DNA from: Blastococcus colisei
Lineage (GTDB): Bacteria; Actinomycetota; Actinomycetes; Mycobacteriales; Geodermatophilaceae
NCBI RefSeq assembly: GCF_006717095.1
Contig: NZ_VFQE01000002.1
Span: 124,001-188,000, forward strand
DNA: 64,000 nucleotides
Reading direction: 5' to 3'
Under the pieces are notes generated by a model. It made no database searches, was not told the origin of the DNA, and worked only from the letters and a program-made list of their open reading frames with translations. The position numbers and the translations under genes were made by a program. The number at the start of each line of letters is the position of its first letter. The first letter of the stretch is position 1. Below, one piece after another: positions 1-64,000 of the stretch.

Positions 1-1
1 C

Positions 2-352
2 ATCACCGGGCTCGAGGAGGGGCGGGTCGAGTTCACCTGCGAGGTCGACGAGTCGGTCTACAACCCCATCGGCGTCGTCCACGGCGGGCTGGTCTGCACC
101 CTGCTCGACACCGTCGCCGGCTGCGCGGTGCATACGACGCTTGCCGCCGGGGTCGGCTACACCTCGATCGAGCTGAAGGTGAACTACCTGCGGGCCGTGC
201 ACGCGACGAGCGGGCCGCTCACCGCGATCGGCCGGGTGGTCAAGCCGGGACGGCGGGTGGCGTTCGCCGACGGCGAGGTGCTCGACGCCGCGGGCCGGAC
301 GGTGGCGACGGCGTCCAGTTCGCTGTTGGTGTTCGCGATCCCTGCAGCCTGA
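2..352 (+). CDS. PaaI-type hotdog-fold thioesterase, 3' part
   Basis: Only the 3' part is in the window; the reading frame is open from base 2 and ends in TGA at 352. The visible 116 residues contain the NPIG-VVHGG segment and a following helix with an Asp, typical of the PaaI/YdiI hotdog thioesterases that hydrolyse acyl-CoA or aryl-CoA esters in the cytoplasm. The C-terminal strands end in a V-ATASSSLLVF pattern also usual for the family. The substrate cannot be told from the sequence. The next gene is convergent, 15 nt away. Confidence 0.8.
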   Translation: MTGLEEGRVEFTCEVDESVYNPIGVVHGGLVCTLLDTVAGCAVHTTLAAGVGYTSIELKVNYLRAVHATSGPLTAIGRVVKPGRRVAFADGEVLDAAGRTVATASSSLLVFAIPAA

Positions 353-367
353 GAGGCGGGCGGCAGG

Positions 368-2677
368 TCAGGCGAGCGAGCGCACGGTGGCCGGCGGACG
401 GTTCTGCAGCCACGACCACAGCTGCTCCGCCGGCAGCGGGCGGCTGAGGTGGTAGCCCTGGACGACGTCGCAGCCGAGGCCGGCCAGCGCGTCCACCGTG
501 GCCTGGGCCTCCGCGCCCTCGGCGACCAGGGTGAGGTCGAGGGCGTGGGCCAGCTGCAGCGTCGAGGTGACGATCGACGCGGCGCGGGAGCTCCCGGTCA
601 TGGCCGCGACGAACACGCGGTCCAGCTTCAGCTCGGTGACCGGCAGCGCCGCCAGGTAGGCCAGGCTGGAGTAGCCGGTGCCGTAGTCGTCGATGGAGAC
701 ACCGACGCCTGCCTCGCGCAGGCGGGACAGCACGCGGACGGCGCGCTCCCGGTCCTCCACGAGGATGCTCTCGGTGACCTCCAGGACGAGCGCGGCAGCG
801 GGCACGCGATGCCGGCGCAGGGCCTCGGCCACCTCGTCGGGAAAGTCCTCGTCGACGAGGTTGGACGGACTGACGTTCACCGAGACGGTCAGGAGGCAGC
901 CCTCGTCGGCCCATGCGCGGCACTGGGCGAGCGCCATGTCGACCACCGCGGAGGTGAGCCGGCTCATCAGCCCGGCCGACTCCGCCAGGTCGATGAACGC
1001 GTCGGGGAAGATCAACCCGCGCGTGGGGTGCTGCCAGCGCACCAGGGCCTCGACACCCTCCACCTCACCCGTGGCCAGGGCGAGTTTCGGCTGGTAGTGG
1101 AGCACGAGCTGGCCGCCGGTGATGCCGGTGCGCAGCTGCTCGACCGCCTCCAGGCGGTGGCGTCCGTGCCCGTCACGGGCGTCGTCGTAGGCCGCCACTC
1201 CGCCGGACGAGCCGCTGCGGCCGGCCTTCGCCGAGTACATCGCCAGGTCGGCGAGCTGGAGCAGCTCCTCGGCGGTGACCGAGTGCTCGGGCCCGATCGC
1301 CACGCCGACACTCGCGTCGATGGTCAGGCTCGTGCCGCCGACCCGGAACGGCTGCTGCAGCTGCGCGCGCAGGCGTGCTGCCAGCGTGACGGCGTCCGCG
1401 CCGACCAGGTCCGCGGCCAGCACGACGAACTCGTCGCCGCCGAGGCGGGCGAGGAAATCCTCGGCGCGCAACTCGCGGGTCAGCCGGGGCCCGACCTGCC
1501 GGAGCAGCGCGTCACCCACCGCGTGGCCGAGGGAGTCGTTGATCTCCTTGAACCGGTCGAGATCGAGGACGAGGACGGCGACGCCCGCGCCGGTGGCGAG
1601 CCGGTCGTCGGCGGCCTCCAGCGCCTCGAACACCGATCGCCGGTTCGGCAGCCCGGTCAGCTCGTCGGTCCGGGCCTGGCGCCGGCTGTCGGCCAGGGCG
1701 CGGACATCCCGGAAGGCCAGCGCGGTCCGGGCCAGCGCCGCGAGCACGGCTGCCACCGCGAGCCCGCCGGCCAGGACGCTGCCACTCTCGACGTAGCCGT
1801 GGAAGAGCATGGCCAGCGCCGCCAGCGTGCACAGAGCCGGCAGCACCAGGGCGCCCGTCCCCGTCAGGCGCTGAGCCCGCCCCCGCCGCGGCCGCTGGCA
1901 CGCGGCCATCCCGAAGCAGAAGAAGGCCGCACCCCAGCCGAGGTCCAACGGTCCACCGTCGGCGTACGTCGACTGCAGCACCTGGATCGCATACACCGCG
2001 TCGGTCAATACGAAGATCACCAGGCCGGTCGTCAGCCACCACCAGGCCGCACCCGCTCCCCGGCCGATGACGGTCAGGGCTCCGGTGATCACGGTGAGCA
2101 GGACCAGGTCGGCGACGGGGTAGACCATGGAGACGGCGGCTGCCTCGTCGACGGCCGCACCCCGGAACGCTCCGACGAGTACGGCGACGCCGAACGCCGC
2201 CGCAGTCAGGGCGACGACCAGCCCGTCGAGCCACATGCTGGTGGTGAACCGGCGCACCCGCGCCCGCACCATCAGCACGAAGGTCAGGTACGCGAGCGGG
2301 TAGAAGCTCATCCATCCCACGTCCGCCCAGTTGGGACGCACGGCGCCGACCAGGCCGTCGTAGTGGAGGACGTGCGTCAGGCTGCCGGCCAGGTAGGCGG
2401 CCAGTGCCGCGGCGAAACTGCTCCAGGCGAGCCGTTCACGGCGGTAGAGGATGGCCCGGGCGGTCACCAGCCCCACGAGGCCGAGGATGAAGAGGTTGTT
2501 CGCATCGCCGTCCAGCACCGCCCGGTAGGCGGCCGACCTGGCGACCACCGGCAGGAAGGACACCAGGTACCCAGCAGCCAGCACGGCGCCCAGCACCTGC
2601 ACGATCCGCAGCGGACGGTCGGCACCGCGCACCCGGGCATCCGTGCCCTGGGCGTCGCGGGGCCTCGTCCTGCGCAT
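368..2677 (-). CDS. Membrane-anchored GGDEF-EAL cyclic-di-GMP signalling protein
   Basis: The chosen ATG at 2677 gives 769 residues; an open frame extends further upstream but would run into the divergent gene at 2799. The first ~300 residues hold about nine hydrophobic segments forming a sensory membrane domain. A GGDEF domain (about 330-490) has an intact RLGGDEF motif near 412, so diguanylate cyclase activity is plausible. An EAL domain (about 510-765) has EALVRW near 542, with the conserved Glu. The protein could make or degrade c-di-GMP; the net activity cannot be read from sequence. The motility genes at the far end of the window are a possible output of such signalling. Confidence 0.9.
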   Translation of the reverse strand: MRRTRPRDAQGTDARVRGADRPLRIVQVLGAVLAAGYLVSFLPVVARSAAYRAVLDGDANNLFILGLVGLVTARAILYRRERLAWSSFAAALAAYLAGSLTHVLHYDGLVGAVRPNWADVGWMSFYPLAYLTFVLMVRARVRRFTTSMWLDGLVVALTAAAFGVAVLVGAFRGAAVDEAAAVSMVYPVADLVLLTVITGALTVIGRGAGAAWWWLTTGLVIFVLTDAVYAIQVLQSTYADGGPLDLGWGAAFFCFGMAACQRPRRGRAQRLTGTGALVLPALCTLAALAMLFHGYVESGSVLAGGLAVAAVLAALARTALAFRDVRALADSRRQARTDELTGLPNRRSVFEALEAADDRLATGAGVAVLVLDLDRFKEINDSLGHAVGDALLRQVGPRLTRELRAEDFLARLGGDEFVVLAADLVGADAVTLAARLRAQLQQPFRVGGTSLTIDASVGVAIGPEHSVTAEELLQLADLAMYSAKAGRSGSSGGVAAYDDARDGHGRHRLEAVEQLRTGITGGQLVLHYQPKLALATGEVEGVEALVRWQHPTRGLIFPDAFIDLAESAGLMSRLTSAVVDMALAQCRAWADEGCLLTVSVNVSPSNLVDEDFPDEVAEALRRHRVPAAALVLEVTESILVEDRERAVRVLSRLREAGVGVSIDDYGTGYSSLAYLAALPVTELKLDRVFVAAMTGSSRAASIVTSTLQLAHALDLTLVAEGAEAQATVDALAGLGCDVVQGYHLSRPLPAEQLWSWLQNRPPATVRSLA

Positions 2678-2798
2678 GGGGCTCCATCGGCCGGTCCGGG
2701 CCGGTTCTGCAGCACCTCGGTCGAGAAGTTCCGGCCGTCCCCTCGCACGGGGGAGCAACCCGGGGTTCCCGGCCCGTCCCCTTCCGTAGCCTGCCGCC

Positions 2799-3185
2799 GT
2801 GGCGAACTGGGACGACGTGGCGCGTAGCTGCCTCGCCCTGCCCGCCACCACCGAGGGCACCTCCCGGGGGTGGCGTCAGTGGCAGGTGCGGACCAGGGCC
2901 TTCGTGTGGGAGCGCCCGCTGGGCACGAAGGACGTCGCCGAACTCGGGGACGCCGCGCCCACCGGCCCGGTCGTCGCGGCGTACGTGCCCGACGAAGGGG
3001 CGAAGCGGGCACTGATCGCCGACGAGCCCGATGTCTACTTCACGACGTCCCACTTCGACGGCTACCCGATCGTGCTGTGCCGGCTGGACCGCCTCGACCG
3101 CCAGTCCCTCACCGAGCTCTCCGCCGAGGCCTGGGCCTGCCGGGCGCCGCGCCGGCTGGTGGCCGAGCACCTGCCCCCGGCGTGA
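2799..3185 (+). CDS. MmcQ/YjbR-family protein
   Basis: The gene encodes 128 residues from a GTG start. The layout (an N-terminal helix with a short LALPATTEG-like segment, a central VPDEGAKRALI helix and the VYFTTSHFDGYP region) matches the MmcQ/YjbR family, small proteins with a CyaY-like fold sometimes described as DNA-binding. The biochemical role is not established for the family. It is divergent from the GGDEF-EAL gene, with about 120 nt between them for both promoters, and convergent with the DUF1028 gene. Confidence 0.75.
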   Translation: MANWDDVARSCLALPATTEGTSRGWRQWQVRTRAFVWERPLGTKDVAELGDAAPTGPVVAAYVPDEGAKRALIADEPDVYFTTSHFDGYPIVLCRLDRLDRQSLTELSAEAWACRAPRRLVAEHLPPA

Positions 3186-3192
3186 CCGAGTA

Positions 3193-4086
3193 CTACGCGG
3201 GCACGATCCGGTCGATGACGTCGGCCGGCATCAGACCGGCCTTGCCGAACCGCCGGGCCGCCTCCAGGAACTGCGGCGCCGTGCCGGCGAGCTCGCACAG
3301 CATCTCGCGGGCGGCGTCCTCCCGACCGGCCAGGGCGGCGACCACGGCCCGCCACATCAGCTGGTCGGGCTCGGTGGCGGGATCCATCGGGCGCAGCAGC
3401 TCGAGCTCGCGGTCGGCGGTGACCGGGTCACCGTCGATCGCCTGCTGGAAGGCCCGGACGACGTCCTGGTAGCGGGCGCGGGTCACCAGCAGGTCGGCCA
3501 GCGCGGGAACCGGATCCTGCGAGTCGTCGACGCGCAGGTCCACGACCGCGTCGTGCCACGGCCGACCGGTCGTCGTCGCCCGGATCACCATGATCGCCGC
3601 GGACCGTCGTCCCCGGAAGTCGCCGCCCGCCTCCTCGGCGGCCTGCAACGCGCTGAGCAGTCGCTGCGCCAGCGGGCCGGCGGAGTTCTCGAACCGCTCG
3701 ACCATCGACTCCCACACCGCAGGGCAGACGACCATGTTGGCCAGCGCGACGCACGTCTCCCCGACCAGGTGCCCGGCGGACTCCACGCAGCTGGTCCCGG
3801 TGTAGGCCGCCAGGTCGCCGTTGACGCCCAGCACCGCCACCTGCCGGCGCTCCGGCTGGGGGTCGACGCTGCTCAGCGCGGTCAGCACCTCCTGCGCGGT
3901 GAACCCGCCCCGGAGCAGGTCCAGGCCGACCGAGCCGTACATCGGCTCGGCCATCGACTGCGTGGCGATCACGCCGTGGCCGGGCAATGCGAACGGCACG
4001 CTGTTGCCGACCGCGAAGGCCTGCGACTGGGTGGCGACCCCCATCTCACCGGTGTCGGGGTCTCGGGCGACGATCGAGTAGGTCAC
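3193..4086 (-). CDS. DUF1028 domain protein (Ntn-hydrolase-like)
   Basis: The 297-residue protein begins MTYSIVARDPDTGEMGVATQ, the hallmark N-terminus of DUF1028 proteins, which are predicted to share the Ntn-hydrolase fold. The DUF1028 core covers about the first 200 residues; the C-terminal ~90 residues are helical and look like a tetratricopeptide-type extension (repeated AL-x-REDA segments), as seen in other members. The substrate is unknown. It lies alone on the minus strand, with 8 nt separating it from the convergent YjbR-like gene. Confidence 0.8.
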   Translation of the reverse strand: MTYSIVARDPDTGEMGVATQSQAFAVGNSVPFALPGHGVIATQSMAEPMYGSVGLDLLRGGFTAQEVLTALSSVDPQPERRQVAVLGVNGDLAAYTGTSCVESAGHLVGETCVALANMVVCPAVWESMVERFENSAGPLAQRLLSALQAAEEAGGDFRGRRSAAIMVIRATTTGRPWHDAVVDLRVDDSQDPVPALADLLVTRARYQDVVRAFQQAIDGDPVTADRELELLRPMDPATEPDQLMWRAVVAALAGREDAAREMLCELAGTAPQFLEAARRFGKAGLMPADVIDRIVPA

Positions 4087-4126
4087 GGCGCTCGCCTACC
4101 CGCACCCCGCTCGCCGTTACACGCCG

Positions 4127-5116
4127 TCAGCCGCCGAAGCCGGTCAGCGCCTCCGCGAGCAGGGTGACCGAGCGCAGCCGGGCCTCCGTCGTCGGGGCCT
4201 GGTGGGCGACGATCAGCTCGTCGGCGTCGGCGGTCTTCAGGAAGCCGTCGAGGTACTCCCCTACCTCGGCGCGGGTGCCGACGGCGGTGTGGGTGAGCAT
4301 CGACTCCACGTGGGTGCCGGCGCCCTGGGCCAGCAGCTGGTCGGCCTGCTCGTCGCTGAGGGTCTGCCCGCGGCCGAAGAGCCCGATGGCGAGGTTGCGC
4401 TTGACGGCCTCGTGATTCGCGCGGGCTTCGTCGGTGGTGTCGGCCGCGATGACGTTCACCCCGGCGATGACGTAGGGCTCGGACAGCTGCTCCGAGGGCG
4501 TGAACTCACGCCGGTAGGCGGCGACGGCCGGCTCGAGCAGCTGCGGCGCGAAGTGCGAGGCGAAGGCGTAGGGCAGGCCGAGGGCGGCGGCCAGGGTGGC
4601 ACCGAACATCGACGACCCGAGGATGTAGAGCGGGACGCTCGAGCCCTTGCCGGGGATGGCATCGACCCCGGGCACCCGCGTCTCGCCGGCGAGGTAGGCC
4701 TGCAGCTCCAGCACGTCCTGCGGGAACCGGTCGGCCGAGTTCGGGTTCCGGCGCAGTGCGTACATCGTGTTCTGGTCCGACCCCGGCGCGCGCCCCAGGC
4801 CGAGGTCGATCCGACCGGGGTACATGGCCTCGAGCGTGCCGAACTGCTCGGCGATGGTCAGCGGCGAGTGGTTCGGCAGCATCACGCCACCGGCCCCGAG
4901 CCGGATGGTCGTGGTGTGCGCACCCACGTGGGAGATCAGCACGCTGGTCGCCGACGACGCGATCGACGGCATGTTGTGGTGCTCGGCGTACCAGACGCGC
5001 CGGTAGCCGTGCTCCTCCGCGCGCTGGGCGAGAGCGACGCTGGCGGCGATGCTGCTGCTCGCGGTCTCACCGCGGGCGATGGGGGCCAGGTCGAGGACGG
5101 ACACCGGGATGCGCAT
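4127..5116 (-). CDS. LLM-class flavin-dependent oxidoreductase
   Basis: A 329-residue luciferase-like monooxygenase family protein. The start at 5116 gives the typical MRIPVSVLDLAP N-terminus of the single-component group often labelled MsnO8-type. Visible family landmarks are RVWYAEHHNMP (about 35-45), LGAGGVMLPNHSP, and the GRIDLGLGRAPGSD loop that contacts the FMN phosphate. The expected reaction is reduced-flavin-dependent oxidation of an unknown organic substrate. A longer open frame upstream is non-coding in appearance and crosses the nrdB remnant, so it was not used. Confidence 0.85.
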   Translation of the reverse strand: MRIPVSVLDLAPIARGETASSSIAASVALAQRAEEHGYRRVWYAEHHNMPSIASSATSVLISHVGAHTTTIRLGAGGVMLPNHSPLTIAEQFGTLEAMYPGRIDLGLGRAPGSDQNTMYALRRNPNSADRFPQDVLELQAYLAGETRVPGVDAIPGKGSSVPLYILGSSMFGATLAAALGLPYAFASHFAPQLLEPAVAAYRREFTPSEQLSEPYVIAGVNVIAADTTDEARANHEAVKRNLAIGLFGRGQTLSDEQADQLLAQGAGTHVESMLTHTAVGTRAEVGEYLDGFLKTADADELIVAHQAPTTEARLRSVTLLAEALTGFGG

Positions 5117-5182
5117 GGAGAAGCCCTTCACGTTGGTTGCCGGGTGCAACGCCGGGCCCGCGAGGAGCCTTCCCGCGCCGGT

Positions 5183-5223
5183 GCCCCGGGGTCGGGGACG
5201 GCAGCCGTCCCCGACCCCGGGGC
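5183..5223. terminator. Perfect long hairpin behind the nrdB remnant
   Basis: Two 20-base arms are perfectly complementary around a single central base (arms begin gccccggggtcggg...). The hairpin lies 10 nt beyond the stop of the nrdB remnant and 67 nt before the LLM oxidoreductase start, reading on the minus strand. It has no clear T-tract, as is common in high-GC actinobacteria. It is best read as the old nrdB terminator that survived decay of the gene. Confidence 0.6.
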
Positions 5224-5232
5224 TCCGGCGTC

Positions 5233-5545
5233 CTAGAAGTCCTCGTCGTCGAACGAGACCTGGCCGCTGACCCCCATCTGGTAGGCCGAGACCCGCCGCT
5301 CGAAGAAGTCGGACAGCTCCTGCACGCCCTGCAACTCCATGAAGGCGAACGGGTTCGCCGACCCGTACCGCGCCGGGATCCCGAGCAGCTCCAGCCCCGG
5401 TCGGCCACGTGCTCGAGGTAGGCGCGCATGTCCGGCACTCCCCCGCCCAGCAGGTCCTCGGCGAACCGGACCTCGCACTCGACGGCTTCGGCATACGCCC
5501 CAGACCAGCTGCGCGACCACCACATGTGGAGATGCCGACGGCGGC
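5233..5545 (-). pseudogene. nrdB remnant: 3' end of class I ribonucleotide reductase small subunit
   Basis: On the minus strand two frames together encode the C-terminal end of a class I ribonucleotide reductase beta subunit. One frame gives MWWSRSWSGAYAEAV..CEVRFAEDLLGGGVP, then a shift to a second frame gives LGIPARYGSANPFAF, QELSDFFERRVSAYQ and the terminal SFDDEDF, the tail that docks on the large subunit. The iron-binding N-terminal two thirds are absent and the join needs a frameshift, so the fragment cannot be functional. The upstream limit is approximate. A strong hairpin follows its stop. Confidence 0.7.
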
Positions 5546-5587
5546 CTTGCCCTACATGTTCCGACGGCGTGTCGAGCAGGGCGCAGG

Positions 5588-6172
5588 TCAGCGGCTCTGC
5601 AACGCGTCCAGCGCGACGGCCATGGACGCCGCGAGCCGGAAGTCCACGCGCGGGTCGGGGACGGTGACCACGTAGCGGTCCCGGATGGCCTTCTTCCGCT
5701 CGCTGGTCAGCACCGGCTGGCCGGTCGCCGTGTCGACGAAGTCGAAGTGGAAGACGAAGGGCACCCAGATGTCCCCGACATAGGGGATGAGGTCCCAGAT
5801 CCGGCGCAGGATCGCGATGACCGGACGGCGTTCCCGGCCGACGGCCTGCAGGCCGGGTGCGGACAGGTTCCAGGTGGAGCGCAGGAGGCTGGCCCCGAAC
5901 TGCTTGCTGAAGGTGCCCAGGACGCTGCCGTACTCGTCGTAGACGTCGTGCTCGGCGTGCACGTCCAGCCGCTGCCGCGCCTTGAACGAGAACACCGGCC
6001 GGGTCTTGGACTCGTCGGCGTAGAAGATCACCTCCTCCTTGAGCTTCATCCGCTTCTGCTCGGCCAGGGCCATGAGCGGGCCCTCGCTGCCGTCGGGGTC
6101 GGCCGCACGGATCTCGTACCGGTTCACCATCACGGTGATCCGCTGCCTGACGAAGAACCGCGGTACCACCAT
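5588..6172 (-). CDS. LURP-one-related / scramblase-like (tubby C-terminal fold) protein
   Basis: 194 residues from ATG 6172; an upstream in-frame ATG at 6253 would add a low-complexity Ser/Pro stretch and is less likely. The sequence RFFVRQRITVMVNRYEI, followed by alternating strand segments (MKLKEEVIFYAD, RPVFSFKARQRLDVHAEHDVYDE) and LGTFSKQF, matches the LURP-one-related family, whose fold resembles tubby C-terminal domains and phospholipid scramblases. No catalytic residues are known. The function in actinobacteria is undefined. Confidence 0.7.
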   Translation of the reverse strand: MVVPRFFVRQRITVMVNRYEIRAADPDGSEGPLMALAEQKRMKLKEEVIFYADESKTRPVFSFKARQRLDVHAEHDVYDEYGSVLGTFSKQFGASLLRSTWNLSAPGLQAVGRERRPVIAILRRIWDLIPYVGDIWVPFVFHFDFVDTATGQPVLTSERKKAIRDRYVVTVPDPRVDFRLAASMAVALDALQSR

Positions 6173-6374
6173 GGGCGCCGGCTGGGGTGATCCGGAGGAT
6201 GTGGTCACGGCTGGGCTCCCGTACTGGTCGGACGCGGCTGGAGGGAGGCCCATCCTGGCCCATGGGTGGCCGGCGGTGGATGTCGATCGTGTTGCAGGCG
6301 CCGCCGCGGCGGATCAGCCGTTCACCCGGTGGGAAGGCATCTCGGGGAACGACCACGAGCCACGGAGGAGCGAC

Positions 6375-6797
6375 ATGACCACCGACGACTTCGCCGGACG
6401 TCTGGTCCGGCTGTCCGAGACGGACCAGACGGTCGCCGATCCGGCCGCCGATGTCCGCGGGCGCCCGATGGTCGACAGGTCCGGGGAGGACGTCGGCCGG
6501 ATCGAGGACCTGCTCATCGACGAGCAGGAGAAGAAGGTGCGCCTGCTGCGGGTCGGCTCCGGGGGATTCCTGGGCATCGGCAAGGACCACTTCCTCGTCC
6601 CGGTCGATGCGATCGAGTCCATCGACGAGGAGCGGGTCGTCGTGGGCCGGGACCGTGCCGGGCTGGCCGACGCACCGGCCTACGACCCCGAGCTGGCCGA
6701 CGATCCCGTCTACTACGCGACGCTGTACGGCTGGTGGGGATACGGCCCCTACTGGACCGCCGGCTACGTCTATCCCCCGTTCCCGTACTACCGCTGA
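6375..6797 (+). CDS. PRC-barrel domain protein
   Basis: 140 residues; the ATG at 6375 has an ideal GGAGGAG ribosome site 4 nt upstream, which decides the start over longer in-frame options. A PRC-barrel covers about residues 27-90 (GRPMVDRSGEDVGRIEDLLID ... FLVPVDAI), the small beta-barrel found in RimM and photosystem H subunits. The tail is rich in Tyr, Trp, Gly and Pro. Many actinobacteria carry such proteins of unknown role, often linked to stress. Confidence 0.8.
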   Translation: MTTDDFAGRLVRLSETDQTVADPAADVRGRPMVDRSGEDVGRIEDLLIDEQEKKVRLLRVGSGGFLGIGKDHFLVPVDAIESIDEERVVVGRDRAGLADAPAYDPELADDPVYYATLYGWWGYGPYWTAGYVYPPFPYYR

Positions 6798-6828
6798 ACG
6801 TGCCCGGCGACCTCTGCGCCATGGGTGC

Positions 6829-7416
6829 TCAGGGGCTGACCTCCACCAGGTCGAGGACGAAGGTGAGGGTGGCGCCACCCGGGATGGGGCCCTGTCCACG
6901 CTCCCCGTACCCCAGGTCGCTGGGGATGGTGACCAGCCGGCGTCCGCCGACCTTCATCCCCGCGATCGCCTGCTCGAAGCCGGGGATGACCCTGCCTTCG
7001 CCCACCGTGACCGGCAGCGTCTCGTCCGATCCGCGGCTCCAGGAGGAGTCGAATTCCTCCCCCGTCTCGTAGAACGCGCCGACGTACTTCAGTGCCACGG
7101 TGGAGCCCTCGGTGGCCTCGGCGCCCGTGCCGACCACGATGTCGCTGACGACCAGGCCGCACGGCGGCGGAGCGTCCGACGGCGGGACCTCGGGGGCGAC
7201 GCCGAGGTCGGTGGAGATCCCGGCTGCCGGTTCGGCCGTCGACGGCCGGGTCTCGCACGCTGCCGCGCTCGCTTCCGTCGTGGTGCTCTCCTCGGTGGTG
7301 GACGTCTCCGGAGCCGACCGGGCCGCCTCGTCCTGACGGCCGTCGTCGCCGCAGGCGACGAGGGAGACGGTGACGGCGGCGGCGAGCACCGCACGCGCGG
7401 CAGTACGACGGATCAT
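6829..7416 (-). CDS. FKBP-type peptidyl-prolyl isomerase lipoprotein
   Basis: 195 residues from the ATG at 7416, which has GAGGAG upstream. The N-terminus is a lipoprotein signal (MIRRTAARAVLAAAVTVSLVAC) with a lipobox LVAC, then a Ser/Thr/Glu-rich linker. The C-terminal ~110 residues are an FKBP domain (TVALKYVGAFYETGEEFDSS, VIPGFEQAIAGMKVGGRR, IPSDLGYGERG). It should be anchored outside the membrane and speed proline isomerisation of secreted proteins. It is convergent with the PRC-barrel gene. Confidence 0.9.
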   Translation of the reverse strand: MIRRTAARAVLAAAVTVSLVACGDDGRQDEAARSAPETSTTEESTTTEASAAACETRPSTAEPAAGISTDLGVAPEVPPSDAPPPCGLVVSDIVVGTGAEATEGSTVALKYVGAFYETGEEFDSSWSRGSDETLPVTVGEGRVIPGFEQAIAGMKVGGRRLVTIPSDLGYGERGQGPIPGGATLTFVLDLVEVSP

Positions 7417-7815
7417 TCCGATTCTCCTCGGTGAGCGGATGCTCGTATCGGGGCCGGCGAGCACGCTCGCCGCGGGCCGGGGCGGTCGGACCGGTGGCAC
7501 CGGCATCTCCCCGCGGGATGGGATCACCTGCTCCAACGGCGCAACGGGCTCCTCGGGTTCCCGCGCCACACCCCGGCGCCGCGAACTCGCGGGCATCGCT
7601 GCCGAGCCGCGCTGCCGGCTGCCGGGACACCTGCGCACGGCGCGCCGCCGAGGACGCGCCGTCAAAGCCCTTCTCCACGCACGGGGTCCGTGATCCACTG
7701 CGCTCCTCCCCGCCGCGCTGTCGGCGTCAGCAACGAAGCTGGAGGCAGAGATGCCGTTCGGGCAGGACGTGGCCGTAGCTCGCGCGACCGGCGCCGACCC
7801 GGATCTCCCGGCGTC
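7417..7815. other. 399-nt divergent intergenic region upstream of sdh
   Basis: No convincing gene is visible on either strand. The region separates the divergent FKBP lipoprotein and the sdh operon and should hold both promoters. A short perfect palindrome, ggcgagcacgctcgcc, lies near 7457-7472. Open frames reading through it have compositions expected from GC-rich shadow frames. Confidence 0.5.
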
Positions 7816-8646
7816 GTGACCGCCACGGCTCCCCGGGGGACGGGGGCGGTCAGCCCTGGGCGAGGCGACGGAGGGCCGGCCCCGCGTCGTCCGGCGATCG
7901 CGGAACGGACGCTGCGCACCGACCGGTGGTGGGTGCAGCCGCTGGTCACCGTCGTCGTGCTCGTGCTGTTCATCGCGTACTCGACGTTCCGGGCCTTCCA
8001 GAACGCGCACTACTACGCGTCGCCGTACATCTCGCCCTTCTACTCGCCCTGCATCACCACCAGGTGCGAGGGCGACAGCTTCCCCGAGTTCTTCACCGGT
8101 CCGTCCTGGATCTCCCCGGCCCTCTACATCCTGGTGCTGCCGCTGGGCATCCGGCTGACCTGCTACTACTACCGCAAGGCCTACTACCGCTCGTTCTGGC
8201 TCTCCCCACCGGCGTGCGCGGTCGCCGAGCCGCACCGCCGGTACACCGGCGAGACGCGGCTCCCGCTCCTCGGGCAGAACATCCACCGGTACTTCCTGTA
8301 CGCGGCGCTGCTGTTCAACGTGATCCTCTTCTACGAGGCCTTCCGCGGTTTCCGGGACGAGACCGGCGAGTGGGGCCACATGGGCCTCGGCACGCTGATC
8401 CTGCTGGCGAACGCCGTCCTGCTCTTCATGTACTCGATCTCCTGCCACTCCTGCCGGCACATCGTGGGTGGACGCCTGAACCACTTCTCCAAGCACCCGC
8501 TGCGGTACAAGGCGTGGACCTGGGTCTCGAAGCAGAACGCCCGGCACATGCAGTACGCCTGGATCTCGCTGTTCGGCGTCGCCTTCGCCGACTTCTACGT
8601 GTTCCTCCTGGCCACCGGCACGATCACCGACCTGAGGTTCTTCTGA
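7816..8646 (+). CDS. sdhC: Succinate dehydrogenase membrane anchor subunit
   Basis: 276 residues from GTG 7816 (start uncertain; the frame is open further upstream). About five hydrophobic helices (LVTVVVLVLFIAYSTF, ALYILVLPLGIRLTC, YFLYAALLFNVILF and others) with several His residues suit a haem- and quinone-binding anchor. It has the single large anchor subunit of the actinobacterial Sdh1 type (Rv0249c-like) instead of separate sdhC and sdhD. Its TGA overlaps the sdhA ATG by one base, indicating coupled translation. It anchors SdhAB to the inner face of the membrane. Confidence 0.8.
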   Translation: MTATAPRGTGAVSPGRGDGGPAPRRPAIAERTLRTDRWWVQPLVTVVVLVLFIAYSTFRAFQNAHYYASPYISPFYSPCITTRCEGDSFPEFFTGPSWISPALYILVLPLGIRLTCYYYRKAYYRSFWLSPPACAVAEPHRRYTGETRLPLLGQNIHRYFLYAALLFNVILFYEAFRGFRDETGEWGHMGLGTLILLANAVLLFMYSISCHSCRHIVGGRLNHFSKHPLRYKAWTWVSKQNARHMQYAWISLFGVAFADFYVFLLATGTITDLRFF

Positions 8647-10448
8647 TGGAGCTCGAGCGGCACGAGTACGACGTCGTCGTCGTCGGGGCGGGAGGTGCAG
8701 GCCTCCGGGCCGCGATCGAAGCCCACGAGAACGGCGCGCGGACGGCGGTGGTGTGCAAGTCGCTGCTCGGCAAGGCGCACACGGTCATGGCCGAGGGCGG
8801 GATCGCCGCGGCGATGGCCAACCTGTACCCGGAGGACAACTGGCGGGTGCACTTCCGGGACACCATGCGCGGCGGCAAGATGCTCAACCACTGGCGGATG
8901 GCGCAGCTGCACGCGCAGGAGGCGCCGGACCGGGTGCGCGAACTGGAGGACTGGGGCGCGCTGTTCGACCGGACGGCGGACGGCCTGATCAGCCAGCGCG
9001 ACTTCGGCGGCCACCGGTACGCCCGCCTCGCCCACGTCGGCGACCGCACCGGGCTCGAGCTGATCCGCACCCTCCAGCAGCGCACCGTCGCACTCGGCAT
9101 CGACGTCTACATGGAGTGCACGGTCACCCGGCTCATGACCGATGCCGACGGCGTGACCGGGGCCTTCGGGTACTGGCGCGAGTCGGGCCGCTTCGTCGCC
9201 TGGCAGGCGCCGTCGGTCGTGCTCGCCACGGGCGGGATCGGCAAGTCCTACAAGGTGACGTCGAACTCCTGGGAGTACACCGGCGACGGCCACTCGCTGG
9301 CGCTGCAGGCCGGCGCGACGCTGGTGAACATGGAGTTCGTCCAGTTCCATCCGACCGGGATGGTGTGGCCGCCGTCGGTCCGCGGGATCCTGGTCACCGA
9401 GAGCGTGCGGGGCGACGGCGGGATCCTGAAGAACTCCGCCGGCAACCGCTTCATGTTCGACTACATCCCCGACTTCTTCCGCAAGGAGACGGCGGAGACC
9501 GAGGCCGAGGCCGACCGCTGGTACGACGACAAGAAGAACAACCGGCGGCCACCCGAACTGCTCCCGCGCGACGAGGTCGCCCGGGCCATCAACAGCGAGG
9601 TGAAGGCCGGCCGGGGCACTCCCCACGGCGGCGTGTTCCTGGACATCGCCTCGCGCCGGTCGGCGGAGTACATCCGCAAGCGGCTGCCCTCGATGTACCA
9701 CCAGTTCAAGGAGCTGGCCGAGGTCGACATCACGGCCGAGGCGATGGAGGTCGGGCCGACCTGCCACTACGTGATGGGCGGGGTGGAGGTCGAGCCCGAC
9801 ACCGAGGCGGCGCGGGTGCCGGGGTTGTTCGCGGCCGGTGAGGTCGCCGGGGGGATGCACGGCTCGAACCGGCTCGGCGGCAACTCGCTGTCCGACCTGC
9901 TGGTCTTCGGACGACGGGCAGGCCTGGCCGCGGCCGAGCACGCGCTGAAGCGCATCGACCGGATCGCGCTCGCCGACGACGCACTCGCGGACGCCGCCCG
10001 TGCAGCCCTCGCGCCCTTCGACCGGGAGGGCGGCGAGAACCCGTACACCGTGCAGCACGACCTGCAGCAGACGATGCACGACCTGGTCGGCATCATCCGG
10101 ACGGCACCGGAGATGGAGCAGGCCCTCGAGCGCATCGCCGCGCTCAAGGAGCGGGTGGCGAACCTGTCGGTCGAGGGCCACCGGCAGTACAACCCCGGCT
10201 GGCACCTGGCGCTGGACCTGCCGCACATGCTGGTCGTCAGCGAGTGCATCGCCCGGGCGGCGCTCGAGCGGCAGGAGAGCCGGGGCGGGCACACCCGCGA
10301 CGACTTCCCCGCCACCGACGCGGACTGGGCACGGACGAACCTGATCTGCTCGCAGGCACCGGACGGCACGGTGGCGCTGACCCGCCAGCCCCTCCCCCAG
10401 ATGCCGGCCGAGCTCGCCGAGGTCTTCGAGGAGGTCTCGGCGCCATGA
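8646..10448 (+). CDS. sdhA: Succinate dehydrogenase / fumarate reductase flavoprotein subunit
   Basis: 600 residues. The FAD-binding GAGGAGLRAA motif follows YDVVVV at the N-terminus; the HTVMAEGGIAAAM segment carries the His expected to bind FAD covalently. Further landmarks are FVQFHPTG, the substrate-site HGSNRLGGNSL, and a C-terminal cap domain. It oxidises succinate to fumarate in the TCA cycle and passes electrons to SdhB. Start and stop overlap sdhC by 1 nt and sdhB by 4 nt (ATGA), so the three genes form one translationally coupled operon. Confidence 0.95.
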   Translation: MELERHEYDVVVVGAGGAGLRAAIEAHENGARTAVVCKSLLGKAHTVMAEGGIAAAMANLYPEDNWRVHFRDTMRGGKMLNHWRMAQLHAQEAPDRVRELEDWGALFDRTADGLISQRDFGGHRYARLAHVGDRTGLELIRTLQQRTVALGIDVYMECTVTRLMTDADGVTGAFGYWRESGRFVAWQAPSVVLATGGIGKSYKVTSNSWEYTGDGHSLALQAGATLVNMEFVQFHPTGMVWPPSVRGILVTESVRGDGGILKNSAGNRFMFDYIPDFFRKETAETEAEADRWYDDKKNNRRPPELLPRDEVARAINSEVKAGRGTPHGGVFLDIASRRSAEYIRKRLPSMYHQFKELAEVDITAEAMEVGPTCHYVMGGVEVEPDTEAARVPGLFAAGEVAGGMHGSNRLGGNSLSDLLVFGRRAGLAAAEHALKRIDRIALADDALADAARAALAPFDREGGENPYTVQHDLQQTMHDLVGIIRTAPEMEQALERIAALKERVANLSVEGHRQYNPGWHLALDLPHMLVVSECIARAALERQESRGGHTRDDFPATDADWARTNLICSQAPDGTVALTRQPLPQMPAELAEVFEEVSAP

Positions 10449-11200
10449 GCTACGACGCGACGTTCCGGGTCTGGCGCGGCGACGCCGAGGGCGGCGACCT
10501 GCAGTCGTTCACGGTGGCGGTGAACGAGGGCGAGGTGGTGCTCGACGTCATCCATCGGCTGCAGTCGACCCAGGCCGGTGACCTCGCCGTCCGGTGGAAC
10601 TGCAAGGCCGGCAAGTGCGGCTCGTGCAGCGCGGAGATCAACGGCCGCCCACGGCTGATGTGCATGACGCGGATGAGCACGTTCGGCGAGGACGAGACGG
10701 TGACGGTCACCCCGCTGCGCACCTTCCCGGTCATCCGAGACCTCGTCACCGACGTGTCGTTCAACTACGAGCAGGCCTCGCGGATACCGGCGTTCACGCC
10801 GAAGTCCCGCGAGGAGGACGGCAACCACCGGATGCAGCAGGTGGACGTCGAGCGCTCGCAGGAGTTCCGCAAGTGCATCGAGTGCTGGCTCTGCCAGGAC
10901 ACCTGCCACGTCCTCCGTGACCACGAGGGGAACAAGGCGGCGTTCTCCGGGCCGCGCTTCATGATCCGGCTGGCCGAGCTCGACATGCACCCGCTGGACA
11001 CCGTGGACCGCCGCGACGCGGCCCAGGACGACTTCGGGCTCGGTTACTGCAACATCACCAAGTGCTGCAGCGAGGTGTGCCCCGAGGGCATCCACCTCAC
11101 CGACAACGGCATCATCCCGCTGAAAGAGCGGGTGGTGGACCGGAAGTTCGACCCGCTCACCTGGCTGGGTTCGAGGATCGGGCGCCGTCCCGAAGACTGA
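10445..11200 (+). CDS. sdhB: Succinate dehydrogenase / fumarate reductase iron-sulfur subunit
   Basis: 251 residues. Three cysteine clusters are complete: CKAGKCGSC with a later C for the [2Fe-2S] centre, CIECWLCQDTC for the [4Fe-4S] centre and CNITKCCSEVCPEG for the [3Fe-4S] centre. It relays electrons from SdhA flavin to quinone at the anchor. It overlaps sdhA by ATGA and ends the operon; the downstream transporter begins 39 nt later with its own ribosome site. Confidence 0.95.
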   Translation: MSYDATFRVWRGDAEGGDLQSFTVAVNEGEVVLDVIHRLQSTQAGDLAVRWNCKAGKCGSCSAEINGRPRLMCMTRMSTFGEDETVTVTPLRTFPVIRDLVTDVSFNYEQASRIPAFTPKSREEDGNHRMQQVDVERSQEFRKCIECWLCQDTCHVLRDHEGNKAAFSGPRFMIRLAELDMHPLDTVDRRDAAQDDFGLGYCNITKCCSEVCPEGIHLTDNGIIPLKERVVDRKFDPLTWLGSRIGRRPED

Positions 11201-11239
11201 GCGCGGGCCGCGCCTCGGGGCGTGGGAGGATCCGGTCCC

Positions 11240-12451
11240 GTGCGACTTCTCGGGCGGGGTGACCTCCCCCGCGAGGTCGGGGTCCTGGCCGTCATCGCGT
11301 TCGTCGTCGCCCTCGGCTTCGGCATCGTGGCGCCGGCCATCCCGATCTTCGCCCGGAACTTCGGGGTCGGGACGACGGCGGTCGGGCTGGCCGTCAGCGC
11401 CTTCGCCTTCTTCCGGTTCGTGTCGGCATTCAGCGGCGGCACGCTGGTCGAGCGGTTCGGCGAGCGGGTGGTGCTCACCGCGGGGCTGGGAATCGTCGCC
11501 GTCACCACCGGGCTCGCCGGACTGGCGAGCAACTTCCCGGTGTTCCTCGCCCTCCGCGCGGCGGGCGGGGTGGGCAGCGCGATGTTCACCGTCTCCGCGC
11601 TGTCCCTGCTGCTGCGCGTCGCCCCGCCCTCGCACCGGGGACGGGCGGCGGCCACCTGGCAGGGCGGCTTCATCCTGGGCGGCATCGCGGGCCCGGCGGC
11701 GGGCGGTCTGCTGGCCGAGCTCTCCCCCCGGCTGCCGTTCTTCCTGTACGCCGGCTTCCTGCTGGTCGCCGGGGCGGTGGGGCTGGCGCTGCTGCGCACG
11801 GCTCCCACGGCGACCGACCCGGGCGAGGTCCCGGTGCAGAGCGGGCCGGACCTCGACGCGGGCCCGGTCTCGCTGCGCACGGCATTCCGCTCACGGGTCT
11901 ACATCGCCGCTCTCATCGCCAATCTGGGCGTCGGGTGGGTGCTGTTCGGCGTCCGCAACTCCCTGGTCCCGCTGTACGTGACCGAGGAGCTGGGCCGCAC
12001 CGTCGCCTGGGCGGGTGCGGGGCTGCTGGCCGGCTCCCTCGCGCAGGCGATCGCGCTGCTCGGGTCGGGCCGGCTGGTCGACGGCTGGGGACGACGTCCC
12101 TCGCTGATCCTCGGGTCGACCATCGCCACCGCCTCGATGGCCATCCTGGTGCTACCGCCGGCGATCGGCGCGTTCCTCTTCTCCATGGCCCTGTTCGGCG
12201 TGGCCGCCTCGCTCCTGGCCAGCGCGCCGGCGGCGCTGGTCGGTGACGTCAGCCCGGCCCGGGGCGGCCGCGTGGTGGCGGTGTTCCAGATGTCGGCCGA
12301 CCTCGGCGCCGTCGCCGGTCCGCTGGTCGCCGGCTGGCTGACCGACGTGGCGTCCTTCCAGGTGGCCTTCGCGGTCAGCGCCGTCGTCCTGGGCGCGGGC
12401 CTCCTCAGTGCGCTGGCGATGCGACCGCAGAAGCGCGCCACGGCGGCCTGA
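11240..12451 (+). CDS. MFS transporter
   Basis: 403 residues from GTG 11240, which has GGGAGGA 7 nt upstream. Twelve hydrophobic segments in two halves are visible, with the cytoplasmic loop motif after the second helix (GGTLVERFGERVVL) typical of major facilitator antiporters and a matching loop in the second half (SGRLVDGWGRRPSL). The family exports drugs or metabolites by proton exchange; the substrate is unknown. It lies 39 nt downstream of sdhB but is probably functionally separate. Confidence 0.85.
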   Translation: MRLLGRGDLPREVGVLAVIAFVVALGFGIVAPAIPIFARNFGVGTTAVGLAVSAFAFFRFVSAFSGGTLVERFGERVVLTAGLGIVAVTTGLAGLASNFPVFLALRAAGGVGSAMFTVSALSLLLRVAPPSHRGRAAATWQGGFILGGIAGPAAGGLLAELSPRLPFFLYAGFLLVAGAVGLALLRTAPTATDPGEVPVQSGPDLDAGPVSLRTAFRSRVYIAALIANLGVGWVLFGVRNSLVPLYVTEELGRTVAWAGAGLLAGSLAQAIALLGSGRLVDGWGRRPSLILGSTIATASMAILVLPPAIGAFLFSMALFGVAASLLASAPAALVGDVSPARGGRVVAVFQMSADLGAVAGPLVAGWLTDVASFQVAFAVSAVVLGAGLLSALAMRPQKRATAA

Positions 12452-12460
12452 CGGCCGGGG

Positions 12461-12679
12461 TCACTCCTCCTCGGCCGCAGCCCGGCGCTCGGCGCCGGTC
12501 TCGCCCGCGTAGCCGACGTCCTGACCCGACGTCCGGCCGACGAACGTCCCGGACCCGCCGGTGCCCGTGGTGCCGGCCGCATCCGGCTGGTCGCTCTCCT
12601 CGCCGCCGGTGGCCCGGGACAGCGCCTGGGCGTCGTCGCGGTCGACGTCCTCCTCGCCCGGGCGGGGGTCGGTGCTCAC
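12461..12679 (-). CDS. Small acidic hypothetical protein
   Basis: 72 residues, strongly acidic and disordered in appearance (GEEDVDRDDAQ, EERRAAAEEE-like tail). Its start overlaps the stop of the carbonic-anhydrase-like gene by 4 nt (ATGA), so it is translated as the second gene of that pair. The overlap supports it being real. No family is recognised. Confidence 0.55.
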   Translation of the reverse strand: MSTDPRPGEEDVDRDDAQALSRATGGEESDQPDAAGTTGTGGSGTFVGRTSGQDVGYAGETGAERRAAAEEE

Positions 12680-13254
12680 GGCATGCCGTCGTCGAAGAAC
12701 GTGCCCGCCGGGGGCAGGGGGCGGCGGATCACCGGCCGCACCTTGCGGGCCGCCGGCAGCCGGACGGTGTAGCTCTCGGCGTTGCCGCGGATGTGGGCGA
12801 GGTCGTCGTCGGTGGCCTCCCGGACCACCGCGGCCGGGATACCGGCCACCACCGAGCGAGGGGGCACGGTCGTGTTCGGCGTGACGACGGCGCCGGCGGC
12901 GACGATCGAGCCGGATCCGATGCGCGCCCCGTTCATGACGACGCTGCCCATGCCGACGAGGACGTCGTCGTCGATCTGGGCGCCGTGCAGCACGACACGG
13001 TGCCCCACCGTGACCCCGCGGCCGATCGTCAGGGGGAAGCCGGGATCGGAGTGGAGCGAGCAGCCGTCCTGCACGTTGGAGTCGGGGCCGATGACGATCG
13101 CCTCCTCGTCGGCGCGGGCGACGGCGCCGTACCAGATGCTCGACCGCGCGCCGAGCGTGACGGCCCCGACCACCACCGCCGTCGGCGCGACGAACGCCTC
13201 CTCGTCGATCTTCGGCGCACCGAAGTGCAGCTCCGCGACGTAGTTGTCAGCCAT
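12676..13254 (-). CDS. Gamma-carbonic-anhydrase-family hexapeptide-repeat protein
   Basis: 192 residues. A left-handed beta-helix of hexapeptide repeats (VVGAVTLGARSSIWYGAVARAD, VTVGHRVVLHGAQIDDDVLVGMGSVVMNGARI) covers most of the chain. His residues in VGHRVVLHG and the upstream SLHSD segment match the metal ligands of gamma-class carbonic anhydrases (PaaY/YrdA group). The reaction could be CO2 hydration, but many members show weak or no activity. It is co-translated with the small acidic gene downstream. Confidence 0.8.
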   Translation of the reverse strand: MADNYVAELHFGAPKIDEEAFVAPTAVVVGAVTLGARSSIWYGAVARADEEAIVIGPDSNVQDGCSLHSDPGFPLTIGRGVTVGHRVVLHGAQIDDDVLVGMGSVVMNGARIGSGSIVAAGAVVTPNTTVPPRSVVAGIPAAVVREATDDDLAHIRGNAESYTVRLPAARKVRPVIRRPLPPAGTFFDDGMP

Positions 13255-13344
13255 CCCGCGCCTCCCGGTCGTCCTCGCGGCAGTCTTGCGGAGATGTGCG
13301 CGTTCGAGGAGGGGATCGGCCGCGGCCCGCGAGCGGCAGGGTGC

Positions 13345-13980
13345 CTATGCCGCCGTCGTGAAGCGGTCCGCTGCAGGACCCTCGAGGCGCCCGGCCGCGA
13401 TGCGCCGGCCGCAGAGGAGCAGCAGCAGGTCCTGCGCCCGCCCCTGGACGGGCTCCCCGCTGCCGTGGGACCAGGCGATGTCGGTGGCGCGGAGCTCCAC
13501 CCCGCCGACGTCCACGCCGAAGAAGGCGACGTTCTTCGGCCGCAGCCCGGCGAGCACCATGCCGACCCGTTCGGGCGAGGCGGCGTCGTCGAGGCCCAGG
13601 GGCGTCGACACGTCCAGGCCGTGGATGACGTCGTGGGACAGCGCGCCCAGCGGTCCGCCGCCCGGTGGGGACCACGGGTGCTCGATGTTGTCGCGCAGCG
13701 ACTCCCAGAGCTGGGCGGAGGACAGCACCTGGGCGTCGATGCGCGCCCTGCGGTCGGCCAGGCGGTCGAAGCTCCCCCGGGCCTTGACCATCTCCCACGC
13801 CACCCTGGGGAGCGAGTACCGGAAGGGCATCGTGATGTGTGCCAGCACCTCCCTCACCCGCCAGCCCGCGCACAGGCTGGGACGGTCCCAGTCCTGTTCC
13901 GACAGGGAGGAGTACAGGGCCACCTGCGCGCGCCGTTCCGCCGCGACGGCCGCCCTGATCCCGATGTCCATCTCTGCCAT
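13345..13980 (-). CDS. TIGR03083/DinB-like (mycothiol-dependent maleylpyruvate isomerase type) protein
   Basis: 211 residues from the ATG at 13980, preceded by GAGGAGGAC. The N-terminal half (SEQDWDRPSLCAGWRVREVLAHI) is the DinB-like four-helix domain of the MDMPI/TIGR03083 family; HIT and the later HDVIHGLD segment carry the His residues that bind a divalent metal in this family. Members use mycothiol as cofactor or have unknown substrates. The exact reaction is undetermined. Confidence 0.75.
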   Translation of the reverse strand: MAEMDIGIRAAVAAERRAQVALYSSLSEQDWDRPSLCAGWRVREVLAHITMPFRYSLPRVAWEMVKARGSFDRLADRRARIDAQVLSSAQLWESLRDNIEHPWSPPGGGPLGALSHDVIHGLDVSTPLGLDDAASPERVGMVLAGLRPKNVAFFGVDVGGVELRATDIAWSHGSGEPVQGRAQDLLLLLCGRRIAAGRLEGPAADRFTTAA

Positions 13981-14085
13981 GTCGTCCTCCTCGGGCCGCC
14001 CGACGGGCGATGCACACGGGCTTCGCAGGGAAGGACTCTGTGTCCAGCGGCTACTCATCGGTGCGCATCGGCCGGGAGGGCCGGG

Positions 14086-14466
14086 TCACGCCCGGGGAGG
14101 CGTCGTGCGGGCGTCGGAGACCCGGGCGTGGATGCGCCCGACCATCTGCTCCAGCGGGCTCGGTTCGTCACCCGGGCGGAGCGGCCCGGACGGCATGAGC
14201 ACCCAGAGCAGCAGGTACACGACGATGCCGGCGCCGCCCGCCACCGTGAGGCCGACGAAGCCGACTCGCCACAGCACCGGGTCGATGCCGCTGTACTCGG
14301 CGAGGCCCCCGGAGACGCCGCCGATCATCCGGTCGGTGCCCGCCGTCGCCAAACCGGTGGTCGACGGACTCGAGGCGTCGGCCTGCGGGCTGCTCGTCCG
14401 GGCGACCGCGGCCCAGGACTTCCCGTCCACGCCCGAGGCCGTGCGGTGCGAGGAGTGCGCCCGCAT
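14086..14466 (-). CDS. PspC-domain membrane protein
   Basis: 126 residues. A PspC domain spans about 45-105: MIGGVSGGLAEYSGIDPVLWR followed by a hydrophobic helix (VAGGAGIVVYLLLWVLMP). PspC proteins act at the membrane in envelope-stress responses. The start is uncertain because the first 40 residues are low-complexity. It is divergent from the short gene at 14554. Confidence 0.75.
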   Translation of the reverse strand: MRAHSSHRTASGVDGKSWAAVARTSSPQADASSPSTTGLATAGTDRMIGGVSGGLAEYSGIDPVLWRVGFVGLTVAGGAGIVVYLLLWVLMPSGPLRPGDEPSPLEQMVGRIHARVSDARTTPPRA

Positions 14467-14553
14467 CGCCGGCTGAGGCCAGGGGCACGCGCCTTGCCGG
14501 AACCGGCGGGGCCGCAGCAGGATCGAGCGCCCGATGTGGAGAGGGACTCGATC

Positions 14554-14763
14554 ATGGCGGCGAACTCCCGGATCAAGCCGGTCGAGCGAGCCACCCAGCG
14601 GACGTGGGACGAGTGGCTGCGGTTCATGGACGGCAGTGAGCCGAACAAGAACGGGACGGCGTCGCTCGTGGTCGACCAGATGGGTCTGCAGACGCTGGAA
14701 TTGAACGAGGAGGCCCGGGAGCGGTGGGCCTCGATCGTCCGCCGGTTCCTGGAGACCACGTAG
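14554..14763 (+). CDS. Small hypothetical protein
   Basis: 69 residues from the ATG at 14554 with GAGAGG upstream. The sequence is charged and helical (TQRTWDEWLRFMDG, EEARERWASIVRRFLETT) and lacks signal or membrane segments. It was not recognised as any characterised family. Balanced amino-acid use and a ribosome site support a real gene. Confidence 0.55.
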   Translation: MAANSRIKPVERATQRTWDEWLRFMDGSEPNKNGTASLVVDQMGLQTLELNEEARERWASIVRRFLETT

Positions 14764-15022
14764 TCGTCCGGGTACGGACGTCGGCGCCCCGACTGCTGGC
14801 GGCCCGCTCTCTGCCCGTGCCTGCGGTGCACGCTCTCGTCACGAACGGCGCGGTCGCCGCGCGGATCGACCCGGGCGGCGAGTTCGACGCGGCACCTTCG
14901 TCGTCGAGGACGGCCGGATCAGTCGATGTACGCCATGCGCGACCCGCACACAGTCGGCAGGCTCGACACGGTGGCCGAGCCGCGGCGGTGACGGAGGTCC
15001 GCGGCCTTGAGTCGGGAGCGAC

Positions 15023-16207
15023 GTGGAACGCAGCGAGATCCTCATCATCGGCGGCGGCAACGCCGGCATCTCCCTGGCGGCGCGGTTGATCCGCGACGGC
15101 GCCCGGGACGTCACCGTCGTGGCCCCTCAGCCGGTGCACCGGTACAAGCCGCTGCTCAACTACGTCGGCGCCGGCCAGGCGACGATGGCGGACCTCGAGC
15201 GCCCGATGGCCGACGTCGTCCCGGACGGGTGCAGATGGATCCGGGACAGCGTGGAGGCGGTCGATCCAGCGGCCATGACCGTGCGCACGCGCGGCGGGCG
15301 CACGCTGCACGGTGCGACCCTCGTCATCTGCCCCGGTCTCGTGGAGGACTGGGAGGCCACGCCTGGACTGCAGCTGGCGTACGCCGACGGGTGGGCTGCT
15401 TCCACCTACGTGCCGGGCAGCGCCCCGCAGGTGTGGCCGAGGCTCTCGTCGCTGCGCGGTGGCGCGGTCGTCTTCACCGTGCCGCCGGAGCCGGCCTCCT
15501 GCGGTCCGACCGCGCTCAAGCCGCTCCTCATGGCGTGCGACCACTGGGAGCGCGCCGGGGTCCTCCCGAACTTCCAGGTCCGGCTCCTCCTGCCGGCCGC
15601 GAGCGCGACCGGGCTACCGGAGGCCGACCGGATCCTGGAGCGCACCTTCGCGGACTACGGCATCGAGGTGCTGCGCGAGGCGCGCGTCGAGAGTGTGGAG
15701 TGGGACGTGCACGCGCTGACGGTCGCGACGTCCACGGGCCGGCAGGTGCTCGAGGACGTCGTGTTCGCCCACGCCGTCCCGCACTACCGGGCTCCGCGGT
15801 GGATCGCGGACGCCAGCCTCGCCGTCCACGCGACCCCCGGCCTGGTCGACATCGACCCGCAGACGCTGCGATCGCGCCGGCACGAATCCATCTGGGCGAT
15901 CGGCGACGCCGCCGACGTGGGCACCCGTCCCTCGGGTGGAGCGCTCCGCAAGCAGGTCGACGTCCTGGCCCAGAACCTCATCGGCGGCGCGCGCGGGAAG
16001 GCGCTGCAGCGGTACGACGGGTACACCGTCATGCCCATCACCGTGAGCCGGCGGAAGCTGATGCTCAACGAGGTCGATCGCGACGGTCGAGCGCGCCCGT
16101 CGGTGCCCTTCCTGAACCCGTTCACGTCGCGCCGCTGGCAGTGGCTGTTCGACCGCTACGGGCTGCCGCAGGTCTACTGGCGCCGCATCCTCCGCGGACG
16201 GGTGTGA
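15023..16207 (+). CDS. FAD/NAD(P)-dependent oxidoreductase (sulfide:quinone reductase-like)
   Basis: 394 residues from a GTG start. The N-terminal dinucleotide-binding motif is ILIIGGGNAGISLAARL; a second FAD landmark, IWAIGDAADVGTRPSGG, lies near 292-308 as in sulfide:quinone oxidoreductases and type II NADH dehydrogenases. The C-terminal part (PFLNPFTSRRWQWLFDRYGLPQVYW) is aromatic and may bind the membrane. Cys residues of true SQR enzymes are not clearly in place, so the substrate is open. Its stop lies 11 nt from the left end of the integrated element. Confidence 0.8.
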   Translation: MERSEILIIGGGNAGISLAARLIRDGARDVTVVAPQPVHRYKPLLNYVGAGQATMADLERPMADVVPDGCRWIRDSVEAVDPAAMTVRTRGGRTLHGATLVICPGLVEDWEATPGLQLAYADGWAASTYVPGSAPQVWPRLSSLRGGAVVFTVPPEPASCGPTALKPLLMACDHWERAGVLPNFQVRLLLPAASATGLPEADRILERTFADYGIEVLREARVESVEWDVHALTVATSTGRQVLEDVVFAHAVPHYRAPRWIADASLAVHATPGLVDIDPQTLRSRRHESIWAIGDAADVGTRPSGGALRKQVDVLAQNLIGGARGKALQRYDGYTVMPITVSRRKLMLNEVDRDGRARPSVPFLNPFTSRRWQWLFDRYGLPQVYWRRILRGRV

Positions 16208-16217
16208 GCCGGCTCAG

Positions 16218-16232
16218 ACGTTGAAGCGGAAC
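16218..16232. repeat. Left attachment core of the integrated element
   Basis: The 15 bases acgttgaagcggaac occur here and again at 25055-25069, where they are the last codons of ychF. Read on the minus strand the left copy also encodes FRFNV followed by TGA, the displaced original 3' end of ychF. The pair therefore marks the left and right ends of an element integrated by the tyrosine recombinase at 23931. Confidence 0.8.
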
Positions 16233-16336
16233 GAATCCGGGGTCATCGGACGACGTTGGCAAGCGACGGATATAGCGGCTGAGCTGCACATATGCCGTTG
16301 GGCAAGATCGGCCGCGATGGGCGCTGATTGACCGTC

Positions 16337-16355
16337 TTGCGGACGGTGTGCGGAC
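16337..16355 (+). repeat. Left candidate integrase arm-site pair
   Basis: TTGCGGAC (16337) and GTGCGGAC (16348) lie 11 bp apart, start to start. The same pair with the same 11-bp spacing is found near the right end at 24989-25007. Directly repeated short motifs inside both ends of an element are what arm-type integrase sites look like. The function is inferred. Confidence 0.45.
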
Positions 16356-16486
16356 CGCCCGTGGCTCGGCTCGCCCCTCGTCCAGCCCGTGCGCTCAGTG
16401 TAGGCAGCTGCGCTGTCCAGCCGTGTCCTCCACGGGGTCCCCCTACCAGCCGAGCCTGAAAGGGCATGACCAGCTTCTCGATCTAG

Positions 16487-16615
16487 TTCCACCGGGGTAC
16501 CTGCGAGCTCGACATCACCGAGTTCCCCGGCGAGCACGCGGACGAGAAAGCTCCCGCCGTTCGCGTCGACGCGGAGATCGCCGGGATCAACGGTGATCTC
16601 CCGGTACTCTGCTGA
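16487..16615 (+). pseudogene. 3' remnant of an unrecognised gene upstream of the antitoxin
   Basis: A short frame opened by a TAG at 16484 encodes FHRGTCELDITEFPGEH and ends AGINGDLPVLC at TGA 16615, 3 nt before the antitoxin start. The composition looks like genuine coding sequence and the spacing looks like an operon, but there is no start codon or 5' part. It may be the tail of a gene cut when the element was assembled. No family is recognised. The rest of the 410-nt left end holds only the attachment core and arm-like repeats. Confidence 0.3.
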
Positions 16616-16617
16616 TC

Positions 16618-16878
16618 ATGAGTTCCGCCGACGGTTGGGACCTCACCGTCCCCGAGGACGCAGCCGAGTTGCTCGCCGAGCTACGCCGCCACGGCGTGCG
16701 GCCCGGCCAGCGCCTCCACGTGGTTCGCGCCTCGGACGATCAATCGCAGCAGTCGAGTGAGCCGACCGAGGGCTCGGCCACTGGCACACTCGACTTCATC
16801 GGCTCGGTGCACGGCGGCCCTGCCGACCTCTCCACCCGGACCGACGACTACCTCCGGCGGAGCTTCGGCCGCGAGTGA
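16618..16878 (+). CDS. Probable VapB-type antitoxin
   Basis: 86 residues. The N-terminal segment (WDLTVPEDAAELLAELRRHGVRPGQRLHVVRAS) resembles the AbrB/Phd-like DNA-binding parts of small antitoxins, and the C-terminal segment (TDDYLRRSFGRE) would be the toxin-binding tail. Its stop overlaps the start of the PIN-domain toxin by GTGA, the usual arrangement for a vapBC operon. The antitoxin assignment rests mainly on this context. Antitoxins of this kind usually repress their own promoter. Confidence 0.65.
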   Translation: MSSADGWDLTVPEDAAELLAELRRHGVRPGQRLHVVRASDDQSQQSSEPTEGSATGTLDFIGSVHGGPADLSTRTDDYLRRSFGRE

Positions 16879-17300
16879 TCCTCCTCGACACCAACCTGCT
16901 CGTCGCTGCCGCCAGGACCGCAGACACCAACCACCACAGCGCGGCGCGGCTGCTCGAGACCCTCGTCGAACCGCGACTGGTCCCGCCCACCGTGGTCGCT
17001 GAGGTCTGTTACCTGCTCAGCGAATGGGGTGGTCCGGACGCCGAGGTCCGGTTCCTGCGCGACTTCCGGCCGGGTGGCCTGCGCTTGGTCGAGCTGACCG
17101 ACACCGATGTCGCTCGGATGGCCGACCTTGCCGAGCGGTATGCCGACCTCCGCCTCGGCGGTACCGACGCGTCGATCATCGCCATCGCCGAGCGCCTCGG
17201 CATCCATCGCATCGCCACGTTCGATCGGCGGCACTTCACGGTCGTTCGCCCCGCACATGTCGAGGCGTTCACGCTCTTGCCTGAGGCCACGTCGTCCTGA
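16875..17300 (+). CDS. VapC-type PIN-domain ribonuclease toxin
   Basis: 141 residues. The PIN fold is marked by the N-terminal ILLDTNLLVAAA with the first acidic residue (D5), a glutamate in VVAEVCYLL, and GGTDASIIAIAERLG with the third acidic position; the ATFDRRHF segment is the usual fourth. VapC toxins cleave tRNA or rRNA and arrest growth when the antitoxin is degraded. Here the pair can stabilise the integrated element or act in defence. Confidence 0.85.
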   Translation: MILLDTNLLVAAARTADTNHHSAARLLETLVEPRLVPPTVVAEVCYLLSEWGGPDAEVRFLRDFRPGGLRLVELTDTDVARMADLAERYADLRLGGTDASIIAIAERLGIHRIATFDRRHFTVVRPAHVEAFTLLPEATSS

Positions 17301-18132
17301 CCCGGCGAACACCCACGTCGACCCGGCACCGGCTCTGCCGTAGGTGCTCCGCGGTCCTCGTCCCCCCGGTATCCCGCCCGTAGGTCCATGGAGGGTGACG
17401 CTAGGGCCGGGTCCTCCAGGTCAGTGGTTACGTCTCCGAGAGGAGGGGTGACATTCGACTGGGCGTCTCGGTCAATGGCACTGACATTCCAGGTACCGCG
17501 GTTGGCAATGGTGGCCGGCGCGCTGGGGTGACCCTCATGCCGCCGCTCATTTACCAATGCCATCCAACAATGACCAGCATGCCACCCCCGAAGATGCCGA
17601 AGAGCCCGCGAGACGCGGCCGGAGCTACCCCTGTCGGTAGCATACGTGCCGTTCTGCAGTAAAGGGAAATTTGCTAGCGATAAGCGTTGGTAGCTAACGG
17701 TTGCGGGCAATCGCAGGCGTCATTTCATTGGCCATTAACAACAGTCGCTGATCATAGGCAGGATGACGACGGGCCGGTTGCTCGTGACGATGACGTCCCG
17801 CTGTGCCGGTGGCACAGACTCACGGGCCTCTCAGTTCGTCCGCACAGGCGGTCCGCCTACGGCGCACACACGAAAGCCAGCCGCTCGACGGCGTCTGATC
17901 AGCCTGCCGAACCTGGCCCCACCGCCCGGACCCGACCACCGCGCTGCACCCCACGGCCGGATGCCAAGGCGCCCGGTCCGATGACCCCTGCCCGCTACAG
18001 GTCTTGACTGGCGAGGCGAAAGCTAGTCCCCACGGCTCAAACGAGGGGACTTCTTCATGCGCCACGGGACTGTCAGACCCTGCTCCTACGGTCGGGAGGT
18101 TGCTATACCGCCGGTTTCAGGCAAGGGGAGAC
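17301..18132. other. 832-nt gene-free stretch within the element
   Basis: No supported gene is seen on either strand; a minus-strand open frame overlaps vapC antisense and looks like shadow sequence. The part from about 17640 to 17770 is clearly AT-richer than the surroundings. Near the end, AGTCCCC (18025-18031) and GGGGACT (18045-18051) form a 7-bp stem with a 13-nt loop followed by TTCTTC, about 80 nt before the Pycsar cyclase. This could be a terminator of an incoming transcript or part of a control region. Confidence 0.5.
18025..18056 (+). terminator. Stem-loop with short T-rich tail ahead of the Pycsar operon
   Basis: AGTCCCC and GGGGACT pair across a 13-nt loop, followed by ttcttc. 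It is positioned to insulate the Pycsar operon from upstream transcription. The stem is modest, so the assignment is tentative. Confidence 0.35.
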
Positions 18133-18834
18133 ATGACGCTGAAGGACGACGTCACTAAGGGCGTTAACGACGTGCTGGCTGCTTCGTGGAAGACCGAGAA
18201 CGCCACCGTCGTGCCCGAGACGGAGGACGTAGCGCTCGCCAACGGGGCGAAGCTGCTCGATGCGACCTACCTCTACGCCGACATGGCCGACTCCACTGGA
18301 CTGGCGCAGGGCTACGACAGCCCGGCCGTGGCCCAGGTGATGCGGGCCTACCTCAACGCGGCGACGCGCATCTTGAACGCCCAGGGAGGCAAGATCCGCT
18401 CGTTCGACGGAGACCGGGTGATGGCCATCTTCATCGGCAACGCCAAGAACACGGACGCAGCCACCGCTGGCCTCAAACTCAACCGGGTGCTCGACGAGAT
18501 CATCAATCCGGCGCTCAAGAAGAAGTGGCCCAGCTTCAAGTGGGTGATGACTCACGGCGTGGGCATCGACACCGGGCAGGCCATGATCGTGCGAGGCGGC
18601 GTGCGTGGACACAACGACCTCGTGTCCATCGGACGGGCACCGAACATTGCCGCCAAGCTCAGCGAGGTCCGCGGCGGCAAGCGGATCAACATCACGTCCG
18701 CCGTCTACAGCAAGCTGAACGCAGGCGCCAAGATCGGCGACAACGGCAACGACATGTGGACGAAGATGGGGACGACCACCTACGGGTCGAACCAGGTCAC
18801 CTACTACGGCTCCAGCTGGCGGAAGGGGCTGTGA
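18133..18834 (+). CDS. pycC: Pycsar pyrimidine nucleotide cyclase
   Basis: 233 residues from ATG 18133 with GGGGAG upstream. It is a lone class III nucleotidyl cyclase domain: metal-binding aspartates in YLYADMADSTGLA (D50) and RSFDGDRVMAIF (D94), GVGIDTGQ, and SIGRAPNIAAKLS with N171 and K175 at the transition-state positions. The short single-domain form and the PycTM-type gene overlapping its end match Pycsar anti-phage systems, where phage infection triggers synthesis of cCMP or cUMP. Which base is used cannot be read safely from the sequence. It would act in the cytosol and signal to the membrane effector encoded next. Confidence 0.85.
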   Translation: MTLKDDVTKGVNDVLAASWKTENATVVPETEDVALANGAKLLDATYLYADMADSTGLAQGYDSPAVAQVMRAYLNAATRILNAQGGKIRSFDGDRVMAIFIGNAKNTDAATAGLKLNRVLDEIINPALKKKWPSFKWVMTHGVGIDTGQAMIVRGGVRGHNDLVSIGRAPNIAAKLSEVRGGKRINITSAVYSKLNAGAKIGDNGNDMWTKMGTTTYGSNQVTYYGSSWRKGL

Positions 18835-19328
18835 CCGCCCCCGACACTCGCGACACCGCCTGGCGCATCCACGCGTCCATCGTGGACTGGACGGGCAAGG
18901 TCGACGCCAAGGCGTCCTTTGCGCTGGCGATCGAGTCTGCTGCTCTCGCCGGGATCGTCACGCTGACCGGCAGCGGGCGCCGGCTGGACGGTCTCTCCGG
19001 CTGGGAAGTCGGTCTCTTCTGGACCGGCATCGCCATCCTGCTGGCCGGCGTCCTATCAGTCATTACCGTGGTGGCACCGCGCCTGCGGTCAACCAAGATG
19101 CCCAGCGAGTGGCAGAACAACTATGTCTACTTCGGGCACCTGATGCACTGGAATCCTGAAGACCTCCAACAAGCTTTCGAGGAAGAGGATCCTGTCCCGG
19201 CGGTGACACGGAACATCGTCGTAATGAGCAAGATCGCCTGGACGAAGCACCGTCGGCTGCAAGCGTCCATGTGGCTCGCCACGTTCGGCGCGGCCCTGGT
19301 GGGTGTCGCCGCCGCGATGAACGGCTGA
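18831..19328 (+). CDS. pycTM: Pycsar transmembrane effector (PycTM / DUF5706-like)
   Basis: 165 residues from a GTG that overlaps the cyclase stop (GTGA), so both are made from one message. WRIHASIVDW...VDAKAS (about 11-29) is the conserved signature of Pycsar membrane effectors; hydrophobic helices lie at about 29-46, 57-82 and 146-164. The central soluble part has PEDLQQAFEE and a basic KHRRLQ segment. In characterised systems the effector binds the cyclic pyrimidine and disrupts the membrane, killing the infected cell. This copy appears intact. Confidence 0.8.
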   Translation: MTAPDTRDTAWRIHASIVDWTGKVDAKASFALAIESAALAGIVTLTGSGRRLDGLSGWEVGLFWTGIAILLAGVLSVITVVAPRLRSTKMPSEWQNNYVYFGHLMHWNPEDLQQAFEEEDPVPAVTRNIVVMSKIAWTKHRRLQASMWLATFGAALVGVAAAMNG

Positions 19329-19331
19329 CCC

Positions 19332-19694
19332 TCAGAGCGGGCGGATCGTCAGGTAGTCGGTCTCGCTCCACTGCTCCACTGCTTCTCGGCGAGCTCGCGC
19401 AAGACATAGCTGTCGCTTCGCAGAGGATGTCCTTGACCGCCTGGTCAGGTTGTTCGTGTCCGGCTCCTGCCGATGCGGCTGTCCATCCATCTCGGCCTTC
19501 TTCTTCGCGCTCCAGGAACGTGGCATCGAGATGCCGTAGATCAGCTCGACGTTGGCGGGGAACTGATAGCACACGGGCACTGTGAGCCGTAGCTCATCGG
19601 CGTAGGCCCGGTAACGCATTACAGCAGGCCGCTGCTTCCACTTATCGGAGCGGGTCTGGCGAGACTTAGCGACCGGGTCAACCTTTATCGTCAT
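19332..19694 (-). pseudogene. RusA-type Holliday junction resolvase, frame-scrambled at the C-terminus
   Basis: The 120-codon frame starts as a normal RusA family protein: a VPVCYQFPANVELIYG strand region, SMPRSWSAKKKAEMDGQPH and the acidic EPDTNNL. After that, family-like sequence continues only in other frames: QAVKDILCE in a second frame, then DSYVLRELAEKQW in a third, before the original frame returns at WSETDYLTIRPL. The pattern fits two 1-nt losses and an 8-bp tandem duplication (ctccactg twice, near 19365-19380), which together restore the frame. The downstream catalytic Asp region is thus out of frame and the enzyme is probably dead. RusA is usually phage-borne. Confidence 0.65.
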
Positions 19695-19811
19695 TCTTGC
19701 TTCTAATTCATCACTTATGTCACGCGACTACTACCCGAACTCGTTGCCCCACGGACTGTCACCGCACCCCCTTACCCTTGGACCTACCGGCCACCGACAG
19801 AGGGAGACAGC

Positions 19812-20525
19812 TTGAGCGACCTGGAGCGGGACATTTTGAACCGCCTGTCCACGCTGCTGAATCATCCGTGGGAGGTTCGCGACGGTCGGGTCGTCCCGGA
19901 CAGCAAGACGGTCTACGACAAACAGGCGGTCAAGCTCGACGCGACCTACCTCTACGCGGACATGGCCGGCTCGACCGAACTGGCTCAGTCCATCGACGCC
20001 GAGGTGGCAGCCAGGGTCATGCGGGTCTACCTGGACATGGCCGTGCGGGTGATCCGCTACAACGAGGGTGACATCCGCAGCTTCGACGGGGACCGCGTCA
20101 TGGGCATCTTCGTCGGCTGGGATAAGGAGAGCCGGGCGGCGAAGGCAGCACTCGGGATCGAGTACTGGCGGGGTTTCCTCGACTACTTACTCCCCACGCG
20201 GCTGGCGGAGGTCAAGGCAATCGGCTGGGAACTCAAGCACGGCGTCGGCATCGACACGGGAGAGGCTCTGTTGGTACGCGCGGGCATCCGCGGCAACGAC
20301 GACCTCATCTCCATCGGCCGGGCACCGAACATAGCGGCCAAACTCAGCGGTCTCCGGGAGGGCTACAGCCTCTACGCCACCGATGACGCCTACTACGGCA
20401 TGGACACGGAGACCTCTTACGAAGACGACGAATACAACCAGCCGAGGTGGACCTGGCTCGGTGAGCGAGACTTCGGGGGTCGCAAGGTCACGGTGTACGG
20501 GTCGAACTACGGCTGGGAGTACTGA
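19812..20525 (+). CDS. pycC: Second Pycsar-type pyrimidine nucleotide cyclase
   Basis: 237 residues from a TTG start preceded by AGGGAG. It is clearly paralogous to the cyclase at 18133, with D50 and D94 in the same positions, FDGDRVMGIF, HGVGIDTGEALLVR and an identical SIGRAPNIAAKLS block; the N-terminal and C-terminal parts diverge. All catalytic residues are present, so it may still be active. The effector gene directly downstream is broken, so the cyclase is either an orphan or serves the intact effector of the first operon. Confidence 0.8.
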   Translation: MSDLERDILNRLSTLLNHPWEVRDGRVVPDSKTVYDKQAVKLDATYLYADMAGSTELAQSIDAEVAARVMRVYLDMAVRVIRYNEGDIRSFDGDRVMGIFVGWDKESRAAKAALGIEYWRGFLDYLLPTRLAEVKAIGWELKHGVGIDTGEALLVRAGIRGNDDLISIGRAPNIAAKLSGLREGYSLYATDDAYYGMDTETSYEDDEYNQPRWTWLGERDFGGRKVTVYGSNYGWEY

Positions 20526-20527
20526 CG

Positions 20528-20702
20528 GTGCTCGACCCGGACGAGCGGGGCCTGGCGCCTCCACGCGGCGATCGTCGACTGGACGGGGAGGGCAGACACC
20601 AAGGCGAGTTTCGCTCTATCTATCGGATCAGACTGTTTTTCATGGTCTGACACGTTTTACGTTGTCTGGCCTCTGTTGAGTCGGCCAGTGATTGCATCGT
20701 AA
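20528..20702 (+). pseudogene. Decayed second Pycsar effector
   Basis: A GTG 2 nt after the cyclase stop opens a frame LDPDER; the family signature AWRLHAAIVDWTG-RADTKASFALSIGS is found in the next frame. Removing one G from the run at 20547-20550 joins them, so a 1-nt insertion broke the frame. Similarity to the intact effector stops near 20630, and unrelated AT-rich sequence runs to a TAA at 20702. All transmembrane helices after the first are missing. The gene cannot make a functional effector. Confidence 0.75.
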
Positions 20703-20733
20703 AGGTAGCTTGTGCGGGTAGACGCTTTTACGA

Positions 20734-20916
20734 CTACTGGCCATCCTCGTTGAGCAGCCGCTCGAGCCGGTCATGGCTTCCGCGGTCGACTGTATAGGCC
20801 TGACCCTTCGCAGTCAGAAGCTGGTATTCCCCACGCTGGGACTTGGTGATCACCAACACGTGATCGGTATTGATCCACAGCTCACCGTTCTGGACCCCGC
20901 ACTGAATGAAGGCCAT
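20734..20916 (-). CDS. Small hypothetical protein, FlbD-like pattern
   Basis: 60 residues from the ATG at 20916 with a purine-rich AAGGGTTGGGAAC upstream. The order of short strands (GELWINTDHVLVITK, EYQLLTAKGQAYTV) resembles the small FlbD-type proteins that carry a single beta-sheet domain, but this is a pattern resemblance only. It is a lone gene between the decayed effector and the LysM gene. Function unknown. Confidence 0.5.
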   Translation of the reverse strand: MAFIQCGVQNGELWINTDHVLVITKSQRGEYQLLTAKGQAYTVDRGSHDRLERLLNEDGQ

Positions 20917-20953
20917 GTTCCCAACCCTTCGCTTTCCGTTATCATGTCTATGA

Positions 20954-21037
20954 ATGCAGGATCATTATGGCATCGCTGGACTCATCGAGCTTGCCGAGCG
21001 CGGCCTGCTGGCCGGCTTCATCCGTGACGAGCTGTGA
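20954..21037 (+). CDS. Possible 27-residue peptide
   Basis: An ATG directly after an in-frame TGA opens a 27-codon frame with balanced composition (GIAGLIELAERGLLAGFIRDEL) and an amphipathic helical look. It is divergent from the 60-residue gene. No clear ribosome site is seen. It could be a genuine small peptide or the tail of a lost gene. Confidence 0.25.
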   Translation: MQDHYGIAGLIELAERGLLAGFIRDEL

Positions 21038-21141
21038 CTTGGGATCTCCGTGCGTCAGGTCCCGCGCCTCATTCATGACCGGCTCGGTCCTCGACCGACT
21101 CGCCGAGCCATCGAGCGCCGGGACGTTGTGTGCCCGTAGGC

Positions 21142-21609
21142 CTACAGAGGAATCCTAAGAATCTGCCCCACCTGGACCTTATTCGGATCTTGAAGGCTGT
21201 TGGCTGCCGTAATCTTCTGGACGTCGGACCCTGTCTCACGAGCGATGGCCGTCAAGGTGTCGCCCTTCACCACCTGATGCAGCTGATATCCGTGCATCCC
21301 TCCAATGACGATTACAGGCACGGATTGCGTGTCGAGGCCTGGATCGCGCTCCCCTGAAGGGTCGTCACCGAACAACTGGAACGTGGCGGGACCGACGTAC
21401 TCCGTGTTGACAGATGCTTTGTGGACGAAGGACTCCATGAGGCCCATCGAGCCGGCCGAGAAGAAGTCCTTGGCGATCTCGTGCTCTCCCGCGAGCAGCC
21501 GCCAGCCGTAGGAAGCTTCGAACGCCGTCCCCATTGCGGCGATCGGCAATGTCCTGCCGACCAGATCGCCCGCCAGAGGCTGCCGAAGCTGGATCCCGTA
21601 CGTGTCCAT
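21142..21609 (-). CDS. Gmad2-like immunoglobulin domain plus LysM protein
   Basis: 155 residues from the ATG at 21609 with a strong AGGAGGG site. Residues about 10-100 fit the Gmad2 immunoglobulin-like domain (LVGRTLPIAAMGTAFEASYGWRLL ... FFSAGSMGLMESF). Residues about 107-155 are a LysM module (YQLHQVVKGDTLTAIARETG, ITAANSLQDPNKVQVGQIL) that binds peptidoglycan or chitin. There is no signal peptide, so it is either cytoplasmic, exported by another route, or released on lysis, as a phage-type product would be. Confidence 0.75.
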   Translation of the reverse strand: MDTYGIQLRQPLAGDLVGRTLPIAAMGTAFEASYGWRLLAGEHEIAKDFFSAGSMGLMESFVHKASVNTEYVGPATFQLFGDDPSGERDPGLDTQSVPVIVIGGMHGYQLHQVVKGDTLTAIARETGSDVQKITAANSLQDPNKVQVGQILRIPL

Positions 21610-22357
21610 TTAAACCCTCCTGTGACTCGAGCGGGCACGCGCTGTAGCGAACCCTGCACTCAGGGTGCCCGCGCTCAGTAGCTCCAAACCACACACTTGC
21701 AACTACGTCTTCCAGCGGTGTGCGGACGGCCTAGAGATGGATCCCTCCCCTGCAGGACGCCCGGCGAGGCAGCTGCTGTGCTGTACGGACGTCGCTGCAG
21801 CGGTTCCCCGGGTGCGATCGCTCTGCGGTGACGGTGACGGCGGAGCCAGGGCTGTCAGACCGATCGAACTCAGTTCTGAGTGGGAGGCGCCTCTGCGCGC
21901 CGGCTATCGCCCCGCCAGCCCGTGCCCCGCCAGCCCTCAGTGCGGGCCAGGGGGTCATCCACCAGCCAGCGACGGCCCGGGCGGCCAGCCGGCTGACTCC
22001 TGGGACACGTCAGCAGGCTCGCTCGGACGTACGGGGGTCCCGGCGGCCCATCGGTCCTCAAGCATCGTGGCGACCAGCCCGCGAATGTCCTCGGGAACGG
22101 CGGCTCGGTCGACCTCGACAGACTCATCTGCCGCACTCCAGGTGTTTCGAACTCAGTCGCGCCGGTCCGCATCGAAGCGTCCCGGTATCCAATGCGCTAC
22201 GACGATGTTCCGGGGTCAGCCAACCGCTGGCGTCCTGTTGGGAATCCCTTGCCGGCACGCAGAACAGACCTGCACGGGGCCGCGAAGATGCCCCCGGCAA
22301 CACCACCTGTTCACTCATGTCGACGCCGAGCGGGGCGGCGCACTGAAGGTGCGAGGG
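21610..22357. other. 748-nt stretch with gene debris
   Basis: No intact gene is supported. On the minus strand one frame, interrupted by stops, gives three coding-like pieces: a Cys-rich CCRGHLRGPVQVCSACRQG segment (22216-22314, with a possible GTG start), NIVVAHWIPGRFDAD, and ADESVEVDRAAVPEDIRGL to the stop at 21955. This looks like one gene broken by nonsense mutations, or pieces of several. The CxxC-containing part suggests a small zinc-binding protein. Confidence 0.35.
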
Positions 22358-22909
22358 TCAGCCAGAAACGGCGACCTTCAGCTTGGTCATGAGCTCGGCA
22401 AACTGACCGTCGTTGCAGCCGATCACATCGCCCACCTGGAACCACTGGAGCACCACCGCCTTCGGCGACCAGTCGGCCGAAGCGACGCCCTTGTGGTGGA
22501 TAATGTCGTGACGGAAACGCCGCAGATCACCGAAAACATCGCTCGTCACGTTATTCAGCTGGACACCGCACAACCCGGCCAGATGCGGACGGTGCACGTC
22601 GTCCCAGCGATGGAATGTCGAGACAATCCACTGCTGCGCCAATGTCACCGGTGTTGGCCCGTGCGGGTCGGCGGCCGTCTCCAGTTCGGAACGCCGAACC
22701 CACAAGTGATGAGTCGGCGACCCCTCCGCATCGGGCGCACTAGCACCGATGAAGATTCTGGGGTCGGGGTTCTCCGTCGACCCACCATGCTGCGCGGTCT
22801 GGTCGGCGAAATGCTGGAGGCCGGCGACTGCGAACTTGGTCGTAACGTAGGTCTGTCGAAGTTCAGCGACGATTCCGCAGTAGTAATCCCGCGCCGGATC
22901 ACCACTCAC
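22358..22909 (-). CDS. Hypothetical protein with an HEPN-like RHDIIH motif
   Basis: 183 residues from a proposed GTG at 22909; upstream sequence in the same frame is Arg/Pro-rich shadow. It begins with a helical region (YYCGIVAELRQTYVTTKFAVAGLQHFADQ) and contains RRFRHDIIHHKG (R133-H138), which fits the R-x4-H motif of HEPN ribonuclease domains; helices before and after it are consistent with that fold. HEPN proteins are common in defence and toxin systems. Placement in an island with Pycsar and vapBC supports such a role. No partner gene (MNT or other) is adjacent. Confidence 0.5.
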   Translation of the reverse strand: MSGDPARDYYCGIVAELRQTYVTTKFAVAGLQHFADQTAQHGGSTENPDPRIFIGASAPDAEGSPTHHLWVRRSELETAADPHGPTPVTLAQQWIVSTFHRWDDVHRPHLAGLCGVQLNNVTSDVFGDLRRFRHDIIHHKGVASADWSPKAVVLQWFQVGDVIGCNDGQFAELMTKLKVAVSG

Positions 22910-23718
22910 GCCAGCAGGGTAACTTAGTCGCGCCTCGGTCGATGATGCCGTAGGCCATCCTCGTCGGGACGACGCCCCCTTGGAGTGAGCTTCCGGCCGA
23001 CGCGGGACCACCCACTGACACGTCCGCCGTCCACTCCCCTGCGCTTCCCACAACCCGCCCGATCCGGCTGGCGCTGGCCGAGGGAAGGGTCGGCCGCAGG
23101 CCGATCCCGAAGGGACGCGAAGCGCCCTTCCCGCGACCGAGGCAGCCGGCACGCTGATCGGGTGGGACGCGCGTCGCCGAAACCTCGGGCGTGCCGACGA
23201 GGGAGCCGGATTCTGTTCCTCAGCCATGGGTCAAGGCAGCCAACCTCACGCCGCGCCGTCACCGGGGCGCCTGCCGCCAGTCCCCATCCAGTCCCCAACA
23301 GGTTCAACAAGACCCATCTGTCTCCGAACGCCACCAACCATGAAAATGCAGGTCGGGCGGCCGATTAACGAAGAGCCGCAGGAGCTCAAGCACGCGGGGG
23401 GAGTTCGCGATGCACTACGACATCCGATCCACATAGCGCCCTGACCTGCGGGACGATCGCCGTCTCGATCGTCGTGCTGACCACCGGCGGAAACGGGCGA
23501 CGGGAGGCAGCAGGCTCGTCCATATAGCCGGCCGCTTGCCACGATTGACCTCCGTCCGGTGACCCCCAGGGGCCGCACGGGTCCGGAGGAAGAGTCGGTC
23601 AGAGGCCCATCGCATGAAGTCGCGCAGCGCCCATCCGGCGAACTCCTGCCGCCGACACGCTGCGGCCGGGCGGAGAGCGGGCATCCCATCGTCAACGCCT
23701 CCCAGGGGGGGCCCACGT
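22910..23718. other. 809-nt stretch without a supported gene
   Basis: Both strands carry only GC-rich open frames of shadow type. A short frame from the ATG at 23340 (MKMQVGRPINEEPQELKHAGG) resembles real coding sequence and its start region resembles that of the ORF at 23719, but it is only 34 codons. Several GC-rich inverted repeats occur around 23080-23150. Confidence 0.4.
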
Positions 23719-23916
23719 ATGAAACTCCAGGTCACCACTACGGGAGGAAAACTGGAGAAGCGGGTGGACACTCCGGTGCAGCTGGGCGCAGCCGCGATCA
23801 CGCCGATCTCCGGCTTCCACAGCGGCGATGGTCCGCCCACAAGTCTCGCCCCCAGCTTCACTGACAGACCTGTGCGCTACACCGTCACCTGGGGCGAGCG
23901 CCGACTCGATCGATGA
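23719..23916 (+). CDS. Small ORF overlapping the integrase start
   Basis: 65 residues beginning MKLQVTTTGGKLEKRVDTPV and ending VRYTVTWGERRLDR. Its TGA overlaps an in-frame ATG of the integrase (ATGA at 23913), which would allow coupled translation. Small genes at this position are often excisionases, but no helix-turn-helix is evident, so no function is assigned. The ribosome site is weak. Confidence 0.35.
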   Translation: MKLQVTTTGGKLEKRVDTPVQLGAAAITPISGFHSGDGPPTSLAPSFTDRPVRYTVTWGERRLDR

Positions 23917-23930
23917 CGAGAGGCAGGACC

Positions 23931-25031
23931 ATGGCCAGCATCTCGAGGTTGCCGAACGGTAAGTACCGGCCGCGGTACCGGGACGAGCGCGGCAAGGAGC
24001 ACGCTCGCCACTTCGACCGCAAGGTTGACGCCCAGCGCTGGCTGGACGAGGTCACCGCGGCCGTGGTCACCGGCACCTACGTCGACCCCGGCGCGGGCCG
24101 GCAGACCTTCGCCGAGTACTACGCCGAGTGGTCGGCCCGCCAGGTGTGGGCGCCCGGCACCGAGAGCGCGATGAGCCTGGCCGCCCGGTCCACAACCTTC
24201 GCCGACGTCCGGATGCGGTCCCTGCGCCGCTCGCACGTCGAGCACTGGGTCAAGAGCATGGTCAGCCGTGGCCTGGCGCCGGGCACCGTGCACACCCGGA
24301 CCAACAACGTCCGCGCCGTCCTGCGCGGCGCCGTCGCCGACCGCGTGATCCCGCGAGACCCGAGCGAAGGCATCGCGCTTCCCCGCCGTCGTCGCGCGGC
24401 CGCCGCCATGGCACTGCCGACACCCGCCCAGATTGGAGCGATCCTCGAGGCCGCCGACGGACCCTTCCGCGCCTTTGTCGGGCTGTGCGCCTTCGCCGGC
24501 CTGCGGCTCGGCGAAGCGGCCGCCGTCCGTGTCGGCGACGTCGACTTCCTCCGCCGCACCCTCACCGTCGCCCGCCAGGTGCAGCGCGCCCCCGGCGGCA
24601 CGATAGAGCTGCGCGCACCCAAGTACGGCAGCGAGCGACAGGTCTACCTCGCCCCGTCATTGGTCGACCTGCTCGCCCGGCACGTCGCCGCCCACTGCCC
24701 GGAGGGCACCTGGCTCTTCACCGGGGACGCCTGCCAGCCACCCCACCAGAACACCGTCGGCCACCGCTGGCGGACGACTCTCGCCGCGGCCGGCCTCAGC
24801 GGCGTCAAGCTGCACGACCTCCGGCACTTCTACGCCTCCGGGCTCATCGCCTCCGGCTGCGACGTCGTCACCGTCCAGCGGGCCCTCGGGCACGCCAGCG
24901 CCACCACGACGCTGAACACCTACAGCCACCTCTGGCCCACCGCGGAGGACCGCACGAGGCGGGCAGCCGAGGAACTTTTCGCGGACAGTTGCGGACTGGG
25001 TGCGGACTCGGCCACCTCGACGAGCCGCTAA
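23931..25031 (+). CDS. Tyrosine-type site-specific recombinase (integrase)
   Basis: 366 residues from the ATG at 23931 (AGGCAGG just upstream; an alternative ATG at 23913 adds six residues). The N-terminal arm-binding domain (SISRLPNGKYRPRYRDERGK) and the SAM-like core-binding domain are followed by a full catalytic domain: R192 in GLRLGE, K231, H295 and R298 in HDLRH, H321 in LGHAS, and the nucleophile Y331 in NTYSHLW. It inserts and excises the element at the 3' end of ychF. The stop lies 24 nt from the right attachment core. Confidence 0.93.
   Translation: MASISRLPNGKYRPRYRDERGKEHARHFDRKVDAQRWLDEVTAAVVTGTYVDPGAGRQTFAEYYAEWSARQVWAPGTESAMSLAARSTTFADVRMRSLRRSHVEHWVKSMVSRGLAPGTVHTRTNNVRAVLRGAVADRVIPRDPSEGIALPRRRRAAAAMALPTPAQIGAILEAADGPFRAFVGLCAFAGLRLGEAAAVRVGDVDFLRRTLTVARQVQRAPGGTIELRAPKYGSERQVYLAPSLVDLLARHVAAHCPEGTWLFTGDACQPPHQNTVGHRWRTTLAAAGLSGVKLHDLRHFYASGLIASGCDVVTVQRALGHASATTTLNTYSHLWPTAEDRTRRAAEELFADSCGLGADSATSTSR
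24989..25007 (+). repeat. Right candidate integrase arm-site pair
   Basis: TTGCGGAC (24989) and GTGCGGAC (25000) reproduce the pair at 16337-16355 with the same 11-bp spacing. They lie inside the last codons of the integrase gene, 48 bp from the right core. A further related TCGCGGAC starts at 24979. Confidence 0.45.
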
Positions 25032-25050
25032 CCTGCGCAAACATCCCCGG

Positions 25051-26124
25051 CTACACGTTGAAGCGGAACTCCACGACGTCGCCGTCGGCCATGACGTACT
25101 CCTTGCCCTCCATGCGAACCCGGCCCTTGGCCTTGGCCTCGGCCATAGAGCCGGCCTCCAGCAGCTGGTCGTAGGAGACGATCTCCGCCTTGATGAAGCC
25201 GCGCTGGAAGTCGGTGTGGATGACACCGGCGGCCTGTGGGGCGGTCGCGCCGACCGGGATGGTCCAGGCGCGGGCCTCCTTGGGCCCGGCGGTGAGGTAG
25301 GTCTGCAGGCCGAGCGTCGCGAAGCCGACGCGGGCGAGCTGATCGAGACCCGGCTCGTCCTGCCCGATGCCGGCGAGCAGCTCGGCGGCCTCCTCGGCAG
25401 GCAGCTCGGCGAGCTCGGACTCGATCTTGGCGTCCATCAGGATCGCCTCGGCCGGCGCGACCATCCCGCGGAGTTCGGCGATGAGCTCCTCGTTCCCGAG
25501 CTCCTCCTCGTCGACGTTGAAGACGTAGAGGAACGGCTTGGTGGTCATCAGGCCGAGCTCGCGCAGGGGAGCCGGGTCGACGCCGGCGGCGAAGAGCGTC
25601 CTGCCCTCGTTCAGCACCTTCTGCGCGTCGACGGCGGCGGCGTGCAGGGCGGCGCGCTCCTTGTCCTTGCGCATCTCCTTCTCCAGCCGCGGGATCGCCT
25701 TCTCCAGCGTCTGCAGGTCGGCCAGCAGGAGCTCGGTGTTGATCGTCTCGATGTCGTCCGCGGGAGACACCTTCCCGTCGACGTGCACCACGTCGGGGTC
25801 GGTGAACACCCGGATCACCAGGCAGATCGCGTCGCTCTCGCGGATGTTGGCGAGGAACTTGTTCCCGAGACCGGCCCCCTCGGACGCGCCCCGGACGATG
25901 CCGGCGATGTCCACGAACGACACGGTCGCCGGGATGATTTTCTGCGAGCCGAAGATCTCCGCGAGCTTCTCCAGCCGCGAGTCGGGTACGCCCACCACAC
26001 CGACGTTGGGCTCGATCGTCGCGAACGGGTAGTTCGCCGCGAGGACGTCGTTCTTGGTCAGGGCGTTGAAGAGGGTCGACTTGCCGACGTTGGGCAGGCC
26101 GACGATCCCGATGGTGAGACTCAC
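25051..26124 (-). CDS. ychF: YchF/OLA1-type ATPase
   Basis: 357 residues from GTG 26124, the normal family length. G1 motif GLPNVGKST, IAGIVRGASEGAGLGN (G3 region) and NVDEEELG (in place of the GTPase NKxD, as expected for this ATP-preferring family) are present, followed by the coiled-coil and the C-terminal TGS domain (DFQRGFIKAEIVSYDQLL). It binds ribosomes and is linked to stress control. Its 3' end is the integration site of the element; the reading frame has been preserved. Confidence 0.93.
   Translation of the reverse strand: MSLTIGIVGLPNVGKSTLFNALTKNDVLAANYPFATIEPNVGVVGVPDSRLEKLAEIFGSQKIIPATVSFVDIAGIVRGASEGAGLGNKFLANIRESDAICLVIRVFTDPDVVHVDGKVSPADDIETINTELLLADLQTLEKAIPRLEKEMRKDKERAALHAAAVDAQKVLNEGRTLFAAGVDPAPLRELGLMTTKPFLYVFNVDEEELGNEELIAELRGMVAPAEAILMDAKIESELAELPAEEAAELLAGIGQDEPGLDQLARVGFATLGLQTYLTAGPKEARAWTIPVGATAPQAAGVIHTDFQRGFIKAEIVSYDQLLEAGSMAEAKAKGRVRMEGKEYVMADGDVVEFRFNV
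25055..25069. repeat. Right attachment core within the ychF 3' end
   Basis: Second copy of acgttgaagcggaac; it encodes the last residues FRFNV of YchF, whose stop TAG (25051-25053) is now supplied by the element. The left copy is at 16218-16232. Confidence 0.8.
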
Positions 26125-26244
26125 GGGGAACCAGCGTACGTGTGCCGAGCGCAGTCGATCGCCGGCACGGACGGCCGCGGGTGCCGGTGCGGGAGGCAGG
26201 CTCCCGGTGTTGTCGCCAGCACAGGCATACGCCAAGGTCAGCGC

Positions 26245-26661
26245 ATGATCGGCCGCATATTCGGCATCGTCGCCGCTCTCATCCTCGCGGGCTGGCTGTA
26301 CTGGCTCACCGCCCGCGTCCAGGTTCTGCTGACCCATGCCGAGGCCGCCCTGGACCGGGCCGACCGGACGCTCGCCGCCGCGATGGCCATGGTCGCCGCG
26401 ACCCCGCCGATCGCGACCCAACTCTCCGCCGTCGCGGCACCGCGGGAGGAAGCGCCGGCGATACCCGCACTCACCGCCGCCTCCATGACCTCGCCGGCTC
26501 CCGCACCCGTGACCGTCCCGTCCCCGGCCGACGGCCCGCCTACCGTCCCGACCGGCATGGCCGTCGAGGCCGAGAAGAGGGCACTCGTCGAACGCGCCTT
26601 CTCCGTGCACGGCGCACCGCGCCGGTTCACGTTCAAGGCGTCGAACAACGGGGACGCCTGA
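26245..26661 (+). CDS. Hypothetical membrane-anchored protein
   Basis: 138 residues starting IGRIFGIVAALILAGWLYWL, a single N-terminal transmembrane helix, then an Ala/Pro-rich region and a short basic C-terminus (APRRFTFKASNNGDA). It is divergent from ychF. There is no recognised domain; the Pro/Ala-rich part is low complexity, so the gene call is moderate only. Confidence 0.45.
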   Translation: MIGRIFGIVAALILAGWLYWLTARVQVLLTHAEAALDRADRTLAAAMAMVAATPPIATQLSAVAAPREEAPAIPALTAASMTSPAPAPVTVPSPADGPPTVPTGMAVEAEKRALVERAFSVHGAPRRFTFKASNNGDA

Positions 26662-26670
26662 GTCCCTCGA

Positions 26671-27897
26671 CTACAGCGGTGCAGGGACGAGGATCTCGGT
26701 GCCGTCGGGGCGCCAGGTGCGCCATCGGCCGTCGGGTTGTCGTTCGACCCGGAAGCCGTGGTGCACCTTGGTGTGGTGACGTTCGCAGAGCAGCGCGGAG
26801 TTCTCCAGGCTGGTCGGGCCCTCGTGGAGCACCCACTCCTGGACATGGTGGACGTCGCACCAGTGGGTGGGCGCCTCGCAGCCGGCGAACACGCAGTGCC
26901 GCTCCTGCACCTCCACGGCCCGGCGCAGGCCCGGCGGGACGATCCGCTTGCTGCGGCCGTGATCCAGGACCTCGCCGTCGGGCCCCATGACGACCCTGCT
27001 GATGGTCCCGTCGCAGGCCAGCCAGCGGGCCCGGGAGGCGGAGATGACGGCACCGAATCCCATGTCCGCCGCACCGGGGCCGGTGGACGGGTCGGCCAGG
27101 TCCTCGACGTCGATCAGGACGATGACGTGCGGCTTGACCGTGCGCATGATCGGCGCCTGGCCCGAGGCGAGGGTGACGTCGGCCCACTGCACCAGCGCAT
27201 CACCGAGCTGCTGGGCGCGGGTGCGCAGGTCGCCGGCGGGCCGGTTGGCCTGCACGAACGACTCGAGCACCGACTGCACCTTCTCCCCGCCGACCGCGTC
27301 GAGGTCGAAAGCGCCACTCAGGCTGCCGTCGGAGTGCTTCGTCATCCGCAGCGAGCGCTGCTCGGTCGGATCGGGCTCGCTGCCGTCGGGGTCGAGTCGC
27401 TCCAGATAGTGGTGCACCACCCGACCCAGGTGCGCGTGCTGGCGGGTGGCAGCCGTCTCCGCGAGCACCGCATCGACCTCGGCCAGGTCCACACCCTGCT
27501 CGGCGGCCGCCGCCACGTTCTCCGGCGACACCACCGGGGCGAGCACCGACACCTGCTCGGCGGTGATCTCACCGGCAGCGCAGCCGGCCGCCACCGCAGG
27601 CAGATGCTCCAGCACCCGCCCGTTGCGCACGAGCTGACCGGCCGCGGACGGCGAGAGGCGAGCATGCCCGCGCAACCACGACCGCATCGTCTTCAACCCG
27701 TCGTGCTCCGGCGCCTGCGTCAGGTCGGTCACCCGCACCGTGCGCGCCAGCTCGGCGTCGATCCGGTTCCGCGCCCGCACCAGCTCCGCGCTCCGGTCCA
27801 GCAGCTGGGGCGCGACCATCGCGTGCAGGTCCTCGGCGGCAAGGGCGTCCAGCGCCGATGCCAACTCGCCCACGACACCTCCACACCGCTCGATCAT
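26671..27897 (-). CDS. DUF222 / HNH endonuclease-domain protein (13E12 repeat family)
   Basis: 408 residues. The N-terminal ~300 residues are the DUF222 domain (ARNRIDAELARTVRVTDL ... HARLSPSAAGQLVRNGRVL). The C-terminal part holds an HNH motif with zinc-type spacing: CVFAGC, HWCDVHHVQEW, NSALLCERHH. These proteins are numerous in actinobacteria, often repeated in one genome, and proposed to be mobile; whether they cut DNA is not established. Confidence 0.85.
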   Translation of the reverse strand: MIERCGGVVGELASALDALAAEDLHAMVAPQLLDRSAELVRARNRIDAELARTVRVTDLTQAPEHDGLKTMRSWLRGHARLSPSAAGQLVRNGRVLEHLPAVAAGCAAGEITAEQVSVLAPVVSPENVAAAAEQGVDLAEVDAVLAETAATRQHAHLGRVVHHYLERLDPDGSEPDPTEQRSLRMTKHSDGSLSGAFDLDAVGGEKVQSVLESFVQANRPAGDLRTRAQQLGDALVQWADVTLASGQAPIMRTVKPHVIVLIDVEDLADPSTGPGAADMGFGAVISASRARWLACDGTISRVVMGPDGEVLDHGRSKRIVPPGLRRAVEVQERHCVFAGCEAPTHWCDVHHVQEWVLHEGPTSLENSALLCERHHTKVHHGFRVERQPDGRWRTWRPDGTEILVPAPL

Positions 27898-27994
27898 GTG
27901 TTCGAAGTCTACCCCGCAACAGCGCTCTGCGCAGCATGAATCCGCAGGTCAGGAGCACGTCCACAGATGCGGACGAGGGCTTGACGACGATGCG

Positions 27995-28627
27995 TCAGGC
28001 ACCCGGAGGAGGGAGCAGGCCCCGCTCGACGGCGACCATCACCGCCCGCGTGCGGTCGTCCACGCCGAGCTTGGCGAACACCCGCAGCAGGTGGGTCTTC
28101 ACCGTCGCCTCACCGATGAACAGCTCCCGGCCGATCTCGGCGTTGGTCGACCCGCGCGCCACCCCGGCGAGGACCTCCAGCTCCCGCGCCGTCGGGGCCT
28201 CGGCCGCAGGCGCCCGCATGCGGGACACCAGCCGCGCCGCCACCGGCGGCGCCAGCACCGTCTCCCCGCGTGCCGCGGCGCGAACCGCCTGGGCGAGCTG
28301 GGGCAGCGGAGTGTCCTTGAGCAGGTAGCCGGTCGCGCCGGACTCCACTGCCCGCACGATGTCGGAGTCGGTGTCGTAGGTGGTCAGCACCAGCACTCGG
28401 ACGCCGGGGTGTGTGGCCGCGATCCGCCCGGTGGCCGCGACGCCGTCCATCCGTGGCATGCGCAGGTCCATGAGGACGACGTCCGGGGCGTGCTCGGCCA
28501 CCGCCGCCAGCGCCTCCAGCCCGTCGGCCGCCTCCCCCACGACCTCCAGGTCGGGCTGCGCGGCCAGCCAGCCCACGAGCCCCCCGCGGACGACGGGATG
28601 GTCGTCCACCACAAGCACCTTGATCAT
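27995..28627 (-). CDS. NarL/LuxR-family response regulator
   Basis: 210 residues. Receiver domain: acidic pair in VLVVDDHPVVR, phospho-accepting Asp in VVLMDLRMPRMDG, Lys in YLLKDTP. C-terminal LuxR-type HTH: TARELEVLAGVARGSTNAEIGRELFIGEATVKTHL. It is the partner of the histidine kinase upstream, separated from it by a 185-nt stretch containing a tandem repeat. It probably controls the adjacent ABC exporter. Confidence 0.93.
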   Translation of the reverse strand: MIKVLVVDDHPVVRGGLVGWLAAQPDLEVVGEAADGLEALAAVAEHAPDVVLMDLRMPRMDGVAATGRIAATHPGVRVLVLTTYDTDSDIVRAVESGATGYLLKDTPLPQLAQAVRAAARGETVLAPPVAARLVSRMRAPAAEAPTARELEVLAGVARGSTNAEIGRELFIGEATVKTHLLRVFAKLGVDDRTRAVMVAVERGLLPPPGA

Positions 28628-28810
28628 GGCTCGACTCCGGTCTCGTTCCGCTCCTCGCTCGCTGGCGCTCGCTGCGATGCTCGCTCGACCGTCGTTCTCG
28701 CGGCGATCATGGCTCGACTCCGGTCTCGTTCCGCTCCTCGCTCGCTGTCCCCCGCAAGCGGGAGGTGCCCCAGCCCGGGGCGATGCTCGCTCGACCGTCG
28801 TTCTCGCGGC
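28622..28810. repeat. Imperfect tandem repeat between response regulator and kinase genes
   Basis: Copy 1 is 28622-28704 and copy 2 is 28705-28810. They share an identical 42-nt left part (beginning gatcatggctcgactccgg) and an identical 30-nt right part (cgatgctcgctcgaccgtcg onward). Copy 1 has a 10-11-nt middle, copy 2 a 34-nt middle containing cccgcaagcggg and ccccagcccgggg hairpins. A third partial start (gatcat) follows. The repeat includes the first bases of the response-regulator gene. Confidence 0.75.
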
Positions 28811-28812
28811 GA

Positions 28813-30060
28813 TCATCGCGCCGGCACCCGCACCGTGACCCGCGTGCCGCGACCGGGCTGGGAGACGACGTCCACCGCGCCCCCCACCTCCGCCGCGCGG
28901 TCCCGCAGACCGGCCAGTCCCACACCGGCGGTCTCGGCCGGGTCGAACCCGACGCCGTCGTCCTCGACGTGCACCGACACCTGAGCGGACTCCCCCGACC
29001 CGACCCGGCCGATCCGCAGCACGACCGCGCTGGCCGATGCATGGCGCCGGACGTTGGCCAGCGCCTCCTGCGCGCCGCGCAGCAGCACGATCTCCTCGGC
29101 GCGGCTGAGGCCCGCCTCGGTGTCGGCCAATGCGGCGGTGTCCAGCCGGGTGGCGATGCCGGTCTCCCGGCCGAACCGGTCGGCCAGCCGCTGCAGGGCC
29201 TCCACGAGCGTGCTCGAGTCCAGGGCAACCGGCGAGAACGCGGCCACCATCGCCCGCGCCTCGGCCAGGTTCTCCCGCGCGACCTCCTCGATGAGGGCCA
29301 GCCGCTCCGCGGCCGCGGACGGGTTGCCCGCCAGCGCGGCGGCGGCGGCCTGTGCCAGCACCACGATGCTCGTGTAGCCCTGCGCCAGGGTGTCGTGCAC
29401 CTCCCGGGCCAGCCGTTCGCGCTCGGCCACCATGCCCTGCTGGTGATGGGCGTCGGCGAGCTCGGCCCTCGTGGCCTCCAGTTGGCCGATCAGCACCGCG
29501 CGCTGCCGGCTCCGGTCCGTCACCCGGCTCACCCACAGACCCATGGCGAGGCTGAGCACCATCCCGACCAGCGTCTGGCCCGGTCCCCACAGCGGCTCGG
29601 TGCCCCGGGTCCAGCTGATGGCCGGCCCGATCGTGCCCGCCAGGGCCAGCGCCACGGTCCAGGACACGCCCTCGCGCACGGACTCCACGAGGAACCAGAC
29701 CTGCGGATAGGCCAGGAACATGAGGAAGAGCAGCGAGGGCTGCTCCCAGGCCAGCACGCCGAAGACCGCGACATGGACGACCAGGTAGGCCCGCGCCCTG
29801 CGGACGTCGCTCCCCCGCACCGCCGGGGCGCCGAGCAGCAGGTATGCCACGGTCCAGGTCGCCAGCGCGGTCATGAGCACCGGGCGGGATCCGTCGACGT
29901 CGCCGACCAGCACGACGAGCGATGCGACGGCGACCAGGACGACGAAGGCCGCGTGCAGCACGAGCACCGTGGCCCGGAGGCCGGCCTCCGGCAGCGGCGC
30001 TCCGCCGTCGTCCGCGCCGCGGGCGGGGACGACGGCGGAGCCGAGCAGACCGGTGGTCAC
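28813..30060 (-). CDS. Sensor histidine kinase (HisKA_3 type)
   Basis: 415 residues from GTG 30060, which overlaps the permease stop (GTGA). Six hydrophobic segments fill the first ~190 residues, then the dimerisation box ERERLAREVHDTLAQG with the phospho-accepting His, and an ATPase domain (ALANVRRHA N-box, DDGVGFD, GLAGLRDRA). It senses an unknown membrane signal and phosphorylates the regulator downstream. It shares an operon with an ABC exporter, as in antibiotic-resistance modules. Confidence 0.9.
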   Translation of the reverse strand: MTTGLLGSAVVPARGADDGGAPLPEAGLRATVLVLHAAFVVLVAVASLVVLVGDVDGSRPVLMTALATWTVAYLLLGAPAVRGSDVRRARAYLVVHVAVFGVLAWEQPSLLFLMFLAYPQVWFLVESVREGVSWTVALALAGTIGPAISWTRGTEPLWGPGQTLVGMVLSLAMGLWVSRVTDRSRQRAVLIGQLEATRAELADAHHQQGMVAERERLAREVHDTLAQGYTSIVVLAQAAAAALAGNPSAAAERLALIEEVARENLAEARAMVAAFSPVALDSSTLVEALQRLADRFGRETGIATRLDTAALADTEAGLSRAEEIVLLRGAQEALANVRRHASASAVVLRIGRVGSGESAQVSVHVEDDGVGFDPAETAGVGLAGLRDRAAEVGGAVDVVSQPGRGTRVTVRVPAR

Positions 30061-30905
30061 CGGTCGGCCCGGCGCCAACGGAAGGTACGGACGCACACCA
30101 TGGCGCCGATGATCACCCATGCGAGGAGCACCAGGGCCGTTCTGCCGTGTTCCCACCCGGCGGCGATCTCGAAGGCGCCGGCCTCGTCGGGCAGGAACGC
30201 CGACCGCATGCCCTGGGTCAGCCACTTGAGCGGGAAGAGCGCCGCTGCCTGCTGCATCCAGCCTGGCAGCTCCAGGAAACCGAAGAAGACACCGGAGAAG
30301 AACTGGAGCACGATCGCGAACGCCGACACCCCGGTGTTCACCGAGGCCGCGCTCCCCGGCAGCGCCGAGACGGCCACGCCCAGGACCGTGCCGGCGAGTG
30401 CGCCGAGCACCGCCACCCACCCGAAGGTCAGCCAGTGCTGCAGATCGGATGGCATGGGGACGTCGTACGCGTAGTGGGCCAGCGGCAGGAGCAGCGCCAG
30501 CTGCGCCGCCGTGGTGACCAGGACCTGGCCGGCCTTGCCGGCGAAGTAGGCCACCGGCGGGGTGCCCAGCACCTGCAGCCGCTCCAGTCGACCGTTCTCC
30601 CGCTCGGTCGCGATGGACGTGCCGACGGCCTGGAAGCTGGTCAGCATGATCCCGGTCGCCGCGATCCCGGCCAGGAAGTAGTGCGTGAAGGGGACGTCGC
30701 CGGGACGCTCGTCGCCACCCAGGACCGCCGCGAAGATGACCAGCATGATCACCGGGTAGGCGAAGGAGAACACCACCTGCTGGCGCTCCCGGAAGAACAG
30801 CCGCAGCTCCAGGCCGACCCGGCGGAGCGCGATGCGCGCGGCCGACGGCGGCGTGGGACGGTCGGGCGACGCGGGCGGGGTGGACGGCGACAGGACGGCG
30901 GTCAT
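30057..30905 (-). CDS. ABC-2 type transporter permease
   Basis: 282 residues with six hydrophobic segments (VFSFAYPVIMLVIFAAVL, HYFLAGIAATGIMLTSF, VSAFAIVLQFFSGVFFGF and others) and the ATERENGRLERL loop typical of ABC-2 exporters. ATG overlaps the ATPase gene stop by 4 nt. It forms the membrane channel of an exporter with the ATPase encoded upstream; likely substrates are drugs, antibiotics or lipids. Confidence 0.88.
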   Translation of the reverse strand: MTAVLSPSTPPASPDRPTPPSAARIALRRVGLELRLFFRERQQVVFSFAYPVIMLVIFAAVLGGDERPGDVPFTHYFLAGIAATGIMLTSFQAVGTSIATERENGRLERLQVLGTPPVAYFAGKAGQVLVTTAAQLALLLPLAHYAYDVPMPSDLQHWLTFGWVAVLGALAGTVLGVAVSALPGSAASVNTGVSAFAIVLQFFSGVFFGFLELPGWMQQAAALFPLKWLTQGMRSAFLPDEAGAFEIAAGWEHGRTALVLLAWVIIGAMVCVRTFRWRRADR

Positions 30906-31822
30906 CGAAGGTCTCCCTCGGGCTCGGCGGGAACGGTGGACGGGCTGCCGACGAGCGAGAGGTAGACGTCTTCCAGGCTCGGGCGGTTGACGGTGAGGCC
31001 CGGGACGTCGCCGGGACCGGCGAGCAGGTCTCGCAGGACGGCGGCGGGTGACTCGGTGCGCACCTCGTGCACCGCGGCGCCCTCGGTCCAGCGGACCGTG
31101 GCCAGCCGCCGCAGTTCGGCGCCGAGCTCGTCGGGCGGGGCCACCTCGACCAGCCGGCCCTCGGCGACGACACCGACCCGGTCGGCCAGCTGGGCCGCCT
31201 CGTCGAGGTAGTGGGTGGTCAGCAGCACGGTCGTCCCGTCGGCGCGCAGCCCGCGGACCAGCTCCCAGAACTGCCGTCGGGCGACCGGGTCCATCCCGGT
31301 CGTCGGCTCGTCGAGGAAGACCAGCTCCGGCCGGCCCTGCACGCCGAGGGCCACCTCGAGGCGGCGGCGCTGCCCGCCGGACAGCCGCCCGACGCGCGTG
31401 CCCGCCTTCTCCTCCAGCCCGACGGCGGCGATCAGCTCCGCCGTCGGCCGGGGCGTCGCGTGGTACCCGGCGAAGTGGTCGAGTACCTCGCGCACGCTGA
31501 GTTCCTGCGCGGCGCCCTCACCCTGGCTGACGACGCCGATGCGGGCCCGCCAGTCGCGCCCGGCGCGGGCCGGGTCGGCGCCGAGGACGCGCAGCTCGCC
31601 GCCGTCCCGTTCCCGGACGCCCTCCAGCATCTCGATCGTCGTCGTCTTGCCGGCGCCGTTCGGCCCGAGCAGGGCGAACACCTCGCCGCGGACCACGTCG
31701 AGGTCGAGGCCGTCGACGACGGCCCGGTTCCCGTACCGCTTGACCAGTCCGCGCATGCGCACGGCCGGTTCCGTCTGTGCCGCCGTCGCCCCGGGTCGGG
31801 CCGCGGCCTGTGTCGTCGTCAT
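30902..31822 (-). CDS. ABC transporter ATP-binding protein (DrrA-type)
   Basis: 306 residues from the ATG at 31822. Walker A LLGPNGAGKTTT, signature LSGGQRRRLEVALG, Walker B LVFLDEPTTGMDP and the switch His in LLTTHYLDEA are intact; a C-terminal extension of ~80 residues is typical of drug-exporter subunits. It is first in a four-gene operon (ATPase, permease, histidine kinase, response regulator) and divergent from a TetR regulator that likely represses it. Confidence 0.9.
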   Translation of the reverse strand: MTTTQAAARPGATAAQTEPAVRMRGLVKRYGNRAVVDGLDLDVVRGEVFALLGPNGAGKTTTIEMLEGVRERDGGELRVLGADPARAGRDWRARIGVVSQGEGAAQELSVREVLDHFAGYHATPRPTAELIAAVGLEEKAGTRVGRLSGGQRRRLEVALGVQGRPELVFLDEPTTGMDPVARRQFWELVRGLRADGTTVLLTTHYLDEAAQLADRVGVVAEGRLVEVAPPDELGAELRRLATVRWTEGAAVHEVRTESPAAVLRDLLAGPGDVPGLTVNRPSLEDVYLSLVGSPSTVPAEPEGDLR

Positions 31823-32022
31823 GGCACGACCCTGCTGCCGACGGCGTGCCCTCCGTGACCGCCGAACCGCTGATCCGCCGTCCACCGTCCGGTGGACGCA
31901 GTCGGCCGTCCCCACCTCGCCGGTCGCCAAGGCGGCGAGGAGTGCGGCGGTCCTCGATGGTGCGCAGCACTCCCTCCTCCCCATGCCTCTCGACGAGCGA
32001 CGCCCAGGTCAGCGGCCAGTTC

Positions 32023-32035
32023 CGTACGCTGTACG
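32023..32035. promoter_or_regulatory. Palindromic operator candidate, copy 1
   Basis: cgtacgctgtacg has 5-bp arms CGTAC/GTACG around a 3-bp centre. It lies in the divergent region between the ABC ATPase gene and the TetR gene. A second copy differing by one base is 32 bp further on, consistent with repressor dimers on the same face of DNA. Confidence 0.5.
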
Positions 32036-32054
32036 ACGTCGGGTCGGACAACGG

Positions 32055-32067
32055 CGTACGCCGTACG
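32055..32067. promoter_or_regulatory. Palindromic operator candidate, copy 2
   Basis: cgtacgccgtacg, same arms as copy 1, 46 bp before the TetR start. Probable binding site of the adjacent TetR protein for autorepression and exporter control. Confidence 0.5.
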
Positions 32068-32112
32068 GAGACACTCCGCCACCGCTCGACGGGCACGCGG
32101 GAGAGTGAGGAC

Positions 32113-32886
32113 ATGGCCACGGAGTTCACCGGCACCGGCGACCCGGCCCGCAGCATGGCCCTGCTCTGGCGCACCAGCGGGGACGGCGGCTCGCGACCCG
32201 GTCGGAAGTCGGCGCTGGACGTCGACCGCATCGTCGCGGCCGCCGTCCGGCTGGCCGACGCCGACGGGCTCGCCGAGCTGTCGATGCGCCGCGTCGCCGC
32301 AGAGCTCCACGTGGCGGCGATGACCCTCTACACGCACGTGCCGGGCAAGGGAGAGCTCGTCGACCTCATGCTCGACGCCGTCCTGGGTGAGCTCTACCCG
32401 GACGAGGAGGTGGTGGCGTCAGGGGCCTGGCGGAAGCGGCTCAGGACCCTCGCCCGGGCCAACTGGGACTTCTTCCTCCGGCACCCCTGGGCCGTGCACG
32501 TGTCGACCGGCCGTCCGCCGCTCGGGCCCGGACTGGTGCGCAAGTACGAGTTGGAGCTCCGTGCCGTGGACGGGCTGGGCCTCTCCGACGTCCAGATGGA
32601 CTCGCTCGTGACGTTGGTCAACGGCTTCGTGCGGGGAACGGTCGGCGGGGTGCGCGAGAAGGCCGACGCCGAGCGGGTGACCGGCATCGGCGAGGACCAG
32701 TGGTGGGCCGCGACCGAGCCCTACGTCGCCCAGGTCTTCGACCCCGAGCGGTACCCGACCGCCGCCCGCGTGGGATTGGTCGCGGGCGCGGAGCGCGGGG
32801 CCCACGACCCGGACCGGTCGTTCGAGTTCGGGCTCGAGCGGCTGCTCGACGGCATCGGCGTGCTCATCCTCGACGCCTCGCGATGA
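32113..32886 (+). CDS. TetR-family repressor (TetR C-terminal domain type)
   Basis: 257 residues from the ATG at 32113. The helix-turn-helix lies at about 30-75 (VDRIVAAAVRLADADG, LSMRRVAAELHVAAMTLYTHV). The ligand domain resembles the tetracycline-repressor C-terminal type (WDFFLRHPWAVHV, VRGTVGGVREKA). It is divergent from the exporter operon and has two palindromes in its upstream region, so it most likely represses both and is relieved by a transported compound. Confidence 0.88.
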   Translation: MATEFTGTGDPARSMALLWRTSGDGGSRPGRKSALDVDRIVAAAVRLADADGLAELSMRRVAAELHVAAMTLYTHVPGKGELVDLMLDAVLGELYPDEEVVASGAWRKRLRTLARANWDFFLRHPWAVHVSTGRPPLGPGLVRKYELELRAVDGLGLSDVQMDSLVTLVNGFVRGTVGGVREKADAERVTGIGEDQWWAATEPYVAQVFDPERYPTAARVGLVAGAERGAHDPDRSFEFGLERLLDGIGVLILDASR

Positions 32887-32947
32887 CGCGCCGGAGGTGC
32901 CCACGGCGACGTCCGAAAACCGCCAGTAGGCGTCGGGCCGTACTGGC

Positions 32948-34474
32948 ATGCTCGTCGTCGTGACCCCGCCACTGGACACCGAGCGCTGTTATCGCGCCGT
33001 CGCCGGACGCGATGCCCGCTTCGACGGCTGGTTCTTCACCGCCGTGCACACCACCGGCATCTACTGCCGCCCGTCGTGCCCGGCGCGCACTCCCCTGGCA
33101 CGCAACGTCACCTTCTTCACGACCGCTGCCGCTGCCCAGGGCGCCGGGTTCCGCGCCTGTCGTCGGTGCCGTCCCGACGCCGTCCCCGGGTCGCCGGAGT
33201 GGGACGTCCGCGCCGACATCGTCGCCCGCGCCATGCGGCTGATCGCCGACGGCGAGGTCGAGCGCTCCGGGGTACCGGGTCTGGCCGCCCGGCTCGGTTA
33301 CTCGGAGCGCCAGCTGCACCGCCTGCTGGTCGGCGAGCTCGGGGTCGGGCCGCTGGCCTTGGCCCGTGCGCAGCGAGCGCAGACCGCGCGGATCCTCGTC
33401 GAGACCACGGACCTGCCGATGGCCGACGTCGCCTTCGCGGCCGGGTTCGCCAGCATCCGGCAGTTCAACGACACCGTCCGCGAGGTGTTCGCGACCACTC
33501 CCACCGAGCTGCGCCGGAAGAGCGCGGGCGCCACCGGCGCGGCCCCCGGGTGGCTCACCCTGCGCCTGGCCGCCCGCGCGCCCTACGAGGCGGCCGAGGT
33601 CCTGCTCTTCCTCGGCGCGCACGCCGTCCCCGGGCTCGAGGAGTGGGACGGGACGACGTTCTCCCGCGTGCTCGACCTGCCGCACGGGCCGGCGGTCGTG
33701 CGGCTCTCCCCCGCTCCCGACGGCGGCGCGGCCGTCACCGCCCGGCTGCGCCTCGCCGAGCTGCGCGACCTGGGTCCGGCCGTGACCCGCTGCCGCCGGA
33801 TGCTCGACCTGGACGCCGACCCGGCCGCCGTCGACGACGTCCTGGGCGCCGACCCCGCCCTCGCTCCGCTGGTGGCCGCCGCTCCGGGACGGCGAGTGCC
33901 CGCCTCCCCGGACGCCGACGAGCTGGCGATCCGCGCCGTCCTCGGTCAGCAAGTGTCGGTCGCCGGCGCCCGCACGCTCACGACGCGCCTGCTGTCGGCC
34001 GGCGCTCCCCTGGCCGAGCCGGTCGGCACGCTCACCCATGCCTTCCCCCGGGCCGCCGCACTGACCGACGCCGACCTGAGCGCCGTCGGTCTGACCGGTG
34101 CCAGGCGCCGCACGGTCTCGGCGCTGGCGACCGCGCTCGCCTCCGGCGACATCGCCCTCGACCCGGGCGCCGACCGCGAGGAGGCCGGCCGGGCGCTGCT
34201 CGCCGTCCCCGGTATCGGCCCGTGGACGGCGGCGCTGGTCGGGCTCCGCGGCCTCGCCGACCCCGACGTCTGGCTGCCCGGTGATCTGGCACTCCGGAGG
34301 TCGCTGGCCGCCCTCGGCAGCTCCGACGCCGATGCTGCCCTTCGCTGGCGGCCCTGGCGGTCCTACGCCGTCCTGCACCTCTGGGCGCTCGCCGTGCCGT
34401 CCCTCTTCACCCGTCCGACCACACCCCTCACCCGCCCGACCACCCCCGCACCCGAACTCCAGAGGAGCGCCTGA
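32948..34474 (+). CDS. alkA: Ada-like / AlkA fusion: methylation-response regulator with 3-methyladenine glycosylase
   Basis: 508 residues (an alternative GTG lies at 32960). Residues 1-85 are an Ada N-terminal zinc domain with C40, C44, C71 and C74 in place (IYCRPSCPAR, CRRCRPD); C40 would accept methyl from phosphotriesters. Residues 85-175 are an AraC-type HTH pair. Residues 185-500 are AlkA: a helix-hairpin-helix ending VPGIGPWTAALVGLRG and the catalytic Asp in LPGDLALRR. It both activates the adaptive response and excises alkylated bases. It overlaps ogt by one base. Confidence 0.92.
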   Translation: MLVVVTPPLDTERCYRAVAGRDARFDGWFFTAVHTTGIYCRPSCPARTPLARNVTFFTTAAAAQGAGFRACRRCRPDAVPGSPEWDVRADIVARAMRLIADGEVERSGVPGLAARLGYSERQLHRLLVGELGVGPLALARAQRAQTARILVETTDLPMADVAFAAGFASIRQFNDTVREVFATTPTELRRKSAGATGAAPGWLTLRLAARAPYEAAEVLLFLGAHAVPGLEEWDGTTFSRVLDLPHGPAVVRLSPAPDGGAAVTARLRLAELRDLGPAVTRCRRMLDLDADPAAVDDVLGADPALAPLVAAAPGRRVPASPDADELAIRAVLGQQVSVAGARTLTTRLLSAGAPLAEPVGTLTHAFPRAAALTDADLSAVGLTGARRRTVSALATALASGDIALDPGADREEAGRALLAVPGIGPWTAALVGLRGLADPDVWLPGDLALRRSLAALGSSDADAALRWRPWRSYAVLHLWALAVPSLFTRPTTPLTRPTTPAPELQRSA

Positions 34475-35010
34475 TGACCATCCCGACCCTGGCCCGGCAC
34501 GCCACCGTTCCCACTCCACCCGGTCCCTTCACCGTCGTCGTCGACACCGATGCCGGCGGGCGGGACGTCGTGATCGCCAGCGGCTGGACCGCCGACGTCG
34601 CCGACCTCCTGCCGGTCGTGCACACCTCACTCCGCCCCGCGGGCAGCGAGTTCGTCGACCACCTGCCGGTGCTCGACCAGGTGGAGAAGTTCTTCGCCGG
34701 CGATGTCACGGCCATCGACGACGTCGTCGTCCGCCAGCGGTCGGGCCCCTTCCTCCAGGAGGCCTGGGACGTGCTCCGGACGGTGCCCGCCGGACGGCCC
34801 GACACCTACGCCGCCTTCGCCGCCCGCTGCGGGCGGCCGGCCGCGATCCGCGCGGCGGCCAACGCCTGCGCCCGCAACGCGGCGGCGCTGTTCGTCCCCT
34901 GCCACCGGGTGCTGGGGTCCGACGGCGGCCTCGGCGGCTTCCGCTGGGGCACGCCGGTCAAGCGGTGGCTGCTCGACCACGAAGCGGCCCACGCCCCCGT
35001 CCACGCCTGA
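34474..35010 (+). CDS. ogt: Methylated-DNA--protein-cysteine methyltransferase
   Basis: 178 residues. The acceptor Cys is C143 in VPCHRVLG, followed by GGFRWGTPVKRWLLDHE; the DNA-binding helix region RPAAIRAAANACARN precedes it. It removes O6-methyl from guanine in a suicide reaction. The start overlaps the Ada-AlkA stop (TGATG), so both are co-translated as an alkylation-repair operon. Confidence 0.93.
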   Translation: MTIPTLARHATVPTPPGPFTVVVDTDAGGRDVVIASGWTADVADLLPVVHTSLRPAGSEFVDHLPVLDQVEKFFAGDVTAIDDVVVRQRSGPFLQEAWDVLRTVPAGRPDTYAAFAARCGRPAAIRAAANACARNAAALFVPCHRVLGSDGGLGGFRWGTPVKRWLLDHEAAHAPVHA

Positions 35011-35120
35011 TCCTTCTGAGGCATCGGAAGCTCCCCCCACCGGAGCGCCTGCGAGCAGGGGTAGGGCTTCCACTGCCTCGAGGGCGGAAGTGTCGGACCC
35101 GTCCGGCAGGCTCGCCAACC

Positions 35121-36197
35121 ATGGACGCCGCTTCCCTGCTCACCGGTCTCCTCCTGGGCGCGCTGCTGGCCACCGCCGTCACCCTCGGGGTGGTCACGCT
35201 GCTGTCCCGTCGCCGCCCTGAGGGCGCCGGCCTGGAACCGGTGCACGAGTCGCTGGACCACCTGCACCGGCTGCTGGCCGGCATGGAGCGCGCCCGTGCC
35301 ACCGCGCACGGCGAGCTGCGCGAGCAGATGGGCACCGTCGGCCAGGCCTCGGCTCAGCTCACGCACGAGACGGCGGCCCTGGTCACCGCCCTGCGCACCC
35401 CGCACGTGCGCGGCCGCTGGGGCGAGGTGCAGCTGCGCCGGGTCGTCGAGGTCGCGGGGTTGGTCGAGCACTGCGACTTCGTCGAGCAGCCGGGGGGCAC
35501 CAACGACGAGGGCGCCGGCGTCCGGCCCGACCTGATCGTGACCCTCGCCGACGGCCGTCAGGTGATCGTCGACGCGAAGGTGCCGTTCACCGGCTACATC
35601 GAGGCGGTCCAGGCCACCGATCAGGGCGTGCGCGACCAGCGGGTCGCGATGCACGCCCGCCAGCTGCGGGCCCACGTCGACCAGCTGGCCGCCCGTCGTT
35701 ATCCGACCGCCTTCCGGCCGGCAGCACCGTTCACCGTGCTCTTCGTGCCCTCCGACGGCTTCCTGATGACGGCGTTGGAAGCCGAGCCGGGCCTGCTCGA
35801 GTACGGCTTCTCCCGCGACGTCGTGCTCGCCACCCCGAGCACCCTGCTGGCACTGCTGCGCACCGTCGCGTACTCCTGGCGGCAGGAGCGACTGGCCCGC
35901 GACGCCGACCAGGTGCTGGAGGTCGGTCGCCGGCTGCACGCCCGGCTGAGCACCCTGTCGGGCCACCTCACCCGCCTCGGCTCCGCTCTGGGCACGACGA
36001 TGACCCGCTTCAACGAGACCGTCGGCTCCTACGAGCGATCGGTCCTGACGGCGGCTCGCCGGTTCGACGACCTGGGCATCGCCGACAGCCCCGTGCCGAC
36101 GCCCGAGCCACTCGAGGCCACGGTCCGCAGCCTGCGTCCGGCCGAGCCGGCGTTCGACGACGATCGGCAGCAGAGCCGGGACGGCACGACCGGCTGA
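35121..36197 (+). CDS. rmuC: DNA recombination protein RmuC
   Basis: 358 residues: an N-terminal transmembrane helix (LLTGLLLGALLATAVTLGVVTLL), a coiled-coil (ESLDHLHRLLAGMERARATA), and the RmuC nuclease-like domain (VRGRWGEVQLRRVVEVAGL, RPDLIVTLADGRQVIVDAKVP, FLMTALEAEPGLLEYGFSRDV). The PDLIV...VDAK segment carries the conserved acidic and Lys residues of the restriction-nuclease-like fold. It limits inversions at repeats. It lies 110 nt after ogt. Confidence 0.9.
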   Translation: MDAASLLTGLLLGALLATAVTLGVVTLLSRRRPEGAGLEPVHESLDHLHRLLAGMERARATAHGELREQMGTVGQASAQLTHETAALVTALRTPHVRGRWGEVQLRRVVEVAGLVEHCDFVEQPGGTNDEGAGVRPDLIVTLADGRQVIVDAKVPFTGYIEAVQATDQGVRDQRVAMHARQLRAHVDQLAARRYPTAFRPAAPFTVLFVPSDGFLMTALEAEPGLLEYGFSRDVVLATPSTLLALLRTVAYSWRQERLARDADQVLEVGRRLHARLSTLSGHLTRLGSALGTTMTRFNETVGSYERSVLTAARRFDDLGIADSPVPTPEPLEATVRSLRPAEPAFDDDRQQSRDGTTG

Positions 36198-36384
36198 GAG
36201 GCCGCCGCCGGCGTCGGCGCAGCCGTCCCGCCGGTCCCACCCACACCGTTGGCCGGCCCCGCAGCGCCGTCGCAGCGCAACTCGGCGCCGTCCTGCACCT
36301 CAGTCGGGGTCTCGGTCGTTACCGTGGTCGCGGAAGGTTCGGCCACCGGGGCCGGCCACGGTGACACGGGGACGGAGGAGCGCC

Positions 36385-37014
36385 ATGGCCACTGCAGACG
36401 CATGGTCTCGGAGCGGGGCCCGGCCCGGTCGAGCGCCGGTCCCCGCTGATTCCCGGTCCGGCCGTCCGGTGAGCGCGGACCGGCCCCAGCGCGCCTCCCG
36501 GCCGCCGTCGTCCCGCCGCAGTGCGGAGCCGCCGCTCCGTCCGAGGGCGGACCGTCCGCGCGGCCGCGTGGACGAGGACTACGTCGACGCCCCCGCGAGG
36601 CAGCCCCGGAGCACGGCGGGCGCGACACGCAGTCGCGAAGCCGGCACGTCGGCCGGGCGCGGCGGCCGGGTTCGCGGAGCCGTCGCCGTCATCGGCATGT
36701 TCCTGGTGACTCTCGCGGGCGCCGGGATCGACTCGTTCGTCGGCATGGGCCTGGGCCTGGTGACCTTGGTCGCGCTGGTCGGCGTCACCGCGCTGGCCGC
36801 TCTCGTCGCGCGTCGTCGCGACCTCGCGTCCGTCGTCGTCGCGCCGCCGCTCGTCTTCGTCACCGTGGCGCTCGTGAACATCGGCCTCGCACCGTCGGCG
36901 AGCTTCAACCTGCCCACGATCGCGACGCTGCTGGTGCGCGGCTTCCCGACCATGGGGATCGCGACGGCCGTGGCCCTCGTGCTGGCCCTGGTCCGCCTGG
37001 CCGCCCGGCGCTGA
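36385..37014 (+). CDS. DUF6542-type membrane protein
   Basis: 209 residues from the ATG at 36385 with GGAGGAG upstream. The first ~95 residues are Arg/Pro/Ser-rich and disordered; the rest contains four hydrophobic helices (VAVIGMFLVTLAGAGIDSF, GLGLVTLVALVGVTALAAL and two more). The pattern matches the actinobacterial DUF6542 family of unknown function, often found beside ispH and xseA genes as here. It is convergent with ispH. Confidence 0.65.
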   Translation: MATADAWSRSGARPGRAPVPADSRSGRPVSADRPQRASRPPSSRRSAEPPLRPRADRPRGRVDEDYVDAPARQPRSTAGATRSREAGTSAGRGGRVRGAVAVIGMFLVTLAGAGIDSFVGMGLGLVTLVALVGVTALAALVARRRDLASVVVAPPLVFVTVALVNIGLAPSASFNLPTIATLLVRGFPTMGIATAVALVLALVRLAARR

Positions 37015-37063
37015 GCGCAGCCGGCAGCAACGGCGTGTCCCGCCGGAGCGCGCCCTCGCACCG

Positions 37064-37146
37064 CCGTCCTACCTCACTGTGCAGGGTCCTCCCCCGCGGT
37101 CGACGATGAGGGAGGACCCATGGTGATCAGGGAACCTGATCACCAT
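37064..37146 (+). repeat. Intergenic palindromic repeat unit, copy 1
   Basis: The unit is CCGTCCTACCTC, about 8 nt, then a palindrome from GGGTCCTCCC to GGGAGGACCC (37084-37119), then a second palindrome atggtgatcagg/cctgatcaccat (37120-37146). The same unit occurs at 56887-56972 and, inverted and split by an insertion sequence, at 53838-53885 plus 55767-55808. It lies between convergent genes, directly after ispH, and may act as a two-sided terminator. Confidence 0.75.
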
Positions 37147-37148
37147 GG

Positions 37149-38120
37149 TCAGTCGCCGGCGGTCTGCGCGGCCTTCTCGGCGCGGCGGAGCTCGTGCGGC
37201 AGGGCGAAGACCAGTCGCTCCTCGGCGGCCTTCACCGTCTCGACGTCGGCGTAGCCGCGCTCGGCCAGCCAGTCGAGGACCTCGCTCACCAGGACCTCGG
37301 GTACCGACGCGCCGCTGGTGACCCCGACGGTGCCCACGCCCTCGAGCCAGGCCGGGTCGATCTCGGCGGCGAAGTCGACCAGGTGCGAGTCGCGGGCGCC
37401 GGCCTCCAGCGCCACCTCGACCAGCCGCACCGAGTTCGAGCTGTTCGTGGAGCCGACGACGAGCACGAGATCGCAGTCGGCGGCCATCTGCTTCACGGCC
37501 TGCTGACGGTTCTGGGTGGCGTAGCAGATGTCGTCGCTCGGCGGTGACTGCAGCCCGGGGAACCGGTTCTTCAGCTGGTCGACCGTCGCCAGCGTCTCGT
37601 CGACCGACAGCGTCGTCTGGGACAGCCACACGACCTTCTCCGGGTCGCGCACCTGGACGTTGGCCACGTCCTCGGGACCGTCCACCAGCTGGACGTGGGC
37701 CGGCGCCTCACCTGCGGTGCCCTCGACCTCTTCGTGGCCGCGGTGACCGATCAGCAGGATGTCGTAGTCGTCGCGGGCGAAGCGCTTGGCCTCCTGGTGC
37801 ACCTTCGTCACCAGCGGGCAGGTCGCGTCGATGGTGCGCAGCTGCCGGCCGGCCGCCTCCTCGTGCACCGCCGGCGACACCCCGTGCGCGCTGAAGACGA
37901 CGACCGACCCCTCGGGCACCTCATCGGTCTCCTCGACGAAGATCGCCCCGCGTCGCTCCAGCGTCGCCACCACGTGCTTGTTGTGGACGATCTGCTTGCG
38001 GACGTAGACGGGGGCGCCGTGGATCTCCAGGGCCCGCTCGACGGCCACCACCGCCCGATCGACGCCGGCGCAGTAGCCCCGGGGATCGGCCAGCAGGACG
38101 CGTCCGCGCTGATCAGCCAT
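37149..38120 (-). CDS. ispH: 4-hydroxy-3-methylbut-2-enyl diphosphate reductase
   Basis: 323 residues from the ATG at 38120. The three Cys ligands of the iron-sulfur cluster are in [20 protein letters not shown] and [15 protein letters not shown]/ICYATQNRQ segments; the substrate motif [14 protein letters not shown] is present. It makes IPP and DMAPP in the last step of the MEP isoprenoid pathway. A palindromic repeat follows its stop. The neighbouring xseA, xseB and glpX genes repeat the order seen in mycobacteria. Confidence 0.95.
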
Positions 38121-38248
38121 GCACCCATGGTAAGTGGGTTCCGCCCGAGGCTCCCCGTTCCGCGGGGTGGGACCGGACACGGCCACCTCCCCGGGTGGAT
38201 CTGCACACATCGCGTGTCGGGCCGCAGGATGTGGGGCACGCTGTGCGC

Positions 38249-39583
38249 ATGGCTCGAGAGATCCCTGAGGTTGTCCGCGCTGCCGCCGGTCTGGCAGCCA
38301 CCGTCGTGGACGAGGCGCGCAAGCTTCCGGAGACGCTGCCGGGCCTCCCGGTGCGACTCATCGGCATGGCCATGCAGCACGCGATGAAGGTGCAGCAGCA
38401 GTACGCCGGCCTGGTCGCCCGCGGCGACGAGCTGTTCACCGGCCTGCGCGGCGAGAACGAGCCCGGGCTCGCCACCTTCGACGACGACGACGTCGAGCCG
38501 GCCACCGTCACCCGGCCGTCCAACGGCTACCGCGAGTCCGCCTTCGACCGCGCGGGTGACTCGTTCCCCCTCGACGAGACGCTCACCGACGACGAGGTCC
38601 GGACGCTGCCCGCCGACCCGCCTGCCGATGCCGTCACCGCCGTCGTCGACGAGCTCGCCGATCAGGTGGAGACCGGCCAGCAGTCGATCGAGGAGCTGAC
38701 CGAGGAGGCCCCGGCCATCGAGGAGATCCTCGACGAGATCGCGATCGACGAGCTGGTCGACCAGGCGCCCACCCTCGAGGAGACCAGCCCCGACGCGCCC
38801 GCCCTCTCCCTGGTCCAGGACACCCCGGCCACCGAGGACGCCGCAGCGCTGGAGTCCGCCCTGCTGGAGTCCGACGACTCCGCCGCCGCGACCGCCGAGC
38901 CCGACCAGACCCCGGACGTGGCCACCAGCGTCGACGTCCTCACCCCGGACGGTGAGATCGCCACCGTCGACGCGGCCGTCACCGACGAGGGCATCGCGGC
39001 GCCGGAGACGCCCGCCGCCGAAGCCGCGGCGCCGGAGGCTCCCGCCGCTGAGGCGGAGGGACGCACGACGACCAAGCCCCGCAAGGCCGCGAAGGCGAGC
39101 TCCGGCAAGGGCGCCAAGGCAGGGAAGCGCGCCGAGGCGACCGACACCGCTGCCACGGAGACCAACGCCGGGCCGGCGAGGGCCACGGACGAGAGCGGGT
39201 CCGACGTCGCCGCCGCCACCGGTGTCCGCACCGACGTGGGCGCGAGCGACACCTCCGCGGAGGACAGCGCCATCGCCGAGGGCGCGGCCGTCGACGCGGT
39301 GGGCGAGACGTCCGCCGCCCCGACCGACGACCCGCAGGGCGCCAGCGAGCTCTCCGGGTCCCAGGCCGCCGGCACGGCACCGATCGACGGCTACGACGGG
39401 TTCTCCATCGCCCAGTTGCGCGGCCGCCTCCGGGGCTACGCGCTCAGCACGGTGCAGGACCTCCTTGCCTACGAGGAGGCGACGCGGGCCCGTGAGCCGT
39501 ACGTGCGGCTGCTGCGCAACCGCCTGGAGAAGCTCGAGCAGCAGGCGGTCGAGTCCAGCCCACTGGCCCCCCGCGGCGCATGA
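38249..39583 (+). CDS. Lipid-droplet-associated-type protein
   Basis: 444 residues. The N-terminal ~80 residues ([44 protein letters not shown]) match actinobacterial lipid-droplet-associated proteins related to phasin-like coats; the C-terminal ~55 residues ([32 protein letters not shown]) are a conserved tail helix. The long middle is acidic Ala/Glu/Thr-rich and disordered with a Lys-rich patch ([20 protein letters not shown]), longer than usual. It probably coats storage-lipid or polyester inclusions. Confidence 0.7.
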
Positions 39584-39614
39584 TCCGTCGGAGGCTGATG
39601 GCACGCTCGGGGGT

Positions 39615-40850
39615 GTGACCGCCCCCTCCTCCCCCGAGGCGCCCTGGCCGGTCCGCACCGTCGCGCGCAAGATCGCCGACTGGATCGGCCGCCTCGGTGA
39701 GGTCTGGGTCGAGGGGCAGGTCGCCCAGCTCTCCCGCCGCGGTGGGGCGGCGACCGTCTTCCTCACCCTGCGGGACCCGGCCGCGGATCTGTCCGTGCCG
39801 GTCACCTGTCACCGCGACGTCGCCGAGCGCCCCGGCCTGGAGCTGACCGAGGGCGCCCGCGTGATCGTGCGGGCGCGCCCCGACTACTACGTCGCCAGGG
39901 GCTCGTTCTCGCTGCGGGCCACCGAGATCCGCGCGGTCGGCCTCGGTGAGCTGCTGGCCCGCATCGAGCGCATCCGTCGGCTGCTGGCGGCCGAGGGCCT
40001 CTTCGACGCCGCCCGCAAGCGCCCCCTCCCCTTCGCCCCCGCCGTGGTCGGCGTCATCACCGGCCGGGACAGCGCCGCCGAACGCGACGTCCTGGTGACG
40101 GCGCGGCGGCGGTGGCCGGCGATCCGCTTCGAGATGTTCAACTGCGCCGTCCAGGGCCCGCAGGCCGCGGCCAACGTGATCGAGGGCCTGCGCCGGCTCG
40201 ATGCCGACCACGCGGTCGAGGTCATCGTGATCGCCCGTGGCGGCGGCTCGGTCGAGGACCTGCTGCCCTTCTCCGACGAGGGTCTCGTGCGCGCCATCGC
40301 CGCGACCCGCACGCCGGTCGTCACGGCGGTCGGCCACGAGACGGACACCACGCTGGTCGACCACGTCGCCGACGTCCGTGCCGCGACGCCCACGGACGCC
40401 GCCCACCGCGTGGTGCCGGAGATCGGCGAGCAGCGCCGTCTCGTCGACGGGTTGCGCTCCCGGGCCCGCCAGGTGCTCACCGGCCGGGTCGAGCAGCAGG
40501 AGCGATGGCTGGAGTCGATGCGGACCCGCCCGGTGCTGGCCTCACCCGATCGGCTGCTGCACGGGCGGGAGGAGGACGTCGTCTCCCTCCGGACCCGCGC
40601 CCGCCGGACCCTGGCGCACCGGGTCGACGGGGCCGGGCGCGACCTCGAGCACGCCCGCGCCCGGGTGGCGGCCCTGTCCCCCGCTGCCACCCTCGAGCGC
40701 GGGTACGCCGTCCTCCAGAAGGCCGACGGATCGCTGGTCCGCGACCCGGCGGAGGTCACCGACGGAGAGCGACTCCGCGTCCGGGTCGCCGACGGCCGGA
40801 TCCCCGTGCGGGTCGAGCTGCCCGGCGACGGGGAGGATGAGCGACCGTGA
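39615..40850 (+). CDS. xseA: Exodeoxyribonuclease VII large subunit
   Basis: 411 residues from GTG 39615. An OB-fold domain ([25 protein letters not shown]) is followed by the catalytic region with [34 protein letters not shown] and [25 protein letters not shown]. With XseB it degrades single-stranded DNA. It overlaps xseB by 4 nt (GTGA). Confidence 0.95.
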
Positions 40851-41065
40851 CCGAGAACGCCGAGCCGACGACCACCTACGAGCAGGCCCGCGAGGAGCTC
40901 GCCGACGTCGTCCGCCGGCTCGAGGCCGGCGGCCTGACGCTCGAGGAGTCACTGGCGCTCTGGGAGCGCGGTGAGGAGCTGGCGAAGCTCTGCCAGCACT
41001 GGCTGGACCGGGCCAGGGAGCGGCTGGCCGCGGCCGCGCCGGCGGACGACGCCGACCGGTCCTGA
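40847..41065 (+). CDS. xseB: Exodeoxyribonuclease VII small subunit
   Basis: 72 residues, the normal size. The family core [35 protein letters not shown] is complete. Several copies bind each XseA. Translation is coupled to xseA through GTGA. Confidence 0.93.
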
Positions 41066-41086
41066 CCGGCGCCGTCCGCGCGGACG

Positions 41087-41413
41087 TCAGGCGGCCCGGG
41101 AGAGCCCGCCGTCGGCGGTGACCACCAGACCGGCCGCGGCCATCGCCGCGATGATCCGGTCGGCGCGCCGGCGCAGGAGGCCCGACATCCGCAGGTCGTC
41201 CGGCCGGTGGTCGGTGGCGTCGGGAGCCAGCGGATCACCCGGCCCGTCGTAGAGGCAGCGGGCGAGAGCGTCACGCACGTCCGGCGGCACGAGAGGCCGC
41301 GGCTCGGTTCCGGGTGCTCGGCTCATGACACGGGTCACCATCCCGCAGGCACACGAGCCGCCCGAGGACGGGGGTCGGTGGTCGCCGCCGGGGCAGTAGG
41401 CACGAGGGGGCAT
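41087..41413 (-). CDS. Small Cys-containing hypothetical protein
   Basis: 108 residues from the ATG at 41413 with GGAGGAG upstream. The N-terminal part has AYCPGGDHRPP and GGSCACGMV, possible zinc ligands; the C-terminal part is helical (MSGLLRRRADRIIAAMAAAGLVVTADGG). No family is recognised. It is convergent with xseB. Confidence 0.55.
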   Translation of the reverse strand: MPPRAYCPGGDHRPPSSGGSCACGMVTRVMSRAPGTEPRPLVPPDVRDALARCLYDGPGDPLAPDATDHRPDDLRMSGLLRRRADRIIAAMAAAGLVVTADGGLSRAA

Positions 41414-41570
41414 CGAGGCTCCTCCGAGGGAGTGCGAGGTCACTCGCGTGGCTGGTGTGGCGGAAGCGTCCCGGAAGCCGGCGCGAGCCGACACGCGACG
41501 CACCCGTCAGACACCATGTCGTGATGTTCGACACAGGATCGTCATCCTGCTGCCGCCCCGGCACCGCCGG

Positions 41571-42185
41571 TCAACCCGTGTAGGGCGCCACCGACTCCGC
41601 CATGACCTGCAGTTCCTCGTCGGACGCCGAGCCGCTCACCAGGACGGTGACCCCGTCGGCCTCCCGCCACAGCGCCGTCTCGCCGTCCACCGTCGTCGAC
41701 CGGGCCCAGCTCCGGCCGGCGAGCTCGACCGTCCCCTGCTCCTCCGCGCCGTCGAGGACCGCGGCCACCGGATCGGCGGCCCGGTCGTCGCTCACCACGA
41801 ACCCGGCGAACTCCTCCTCCGGCGTCAGGTAGCCGATCTGAAGGGTGACCGGGTCGCCCTCCCCCGCGTCGCCGGCGTCGGTGCGGGCACTGGTCGGGCG
41901 GTAGCCCTCGTCCAGACCGGTCGGGACCAGCAGCTCGTAGCCGGCCCGCGCGGCGGCGAGCTGGACCGCCGATGACGGGTCGACCGTGCGCACACCGACG
42001 TCCGGACTCGAGCGGAATGCCTGCCACCCGACGATGAGCAGGCAGATGACCACCAGGGGCAGCAGCGACCGCACCATGTTGGCCGCATTCATCCGGTTCG
42101 CCCGCTCGACGGCCGGCGACACCGGCGGTGTCGCCGGCTCCGCGGGGTCGGGTGCGTGCTCGCTCGTCGGGCCGGCTCCGGTCAT
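41571..42185 (-). CDS. DUF4245 membrane-anchored protein
   Basis: 204 residues. One transmembrane helix (MVRSLLPLVVICLLIVGWQAF, about 37-57) precedes an extracellular domain with the DUF4245 pattern (LAAARAGYELLVPTGLDEGYRPTSA, VTLQIGYLTPEEEFAGFVVSD, GRSWARSTTVDGETALW). It is divergent from glpX, as in mycobacteria. The function is unknown; it is widely conserved in actinobacteria. Confidence 0.8.
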   Translation of the reverse strand: MTGAGPTSEHAPDPAEPATPPVSPAVERANRMNAANMVRSLLPLVVICLLIVGWQAFRSSPDVGVRTVDPSSAVQLAAARAGYELLVPTGLDEGYRPTSARTDAGDAGEGDPVTLQIGYLTPEEEFAGFVVSDDRAADPVAAVLDGAEEQGTVELAGRSWARSTTVDGETALWREADGVTVLVSGSASDEELQVMAESVAPYTG

Positions 42186-42298
42186 GCACCTAGGATCGCA
42201 GCAACGTTCTTCCGCCTCGCCGCCCATGGCCCCGTCCCGGGCCCCGCCCTGAGCTTGCGAAGGGTGGGAAGGACGGGGTCCTTCTCCAGGAGGTCCCC

Positions 42299-43354
42299 GT
42301 GTCGCTGCCCGTTCCCGAAGGCCCCCTCCCCACGAGCCATGGCTTCAGCACCGACCGGCCCGCCCCCGACCGCAACCTCGCCCTGGAGCTCGTCCGGGTG
42401 ACCGAGGCGGCGGCCATGGCGGCCGGGCGCTGGGTGGGACGTGGTGACAAGAACGGCGGCGACGGCGCCGCGGTCGACGCCATGCGCGCCCTCATCGGCA
42501 CGGTGAGCATGCGAGGCGTCGTCGTCATCGGCGAGGGCGAGAAGGACGAAGCGCCGATGCTCTACAACGGCGAGCAGGTCGGCGACGGGCAGGGGCCGGA
42601 GTGCGACGTCGCCGTCGACCCGATCGACGGCACCACCCTGATGGCCAAGGGCATGCCCAACGCCATCGCCGTCATGGCCGTGGCCGAGCGCGGGGCGATG
42701 TACGACCCGTCGGCGGTCTTCTACATGGAGAAGCTGGCCACCGGCCCCGCCGCTGCCGACGTCGTCGACATCACCGCCCCGGTCGCCGAGAACATCCGGC
42801 GGATCGCCAAGGCGAAGAAGAGCTCTCGGGGCGACGTCACCGTGTGCATCCTCGACCGCCCGCGCCACGAGCAGCTCGTCCACGAGGTGCGCGAGGCGGG
42901 CGCCCGCATCACGTTCATCACCGACGGCGACGTCGCCGGCGCGATCGCCGCCGCCCGCGAGGGCACCGGCGTGGACCTGCTGCTCGGCATCGGGGGGACG
43001 CCCGAGGGGATCATCGCGGCCTGCGCGCTCAAGTGCATGGGCGGGTCGCTGCAGGGCAAGCTATGGCCCAAGGACGACGACGAGCGGCAGAAGGCGATCG
43101 ACGCCGGGCACGACCTCGACCGGGTGCTGCACATCGACGACCTGGTCCGCGGTGACGTCTTCTTCGTGGCCACGGGCATCACCGACGGCGAGCTGCTCCG
43201 CGGCGTCCGCTACAGCTCCGGCGGCTGCACCACGCAGTCGCTGGTGATGCGGTCGAGGTCGGGGACGATCCGCTCGATCGACAGCCTGCACTCGCTGGAG
43301 AAGCTGCGCGCCTACTCCGCGGTGCCCTTCGACCGGGAGGACGGGCAGGGCTAG
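42299..43354 (+). CDS. glpX: Class II fructose-1,6-bisphosphatase
   Basis: 351 residues from GTG 42299 with CAGGAGG upstream. Metal-binding motifs are [14 protein letters not shown] and [15 protein letters not shown]; the [21 protein letters not shown] segment and the [15 protein letters not shown] tail are typical of GlpX. It dephosphorylates fructose-1,6-bisphosphate and is the main gluconeogenic phosphatase of actinobacteria. Confidence 0.95.
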
Positions 43355-43379
43355 GGCCGGGCCCCCCGGCAGGGCGCGA

Positions 43380-44180
43380 TCAGTCGGTCGGGAAGGTCAC
43401 CGTGCAGAGGATGCCCGTGCCGACCGGCTGCCGGCCTGCGCACGTGTCGCCGTAGTCCTCGTAGGCCGAGTCGAAGTCGGACTCCAGGAACAGCGAGTCG
43501 CAGGCGTCCATGTCGCCGCCGTAGCAGTCCTGGGCATAGCCGTCCAGCAGCGGGTCGTTCCCGAGTCCCTCCGGTGTCACGGTGGGCGGCGGAATCTCCC
43601 CGGACGGCTCGGACTCGGTCGGGGCGGAGGACGGGCGGGAGCTCGAGGGGCTGCTGCGCTCGGAAGTGGAGGGGCTGGCCTCGCTGCTGCTGGCGCTCGA
43701 GGTCGAGACGGCGGCGGTGGAGCCGCCGCCCTCGTCGCGCAGCAGCAACCACAGGGCTACACCTACGGCGGCCAGCACCACCACGCCCGCGACCGCCAGG
43801 GCGACCAGCGTGCTCTTGTTGCTCTTCGGCGGCTGCCCACCGGGCGGGCCCCACTGCTGGCCGGGCTGCCCGTACTGGCCATAGGGCTGCTGCCCGTAGC
43901 CGGGCTGCCCGTACGGCGGCTGCCCGTACGGCGGCAGCTGCCCGTACGGCGGCGGCTGACCCGGCTGCTGCCCGTAGGGCTGCTGTTGGCCGTAGGGCTG
44001 CTGCTGGCCGTAGCCCGGCTGACCGAACTGCCGCGTCTGGTCGCGCTGCCCCTCGCCACCCGGAGGACCGAACTGTCGGGTGGGCTCGTCGGCACCGTTC
44101 GGCGGGTTCCACCCCGGCCGGCCAGGATGCTCTCCACCAGGCTCGTTGCCGCCCTGCGGCGGGTACGGCGGCTGGGACAT
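43380..44180 (-). CDS. Pro/Gln/Tyr-rich membrane protein, paralogue 1
   Basis: 266 residues from the ATG at 44180 with GAGGAG upstream. The first ~120 residues contain repeated PYGQ and GYGQQ units; then one transmembrane helix ([24 protein letters not shown]), a Ser/Thr-rich linker and a C-terminal domain with four Cys ([31 protein letters not shown]). The C-terminal domain is shared with the next gene. It is presumably an extracytoplasmic domain of unknown role. Confidence 0.7.
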
Positions 44181-44289
44181 GGGCACTCCTCGAGGCGGCG
44201 ACGGGATCAGCGCTCGTGGATGGTAGGGCCCGGAGCCCCGCCGCCACAGCCGGCGCTGCTCGCGCCAATTCCCGGGGCACCCGCCTGGG

Positions 44290-44985
44290 CTACTCCAGCT
44301 CGGTGCAGCTCATGACGGTGTACTCCTTCACCCGGCCACCGCAGGTGGTCGCGTAGGTCTCGTAGTCCGACATCGGGGGCGACTCGTACAGGAGGTCATC
44401 GCACGCCTGCAGCGCCCCGTCGAAGCACAGCTGGGCGTAGTCGTCGAGGACGGGATCGGGCCCCAAGTCCTCCGGCGGCACGGGCGGGAACTGCTCAGAG
44501 GTCGGAACCGGTCCACTCGGGAACCCCAGGTCCTCGGGGAAGGCACCCATCGCCTCCTCCATCGCCTGTCTGGTCCCGTCGACGATGCCCCGCTCGACGG
44601 CGGATCCCACTCGCTCGGCCATCTCCTGGCCGATGTCCTCGGCGCTGGCGGTGAACAGCGCCGTGACCACGAGGCCGGAGCCGACCACTCCGATCAGCAA
44701 TCCGGCCACGGCCACCAGCGCGAGCAGGAGCGTCCCCGTCGGCCGCGCGGGAGCGGCCGCATGCGGACCGGAGGCCTGGGAACCGGCGACCGGCCCGCCA
44801 GGAGGGACGGGCGGCGCCCAGGACGGCGCCCAGGACGGCGCCCAGGACGGCGTTGGCGGCGGCGCCCAACCCGAGGGGTCCGACCGCGTCGCCGCCTCGG
44901 CCGAGGACTGAGCGGAGGGCTGACCCGACGGCTGCGGGGACGACGGCGCCGGACCGTCCACGGGCGGGGTGGGCGGTTGCGACAA
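44290..44985 (-). CDS. Pro-rich membrane protein, paralogue 2 (TTG start)
   Basis: 231 residues from a proposed TTG at 44985: gaggagttccc then TTGTCGCAACCG matches gaggagtgccc then ATGTCCCAGCCG of the neighbouring paralogue. It has a Pro/Ser-rich start with [12 protein letters not shown] repeats, one transmembrane helix ([23 protein letters not shown]), and the same four-Cys C-terminal domain ([36 protein letters not shown]). The two genes are a tandem duplication. Confidence 0.7.
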
Positions 44986-45140
44986 GGGAACTCCTCGGCT
45001 CGATGCGTGCGGCCGGCAGGGTCCCGCCGTCGCCGCCGTCATCGGCTCCCCGGGACCGGACCGGAACCGCACGTCCACCCGCTGATGTCTAGGGTCCCTT
45101 GCGGAGCACTGTCACCATCCACCACACCCGGGAGCGCAGC

Positions 45141-46544
45141 GTGGCCCCTCAGCAGGACGGCACCGAGTACCGCATCGAACACGACTCCATGGGGGAGGTC
45201 CGCGTTCCGGCCTGGGCGAAGTGGCGGGCCCAGACCCAGCGCGCCGTCGAGAACTTCCCGATCTCGGGAACCCCCATCGAACGGGAGCTCATCGGTGCGC
45301 TGGCCGCGATCAAGGGTGCCGCCGCCACGGTGAACGCCGACCTCGGGGTGCTCGACCGCGAGATCGCCGCCGCCGTCGCCGAGGCCGCCACGCGCGTGGC
45401 CACCGGAGAGTTCGACGAGCACTTCCCGATCGACGTCTTCCAGACCGGTTCGGGGACGTCGAGCAACATGAACACCAACGAGGTCATCGCCACCCTCGCC
45501 ACCGAGGCGCTCGGCCGGCCCGTGCACCCGAACGACCACGTCAACGCATCGCAGTCGTCCAACGATGTCTTCCCGTCGGCGATCCACATCGCCGCCACCC
45601 GCGCCATCGTCGTGACGCTGATCCCGGCGCTGCAGCACCTCGAGGCCTCCCTGGAGCGCAAGGCCGAGGAGTTCGCCGAGGTCGTCAAGAGCGGCCGGAC
45701 CCACCTGATGGACGCCACCCCGGTCACCCTGGGCCAGGAGTTCGGCGGCTACGCGGCAGCCGTCCGCTACGGCGTCGAGCGCCTGCAGGCCTCGCTCCCC
45801 CGGGTCGGCGAGCTGCCGCTGGGCGGCACAGCGGTGGGCACCGGCATCAACACCCCGCCCGGCTTCGCCGCCGCCATCATCGAGATGCTCGCCGCCGACA
45901 TGGACCTGCCGCTCTCGGAGGCGCGCAACCACTTCGAGGCGCAGAGCTCGCGGGACGCGCTGGTGGAGGCCTCGGGCCAGCTCAAGACCATCGCCGTCGG
46001 CCTGGTGAAGATCGCCAACGACCTGCGCTGGATGGGTTCGGGCCCGCGGACCGGGCTCGGCGAGATCTTCCTCCCCGACCTCCAGCCGGGCAGCTCGATC
46101 ATGCCGGGCAAGGTGAACCCGGTGATCCCGGAGGCGACCATCCAGGTCGCCGCCCAGGTCATCGGCAACGACGCCGCCGTCACCTTCGCCGGGACGACGG
46201 GCAACTTCGAGCTCAACGTGACCCTGCCGCTGATGGCCCGCAACGTGCTGGAGTCCATCCGCCTGCTGGCCAACGTCAGCCGCATCCTGGCCGACCGGAC
46301 CGTCGACGGCATCACCGCCAACGTGGACCGGTGCCGCGAGCTGGCCGAGTCCTCGCCCTCGATCGTGACGCCGCTGAACAAGTACATCGGCTACGAGGAA
46401 GCGGCGATCGTGGCCAAGCAGTCGCTGAAGGAGCAGAAGACGATCCGCCAGGTCGTCCTGGAGCGCGGCTACGTGGAGCAGGGCAAGCTCACCGAGCAGC
46501 AGCTCGACGAGGCTCTCGACGTCCTCTCGATGACCCACCCGTGA
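45141..46544 (+). CDS. fumC: Class II fumarate hydratase
   Basis: 467 residues from GTG 45141. Conserved regions are [46 protein letters not shown] and the signature [15 protein letters not shown]. It hydrates fumarate to malate in the TCA cycle, directly after the SdhABC reaction. The fumC and glpX neighbourhood is conserved in actinobacteria. Upstream in-frame codons from 45099 look non-coding. Confidence 0.95.
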
Positions 46545-46712
46545 CGAAGGGGGCGGGCGGTCCGGTGTCGCGTCCAGCGCGGGACACCACGGCCTGCCCG
46601 CCCGAGGGTCGGGCCCAGCGGCGGCGCCCGGGGTCACTGCGGAGCCGGCACCTGCCGATTCAGTGAGACGTGGACGGGGACCGGCCTCGCCCGTAGCGCT
46701 GGAGGCTGAGCC

Positions 46713-48599
46713 GTGCACCGTCCCCCGGACCACTCACCCGGAGTCATCGCCGAGAACCGGCGACACTACGAACTCCTGGTCGAGATGGCCCGGCACTACG
46801 CCGGGCAGGGCGACGTGGAACACACGCTCCGGGCGGCGATGCTGGCCGGCAACTACGCCTGGCTCGCTCCGGTGGGTCTGCTGAGCGATCTACGCCTCGA
46901 GCGCACCGTGGTCCGCGCCGTCCGGGGTTCGGGCCGGGTCGAGGTCGACGGCGAGCGCCGCCGGGGACGGATCCTGCACGTCCTGTCCGAGGCCTACTCC
47001 ATCGGTGGTCACACCCGGCTGGTGTGGCGGTGGATGAACCTGGACGAGCGCACCAGCGACGTCGTCCTGACCAACCAGCTCGGTCCGGTACCCGACCGCC
47101 TCGTCGAGTCGGTGCGCGACGCGGGCGGTGACCTGCACGACCTGCGATCGACCGCCCACGACCTCCTGGACCGGGCCCGCGCACTCCGCCAGCACATGGA
47201 CCGGGCGGATCTCGTCGTCCTGCACGTGCACCCCTACGACGCCGTCGCGCTCGCCGCCGTCAACCTGCCCGGCGTCCGTCCGCCCGTGGTGTACGAGAAC
47301 CATGCCGACCTCTCGTTCTGGCTCGGCGTCGCCGGCGCTGATCTGCTGTGCGACCTGCGCACCCATGCCCGCGAGCTCGACGTCGAACTGCGCCGCGTGC
47401 CCGACGCGCGGATCGGCGTGCTGCCCATGCCGGTCGAGGCGATGACGTCGTCCCCGGGCGACGCGCTGCGCCGCGAACTCGGCATCCGCCCCGACGCCGT
47501 CGTGGCCCTGACCGTCAGCGACAACTGGAAGGTGGCCGCCTGCTGGGGTCGCGGGATGCACCACGTGCTCGACCGCGTCCTGCACTGGTCCCCTCAGCTG
47601 AGCTTCGTGCTCGTCGGCGTCACGCCCGACGCGAACTGGGACCGCCTGAGCAAGCGCTACCCCGGACGGGTCTTCGTGGTGGGGAGGGTGCCCGACTCTG
47701 CCCCGTACTTCGCCCTCGGCGACATCTACCTCGAGTCCTACCCGACCCGAGCCGGGACGACGCCGCTGGAGGCGGCCATGCTCGGTCTGCCGGTCGTCGC
47801 GCTGGCCGACGCCCCCGAGGGGGATCCTGCGCGCATCTTCCAGACGTGCTCTCCCGGACTCGACGAGCGCCCCGTCGCGACCACCCCCGAGCAGTTCGCC
47901 GTGGCCGTGCGCCGCCTCGCCGTCGACCCCGAGCTGAGGCGGTCGGAGGGGGCCGACGCCCGGGCCGGGGTGCTCGCGGTGCACGACGGATCCGGATGGC
48001 GCTCGCGGCTGGAGTCCCTGTACGAGCAGGCACGCTCTCTCCCGGCCGGCAGCATCGACGAGCTGGGGGATTCGCCCACGGACGACCGGTACGGCGCCCT
48101 GTTGCTCAGCGCGTTCTCCCCGGCTCCGGCCAGCCCCGATCCTCGACGCATGGCCGGGCCCCTCGGGACCCTGTTCGACGCCACGATGGAGTCGGACCTG
48201 AGCGCGGCGCTCATCCGCGAGGTGGACTCTCCGATCCTCGCCCGTGTGGCACAGGGGTGGCAGGACCACCCGGCATGGACGAGCCGGTTGCTCGCGCTCG
48301 CTGCCGTCCACCCGCGTCTGAGGGTGAGCCTGCCGTTCGTCGCGGACGACGACGTGCAGGGGACGCGCAGCGTCGCCTGCCTGACCGCACTGCTCGCCGA
48401 CGTGGGGCAGACCCCGGACGACTGCGGCGACATCGGGCTGGAGAGCCACGCGCCACACAGCACCGTCACGGTGCCCGGGGAACTGACGCCGACGGACGAG
48501 GCCCTCGACCGGGTCGAGCGGCTGGTGTCCTCACCGCTGTTGGGCGGCGTCCTTTCGGCGACCGCCCACGCCCAGGAACTGCAGCCGCTCGCCGTGTGA
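46713..48599 (+). CDS. Glycosyltransferase-like protein (GT4/GT-B fold)
   Basis: 628 residues from a GTG preceded by GGAGGCTGAGCC. The N-terminal ~50 residues resemble a tetratricopeptide-like helix pair (AENRRHYELLVEMARHYAGQGDVEHTLRAAML). The middle is a GT-B transferase: VLSEAYSIGGHTRLVWRW, then SFVLVGVTPDANWDRL, VFVVGRVPD and SYPTRAGTTPLEAAMLGLPVVAL with the nucleotide-sugar-binding Glu region. The C-terminal ~180 residues are unassigned. Acceptor and sugar are unknown; it is probably cytoplasmic. Confidence 0.75.
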   Translation: MHRPPDHSPGVIAENRRHYELLVEMARHYAGQGDVEHTLRAAMLAGNYAWLAPVGLLSDLRLERTVVRAVRGSGRVEVDGERRRGRILHVLSEAYSIGGHTRLVWRWMNLDERTSDVVLTNQLGPVPDRLVESVRDAGGDLHDLRSTAHDLLDRARALRQHMDRADLVVLHVHPYDAVALAAVNLPGVRPPVVYENHADLSFWLGVAGADLLCDLRTHARELDVELRRVPDARIGVLPMPVEAMTSSPGDALRRELGIRPDAVVALTVSDNWKVAACWGRGMHHVLDRVLHWSPQLSFVLVGVTPDANWDRLSKRYPGRVFVVGRVPDSAPYFALGDIYLESYPTRAGTTPLEAAMLGLPVVALADAPEGDPARIFQTCSPGLDERPVATTPEQFAVAVRRLAVDPELRRSEGADARAGVLAVHDGSGWRSRLESLYEQARSLPAGSIDELGDSPTDDRYGALLLSAFSPAPASPDPRRMAGPLGTLFDATMESDLSAALIREVDSPILARVAQGWQDHPAWTSRLLALAAVHPRLRVSLPFVADDDVQGTRSVACLTALLADVGQTPDDCGDIGLESHAPHSTVTVPGELTPTDEALDRVERLVSSPLLGGVLSATAHAQELQPLAV

Positions 48600-48640
48600 G
48601 GGTCGCTCGCCGGCCGATAGGGGCCTAACGTCTCCCCGTG

Positions 48641-49957
<1,317 letters not shown>

Positions 49958-49982
49958 CCTGACCGCCCGGCACTCCGGCGCC

Positions 49983-50028
49983 ATCGGGCCGGGCAGCCTT
50001 CCCACCTGGGAGGGCTGCCCGGCCCGAT
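49983..50028. terminator. Strong hairpin after gltA
   Basis: Arms starting atcgggccgggcagcc and ending ggctgcccggcccgat pair over at least 16 bp with a further TTCCC/GGGA extension around a short loop. It begins 26 nt after the gltA stop. The T-tract is missing, as expected for high-GC hosts. Confidence 0.75.
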
Positions 50029-50098
50029 CCCTGCCCGCCGACGCCGCCCCCTACGGTGGGGGCGCCCACCGAGGGCAGCGCACCCCAGGAGGACCGTG

Positions 50099-50293
50099 AT
50101 GACCGAGCCGCCGTCGGGCGACGACGTCCTCGTCGTGCCTCCGATCCCCCTCGCCAGCGGCAGCATGCTGGAGCCGGACGGCGACGGTCCGCCGGTCCGC
50201 ATCAGCAAGGTCGAGGTCGTCGTCTCCACCGAGGACGGCGGCGAGCTGCGCATCCCCCTGACCCATCGCCACGGCGCCTGGTGGGCGCCCTGA
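50099..50293 (+). CDS. Small hypothetical protein
   Basis: 64 residues from the ATG at 50099, six nt after AGGAGG (the GTG at 50096 would be too close to it). Sequence includes VVPPIPLASGSMLEPDGDGPP and VVVSTEDGGELRIPLTHRHGAWWAP. No known domain. The excellent ribosome site supports expression. Confidence 0.6.
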   Translation: MTEPPSGDDVLVVPPIPLASGSMLEPDGDGPPVRISKVEVVVSTEDGGELRIPLTHRHGAWWAP

Positions 50294-50335
50294 CCCCTCC
50301 CCCGCACGGGTCACCGACGCCGTCCCCCCGGAAGG

Positions 50336-50359
50336 TTCACCCTCACCCCGAGGGGTGAA
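50336..50359. promoter_or_regulatory. Inverted repeat in the leader of the NlpC/P60 gene
   Basis: TTCACCC (50336-50342) and GGGTGAA (50353-50359) form a 7-bp inverted repeat 120 nt before the cell-wall hydrolase. It could be a regulator site or part of a structured leader. Leaders of actinobacterial cell-wall hydrolase genes sometimes carry the c-di-AMP riboswitch, but its conserved blocks could not be identified here. Confidence 0.3.
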
Positions 50360-50479
50360 GCGCCCGCACACCCCCGTTCAGCGATCCCCCTCGGCACGTC
50401 GATACGAGGTCAGAACGCTTCGGCTGCACCCGCAGCCGGAGCAGGCCACGGAACGACGAGACCGCCGGGGGACGCTGCA

Positions 50480-52486
50480 GTGCCTGCATCGCGCACGTCT
50501 CCCCGTCCCGGGGGCCCCGCCCGGCCGGTCCCCAGCGCCCGCGAGGCGCAGGCGCTCCGCGAGGCGCTCGCACTGCGCTCGGCGCTCGCCGCCGGCCAGC
50601 CCCTCACGCCCGCACAGGCCGCCGCCCTCCGCACCGCGACCGGTGCCGCCGTGCGCACCGCTCCGGGCGCTGCCCGGACGACCGGCCGCTCCCCCGCCCG
50701 CCGTCCTGCCGCGGCGCGGTCGACGACCCAGCGCCCGACGACCCAGCGCCCGACGACCCAGCGCCCGGCGACCCGCCCCGCCCGGCGGAAGCCCACTCGG
50801 TCCCCCGACCGGACCGGGGCGAGCTGGTCCGTCCGTCTCCGGGTGGTCGCACTGGGCACGCTCCTGATGCCGGTCGTGGCCACCCTGGTGCTGCCCGGCA
50901 CCGACGGCACCGGACCGGGCGAGGGCCCCAGCGACACCATGGCCCTCGCTCTCACCGCACAGAGCTCGCTGCTCCAGGACGCCGGGCACTACCGGCAGCT
51001 GGAACAGGAGGTGGCCCAGCGACGCACCGAGCTGCAGCAGGCGCGCCAGACCGAGCAGGCAGCCCTGGAACAGGTGCAGGCGCAGCAGCAGACGATCGGC
51101 GCGACGGCGGCGGAGCGCTACCGGGCCACCCCCCAGCAGCGCCATCCCCTCCTGGGTCTCAGCGTGCGCGACGGGGACGCCACCGCCGGCGCCCTCCTCG
51201 GGCAGGCGGTGGCCGATGGCGCCGACCTCGCCCTGGCCGGTGACATCGTCCGCGCCGAGCGCGCCACCGTGTCCCTCGCCGTCGCCGGCAGCCGCGTCGC
51301 GCAGGCGCGGTCGGCCGTCGCGGCCGCCCGCGCCCGCGCCGACGCCGTCCTCGCGACGGTGCGGTCGGCCGTCGGCGACCTGACCCCGGAGATCACCTCG
51401 GCGCTCGCCGGCCTGGGCGTGGTGCCGGTCGCCGGGCCTCAGCAGGCGCGCAACGAGCAGGCGGTGGCCCGCTGGCAGCACTACCTCGCCCAGGTGAGCG
51501 GCGCCGGCATCGAGCTTCCCACTGCGGCGCAGATCGCCGACCCCACGAACCTCCCCGGCGGCTTGTCCCCCGCCCTCGACGCGTCCGGTCAGCCGATCCC
51601 CGGGGTCGTCTGGGCGATCGTCGGCAGCAGCCCCGTCACGGTGCTGCCGGCCGAGACGGTCGCGGCGGTCAGCAGCGCGCTGTCCCAGCTGGGCAAGCCC
51701 TACGTCCCGGGCGCCAGCGGCCCCGACACCTACGACTGCGGCGGCTTCACCTCGGCGTCCTGGCTGCTGGCCGGCTACGCCGTCCCGGCGCCCCCGCAGG
51801 ACCAGTGGGCGACCGGTGCGGCCGTCCCCCTCGCCGACGTGCAGGTCGGCGACCTGGTGTACGCGCCGGGTGGGCAGGACGTCGGCATCTATCTCGGCGA
51901 CGGTGAGGTCATCGCGGCCTCGGCGGGCACCTACCAGGTGTCGGTGCGTCCCATGACCGCCGGATCGTCGGCGACGCGCGTGACTCTGCCGGCGCCGGCG
52001 CAGGCCAACGCGCCGCTGCCCGTGGCCGAGGCCGGAGCCTGTGGCGCGGCCCTGCCGCCGCCGGGCGAGCGCACGGCGGCCTGGGGTGGCTGGAGCAACG
52101 GTCAGATCCCGGGCGACGCCCTGTGCCGGCTCGGCGTCCACCGGCACGCCTTGCGCTGCGACGCCGCGGCGTCCTACGGGCAGCTCGACGCCGCCTACGC
52201 GGCCGCGTTCGGCACCCGGCTGTGCATCACCGACTCCTACCGCTCCCTCGGCGGGCAGGTCTCGGCGTTCGCCCGCAAGCCGAAGCTGGCGGCAGTGCCC
52301 GGGACGTCGAACCACGGCTGGGCCCTGGCGGTCGACCTGTGCGGCGGGATCAACGTCGCTGGCTCGGCGCAGTGGACCTGGATGACGGCCAACGCCGCAC
52401 GGTTCGGATTCGTCCAGCCGGCCTGGGCCTCCCCCGGCGGGGAGAAGCCGGAGCCGTGGCACTGGGAGTACGGCTACATCAGCTGA
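50480..52486 (+). CDS. Two-domain cell-wall hydrolase: NlpC/P60 plus VanY-type carboxypeptidase
   Basis: 668 residues from GTG 50480. A disordered Arg/Thr-rich start contains TTQRP repeats (about 77-95); a membrane helix lies near 117-135 (VRLRVVALGTLLMPVVATLVLPG); a coiled coil follows (LEQEVAQRRTELQQARQTEQ). The NlpC/P60 domain has its Cys at about 420 (YDCGGFTS), but the usual catalytic His before VGIYLG is replaced by Asp (GGQDVGIYLG, about 467). The C-terminal M15 domain is intact: DSYRS, SNHGWALAVD and the WHWE metal motif near 658-661. It would cleave peptidoglycan stem peptides outside the cell. Confidence 0.85.
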   Translation: MPASRTSPRPGGPARPVPSAREAQALREALALRSALAAGQPLTPAQAAALRTATGAAVRTAPGAARTTGRSPARRPAAARSTTQRPTTQRPTTQRPATRPARRKPTRSPDRTGASWSVRLRVVALGTLLMPVVATLVLPGTDGTGPGEGPSDTMALALTAQSSLLQDAGHYRQLEQEVAQRRTELQQARQTEQAALEQVQAQQQTIGATAAERYRATPQQRHPLLGLSVRDGDATAGALLGQAVADGADLALAGDIVRAERATVSLAVAGSRVAQARSAVAAARARADAVLATVRSAVGDLTPEITSALAGLGVVPVAGPQQARNEQAVARWQHYLAQVSGAGIELPTAAQIADPTNLPGGLSPALDASGQPIPGVVWAIVGSSPVTVLPAETVAAVSSALSQLGKPYVPGASGPDTYDCGGFTSASWLLAGYAVPAPPQDQWATGAAVPLADVQVGDLVYAPGGQDVGIYLGDGEVIAASAGTYQVSVRPMTAGSSATRVTLPAPAQANAPLPVAEAGACGAALPPPGERTAAWGGWSNGQIPGDALCRLGVHRHALRCDAAASYGQLDAAYAAAFGTRLCITDSYRSLGGQVSAFARKPKLAAVPGTSNHGWALAVDLCGGINVAGSAQWTWMTANAARFGFVQPAWASPGGEKPEPWHWEYGYIS

Positions 52487-52504
52487 CCGGGCGGCCGGCA
52501 GGCC

Positions 52505-53266
52505 TCAGAGCCACGACAGGTCGGCGAGGCGCGACCAGGCGAGCGTGACGCTCGCCTCCGTCGTCTCACCCGCCAGGCGGGCCGCGACCGCCGGGCCCGC
52601 GCAGGCCACCGGCCGTCGCGGCGTGACGACGACGTGCATGTCGGTCAGGTCCAGTCCGGCAGCCTGGATCCGCTCGAGCATCCGGCGGGGTGCGACGAGC
52701 GCGGCGCTGGCGAGCACGGGGACCTCCGGGTGCGCCCAGAGCGCGACCGGCCCCTCCACCCGCAGGGTGAGCGGGACGTCGTGCGCCCGACCGGTGGCCG
52801 AGGCACGGGTGCGCCCGATCGTGTCGGCGTCCGCCGAGGACGACGGCGTCCACGGCAGGGCCAGCGCTCCCCGGCGGACGACGATGCGCCAGCCGACGGA
52901 GGTCTCGCTGCGGTCGGACCAGTCGAGGACGGCGATCCCGGTGGCTGCGGCGGCGGCGTCGGTGACCGGCCGGTGGGCCACCCAGGAGACGAGCGCGGCG
53001 GCGATGCCCTCGTGCGTCGGGGACACCCCGGCACGCGTCATGTCGTCGGCGAGCTCGCCGAGGTGGGTCCGCACCCGCCGCTCGTCCTCCTCGAGCACGA
53101 CCAGCGACCCGGCGCCGGAGCGCTGGACGACGTGGAGTCGGAGGCGGGAGGTGGTCAGCGCCGGCAGCACCGTGTCGGCCACCTCGCGGAGGTCCGCGAC
53201 GCCGATGCGCACCGGTCGCAGCCGCTGCAGGAGACCGGCGGAGCCGCCGAAACGGGTGTCGGTCAT
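52505..53266 (-). CDS. Unknown protein, second gene of a coupled pair
   Basis: 253 residues from the ATG at 53266, which overlaps the upstream gene stop by 4 nt. The chain looks globular and mixed alpha/beta (ALTTSRLRLHVVQRSGAGSLVVLEEDERRVR, GIAVLDWSDRSETSVGWRIVVRRGAL, DMHVVVTPRRPVACAGPAVAARL). There are no membrane segments or recognised motifs. It is co-translated with the 115-residue gene, so the two products probably work together. Confidence 0.6.
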   Translation of the reverse strand: MTDTRFGGSAGLLQRLRPVRIGVADLREVADTVLPALTTSRLRLHVVQRSGAGSLVVLEEDERRVRTHLGELADDMTRAGVSPTHEGIAAALVSWVAHRPVTDAAAAATGIAVLDWSDRSETSVGWRIVVRRGALALPWTPSSSADADTIGRTRASATGRAHDVPLTLRVEGPVALWAHPEVPVLASAALVAPRRMLERIQAAGLDLTDMHVVVTPRRPVACAGPAVAARLAGETTEASVTLAWSRLADLSWL

Positions 53267-53610
53267 TCGCCGGCACTCCCGTCGAGCAGCGCGCGGATTG
53301 GGTCCGGCAGCTCGGTCAGCGACAGGACGCTCGCCAGCTCGGCCGCGCTCAGCCGCACCGGCAGCACGTCGGAGTCCCAGCCGGTGGCCCGCCGGACCCG
53401 CGCCGCCGACGCCGGCCAGACAGCGTCGCGGGCGGCGGCGACGTGGAGCTCGGTGAGGACGTCCTCGAGGTGGAGAGCGGCGACGGGATGGACCGGCCGA
53501 CTCGTCAAGGCCTGACGCACCGTCGTGGCCAGTTGCGTCCGCTGATCGGCGGCGAGCCAGTGCGGGACGAGGATCTCGACCCCGGACTCGCCGGCCGGGA
53601 GGGCGCTCAT
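53263..53610 (-). CDS. Unknown protein, first gene of a coupled pair
   Basis: 115 residues starting SALPAGESGVEILVPHWLAADQ. Helical content is high (RTQLATTVRQALTSRP, HLEDVLTELHVAAARDAVW). No family is recognised. Its stop overlaps the next gene (ATGA). It lies next to the split palindromic repeat and insertion sequence on the right. Confidence 0.55.
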   Translation of the reverse strand: MSALPAGESGVEILVPHWLAADQRTQLATTVRQALTSRPVHPVAALHLEDVLTELHVAAARDAVWPASAARVRRATGWDSDVLPVRLSAAELASVLSLTELPDPIRALLDGSAGE

Positions 53611-53837
53611 TCCGGGTACCCGTGGCCGGCGGGTCGCCGTCCGGCACCGTCCGGCACCGCGGCGACGCGGTGGCGGGTGCGGCTGCGGGGCGTCACGTGG
53701 TGGATATCGGCAGCCCGGCACCCGGACGGACCCCTGCGGGCAGCATTTCCCGCCGTCGACCGGTGGTGGCACCGTTCGACGCCAGGTCGGCTCCCGCGTT
53801 CCCCGTCCGTGGCCGTCAGCCCGCGCGCCGTTCCGTT

Positions 53838-53885
53838 CGATGATCAGGGTTCCTGATCATCGAGGGTCCTCCCTCACCGTCGACG
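53838..53885 (-). repeat. Intergenic palindromic repeat unit, copy 2, left half
   Basis: Contains the perfect palindrome cgatgatcagg/cctgatcatcg (53838-53862) and half of the GGGTCCTCCC palindrome up to CGTCGACG. The rest of the unit is at 55767-55808, on the other side of the insertion sequence. The orientation is inverted relative to copies 1 and 3. Confidence 0.75.
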
Positions 53886-55766
53886 ATCCTGCTGGCCAAT
53901 TCGTCAGGCGGCCAGGGCGAGGTCGAGGCGGGTCAGGTGGCTGGTGCGGGTTCGGTCCAGAGGGTGTCCGTTCCAGTAGGCGCTCAGGCGGATCAGATTG
54001 AGCGCGACGGCGGAGAACACGTGTTGCAGCCTGGTTTTGGGCAGGCCGCGGTAGCGGGCGTAGCGCAGGTTGGTGACCGCCAGGCCTTGACCGATGGTGC
54101 CCTCGATGCCGGCTCGGGCGGCGTAGCGGGTTCGCCAGTCGAAGGTGCTCTGTTCGGCTCGGGCGGCCTGCTGGGCCTGGTAGACCTCGCGGGGTGGCAC
54201 GGCGAGCTGGCGGCCGATCCCGTGGGACAGCGTCGAACGGGTGCACTGCTGTCGGACCGGGCAGGGGCGGCAGGTGTCGGCGGTGAATCCAATCTTGATC
54301 TTTTCGGTGCCGCGCTGGGCGCGGGTCGGGGTCCACCAGGTGCTGGTCTGACCCTGGGGGCAGCGGGCCTGCCGGGCGTCGAAGTCGAGGGTGAACGCGG
54401 TTCGGTCGTAGCCGGTCCCGTCGCGGGCCTGCCGGGACTGGTCGGCGCGCAGCGGACTGACCAGCGTGACGTCCCACCGGCGGGCGGTCTGGAGCACTGC
54501 TGCGACCGAGGGATAACCGGAATCGAGCAGATGCTCGCCGGGCAGCAGAGTCCGCTGCGCGAGCGTGGCATGGATCGGCTCGACCATCGCCGAGTCCGGC
54601 ACCGACGCGTCGGTGGTGGTCACCGAGACGATGAGGTTCGGCCGCTGCCCGACCGTCTCCTCGGGCGGGTGCTGGGCCGGGTGCTGGGCTGGCGGGTCGC
54701 AGGTCTCGGTCAGGTGCACCTTGTAGCCGTTCCAGATCAGGTCTGCGCCCTTGGCCGCCCATCGGGCGTCAGGGTCATACGGCGAGCTGATCCGCACTCT
54801 GCCCGGCGGGAGACCGTCGGCCGCCTCCCGCATCCTGATCACCTCCCGCCCGCTGGTGTCGGTGCCGAGCACATAGTTCTGCACCAGCACCCGGCGCAGC
54901 ACATCCACGGCGGGCAGCTCGCGCAGCCAGCCCGGTGCCTGCTCGGCGTACACCGCGCGCAGCAGCCTCAGCGCATCCCGGCCGAAGTCGCCGGCCAGGT
55001 CGGCCCGCTTGGCCTTGGAGGCCGGCAGCCGCCAGCTGTCGACCCGGGCGCCGTAGCGGTGCGCCCAGTCGGCGACGTCCACGACGCCGGCCAACCAGCC
55101 CGGTGCCGCCGCCGCCAGCGCCTCGACGGCCGCGCGCACGCTCTCCCCGGCCAGCTCCAGCCGGTTGAGGTCGCGCACCGCCGAGATCACGTGCGTGGAG
55201 TCGGTGCGCTGACGCCCGCGGGGGGTCACCAGCCCCTCGGCCTTCAACACCTCCAGCAGCAACTCCAACACGCGCTGCTCCAGGTTGTGCGCGAGCACCC
55301 GGGCTCGGAACTCCGCCAGCACCGAGGCGTCGAACCCCTCCTCATCCAGCCCCAGCCCCAACGCGTACTTCCACGAGATCTTGTCCCGCACCGCCTCGGC
55401 GGCCTGCCGATCGGTCAGGTTCTCAGCCATCTGCAACACCGTGATCAGCGCCAGCCGACCCGGTGACCACCCCGGCCGGCCGCGCACGCCGAACGCCTCG
55501 GTGAACTCTCGGTCCGGGAACAACTCACCGAGCCGATCCCGAATCGTCACCGGCAACGGCGACTCCCGCCGCCGATAGGCCGCTCGCACCGCGGCGGCCA
55601 CCTCCGGTGCCGGCTCCGGCCATGACTGCGGCTGCACACACATCAGCACCACCCCACGGCCGGGAGAACGGGGGAAGACCGGCCGCCGGACCATCAAACC
55701 CCGGCCACCTGGCAACACAACACGCCAACCAAGATCACTAGGCCGCGCTGAATTGGCCAGCAGGAT
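53886..55766. mobile_element. IS1182-type insertion sequence
   Basis: 1881 bp with perfect 17-bp terminal inverted repeats (atcctgctggccaattc at 53886 and its complement ending at 55766). CGTCGACG lies directly outside both ends (53878-53885 and 55767-55774) and may be an 8-bp target duplication, though it is itself palindromic. It carries one intact transposase gene. It interrupts the loop of the intergenic palindromic repeat, so the interrupted unit can be rejoined exactly by removing the element and one CGTCGACG. Confidence 0.88.
53904..55643 (-). CDS. IS1182-family transposase
   Basis: 579 residues from the ATG at 55643 (an ATG at 55694 is possible). The N-terminal InsH-like domain (FTEAFGVRGRPGWSPGRLALITVLQMAENLTDRQAAEAV) is followed by a DDE catalytic domain: RTDSTHVISAVRDL, LLDSGYPSVAAVL and the late GIEGTIGQGLAVTNLRYARYRGL with the catalytic Glu. 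A Cys-rich segment (CRPCPVRQQC) lies between. No frameshift is visible, so the element may still be active. Confidence 0.92.
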   Translation of the reverse strand: MCVQPQSWPEPAPEVAAAVRAAYRRRESPLPVTIRDRLGELFPDREFTEAFGVRGRPGWSPGRLALITVLQMAENLTDRQAAEAVRDKISWKYALGLGLDEEGFDASVLAEFRARVLAHNLEQRVLELLLEVLKAEGLVTPRGRQRTDSTHVISAVRDLNRLELAGESVRAAVEALAAAAPGWLAGVVDVADWAHRYGARVDSWRLPASKAKRADLAGDFGRDALRLLRAVYAEQAPGWLRELPAVDVLRRVLVQNYVLGTDTSGREVIRMREAADGLPPGRVRISSPYDPDARWAAKGADLIWNGYKVHLTETCDPPAQHPAQHPPEETVGQRPNLIVSVTTTDASVPDSAMVEPIHATLAQRTLLPGEHLLDSGYPSVAAVLQTARRWDVTLVSPLRADQSRQARDGTGYDRTAFTLDFDARQARCPQGQTSTWWTPTRAQRGTEKIKIGFTADTCRPCPVRQQCTRSTLSHGIGRQLAVPPREVYQAQQAARAEQSTFDWRTRYAARAGIEGTIGQGLAVTNLRYARYRGLPKTRLQHVFSAVALNLIRLSAYWNGHPLDRTRTSHLTRLDLALAA

Positions 55767-55808
55767 CGTCGACGGCGAGGGAGGACCCTGGATCACGAGG
55801 TAGGACGG
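55767..55808 (-). repeat. Intergenic palindromic repeat unit, copy 2, right half
   Basis: Contains CGTCGACGGCGAGGGAGGACC and, beyond it, the complement of CCGTCCTACCTC. Joined with 53838-53885 it rebuilds a unit matching copies 1 and 3. Confidence 0.75.
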
Positions 55809-55823
55809 CGGCGCTACCCGGGA

Positions 55824-56882
55824 TCACGCTGCGTCGACTGCCCCGCCCGGCTCGTCGGTGGGCACGGCCCGGAAGCGGCGTGGCCCGACATAGGGAGCCG
55901 CCAGCAGGCCGCCGATACGTGCTGCCATCTCCGGCCACGGCGGGCCGAGATCGTCGTTCACGACGCGGACGACGCGTACCCCGACCGCGCGCATCCGGTC
56001 CTCCCGGCGCTTCTCCTTCCACAGCACCTCGCCAGGCGAGGATGCGTACTGCGGATCGGTGTACTTCACCTGCCCGTCGAATTCGATGGCGACCGCCGCG
56101 TCCTCGTACCAGGCATCCACACGGCCGACGAATCCTGCGGCGTCATGGATCTCGACCTGCAACTCCGGCCGCGGAAGTCCGGATGCCAGCAGGGCGAGGC
56201 GTCCCCGAGTCTCCAGCGGTGACTCCGCTCGCCCATCGGACAGGTTGAGTGCCCGAGCCGCCTGGGCGATGCCGACCCGGTGAGTCCCGCCGAGCACGGC
56301 CCGGACCAGCTCCGCGCGGGTGGCCTTCTCCTCGTACAACGCCGCGTCCATGGCGACGACGGCGTCGGTCAGCGACCACTCACGGGCACAGTCCACCAGG
56401 GTGCGAGGCACCGACATCGCCCCGAACATCAACCACGGTTCGGTCTCGTCAGCGGTCATGGTCGCCTGGGCCACGCGGTACCCGCGTCCCCGGCGCCACT
56501 GGTCGACAGCCGTGACCCGCACCTCCGACGAGTGGCGCCAGGGAAGGGTCAGCTCGTGCAGCCGTGCCGCGGAGGCGTGGCTCAGCACAGGTCCTGGACC
56601 GAGGCTCAGCAGCACTGCCACGCAATCGATCAGGTGTCGCTCCCGGGTGTCCATCGACACCAGGCCGTCCGTGCCGATGTAGATGCCCTTCCGGAGTCGC
56701 GACCACCGCCGGCTGCGGAGCTCGGCGCGGATGTCCTCCACCCGGTACCCGACCCTCAACGCCTCCTGGCTGGTGAACACGCCGAGGCGACCGGCGGCGA
56801 CAGCACTCAGCTCCGGATGCACGTCGGGAAGTCTCGCGGGGGACGCGGCACTGCGGGTCGCCTCGACGCCGGCTGTGGACAA
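55824..56882 (-). CDS. AbiEi-like antitoxin N-terminal / DUF559 endonuclease-fold protein
   Basis: 352 residues. The N-terminal part (GVFTSQEALRVGYRVEDIRAELRSRRWSRLRKGIYIG) is the winged-helix start of AbiEi-type proteins. The C-terminal ~100 residues resemble the DUF559/Vsr nuclease fold: ESPLETRGRLALLASGLPRPELQVEI, VDAWYEDAAVAIEFDGQVKY, EKRREDRMRAVGVRVVRV. Such proteins are common and multi-copy in actinobacteria; the role is unknown. No AbiEii-type toxin is adjacent. Confidence 0.75.
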   Translation of the reverse strand: MSTAGVEATRSAASPARLPDVHPELSAVAAGRLGVFTSQEALRVGYRVEDIRAELRSRRWSRLRKGIYIGTDGLVSMDTRERHLIDCVAVLLSLGPGPVLSHASAARLHELTLPWRHSSEVRVTAVDQWRRGRGYRVAQATMTADETEPWLMFGAMSVPRTLVDCAREWSLTDAVVAMDAALYEEKATRAELVRAVLGGTHRVGIAQAARALNLSDGRAESPLETRGRLALLASGLPRPELQVEIHDAAGFVGRVDAWYEDAAVAIEFDGQVKYTDPQYASSPGEVLWKEKRREDRMRAVGVRVVRVVNDDLGPPWPEMAARIGGLLAAPYVGPRRFRAVPTDEPGGAVDAA

Positions 56883-56886
56883 CCGG

Positions 56887-56972
56887 CGTCCTACCTCGCG
56901 GTTCTGGGTCCTCCCCCGCGGTCGACGGCGAGGGAGGACCCCGTTGGGTCAGGGAACCTGATCGTCGATGCT
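56887..56972 (+). repeat. Intergenic palindromic repeat unit, copy 3
   Basis: CGTCCTACCTC, a short spacer, the GGGTCCTCCC to GGGAGGACCC palindrome (56906-56941), then gtcagggaacctgatc. It lies between two minus-strand genes, directly beyond the stop of the sigma-like gene, the same position that copy 1 has beyond ispH. Confidence 0.75.
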
Positions 56973-56977
56973 CACCG

Positions 56978-58123
56978 TCAGTCGACGAGTTCGGCCAGGC
57001 GCTTCTTCATGGCCTGCTCCACGCGGTCGGCGTACACGTTCATGTTCCGCACCGAGGTGTTGAGCTCCTGGGAGAGCTGCGTCTTGGTCTGGCCGCCCCA
57101 CGTGGTGAGGTACCAGGTGGCCCAGCCGAGCACGTTGGGCTGACCGGCCCGCTGGTCGCGCCGGGCCTCGGGGTCGGGTGCGCAGGCCGCGGTGAGGGCG
57201 TGGGAGAGCAGGGTCTGCTCCGCCTCACCCATGATCTCGTCCGGGGCCTCCGAGGAGTCCGGCAGCAGGACCTCGGTCGCGTCCGGCCCGCCGTCCAGGG
57301 ACTGCAGGTTCCGCAGCCCGTTGAGGGTCGCCACCGTCTGGGAGTTGCGGCGCAGCGTGGCCACGCTCTGGCCCATGTAGGCCGCGAGCTCCTTCTCGCT
57401 GGGGCGCCGCTGGTGCTCGGTGATGAAGGCGGCGATCGCCTTCTGCTGCTTGTGCTCGGTGTCCGCCGCGGTCCGGCCGTGGGCATTGCGGCCCAGGTCG
57501 TGCACCCACTTCGACAGCTGGGTCGCGAGGAAGGCGCCGAACGGGACGCCCTTGGTCTCGTCGTACTGCGCGACGGCCTTCAGCACCCATTCGTAGACCT
57601 GCTGCCCCAGGTCGTCCGGGTCGGGCAGGTGCAGCCGGATCGTGCTCATGTTGCGCTGCAGGCGCTTGAGGCTGACCGGTCCGTAGTGCCGGCAGAGGTC
57701 GGTCAGGAAGTCGGCGGGCAGATCCCGCGGTGCCCGGCGCCGGACGTCGGTCTCGGCACGCAGGCCGATGGTCGAGGACCCGTGCCGGGCGGCCCAGGCG
57801 CGGATCCAGTCGGCCAGGACGGCGGCGGACCCGCACGCGCCGTCGACGCGGTAGAGGCCGTCGCCCTGGTCGTAGGTGACCGTGACGCCGTCGGGGAGCT
57901 CGCTGCGGAACTCCGCCAGGGGCAGCTCGTGGTCGACGCGGAAGTGGACGCGGTCGCGGGGGGTGATGGGTGCCAGCACCCAGCCCTCCGCCTCGGGGAT
58001 GCCGCCGAAGACGAGCGGCTGACGGATGCGGTGGCGGGGGTCGGTACCCGCGGGCCCGGCGGACATGGGCATGGCGGTCGACGTCGGGGCCAGCGATGTC
58101 GGGGACAGGGCGTTATCGGTCAC
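56978..58123 (-). CDS. Divergent sigma-70-like protein next to the flagellar genes
   Basis: 381 residues from GTG 58123 with AGGAG upstream. The first ~170 residues show no sigma features. Residues about 175-225 resemble sigma region 2 (DDLGQQVYEWVLKAVAQYDETKGVPFGAFLATQLSKWVHDL), then region 3 (EHQRRPSEKELAAYMGQSVATLRRN), and a C-terminal HTH (TKTQLSQELNTSVRNMNVYADRVEQAMKKRL). It is unlike the FliA protein at 62732. It could be an alternative sigma factor or a regulator built on that fold. Confidence 0.6.
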   Translation of the reverse strand: MTDNALSPTSLAPTSTAMPMSAGPAGTDPRHRIRQPLVFGGIPEAEGWVLAPITPRDRVHFRVDHELPLAEFRSELPDGVTVTYDQGDGLYRVDGACGSAAVLADWIRAWAARHGSSTIGLRAETDVRRRAPRDLPADFLTDLCRHYGPVSLKRLQRNMSTIRLHLPDPDDLGQQVYEWVLKAVAQYDETKGVPFGAFLATQLSKWVHDLGRNAHGRTAADTEHKQQKAIAAFITEHQRRPSEKELAAYMGQSVATLRRNSQTVATLNGLRNLQSLDGGPDATEVLLPDSSEAPDEIMGEAEQTLLSHALTAACAPDPEARRDQRAGQPNVLGWATWYLTTWGGQTKTQLSQELNTSVRNMNVYADRVEQAMKKRLAELVD

Positions 58124-58191
58124 CGGTTCTCCTGGGACTACGGGGAAGACGGACCACGGGGAAGGTGGCCCGGGAAGTTCCGGGGAGGCCG

Positions 58192-58671
58192 TCAGGCCGG
58201 GATGCGCTCGCCCGGCCCCGGCATGCGGGGCGAGGGAACGGGGAATGCCGGCGTGGTGGGGAGGCCTTCGAGGACGTCGGCGGCGGGGACACCGGCTGCG
58301 GCCTTGTCGAGGAGCATCGCCGCGGCAGCGCGCTCGGCGCCGCTCGGCTCGGCCGTGTAGACCGGCATGTGGTCGTACAGCGACGCGAAGATCGCGCTGA
58401 CGAACGCGTAGGCGGCCTGGGCCTGGGGCGAGAACTTCGCCACGGCGGCCCGGGGCCCGAGGTCGACGCCCACGGTCACGCGGACGACGCGGTCGTCCTT
58501 GCTGAGCCCGGTCACGGCGAAGGAGACCGCCTCGTGCTCGGCGGCCAGCGCCGAGAGGGCGGCCAGGCACTTGCGCGTCGCCCCACGCCGCGGGCGCAAC
58601 TGGACGTGGACGACCACCGACTCCGGCTCGCCCTGCTCCATGGCCTGTGCGTCTGCTGCACTGCGTTGCAT
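58192..58671 (-). CDS. Hypothetical protein
   Basis: 159 residues from the ATG at 58671 (a second ATG ten codons on is possible). Beta-rich middle (ESVVVHVQLRPRRGATRKCLAAL, AVSFAVTGLSKDDRVVRVTVGVDLGPRAAVAKFSPQAQAAYAFVS) then a Pro-rich tail. No family is recognised. It is followed 68 nt later by the sigma-like gene and may be transcribed with it. Confidence 0.55.
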   Translation of the reverse strand: MQRSAADAQAMEQGEPESVVVHVQLRPRRGATRKCLAALSALAAEHEAVSFAVTGLSKDDRVVRVTVGVDLGPRAAVAKFSPQAQAAYAFVSAIFASLYDHMPVYTAEPSGAERAAAAMLLDKAAAGVPAADVLEGLPTTPAFPVPSPRMPGPGERIPA

Positions 58672-58872
58672 TCTGATCGCCCCCTGTCACGTGCTTGAGG
58701 GGAAATCTGCCCTACGGCCTCGGCATCGAAGGGCACAACACTCGCCGTGTCATACGCAGTTATGGGCCAATGCTTCGGCAGATGTTGCCCGTGTCGCTCG
58801 CGAACAGCGTCTGAGGAGCCACACGTTGGCATCGTCTGCCAAAAGACGTCCGCGGCTCGCCATGCAGATCTG

Positions 58873-59148
58873 TCAGTCGGACGCAGCGTCCGCCGGGTCG
58901 TCGACGGTCTCGCCGGTGGCCGCAGGAGGGGCGAACGCCGCGAGCGCCCCCAGGCTGTCGGCGGTCACCTGGGCAGCGAGGAGGTTCGCCTCGGCGATCT
59001 GCCGGTAGACCTCCTCGCGGTGGATGGCGACCTCGCGAGGAGCTTTGAAGCCGAGCCGGACGGTGCCGCCCCGAACCTCGACGACGTGGACCTCGATGTC
59101 GTCCCCGATGCGGATGGTCTCGCCGACGCTGCGGGTCAGTGTGAGCAC
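58873..59148 (-). CDS. csrA: CsrA translational regulator
   Basis: 91 residues from GTG 59148 with GGAGGGG upstream. CsrA core LTLTRSVGETIRIGDDIEVHVVEVRGGTVRLGFKAPREVAIHREEVY is complete, with the RNA-binding Arg near the IHREEVY region; a C-terminal tail of ~35 residues is longer than usual. It binds GGA sites in mRNA leaders and in flagellated Gram-positives controls flagellin translation. FliW, its antagonist, is encoded just upstream. Confidence 0.93.
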   Translation of the reverse strand: MLTLTRSVGETIRIGDDIEVHVVEVRGGTVRLGFKAPREVAIHREEVYRQIAEANLLAAQVTADSLGALAAFAPPAATGETVDDPADAASD

Positions 59149-59253
59149 GGATACCCCTCCATGGGTGTGTGGTGGCCGTCCTTGGCGTTGAGCAGGCGGG
59201 TGCGCCGTAGCGCGGGAGCTGCGGCTGCACGATCGCACAGCCGCCCTCGACAG

Positions 59254-59715
59254 TTATCGGCGCAGTGGCCCCCTGATGGGATGCGCCCCGTCCAGGAGGA
59301 CGACCTGGCGGGCCAGGTGCGACTCCTGGTTCACGACCACCGGCGCCCGGAGGTTCGCCGTGGCGGCCCCGACGTCGCCGTCCGGAACGGTCACCAGGCA
59401 GTAGAACCGGGCCTCGGCGGGGGCGGCGAGGCCCAGCTCGACGTGCACGGCGGCGGGCAGGGTCGGTGCGTAGTCGGGGAAGTACGCCCGGGCCGGGATC
59501 GCGAGGAACCGCGGCCCGTCCGGCGCCACGGACTGCAGCCAGAAGAGCCGGCCGCCGTCCTCGGCGGCGACCAGCACGTAGTCGCTGTGCCCCGGGAAGC
59601 CGGGCAGCGGTTCCACCAGGTGGAGTGCCTGCACCGCGGGGACGGCGGCCGCCGGGGCGGCCGCGCGCCCGGGGACGGACCTGCGCTCGGCGAGCACCGC
59701 CCGGGACGGCGTCAT
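59254..59715 (-). CDS. fliW: Flagellar assembly factor FliW
   Basis: 153 residues from the ATG at 59715 with GGAGGT upstream. After a low-complexity start, the FliW core is visible: LPGFPGHSDYVLVAAEDGGRLFWLQS, FLAIPARAYFPDY, RFYCLVTVPDG and the terminal NLRAPVVVNQESHLARQVVL. It binds CsrA and flagellin, coupling flagellin translation to export. The flgL-fliW-csrA order is typical. Confidence 0.9.
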   Translation of the reverse strand: MTPSRAVLAERRSVPGRAAAPAAAVPAVQALHLVEPLPGFPGHSDYVLVAAEDGGRLFWLQSVAPDGPRFLAIPARAYFPDYAPTLPAAVHVELGLAAPAEARFYCLVTVPDGDVGAATANLRAPVVVNQESHLARQVVLLDGAHPIRGPLRR

Positions 59716-59758
59716 GCGGGTACCTCCGCGCATGCGGCGGATCGAGAACGGCCGGCCA

Positions 59759-60652
59759 TCAGCGCAGGTAGTCCATGAGCGTGGGCGAGATCGCCTTGGC
59801 CGTCGCCTGCAGCGCCGCCTGGTAGCCGACCTGCTGCATCTGCAGCCGCATGATCGTGTCCGGCAGGTCGACGTTCTCCACGTCGCCGAGCTGGATCTCC
59901 AGCGACAGCGCCAGGTCGGTGTTGATCTGCTGCTCGCGGTCGATCCGCGCCTGTCGCGCGCCGACATCGGCGACGCCGCCGAGCATCCGCTTCATCGCCG
60001 TGTCCAGGTCGTCGAGCCCCTGCCCGAGCGCCGCCGGGTCGTTGACCATGTCGTCGGCGATCCGACCGACCAGCGCGAACAGGTCGTCCCCCGGCGGCCC
60101 GAAGGCCTCCGGGCCGGTCAGGTCGACCCGGACCGACTCGGTGAACGACACCCGACGCATGACGTCGGCGCCGCCGGCCCCGGCGATGCCCAGGTAGCCG
60201 CCGGTGTCACTGTCGTACGCCTTGGCGCCGGTGCTCACCCCGCCGAAGAGGGGGCGCCCCTGGATGGTCGTGTTCGCCAGGCCCAGCAGGCTCTCCCGCA
60301 GCGAGGCCACCTCGGTCGCCAACGCCGTGCGGCTCGCCTCGGACGAGTTGCCGGTGCTGGCGCCCTGGGTCGTGAGGAACTGGACCCGCCGGGTGACGTC
60401 GAGCATCTGCTGGAGCGTGGAGTCGGTGATCGACAGCCAGCTGTCGGCATCGGAGATGTTCCGGCCGAACTGCTCGACGGCTGCCTGGTCCGACCGGGTC
60501 TGCATCGCCTTGTTGGTGCCGGTGGGCGAGTCCGACGGCGCGTTGATGGTCCGGCCGGAGGTGAGCCGCTCCTGCAGCCTGGCGACCGCGTCGAGGTTGC
60601 GGTTGAGGCCCTGCAGGCTGGTGAGGCTGACCGCCTTCTGCGTGATGCGCAC
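59759..60652 (-). CDS. flgL: Flagellar hook-associated protein 3
   Basis: 297 residues, flagellin-like coiled ends: MRITQKAVSLTSLQGLNRNL ... ERLTSGRTINAPSDSPTG at the N-terminus and VDLPDTIMRLQMQQVGYQAALQATAKAI at the C-terminus. It forms the junction between hook and filament. It lies 5 nt after flgK in one operon. Confidence 0.93.
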   Translation of the reverse strand: MRITQKAVSLTSLQGLNRNLDAVARLQERLTSGRTINAPSDSPTGTNKAMQTRSDQAAVEQFGRNISDADSWLSITDSTLQQMLDVTRRVQFLTTQGASTGNSSEASRTALATEVASLRESLLGLANTTIQGRPLFGGVSTGAKAYDSDTGGYLGIAGAGGADVMRRVSFTESVRVDLTGPEAFGPPGDDLFALVGRIADDMVNDPAALGQGLDDLDTAMKRMLGGVADVGARQARIDREQQINTDLALSLEIQLGDVENVDLPDTIMRLQMQQVGYQAALQATAKAISPTLMDYLR

Positions 60653-60657
60653 TCAGA

Positions 60658-62058
60658 TCACAGCCCCACGCGGCCGGTGCGGTTGATCAGCACGTCGAGC
60701 AGCTCGTCGATCGCGGTGACCAGACGCCCCGCAGCCGAGTACGCGTGCTGGTAGGACAGCATGTTGGTCATCTCCTCGTCGAGGTTCACGCCGGCCACCG
60801 ACTCCCGGGAGGCGTCCACCTGCGTGGTGATCACCGACTGGATGCCGAGATTGCGCTGCGAGACCGCCGACTGGACGCCCAGCTCGACGATCATCCTGCG
60901 GTAGGCCGCGTCCGGCGAGCCGGCTCCGTTCCCCAGCTGCCCCAGCTTGTCGGCGTTGCCGTGGTCGAGGTTGGGCGTGCCGGGCCCGATGGACGACGCG
61001 GCGACGCGCTCCGGATCTGTGAGCACGACGGTGATGGACGCCGCGGTGATCGCTCCGCCGGAGGAACCCAGGAGCGGCCCACCAGGGAGACCGCTCAGGT
61101 CGTAGCCGTCGGCGTGCGCGGCGTTCAACGTGTCCGCGAGCGCCACGGCGATGCCGTCCAGGTCCGCCCGGTAGGTGGGGAGGATCGAGTTCAGGGCGCT
61201 CAGCTGCCCACCGGCCGTACCCCCGACGGAGACGGTGAGGTCACCGACGGCGGTCACCACCCGCGGCGGGTCACCACCGGTGGCGGTGGGGTCGGTCGTG
61301 CCCGCCACCTTGAGCTTGGACGCCACCCCACCGGACACCAGGGTGACGCTGCCGACGGCGACGTCCACGACGCCGTCGGCCTGCGGGCGGACCGACACCC
61401 CGACCTGGTCGGCGAGCTTCATGACCAGCAGGTCGCGCTGGTCGGTGAGGTCGTTGGCCGGCAGGCCGCTCTGCGTGGCCCGCTGGATCGCCGTGTTCAG
61501 CGTGGCGATGGTGCCGGCGGCCGCGTTGACGTCGTCCACGAGGACGCCGAGGCTGTCGCGGGTCTGCTCCCACTGCCCGTCCAGCTGGGCGCGGCTGAAG
61601 TGCAGCCCCCCGACCAGGGTTTCCAGTCGCTTGAGCACCTGGCCGCGGGCCGCGGGGTCCTCCGGCTTGTTGGCGACGTCCTGCCACCCGCGCCACATGT
61701 CGGCCATCAGGTTCTGCAGGCCGGTCGTGCCGGGCTCCCGGAACGCCTGCTCGACGAGTTCGTAGGCCCCGGTCTCCGCGGTGAGCCGGGCGCTGTTGGC
61801 GTGCTCGGTGTGGCCGCGCCCCTCGAGGAACGCATCACGGATCCGGGTGACGTCATCGGCGTTGACTCCCCCGCCGATGCCCGAGCCGACGGAGTAGAAC
61901 GCGGGCACCGCGCTGCCGCCGATGGCCTTGAGGTCCACGCGCTGGCGGGAGTACCCCTCGGTGTTGACGTTGGAGATGTTCTGGCCGGTGACGTCGAGCG
62001 CCCGCCGCTGGGCCCAGAGGGCCGTGTTGGCGGTGTTCAGGCCGCTGAAGGTGCTCAC
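60658..62058 (-). CDS. flgK: Flagellar hook-associated protein 1
   Basis: 466 residues from GTG 62058. N-terminal STFSGLNTANTALWAQRRALDVTGQNISNVNTEGYSRQ and C-terminal GVNLDEEMTNMLSYQHAYSAAGRLVTAIDELLDVLIN are the paired rod/hook signature segments. It joins the hook to FlgL. Its start lies 2 nt beyond the flgN stop. Confidence 0.95.
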   Translation of the reverse strand: MSTFSGLNTANTALWAQRRALDVTGQNISNVNTEGYSRQRVDLKAIGGSAVPAFYSVGSGIGGGVNADDVTRIRDAFLEGRGHTEHANSARLTAETGAYELVEQAFREPGTTGLQNLMADMWRGWQDVANKPEDPAARGQVLKRLETLVGGLHFSRAQLDGQWEQTRDSLGVLVDDVNAAAGTIATLNTAIQRATQSGLPANDLTDQRDLLVMKLADQVGVSVRPQADGVVDVAVGSVTLVSGGVASKLKVAGTTDPTATGGDPPRVVTAVGDLTVSVGGTAGGQLSALNSILPTYRADLDGIAVALADTLNAAHADGYDLSGLPGGPLLGSSGGAITAASITVVLTDPERVAASSIGPGTPNLDHGNADKLGQLGNGAGSPDAAYRRMIVELGVQSAVSQRNLGIQSVITTQVDASRESVAGVNLDEEMTNMLSYQHAYSAAGRLVTAIDELLDVLINRTGRVGL

Positions 62059-62059
62059 G

Positions 62060-62545
62060 TCAGAGTGCTCCGTCCAGGGTGACCGCCCGGTGGGCACCGT
62101 CGGCGTGCCGGCCGGTGGCGCCGTAGGTGCCGGCCGAGGGGGTCCGGGTCTGCAGGAGGACGTCGCCGATGGCGGCGAGGCCACCCTCGACGAGCTCCCG
62201 GTTGGCGTCGGAGAGGCTGCGCAGGTCGGTCATCAGCGCCAGCAGCGCCTCGTGGTGCTTGGCGAAGAGGTCGCCCCAGGGCGCGGGAGCGGCATCGGCG
62301 ACCTGCCGCAAGGAGGGGTCGGCGCCGATGCCGAGGGACAGCGCGATGGCCTCGGTGGCAGCGGCCCGTTCGACCTCCAGGGTGCGCAGCTGGTCGAGGA
62401 TCACCTCGATCTCGTGCGCGATGCGCGCCAGCCAGCGGGTCTTGCCCGTGAGGATCAGGTACTGCTTCTCCTCGGCCTTGAACAGCAGGAGGTCCAGGAG
62501 CTCCTGCTCCCGCCACAGCAACGACGACAAGCGCTGGTAGTCCAC
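62060..62545 (-). CDS. flgN: FlgN-type flagellar export chaperone
   Basis: 161 residues from GTG 62545. An all-helical chain (LSSLLWREQELLDLLLFKAEEKQYLILTGKTRWLARIAHEIEVIL) fits FlgN, the chaperone for FlgK and FlgL. It is the first gene of the flgN-flgK-flgL-fliW-csrA run. Confidence 0.8.
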   Translation of the reverse strand: MDYQRLSSLLWREQELLDLLLFKAEEKQYLILTGKTRWLARIAHEIEVILDQLRTLEVERAAATEAIALSLGIGADPSLRQVADAAPAPWGDLFAKHHEALLALMTDLRSLSDANRELVEGGLAAIGDVLLQTRTPSAGTYGATGRHADGAHRAVTLDGAL

Positions 62546-62615
62546 GTGTCCACCGCCTCTCCGTCGTCTCGCTCCGCCGCCACCGGGGTACGCCCGGCGC
62601 GTTCTTCGTCGACCT

Positions 62616-62645
62616 GGCTTCGGCACCCGCCGGAGCACCCTCAAG
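62616..62645 (-). promoter_or_regulatory. Possible sigma-28-type promoter of the flgN operon
   Basis: On the minus strand CTTGAG, 15 nt, then GCCGAAG. The -10-like block equals that of the flagellin promoter and the spacing is the same, but the -35-like block differs from CTCAAG at two positions. It would start transcription about 70 nt before flgN. Confidence 0.35.
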
Positions 62646-62664
62646 CCGAAGCCGCCAAGTGGGG

Positions 62665-62690
62665 CTCAAGTTCGGGAGGAAATGTGCCGA
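62665..62690 (+). promoter_or_regulatory. Sigma-28-type promoter of the sigma factor gene
   Basis: CTCAAG (62665-62670), a 15-nt spacer, GCCGA (62686-62690), about 40 nt before the fliA start. The layout matches the flagellin promoter at 63702 and the known sigma-28/WhiG pattern (TAAA-N15-GCCGATAA), suggesting autoregulation. Confidence 0.5.
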
Positions 62691-62731
62691 GGGCGGTGCC
62701 ACCCCGTCCCCGGTCAGCCGAGAAGTAGGGC

Positions 62732-63673
62732 GTGAGCCCAGCCCGTGCCGTCGCGACCGAGCGCTTCCACCGTGAGCGGGTCCCCGTCGAGCGAGGTGCA
62801 TCCGGCCGCACCGCGCACCCGTCCAAGGCGCACGGCCAGGCGCAGGTCGACGCCCTCGTCACCGCGCACCTGCCTCTGGCGTCGTTCGCGGTGAACGCCG
62901 TCGCCGCGCGCATCTCGCTGCCCGCACACGTCAGCCGCGAGGACCTGTTGTCGTGCGCGCACGTGGCGCTGGTGGAGGTGGCCAAGCGCTTCGACCCCTC
63001 GGCCGGCGCGACCTTTTCCACCTACGCTCTGGCCCGGCTGCAGGGCGCCGTCCTCGATGAGCTGCGCTCCGGTGACTGGGCCAGCCGCTCGGTGCGCGCT
63101 GCCGCCCGGCGCACCGACGCCGCCGCCGACGCGCTGACGATCTCGCTGGGTCGGCCGCCGACCCGCGAGGAGCTGGCCGCCAGCCTCGGGGTCCCGCGGA
63201 CCGAGCTGGACAGCCTGCAGGTCGACGTCCACCGCGCCGTCATGGTCAGCATCGACGCCGAGACCACCGCCGACGGCGGCTCGCTGGACCTGCCCGACAC
63301 CGGGGAGTCACCCGAGCGGGTGTTGCTGCGCGGTGAGCGGGCCCGGCACCTGCATGCGGCGATCCGGGCCCTGCCCGACCGGCTCGACGAGGTGATCGAG
63401 CGCAATTTCTTCGGTGACGAATCACTGACCGACATCGCCAGGGACCTCGGCGTCACCCTCTCTCGCGTCTCGCAGATGCGCGCCCGGGCGCTGACCCTGC
63501 TGCACGCCGCGATGAGCGAGGTGTGGGAGGGCCGGACGGTGCCGGCCGACGGCGGGGTCCGGGCCCGCAACCAGCAACTCGCCTACGTCGACCGCGTGGC
63601 CGGCCGCAGCGGGACCCCGGCGCCGCGCATCCCGTGGTCCCCGTCCCCCGAGGGCGCCGCGCGCACCGCCTGA
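62732..63673 (+). CDS. fliA: Sigma-28-family (FliA/WhiG-type) RNA polymerase sigma factor
   Basis: 313 residues from GTG 62732. Region 2: REDLLSCAHVALVEVAKRFDPSAGATFSTYALARLQGAVLDELRSGDW; region 3: LTISLGRPPTREELAASLGVPRTELDSL; region 4: LPDRLDEVIERNFFGDESLTDIARDLGVTLSRVSQMRARAL. It should transcribe late flagellar genes including the flagellin gene just downstream. A C-terminal extension of ~60 residues is unusual. Confidence 0.9.
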   Translation: MSPARAVATERFHRERVPVERGASGRTAHPSKAHGQAQVDALVTAHLPLASFAVNAVAARISLPAHVSREDLLSCAHVALVEVAKRFDPSAGATFSTYALARLQGAVLDELRSGDWASRSVRAAARRTDAAADALTISLGRPPTREELAASLGVPRTELDSLQVDVHRAVMVSIDAETTADGGSLDLPDTGESPERVLLRGERARHLHAAIRALPDRLDEVIERNFFGDESLTDIARDLGVTLSRVSQMRARALTLLHAAMSEVWEGRTVPADGGVRARNQQLAYVDRVAGRSGTPAPRIPWSPSPEGAARTA

Positions 63674-63701
63674 CCCGGCCGAGAAAAAGTCGCGCTCTCG
63701 G

Positions 63702-63729
63702 CTCAAGACCCTGCCGTCCCGAGCCGAAG
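63702..63729 (+). promoter_or_regulatory. Sigma-28-type promoter of the flagellin gene
   Basis: CTCAAG (63702-63707), a 15-nt spacer and GCCGAAG (63723-63729), followed by a leader of about 65 nt to the flagellin ATG. The leader ends in AAGGAGGATCATC, whose GGA is a candidate CsrA site over the ribosome-binding site. Confidence 0.6.
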
Positions 63730-63800
63730 ACCTATGCGTACCACCCCGCAGCACGGATGCAGCGGGAACCATCAAGGCCTGAAATCCAAGGAGGATCATC

Positions 63801-64000
63801 ATGGGTCTGCGCATCAACCAGAACATCGCCGCCCTCAACGCTCACCGGAACCTGTCGATCACCGACAACCAGATGAACAAGTCGCTGGAGAAGCTGTCCT
63901 CCGGCTTCCGGATCAACCGTGCCGCCGACGACGCGGCCGGTCTGGCGATCTCCGAGGGCCTGCGCTCGCAGGTCGGTGGCCTCAAGGTCGCCGTCCGCAA
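63801..64000 (+). CDS. fliC: Flagellin, 5' part
   Basis: The first 66 residues are in the window: [52 protein letters not shown], the conserved N-terminal flagellin D0/D1 segment. AGGAGG lies 6 nt upstream. It is the filament subunit, expected to be driven by the sigma-28-type promoter at 63702. Confidence 0.93.

Follow-up and report, generated by a model that had tools for sequence, protein, structure and literature searches.

A Pycsar-carrying integrative element at ychF that looks like a MobF mobilizable element losing its autonomy

The window, i.e. the whole 64 kb stretch of DNA analysed here, harbours an insert of 8.85 kb (16218..25069) at the 3' end of ychF, which is edged by exact 15-bp repeats (Table 1). 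Matches to this 15-mer core were found nowhere else in the 64 kb, even when two mismatches were allowed (chance mean 0.06), and the GC content amounts to 64.6% across 16233-23900 compared to 72-73% in the flanks. A preliminary description of this DNA had taken the direct repeat as the boundary of the insert and had proposed that the right copy restores YchF with FRFNV, while the left copy keeps FRFNV followed by a different stop. Both points were confirmed at the claimed positions when the cores were read on the minus strand (TAG and TGA stop, respectively). The single-core site with TGA stop predicted for relatives lacking the insert was found in two genomes of the same genus (L042 in G011, L044 in G013), in which the FAD oxidoreductase gene is joined to ychF and its match stops ~20-30 bp from the ychF end. 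Direct-repeat ends, restored gene end and empty site in relatives thus bear out the proposed site-specific integration; judged from its sequence, the segment is a site-specific integrative element at ychF. The integrase described earlier as complete was recovered as an open frame at the ychF end with phrog_1 and Pfam matches.

Table 1 Features of the element at ychF and of its borders (window coordinates).
Feature	Position	Strand	Remarks
Host flank, FAD-dependent oxidoreductase	15023..16207	+	Pfam Pyr_redox_2; adjoins ychF in L042 and L044
Distal att core ACGTTGAAGCGGAAC	16218..16232	+	minus strand still reads FRFNV-TGA
VapB-like antitoxin, 86 aa	16618..16878	+	named by position only, no family match above cut-off; 77% identical in L051, likewise before PIN gene
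PIN-domain toxin, VapC-like	16875..17300	+	Pfam PIN E 6.7e-18; 83% identical in L051
Scar at position of the G. africanus MobF relaxase	17427..17530		~0.1 kb here vs 3.6 kb there; blastn blocks either side
oriT-like region, partly decayed	17530..17655	+	72-74% identity to regions upstream of MobF relaxase genes elsewhere
PycC1, Pycsar pyrimidine cyclase	18133..18834	+	PADLOC PycC E 9e-84; BcPycC 7r65 E 8.5e-47
PycTM, Pycsar membrane effector	18831..19328	+	Pfam PycTM E 7e-19; PADLOC PycTM E 1e-41
PycC2, second Pycsar cyclase	19812..20525	+	PADLOC PycC E 8e-69; 7r65 E 8.6e-28
Truncated PycTM remnant behind PycC2	20550..20640	+	direct repeat D4, 78%; 31 aa at 65% identity
Unknown 60-aa protein	20734..20916	-	no family match above cut-off
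Gmad2 + LysM protein	21142..21609	-	Pfam LysM E 1e-14, Gmad2 E 1e-6
orf8, unknown, start uncertain	22358..22927	-	no family match
Cloverleaf, candidate single-strand origin	23042..23174	+	long stem and three hairpins, mostly C-GNA-G closed
Second cloverleaf copy, weak, degenerate	23551..23680	+	36 bits, same strand as first
Tyrosine integrase, open frame	23931..25031	+	start 23931 or 23943; phrog_1 E 6e-59; Pfam Phage_integrase E 8e-23
ychF, target gene, last codons in att core	25051..26124	-	minus strand right core reads FRFNV-TAG
Proximal att core, within ychF 3' end	25055..25069	+	exact 15-mer repeat

In Pycsar defence, PycC makes a cyclic pyrimidine nucleotide upon infection, which activates a membrane effector and stops the cell. 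The element encodes one complete pair of this kind, a PycC cyclase adjoining a Pycsar effector (PycC1-PycTM). In alignments with 7r65, the letters of BcPycC involved in UTP recognition (Y50, D94 and R97, residue numbers as given in PMC11224242) are the same in PycC1 and PycC2. Two cyclases before one PycTM also occur in three of the four other genomes of the family with a PycTM match, the first cyclase being split in L202. The claim that defence genes dominate the cargo holds for the Pycsar genes and VapBC, but has to be qualified by the LysM/Gmad2 protein and two unknowns, whereas the scanned frames of the window copy bear out the claimed lack of structural and conjugation genes. A search of 95 further genomes from the family gave no relative of orf8 at E <= 0.001; its product contains RHDIIH, which may be an RX4H motif of HEPN type.

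Relatives of the integrase are frequently found at the same site, as the preliminary description had suggested checking: of 80 kept integrase loci, 35 have ychF within 9 kb and 19 of these are adjacent to it. Downstream of ychF, 14 of 31 stretches from relatives gave an integrase match, with at least three of these stretches (L069-L071) fetched owing to an already seen match. The integrase of Geodermatophilus africanus, likewise located at ychF, is 97% identical to that of the window, and the integrase gene is 93.6% identical at the DNA level in this other genus, compared to just 87.1% for the host ychF genes. In an integrase tree with usable rows from 76 of 93 loci, the window groups with L077 and L078 (support 100/97) and, one step further out, with L051 (100/99). 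Two loci of this four-integrase clade carry a MobF relaxase gene, namely L077/L194 from G. africanus and L051 from B. tunisiensis, while L078 gave no relaxase match. Matches to two excisionase queries were lacking in the window and equally in L051 and L077, which do carry a relaxase. MobF elements and capsid-bearing elements alike appear to use ychF as their att site in many Actinomycetota.

The G. africanus stretch combines the closely related integrase and a related VapBC pair with a 3.6-kb MobF relaxase gene (12441-16058 in L194) and an oriT-like region upstream of it. Aligned to L194, the window is collinear up to the VapC tail, followed by a 3.6-kb gap, and resumes in the oriT-like region; it therefore matches both flanks of the relaxase gene without the gene itself. 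No relaxase match was obtained in the window element, where the gene is missing relative to L194, and the scar holds just 46 nt that weakly match the relaxase gene of L194 (blastn, E 0.018). The L194 VapC matches in three pieces, as if its frame were broken there, and the element in L194 could not be traced to its distal end. In L051, the relaxase, a related VapBC and a cloverleaf lie between two cores. The order VapC-relaxase was seen in L194 only; VapBC of L051 adjoins the integrase. L051 and L093 each combine two cores with a relaxase of their own, and the matches listed include no secretion family. More broadly, neither secretion nor coupling proteins were among the families listed (25 of 40 Pfam) for 59 proteins from nine loci of MobF relatives (57 of 84 frames plus two further L194 frames), which were scanned as one set with families not split by locus. 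Taken together, these findings make it probable that the element is a relaxase-deleted derivative of a ychF-specific integrative mobilizable element (IME) with a MobF relaxase.

The preliminary description had favoured an undescribed satellite-like family instead. That is not the best reading for the window copy since two loci of its clade carry a MobF relaxase gene both flanks of which are matched by the window. Elements with phage proteins also occur at this site: an HK97-type head protein is encoded in L143 and L056, both at ychF, in L143 together with a primase, and a tape-measure protein in L097, so that satellite-like cousins exist there; moreover, the LysM domain in the window also matches endolysin families. 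The window copy is nevertheless very unlikely to be a phage satellite or small prophage that has degenerated to integrase and defence cargo, as the scanned window frames gave no structural, terminase or primase match, the integrase of L056 is just 36% identical and the relative collinear with the window belongs to the MobF elements. We dropped this explanation for the window copy; head and packaging matches were likewise absent from the scanned frames.

Is this element still mobile? Its oriT-like block is a candidate oriT, named so from position and conservation. It retains the inverted repeat CTACC/GGTAG together with the invariant block next to it, but the window differs at nine columns that are invariant in 16 other sequences, compared to a maximum of three changes in any other sequence. 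The decay of this block makes present transfer doubtful, and the nine changes mean that the element may be dead. Alternatively, it could be a currently mobile hitcher of the iOriT type that is moved in trans by the MobF relaxase of another resident element. The preserved repeat with its adjoining block, five MobF relaxase matches at other places in the same genome and the close integrase in another genus would fit such a lifestyle, which we still regard as rather unlikely given the decay of the remaining block, an oriT identity resting on position and conservation, and the lack of an excisionase match.

The stems of the cloverleaf are conserved by covariation (88 double-changed cells compared to 22.6 after shuffling, 0/500, in alignments fitted to the model), and the d(C-GNA-G) loop is known for its stability. 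The region of the degenerate second copy (23570-23700) folds no better than shuffles. With E up to 1, Rfam yielded nothing reaching the gathering score for window positions 16000-25200 and the L194 stretch; for the L245 stretch, there were no matches of any score. Across 96 genomes of the family, the cloverleaf was found in 44, the relaxase in 45 and both in 39 (p 5e-15). Cloverleafs located up to 20 kb from a MobF relaxase lie upstream of it and on the opposite strand in 53 of 54 cases (not independent by descent), and raising the limit to 40 kb gave the same placement in 61 of 62. This count leaves out 17 of 122 listed rows scoring below 53 bits (five are antisense duplicates of strong matches, the others weak sites); among the 105 retained rows, 36 are on contigs without a relaxase match and 15 are more than 20 kb away, including the cloverleaf of the window itself, which is hence outside the 54.

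A fixed side and strand relative to the relaxase would also be expected of an Frpo-like single-stranded DNA promoter for leading-region genes, and in the window, the three frames named on the oriT side of the cloverleaf, as far as PycC2, occupy the strand that such a promoter would serve. Among 61 distinct copies (63 matches) inspected with a home-made codon-usage gene finder, 60 had an oriT-side gene, and the nearest of these genes was predicted on the expected strand in 27 and on the other strand in 33. The absence of a strand bias argues against a promoter; we consider this function quite improbable and dropped it as the main reading.

The cloverleaf is not confined to MobF elements. It recurs in RepSA elements (two tested, L245 and L251), one of them with an FtsK-family protein, and its placement is strand-specific in all 17 out-of-family loci with an integrase match (20 sites in total; L253, L257 and L264 had no integrase match). 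None of the proteins tested from L253, L262 and L264 were replication or transfer proteins. In five of eight plasmid stretches with a match, a relaxase operon on the same strand follows the cloverleaf at a distance of 0.2-0.8 kb, and three of these five plasmids were typed MOBP. Cloverleaf and relaxase thus share a strand in these plasmids and lie on opposite strands in MobF elements. The plasmid positions might suggest that the structure is part, or a mimic, of the oriT of MOBP conjugative plasmids. This is unlikely, however, since a gene separates it from mobC in L271 and L273, and it is also present upstream of a plasmid rep gene and in the RepSA elements, including the one with the FtsK-family protein.

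We infer instead that the cloverleaf is a single-strand origin or priming site. Two features expected of such origins were observed, namely stem-loops conserved by covariation (in the model-fitted alignments) and strand-specific placement near MobF relaxases, in the integrase loci and in all five plasmids with a nearby relaxase operon (of eight), with a strand relation that differs between MobF elements and plasmids. Plausibly, if short of probably, it belongs to an undescribed family of single-strand origins (or primase loading sites) that spans the class and serves Actinomycetota mobile elements with a single-stranded stage, namely MobF IMEs, rolling-circle actinomycete integrative and conjugative elements (AICEs) with RepSA and relaxase plasmids, the hairpins being read on the displaced or transferred strand. 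The putative transferred strand is the one expected by analogy with F and R388. A second-strand site is also known for pIJ101; as a candidate cloverleaf it was rejected, since model R1 had no match in pIJ101 at E <= 0.5.

We thus suggest the following history. An ancestral MobF IME would have lost its relaxase gene by deletion. The integrase presumably acts by recombination between the 15-bp core and the ychF 3' end. A circle, if excised, would depend for its transfer on a relaxase in trans, possibly that of one of the MobF matches at other places in the genome, and on a secretion system from another source. Pycsar would act as in known systems, whereas VapBC would have a stabilising role. The cloverleaf would be active in single-stranded form, most likely as an origin for the complementary strand (single-strand origin) or as a primase site once single-stranded transfer or rolling-circle replication has taken place. 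The locus therefore looks like a Pycsar-carrying element caught losing its autonomy, with integrase, defence cargo, decayed oriT-like block and cloverleaf left. If the cloverleaf is indeed a single-strand origin, elements with a single-stranded stage would share one recognisable DNA mark across the class, providing a direct way to test how they start second-strand synthesis.

Like canonical IMEs, the element has a tyrosine integrase and occupies the 3' end of a housekeeping gene, and its scanned frames gave no match to a mating-pair apparatus; unlike them, the window copy lacks a relaxase gene of its own and the relaxases of its relatives are MobF (TrwC). According to a 2017 IME review (PMC5704250), no known canonical IME encoded MobF or MobH. 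Integrase and oriT-like region without a relaxase resemble iOriT hitchers or relaxase-less IMEs (as defined in PMC11389934), but the candidate block is decayed here. AICEs of the pSAM2 type have the cloverleaf in common with the element (L245 and L251 with RepSA), yet the scanned window frames had no match to RepSA, RepAM, Prim-pol or FtsK/TraB. The target also differs: it is ychF here, whereas most AICEs with a tyrosine recombinase target tRNA genes, as stated in PMC3218068. Capsid, packaging and primase matches, as in phage satellites (PICI, cf-PICI, P4-like), were absent from the scanned window frames. We take capsid-encoding satellites (cf-PICI-like) to be comparable in small size and integrase, with L143 and L056 sharing the ychF site. 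The complete PycC1-PycTM pair is BcPycC-like and corresponds to known Pycsar systems, to which the window adds a second cyclase with a truncated effector. Finally, the cloverleaf resembles sso1 of ICEBs1 in its three stem-loops; sso1 is described in PMC4595007 as functioning in an orientation-specific manner in an element that transfers as single-stranded DNA, whereas the cloverleaf, a candidate origin by sequence, consists of one long stem topped by three hairpins.

The ends of the 8.85-kb element are marked by the direct repeat ACGTTGAAGCGGAAC, of which the window holds no further copy with up to two mismatches allowed (chance mean 0.06). Read on the minus strand, the right core ends ychF with FRFNV-TAG and the left core gives FRFNV-TGA, GC content between the cores is low (64.6% vs 72-73% in the flanks), and a tyrosine integrase gene adjoins ychF, which bears out the repeat-bounded insertion of the preliminary description. 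The empty site it had predicted was found among 31 stretches of relatives running downstream from ychF: in two of the same genus (L042 from genome G011, L044 from G013), the FAD oxidoreductase is joined to ychF with one core and a TGA stop. Relatives also insert at ychF, a point that it had proposed to check, with an integrase match adjoining it in 14 of the 31 stretches, which is not a frequency since at least three (L069-L071) were fetched for a known match. In stretch L045, two cores lie 1.4 kb apart with ychF-like sequence after each, which looks like a duplication of the ychF 3' end. A pneumococcal prophage attB is likewise flanked by ychF, according to the accessible part of one paper (PMC8637289).

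In a survey of genome contigs that retained the 80 best of 198 loci with an integrase match, ychF is adjacent to the integrase in 19, lies 1-9 kb off on the opposite strand in 16 more and has no match at 45; elements with both cores located measure 2.1 to 16.3 kb. Related Nocardioides and Georgenia loci, including L081, L082, L089 and L093, have the integrase 1-9 kb from ychF; most carry gattca directly ahead of the core, and the 12 included in an integrase tree of 76 of 93 loci form one clade (with five unlabelled rows). The same tree groups the window integrase with those of Geodermatophilus africanus (L077) and G. nigrescens (L078; support 100/97), joined next by Blastococcus tunisiensis (L051; 100/99). 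Since DNA identity between the window and G. africanus is higher for the integrase genes (93.6%) than for the ychF genes (87.1%), the sequences point to movement of the element between genera.

The site has tenants of other kinds. HK97-type major head proteins occur at ychF in L143 (E 2e-36) and L056 (E 3e-37; integrase identity only 36%), a primase in L143 (E 4e-72), a tape-measure protein in L097 (E 5e-53), and weaker primase matches in a protein of L199. The suggested satellite-like family thus gains some ground in L143, L056 and L097, but not for the window copy. The 9-kb Actinoplanes element in L143 also has a helix-turn-helix-like frame and an integrase, and is possibly a capsid-encoding satellite.

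The nature of the window copy emerges from relaxase-bearing relatives. Locus L194 of G. africanus, read in reverse, runs from ychF through the integrase, three cloverleaf motifs with cargo and an oriT-like region to a MobF relaxase gene and VapBC; its distal core was not found within the 18 kb fetched. Its three cloverleafs lie on one strand and separate the cargo blocks, so that a cassette or recombination role is conceivable. Its PIN frame, matched as three separate pieces, looks broken, and its frames were read as including a dGTPase and an MFS gene (one match each in the scanned set, member unnamed). The window aligns with the VapC tail of L194 and ~127 nt further (83%), reaching the relaxase gene end; over the next ~0.1 kb nothing but a weak 46-nt match recalls that gene (E 0.018), and alignment resumes at 74% from the first relaxase codons through the upstream region. 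The simplest reading of this alignment is that the relaxase gene was lost in the window's line. In L051, two cores 11.2 kb apart enclose a cloverleaf, a VapBC related to the window's (77% and 83%) and a relaxase of the TrwC family (Pfam E 5e-51). Outside the element, the window's genome has five MobF relaxase matches.

Alignment of the region upstream of the relaxase, from the window and 16 relaxase-bearing loci, revealed an invariant block, TAGCAT-CGTGCCG, preceded in the window and several others by the inverted repeat CTACC/GGTAG, as well as a longer hairpin; this region looks like an oriT. The window retains block and repeat, the remainder being damaged: it departs from the other 16 at nine columns in which these all agree, compared to at most three for any other sequence. 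The element is a real, ychF-specific integrative one, best read as a relaxase-deleted MobF integrative mobilizable element (IME) with Pycsar, and has probably lost independent mobility. Its MobF-bearing relatives are of interest too, because a 2017 review, in its accessible part, knows of no canonical IME with a MobF relaxase (PMC5704250).

The first cyclase and the effector gene of the Pycsar cargo overlap by 4 bp. When aligned with BcPycC (7r65), both cyclases show the letters of its UTP-recognition residues Y50, D94 and R97 (numbering from PMC11224242). Among 96 Geodermatophilaceae genomes, five have a PycTM match, the window's being one of them; in three of the other four (L200, L201, L202) two PycC genes precede one PycTM, the first cyclase being split in L202, and the weak match in L203 has no PycC within the 9 kb fetched. 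A heterodimeric cyclase is possible. The remaining cargo comprises VapBC, a LysM/Gmad2 protein, orf8 and a 60-aa unknown; for orf8, 95 other genomes yielded no relative. An Rfam match to the ALIL pseudoknot is weak (23.5 bits vs a gathering score of 50) and probably due to chance.

Coordinates of features in the window and in loci of relatives
Stretch	Feature	Position	Remark
Window	Left core	16218-16232	
Window	PycC1	18133-18834	matches Pycsar models
Window	PycTM	18831-19328	matches Pycsar models
Window	PycC2	19812-20525	followed by remnant of second PycTM
Window	ALIL-like match	21535-21611	minus strand
Window	Cloverleaf	23042-23174	133 nt, non-coding, between orf8 and integrase
Window	Right core	25055-25069	
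L194	Cloverleafs	2954-3087, 5126-5259, 8006-8138	
L194	MobF relaxase gene	12441-16058	
L045	Cores	17673, 19105	
L143	Element at ychF	2023-11087	
L200	Tandem-cyclase Pycsar	8346-10479	
L201	Tandem-cyclase Pycsar	6851-8904	
L202	Tandem-cyclase Pycsar	7666-9735	

The most novel part of the element is its retained cloverleaf. It consists of three hairpins atop one long stem and, folded alone as DNA, is better than its shuffles (z -3.0; -3.2 and -7.8 for two G. africanus copies). Of the 96 genomes of the family, 46 have a match to its covariance model R1 (E <= 0.001). Across 60 distinct cloverleafs, in an alignment fitted to the model, 97.2% of cells pair and 88 are double-changed vs 22.6 after shuffling (0 of 500 shuffles); in an unfitted alignment of 17 sequences there were 32 pairs, six of them double-changed, and the covariation term was small. 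The three loops read C-GNA-G in 58, 57 and 51 of the 60 sequences, and DNA hairpins with such loops are unusually stable. The 96 genomes hold 113 MobF matches and 105 cloverleafs that score 53 bits or more. Of these cloverleafs, 54 have a relaxase start within 20 kb; all 54 lie upstream of it, at 0.3 to 19 kb, and 53 on the opposite strand (50 of 51 distinct relaxases agree, the exception being in G075), and 39 genomes hold both, of 44 and 45 with cloverleaf and relaxase, respectively (p = 5e-15), counts that are not independent by descent. The nearest predicted oriT-side gene had no strand bias (27/60).

Beyond the family, R1 matches in 43 of 296 Actinomycetes genomes (E <= 1e-5), the window's own included. 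At 17 of 20 of the strongest out-of-family sites an integrase match lies downstream on the cloverleaf's strand, within ~2.5 kb in 15, and most sites have the gene layout of actinomycete ICEs (AICEs). RepSA was found in both candidate proteins tested for it (L245, L251) and an FtsK-family domain in the only one tested (L245); the proteins tested from L253, L262 and L264 were not of the RepSA/FtsK kind. These copies aligned with one plasmid copy gave 76 double-changed cells vs 21.1 shuffled. Two of them matched 31 and 33 of 72,556 plasmids (blastn, E <= 0.01), including three Acidiphilium records; a G. africanus cloverleaf matched one (E <= 0.001), pIJ101 had no R1 match, and one AICE cloverleaf had none in 50,697 phage records. 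Of eight plasmid stretches with a match that were read, five (L265, L270-L273) have a relaxase operon on the cloverleaf's strand, 0.2-0.8 kb downstream of it (typed MOBP in L265, L270 and L273); L267 has a rep gene downstream, and L266 and L269 have neither nearby.

What may such a structure do? Its strand relation to the relaxase is opposite in MobF elements and the same in the relaxase-operon plasmids, a discrepancy that is unexplained unless transfer directions differ. The structure did not appear in titles and abstract openings on single-strand origins, Frpo, stable hairpins, AICEs, pIJ101 sti and cloverleafs, a corpus largely outside subscription journals, and it may be in print. The machineries identified beside cloverleafs all use single-stranded DNA. 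Because of these neighbours and a likeness to ICEBs1, we give about even chances to the cloverleaf being a single-strand origin or primase site: as described in the accessible part of its report, the single-strand origin of ICEBs1 has three stem-loops, as the cloverleaf has three hairpins, and works in one orientation only (PMC4595007).
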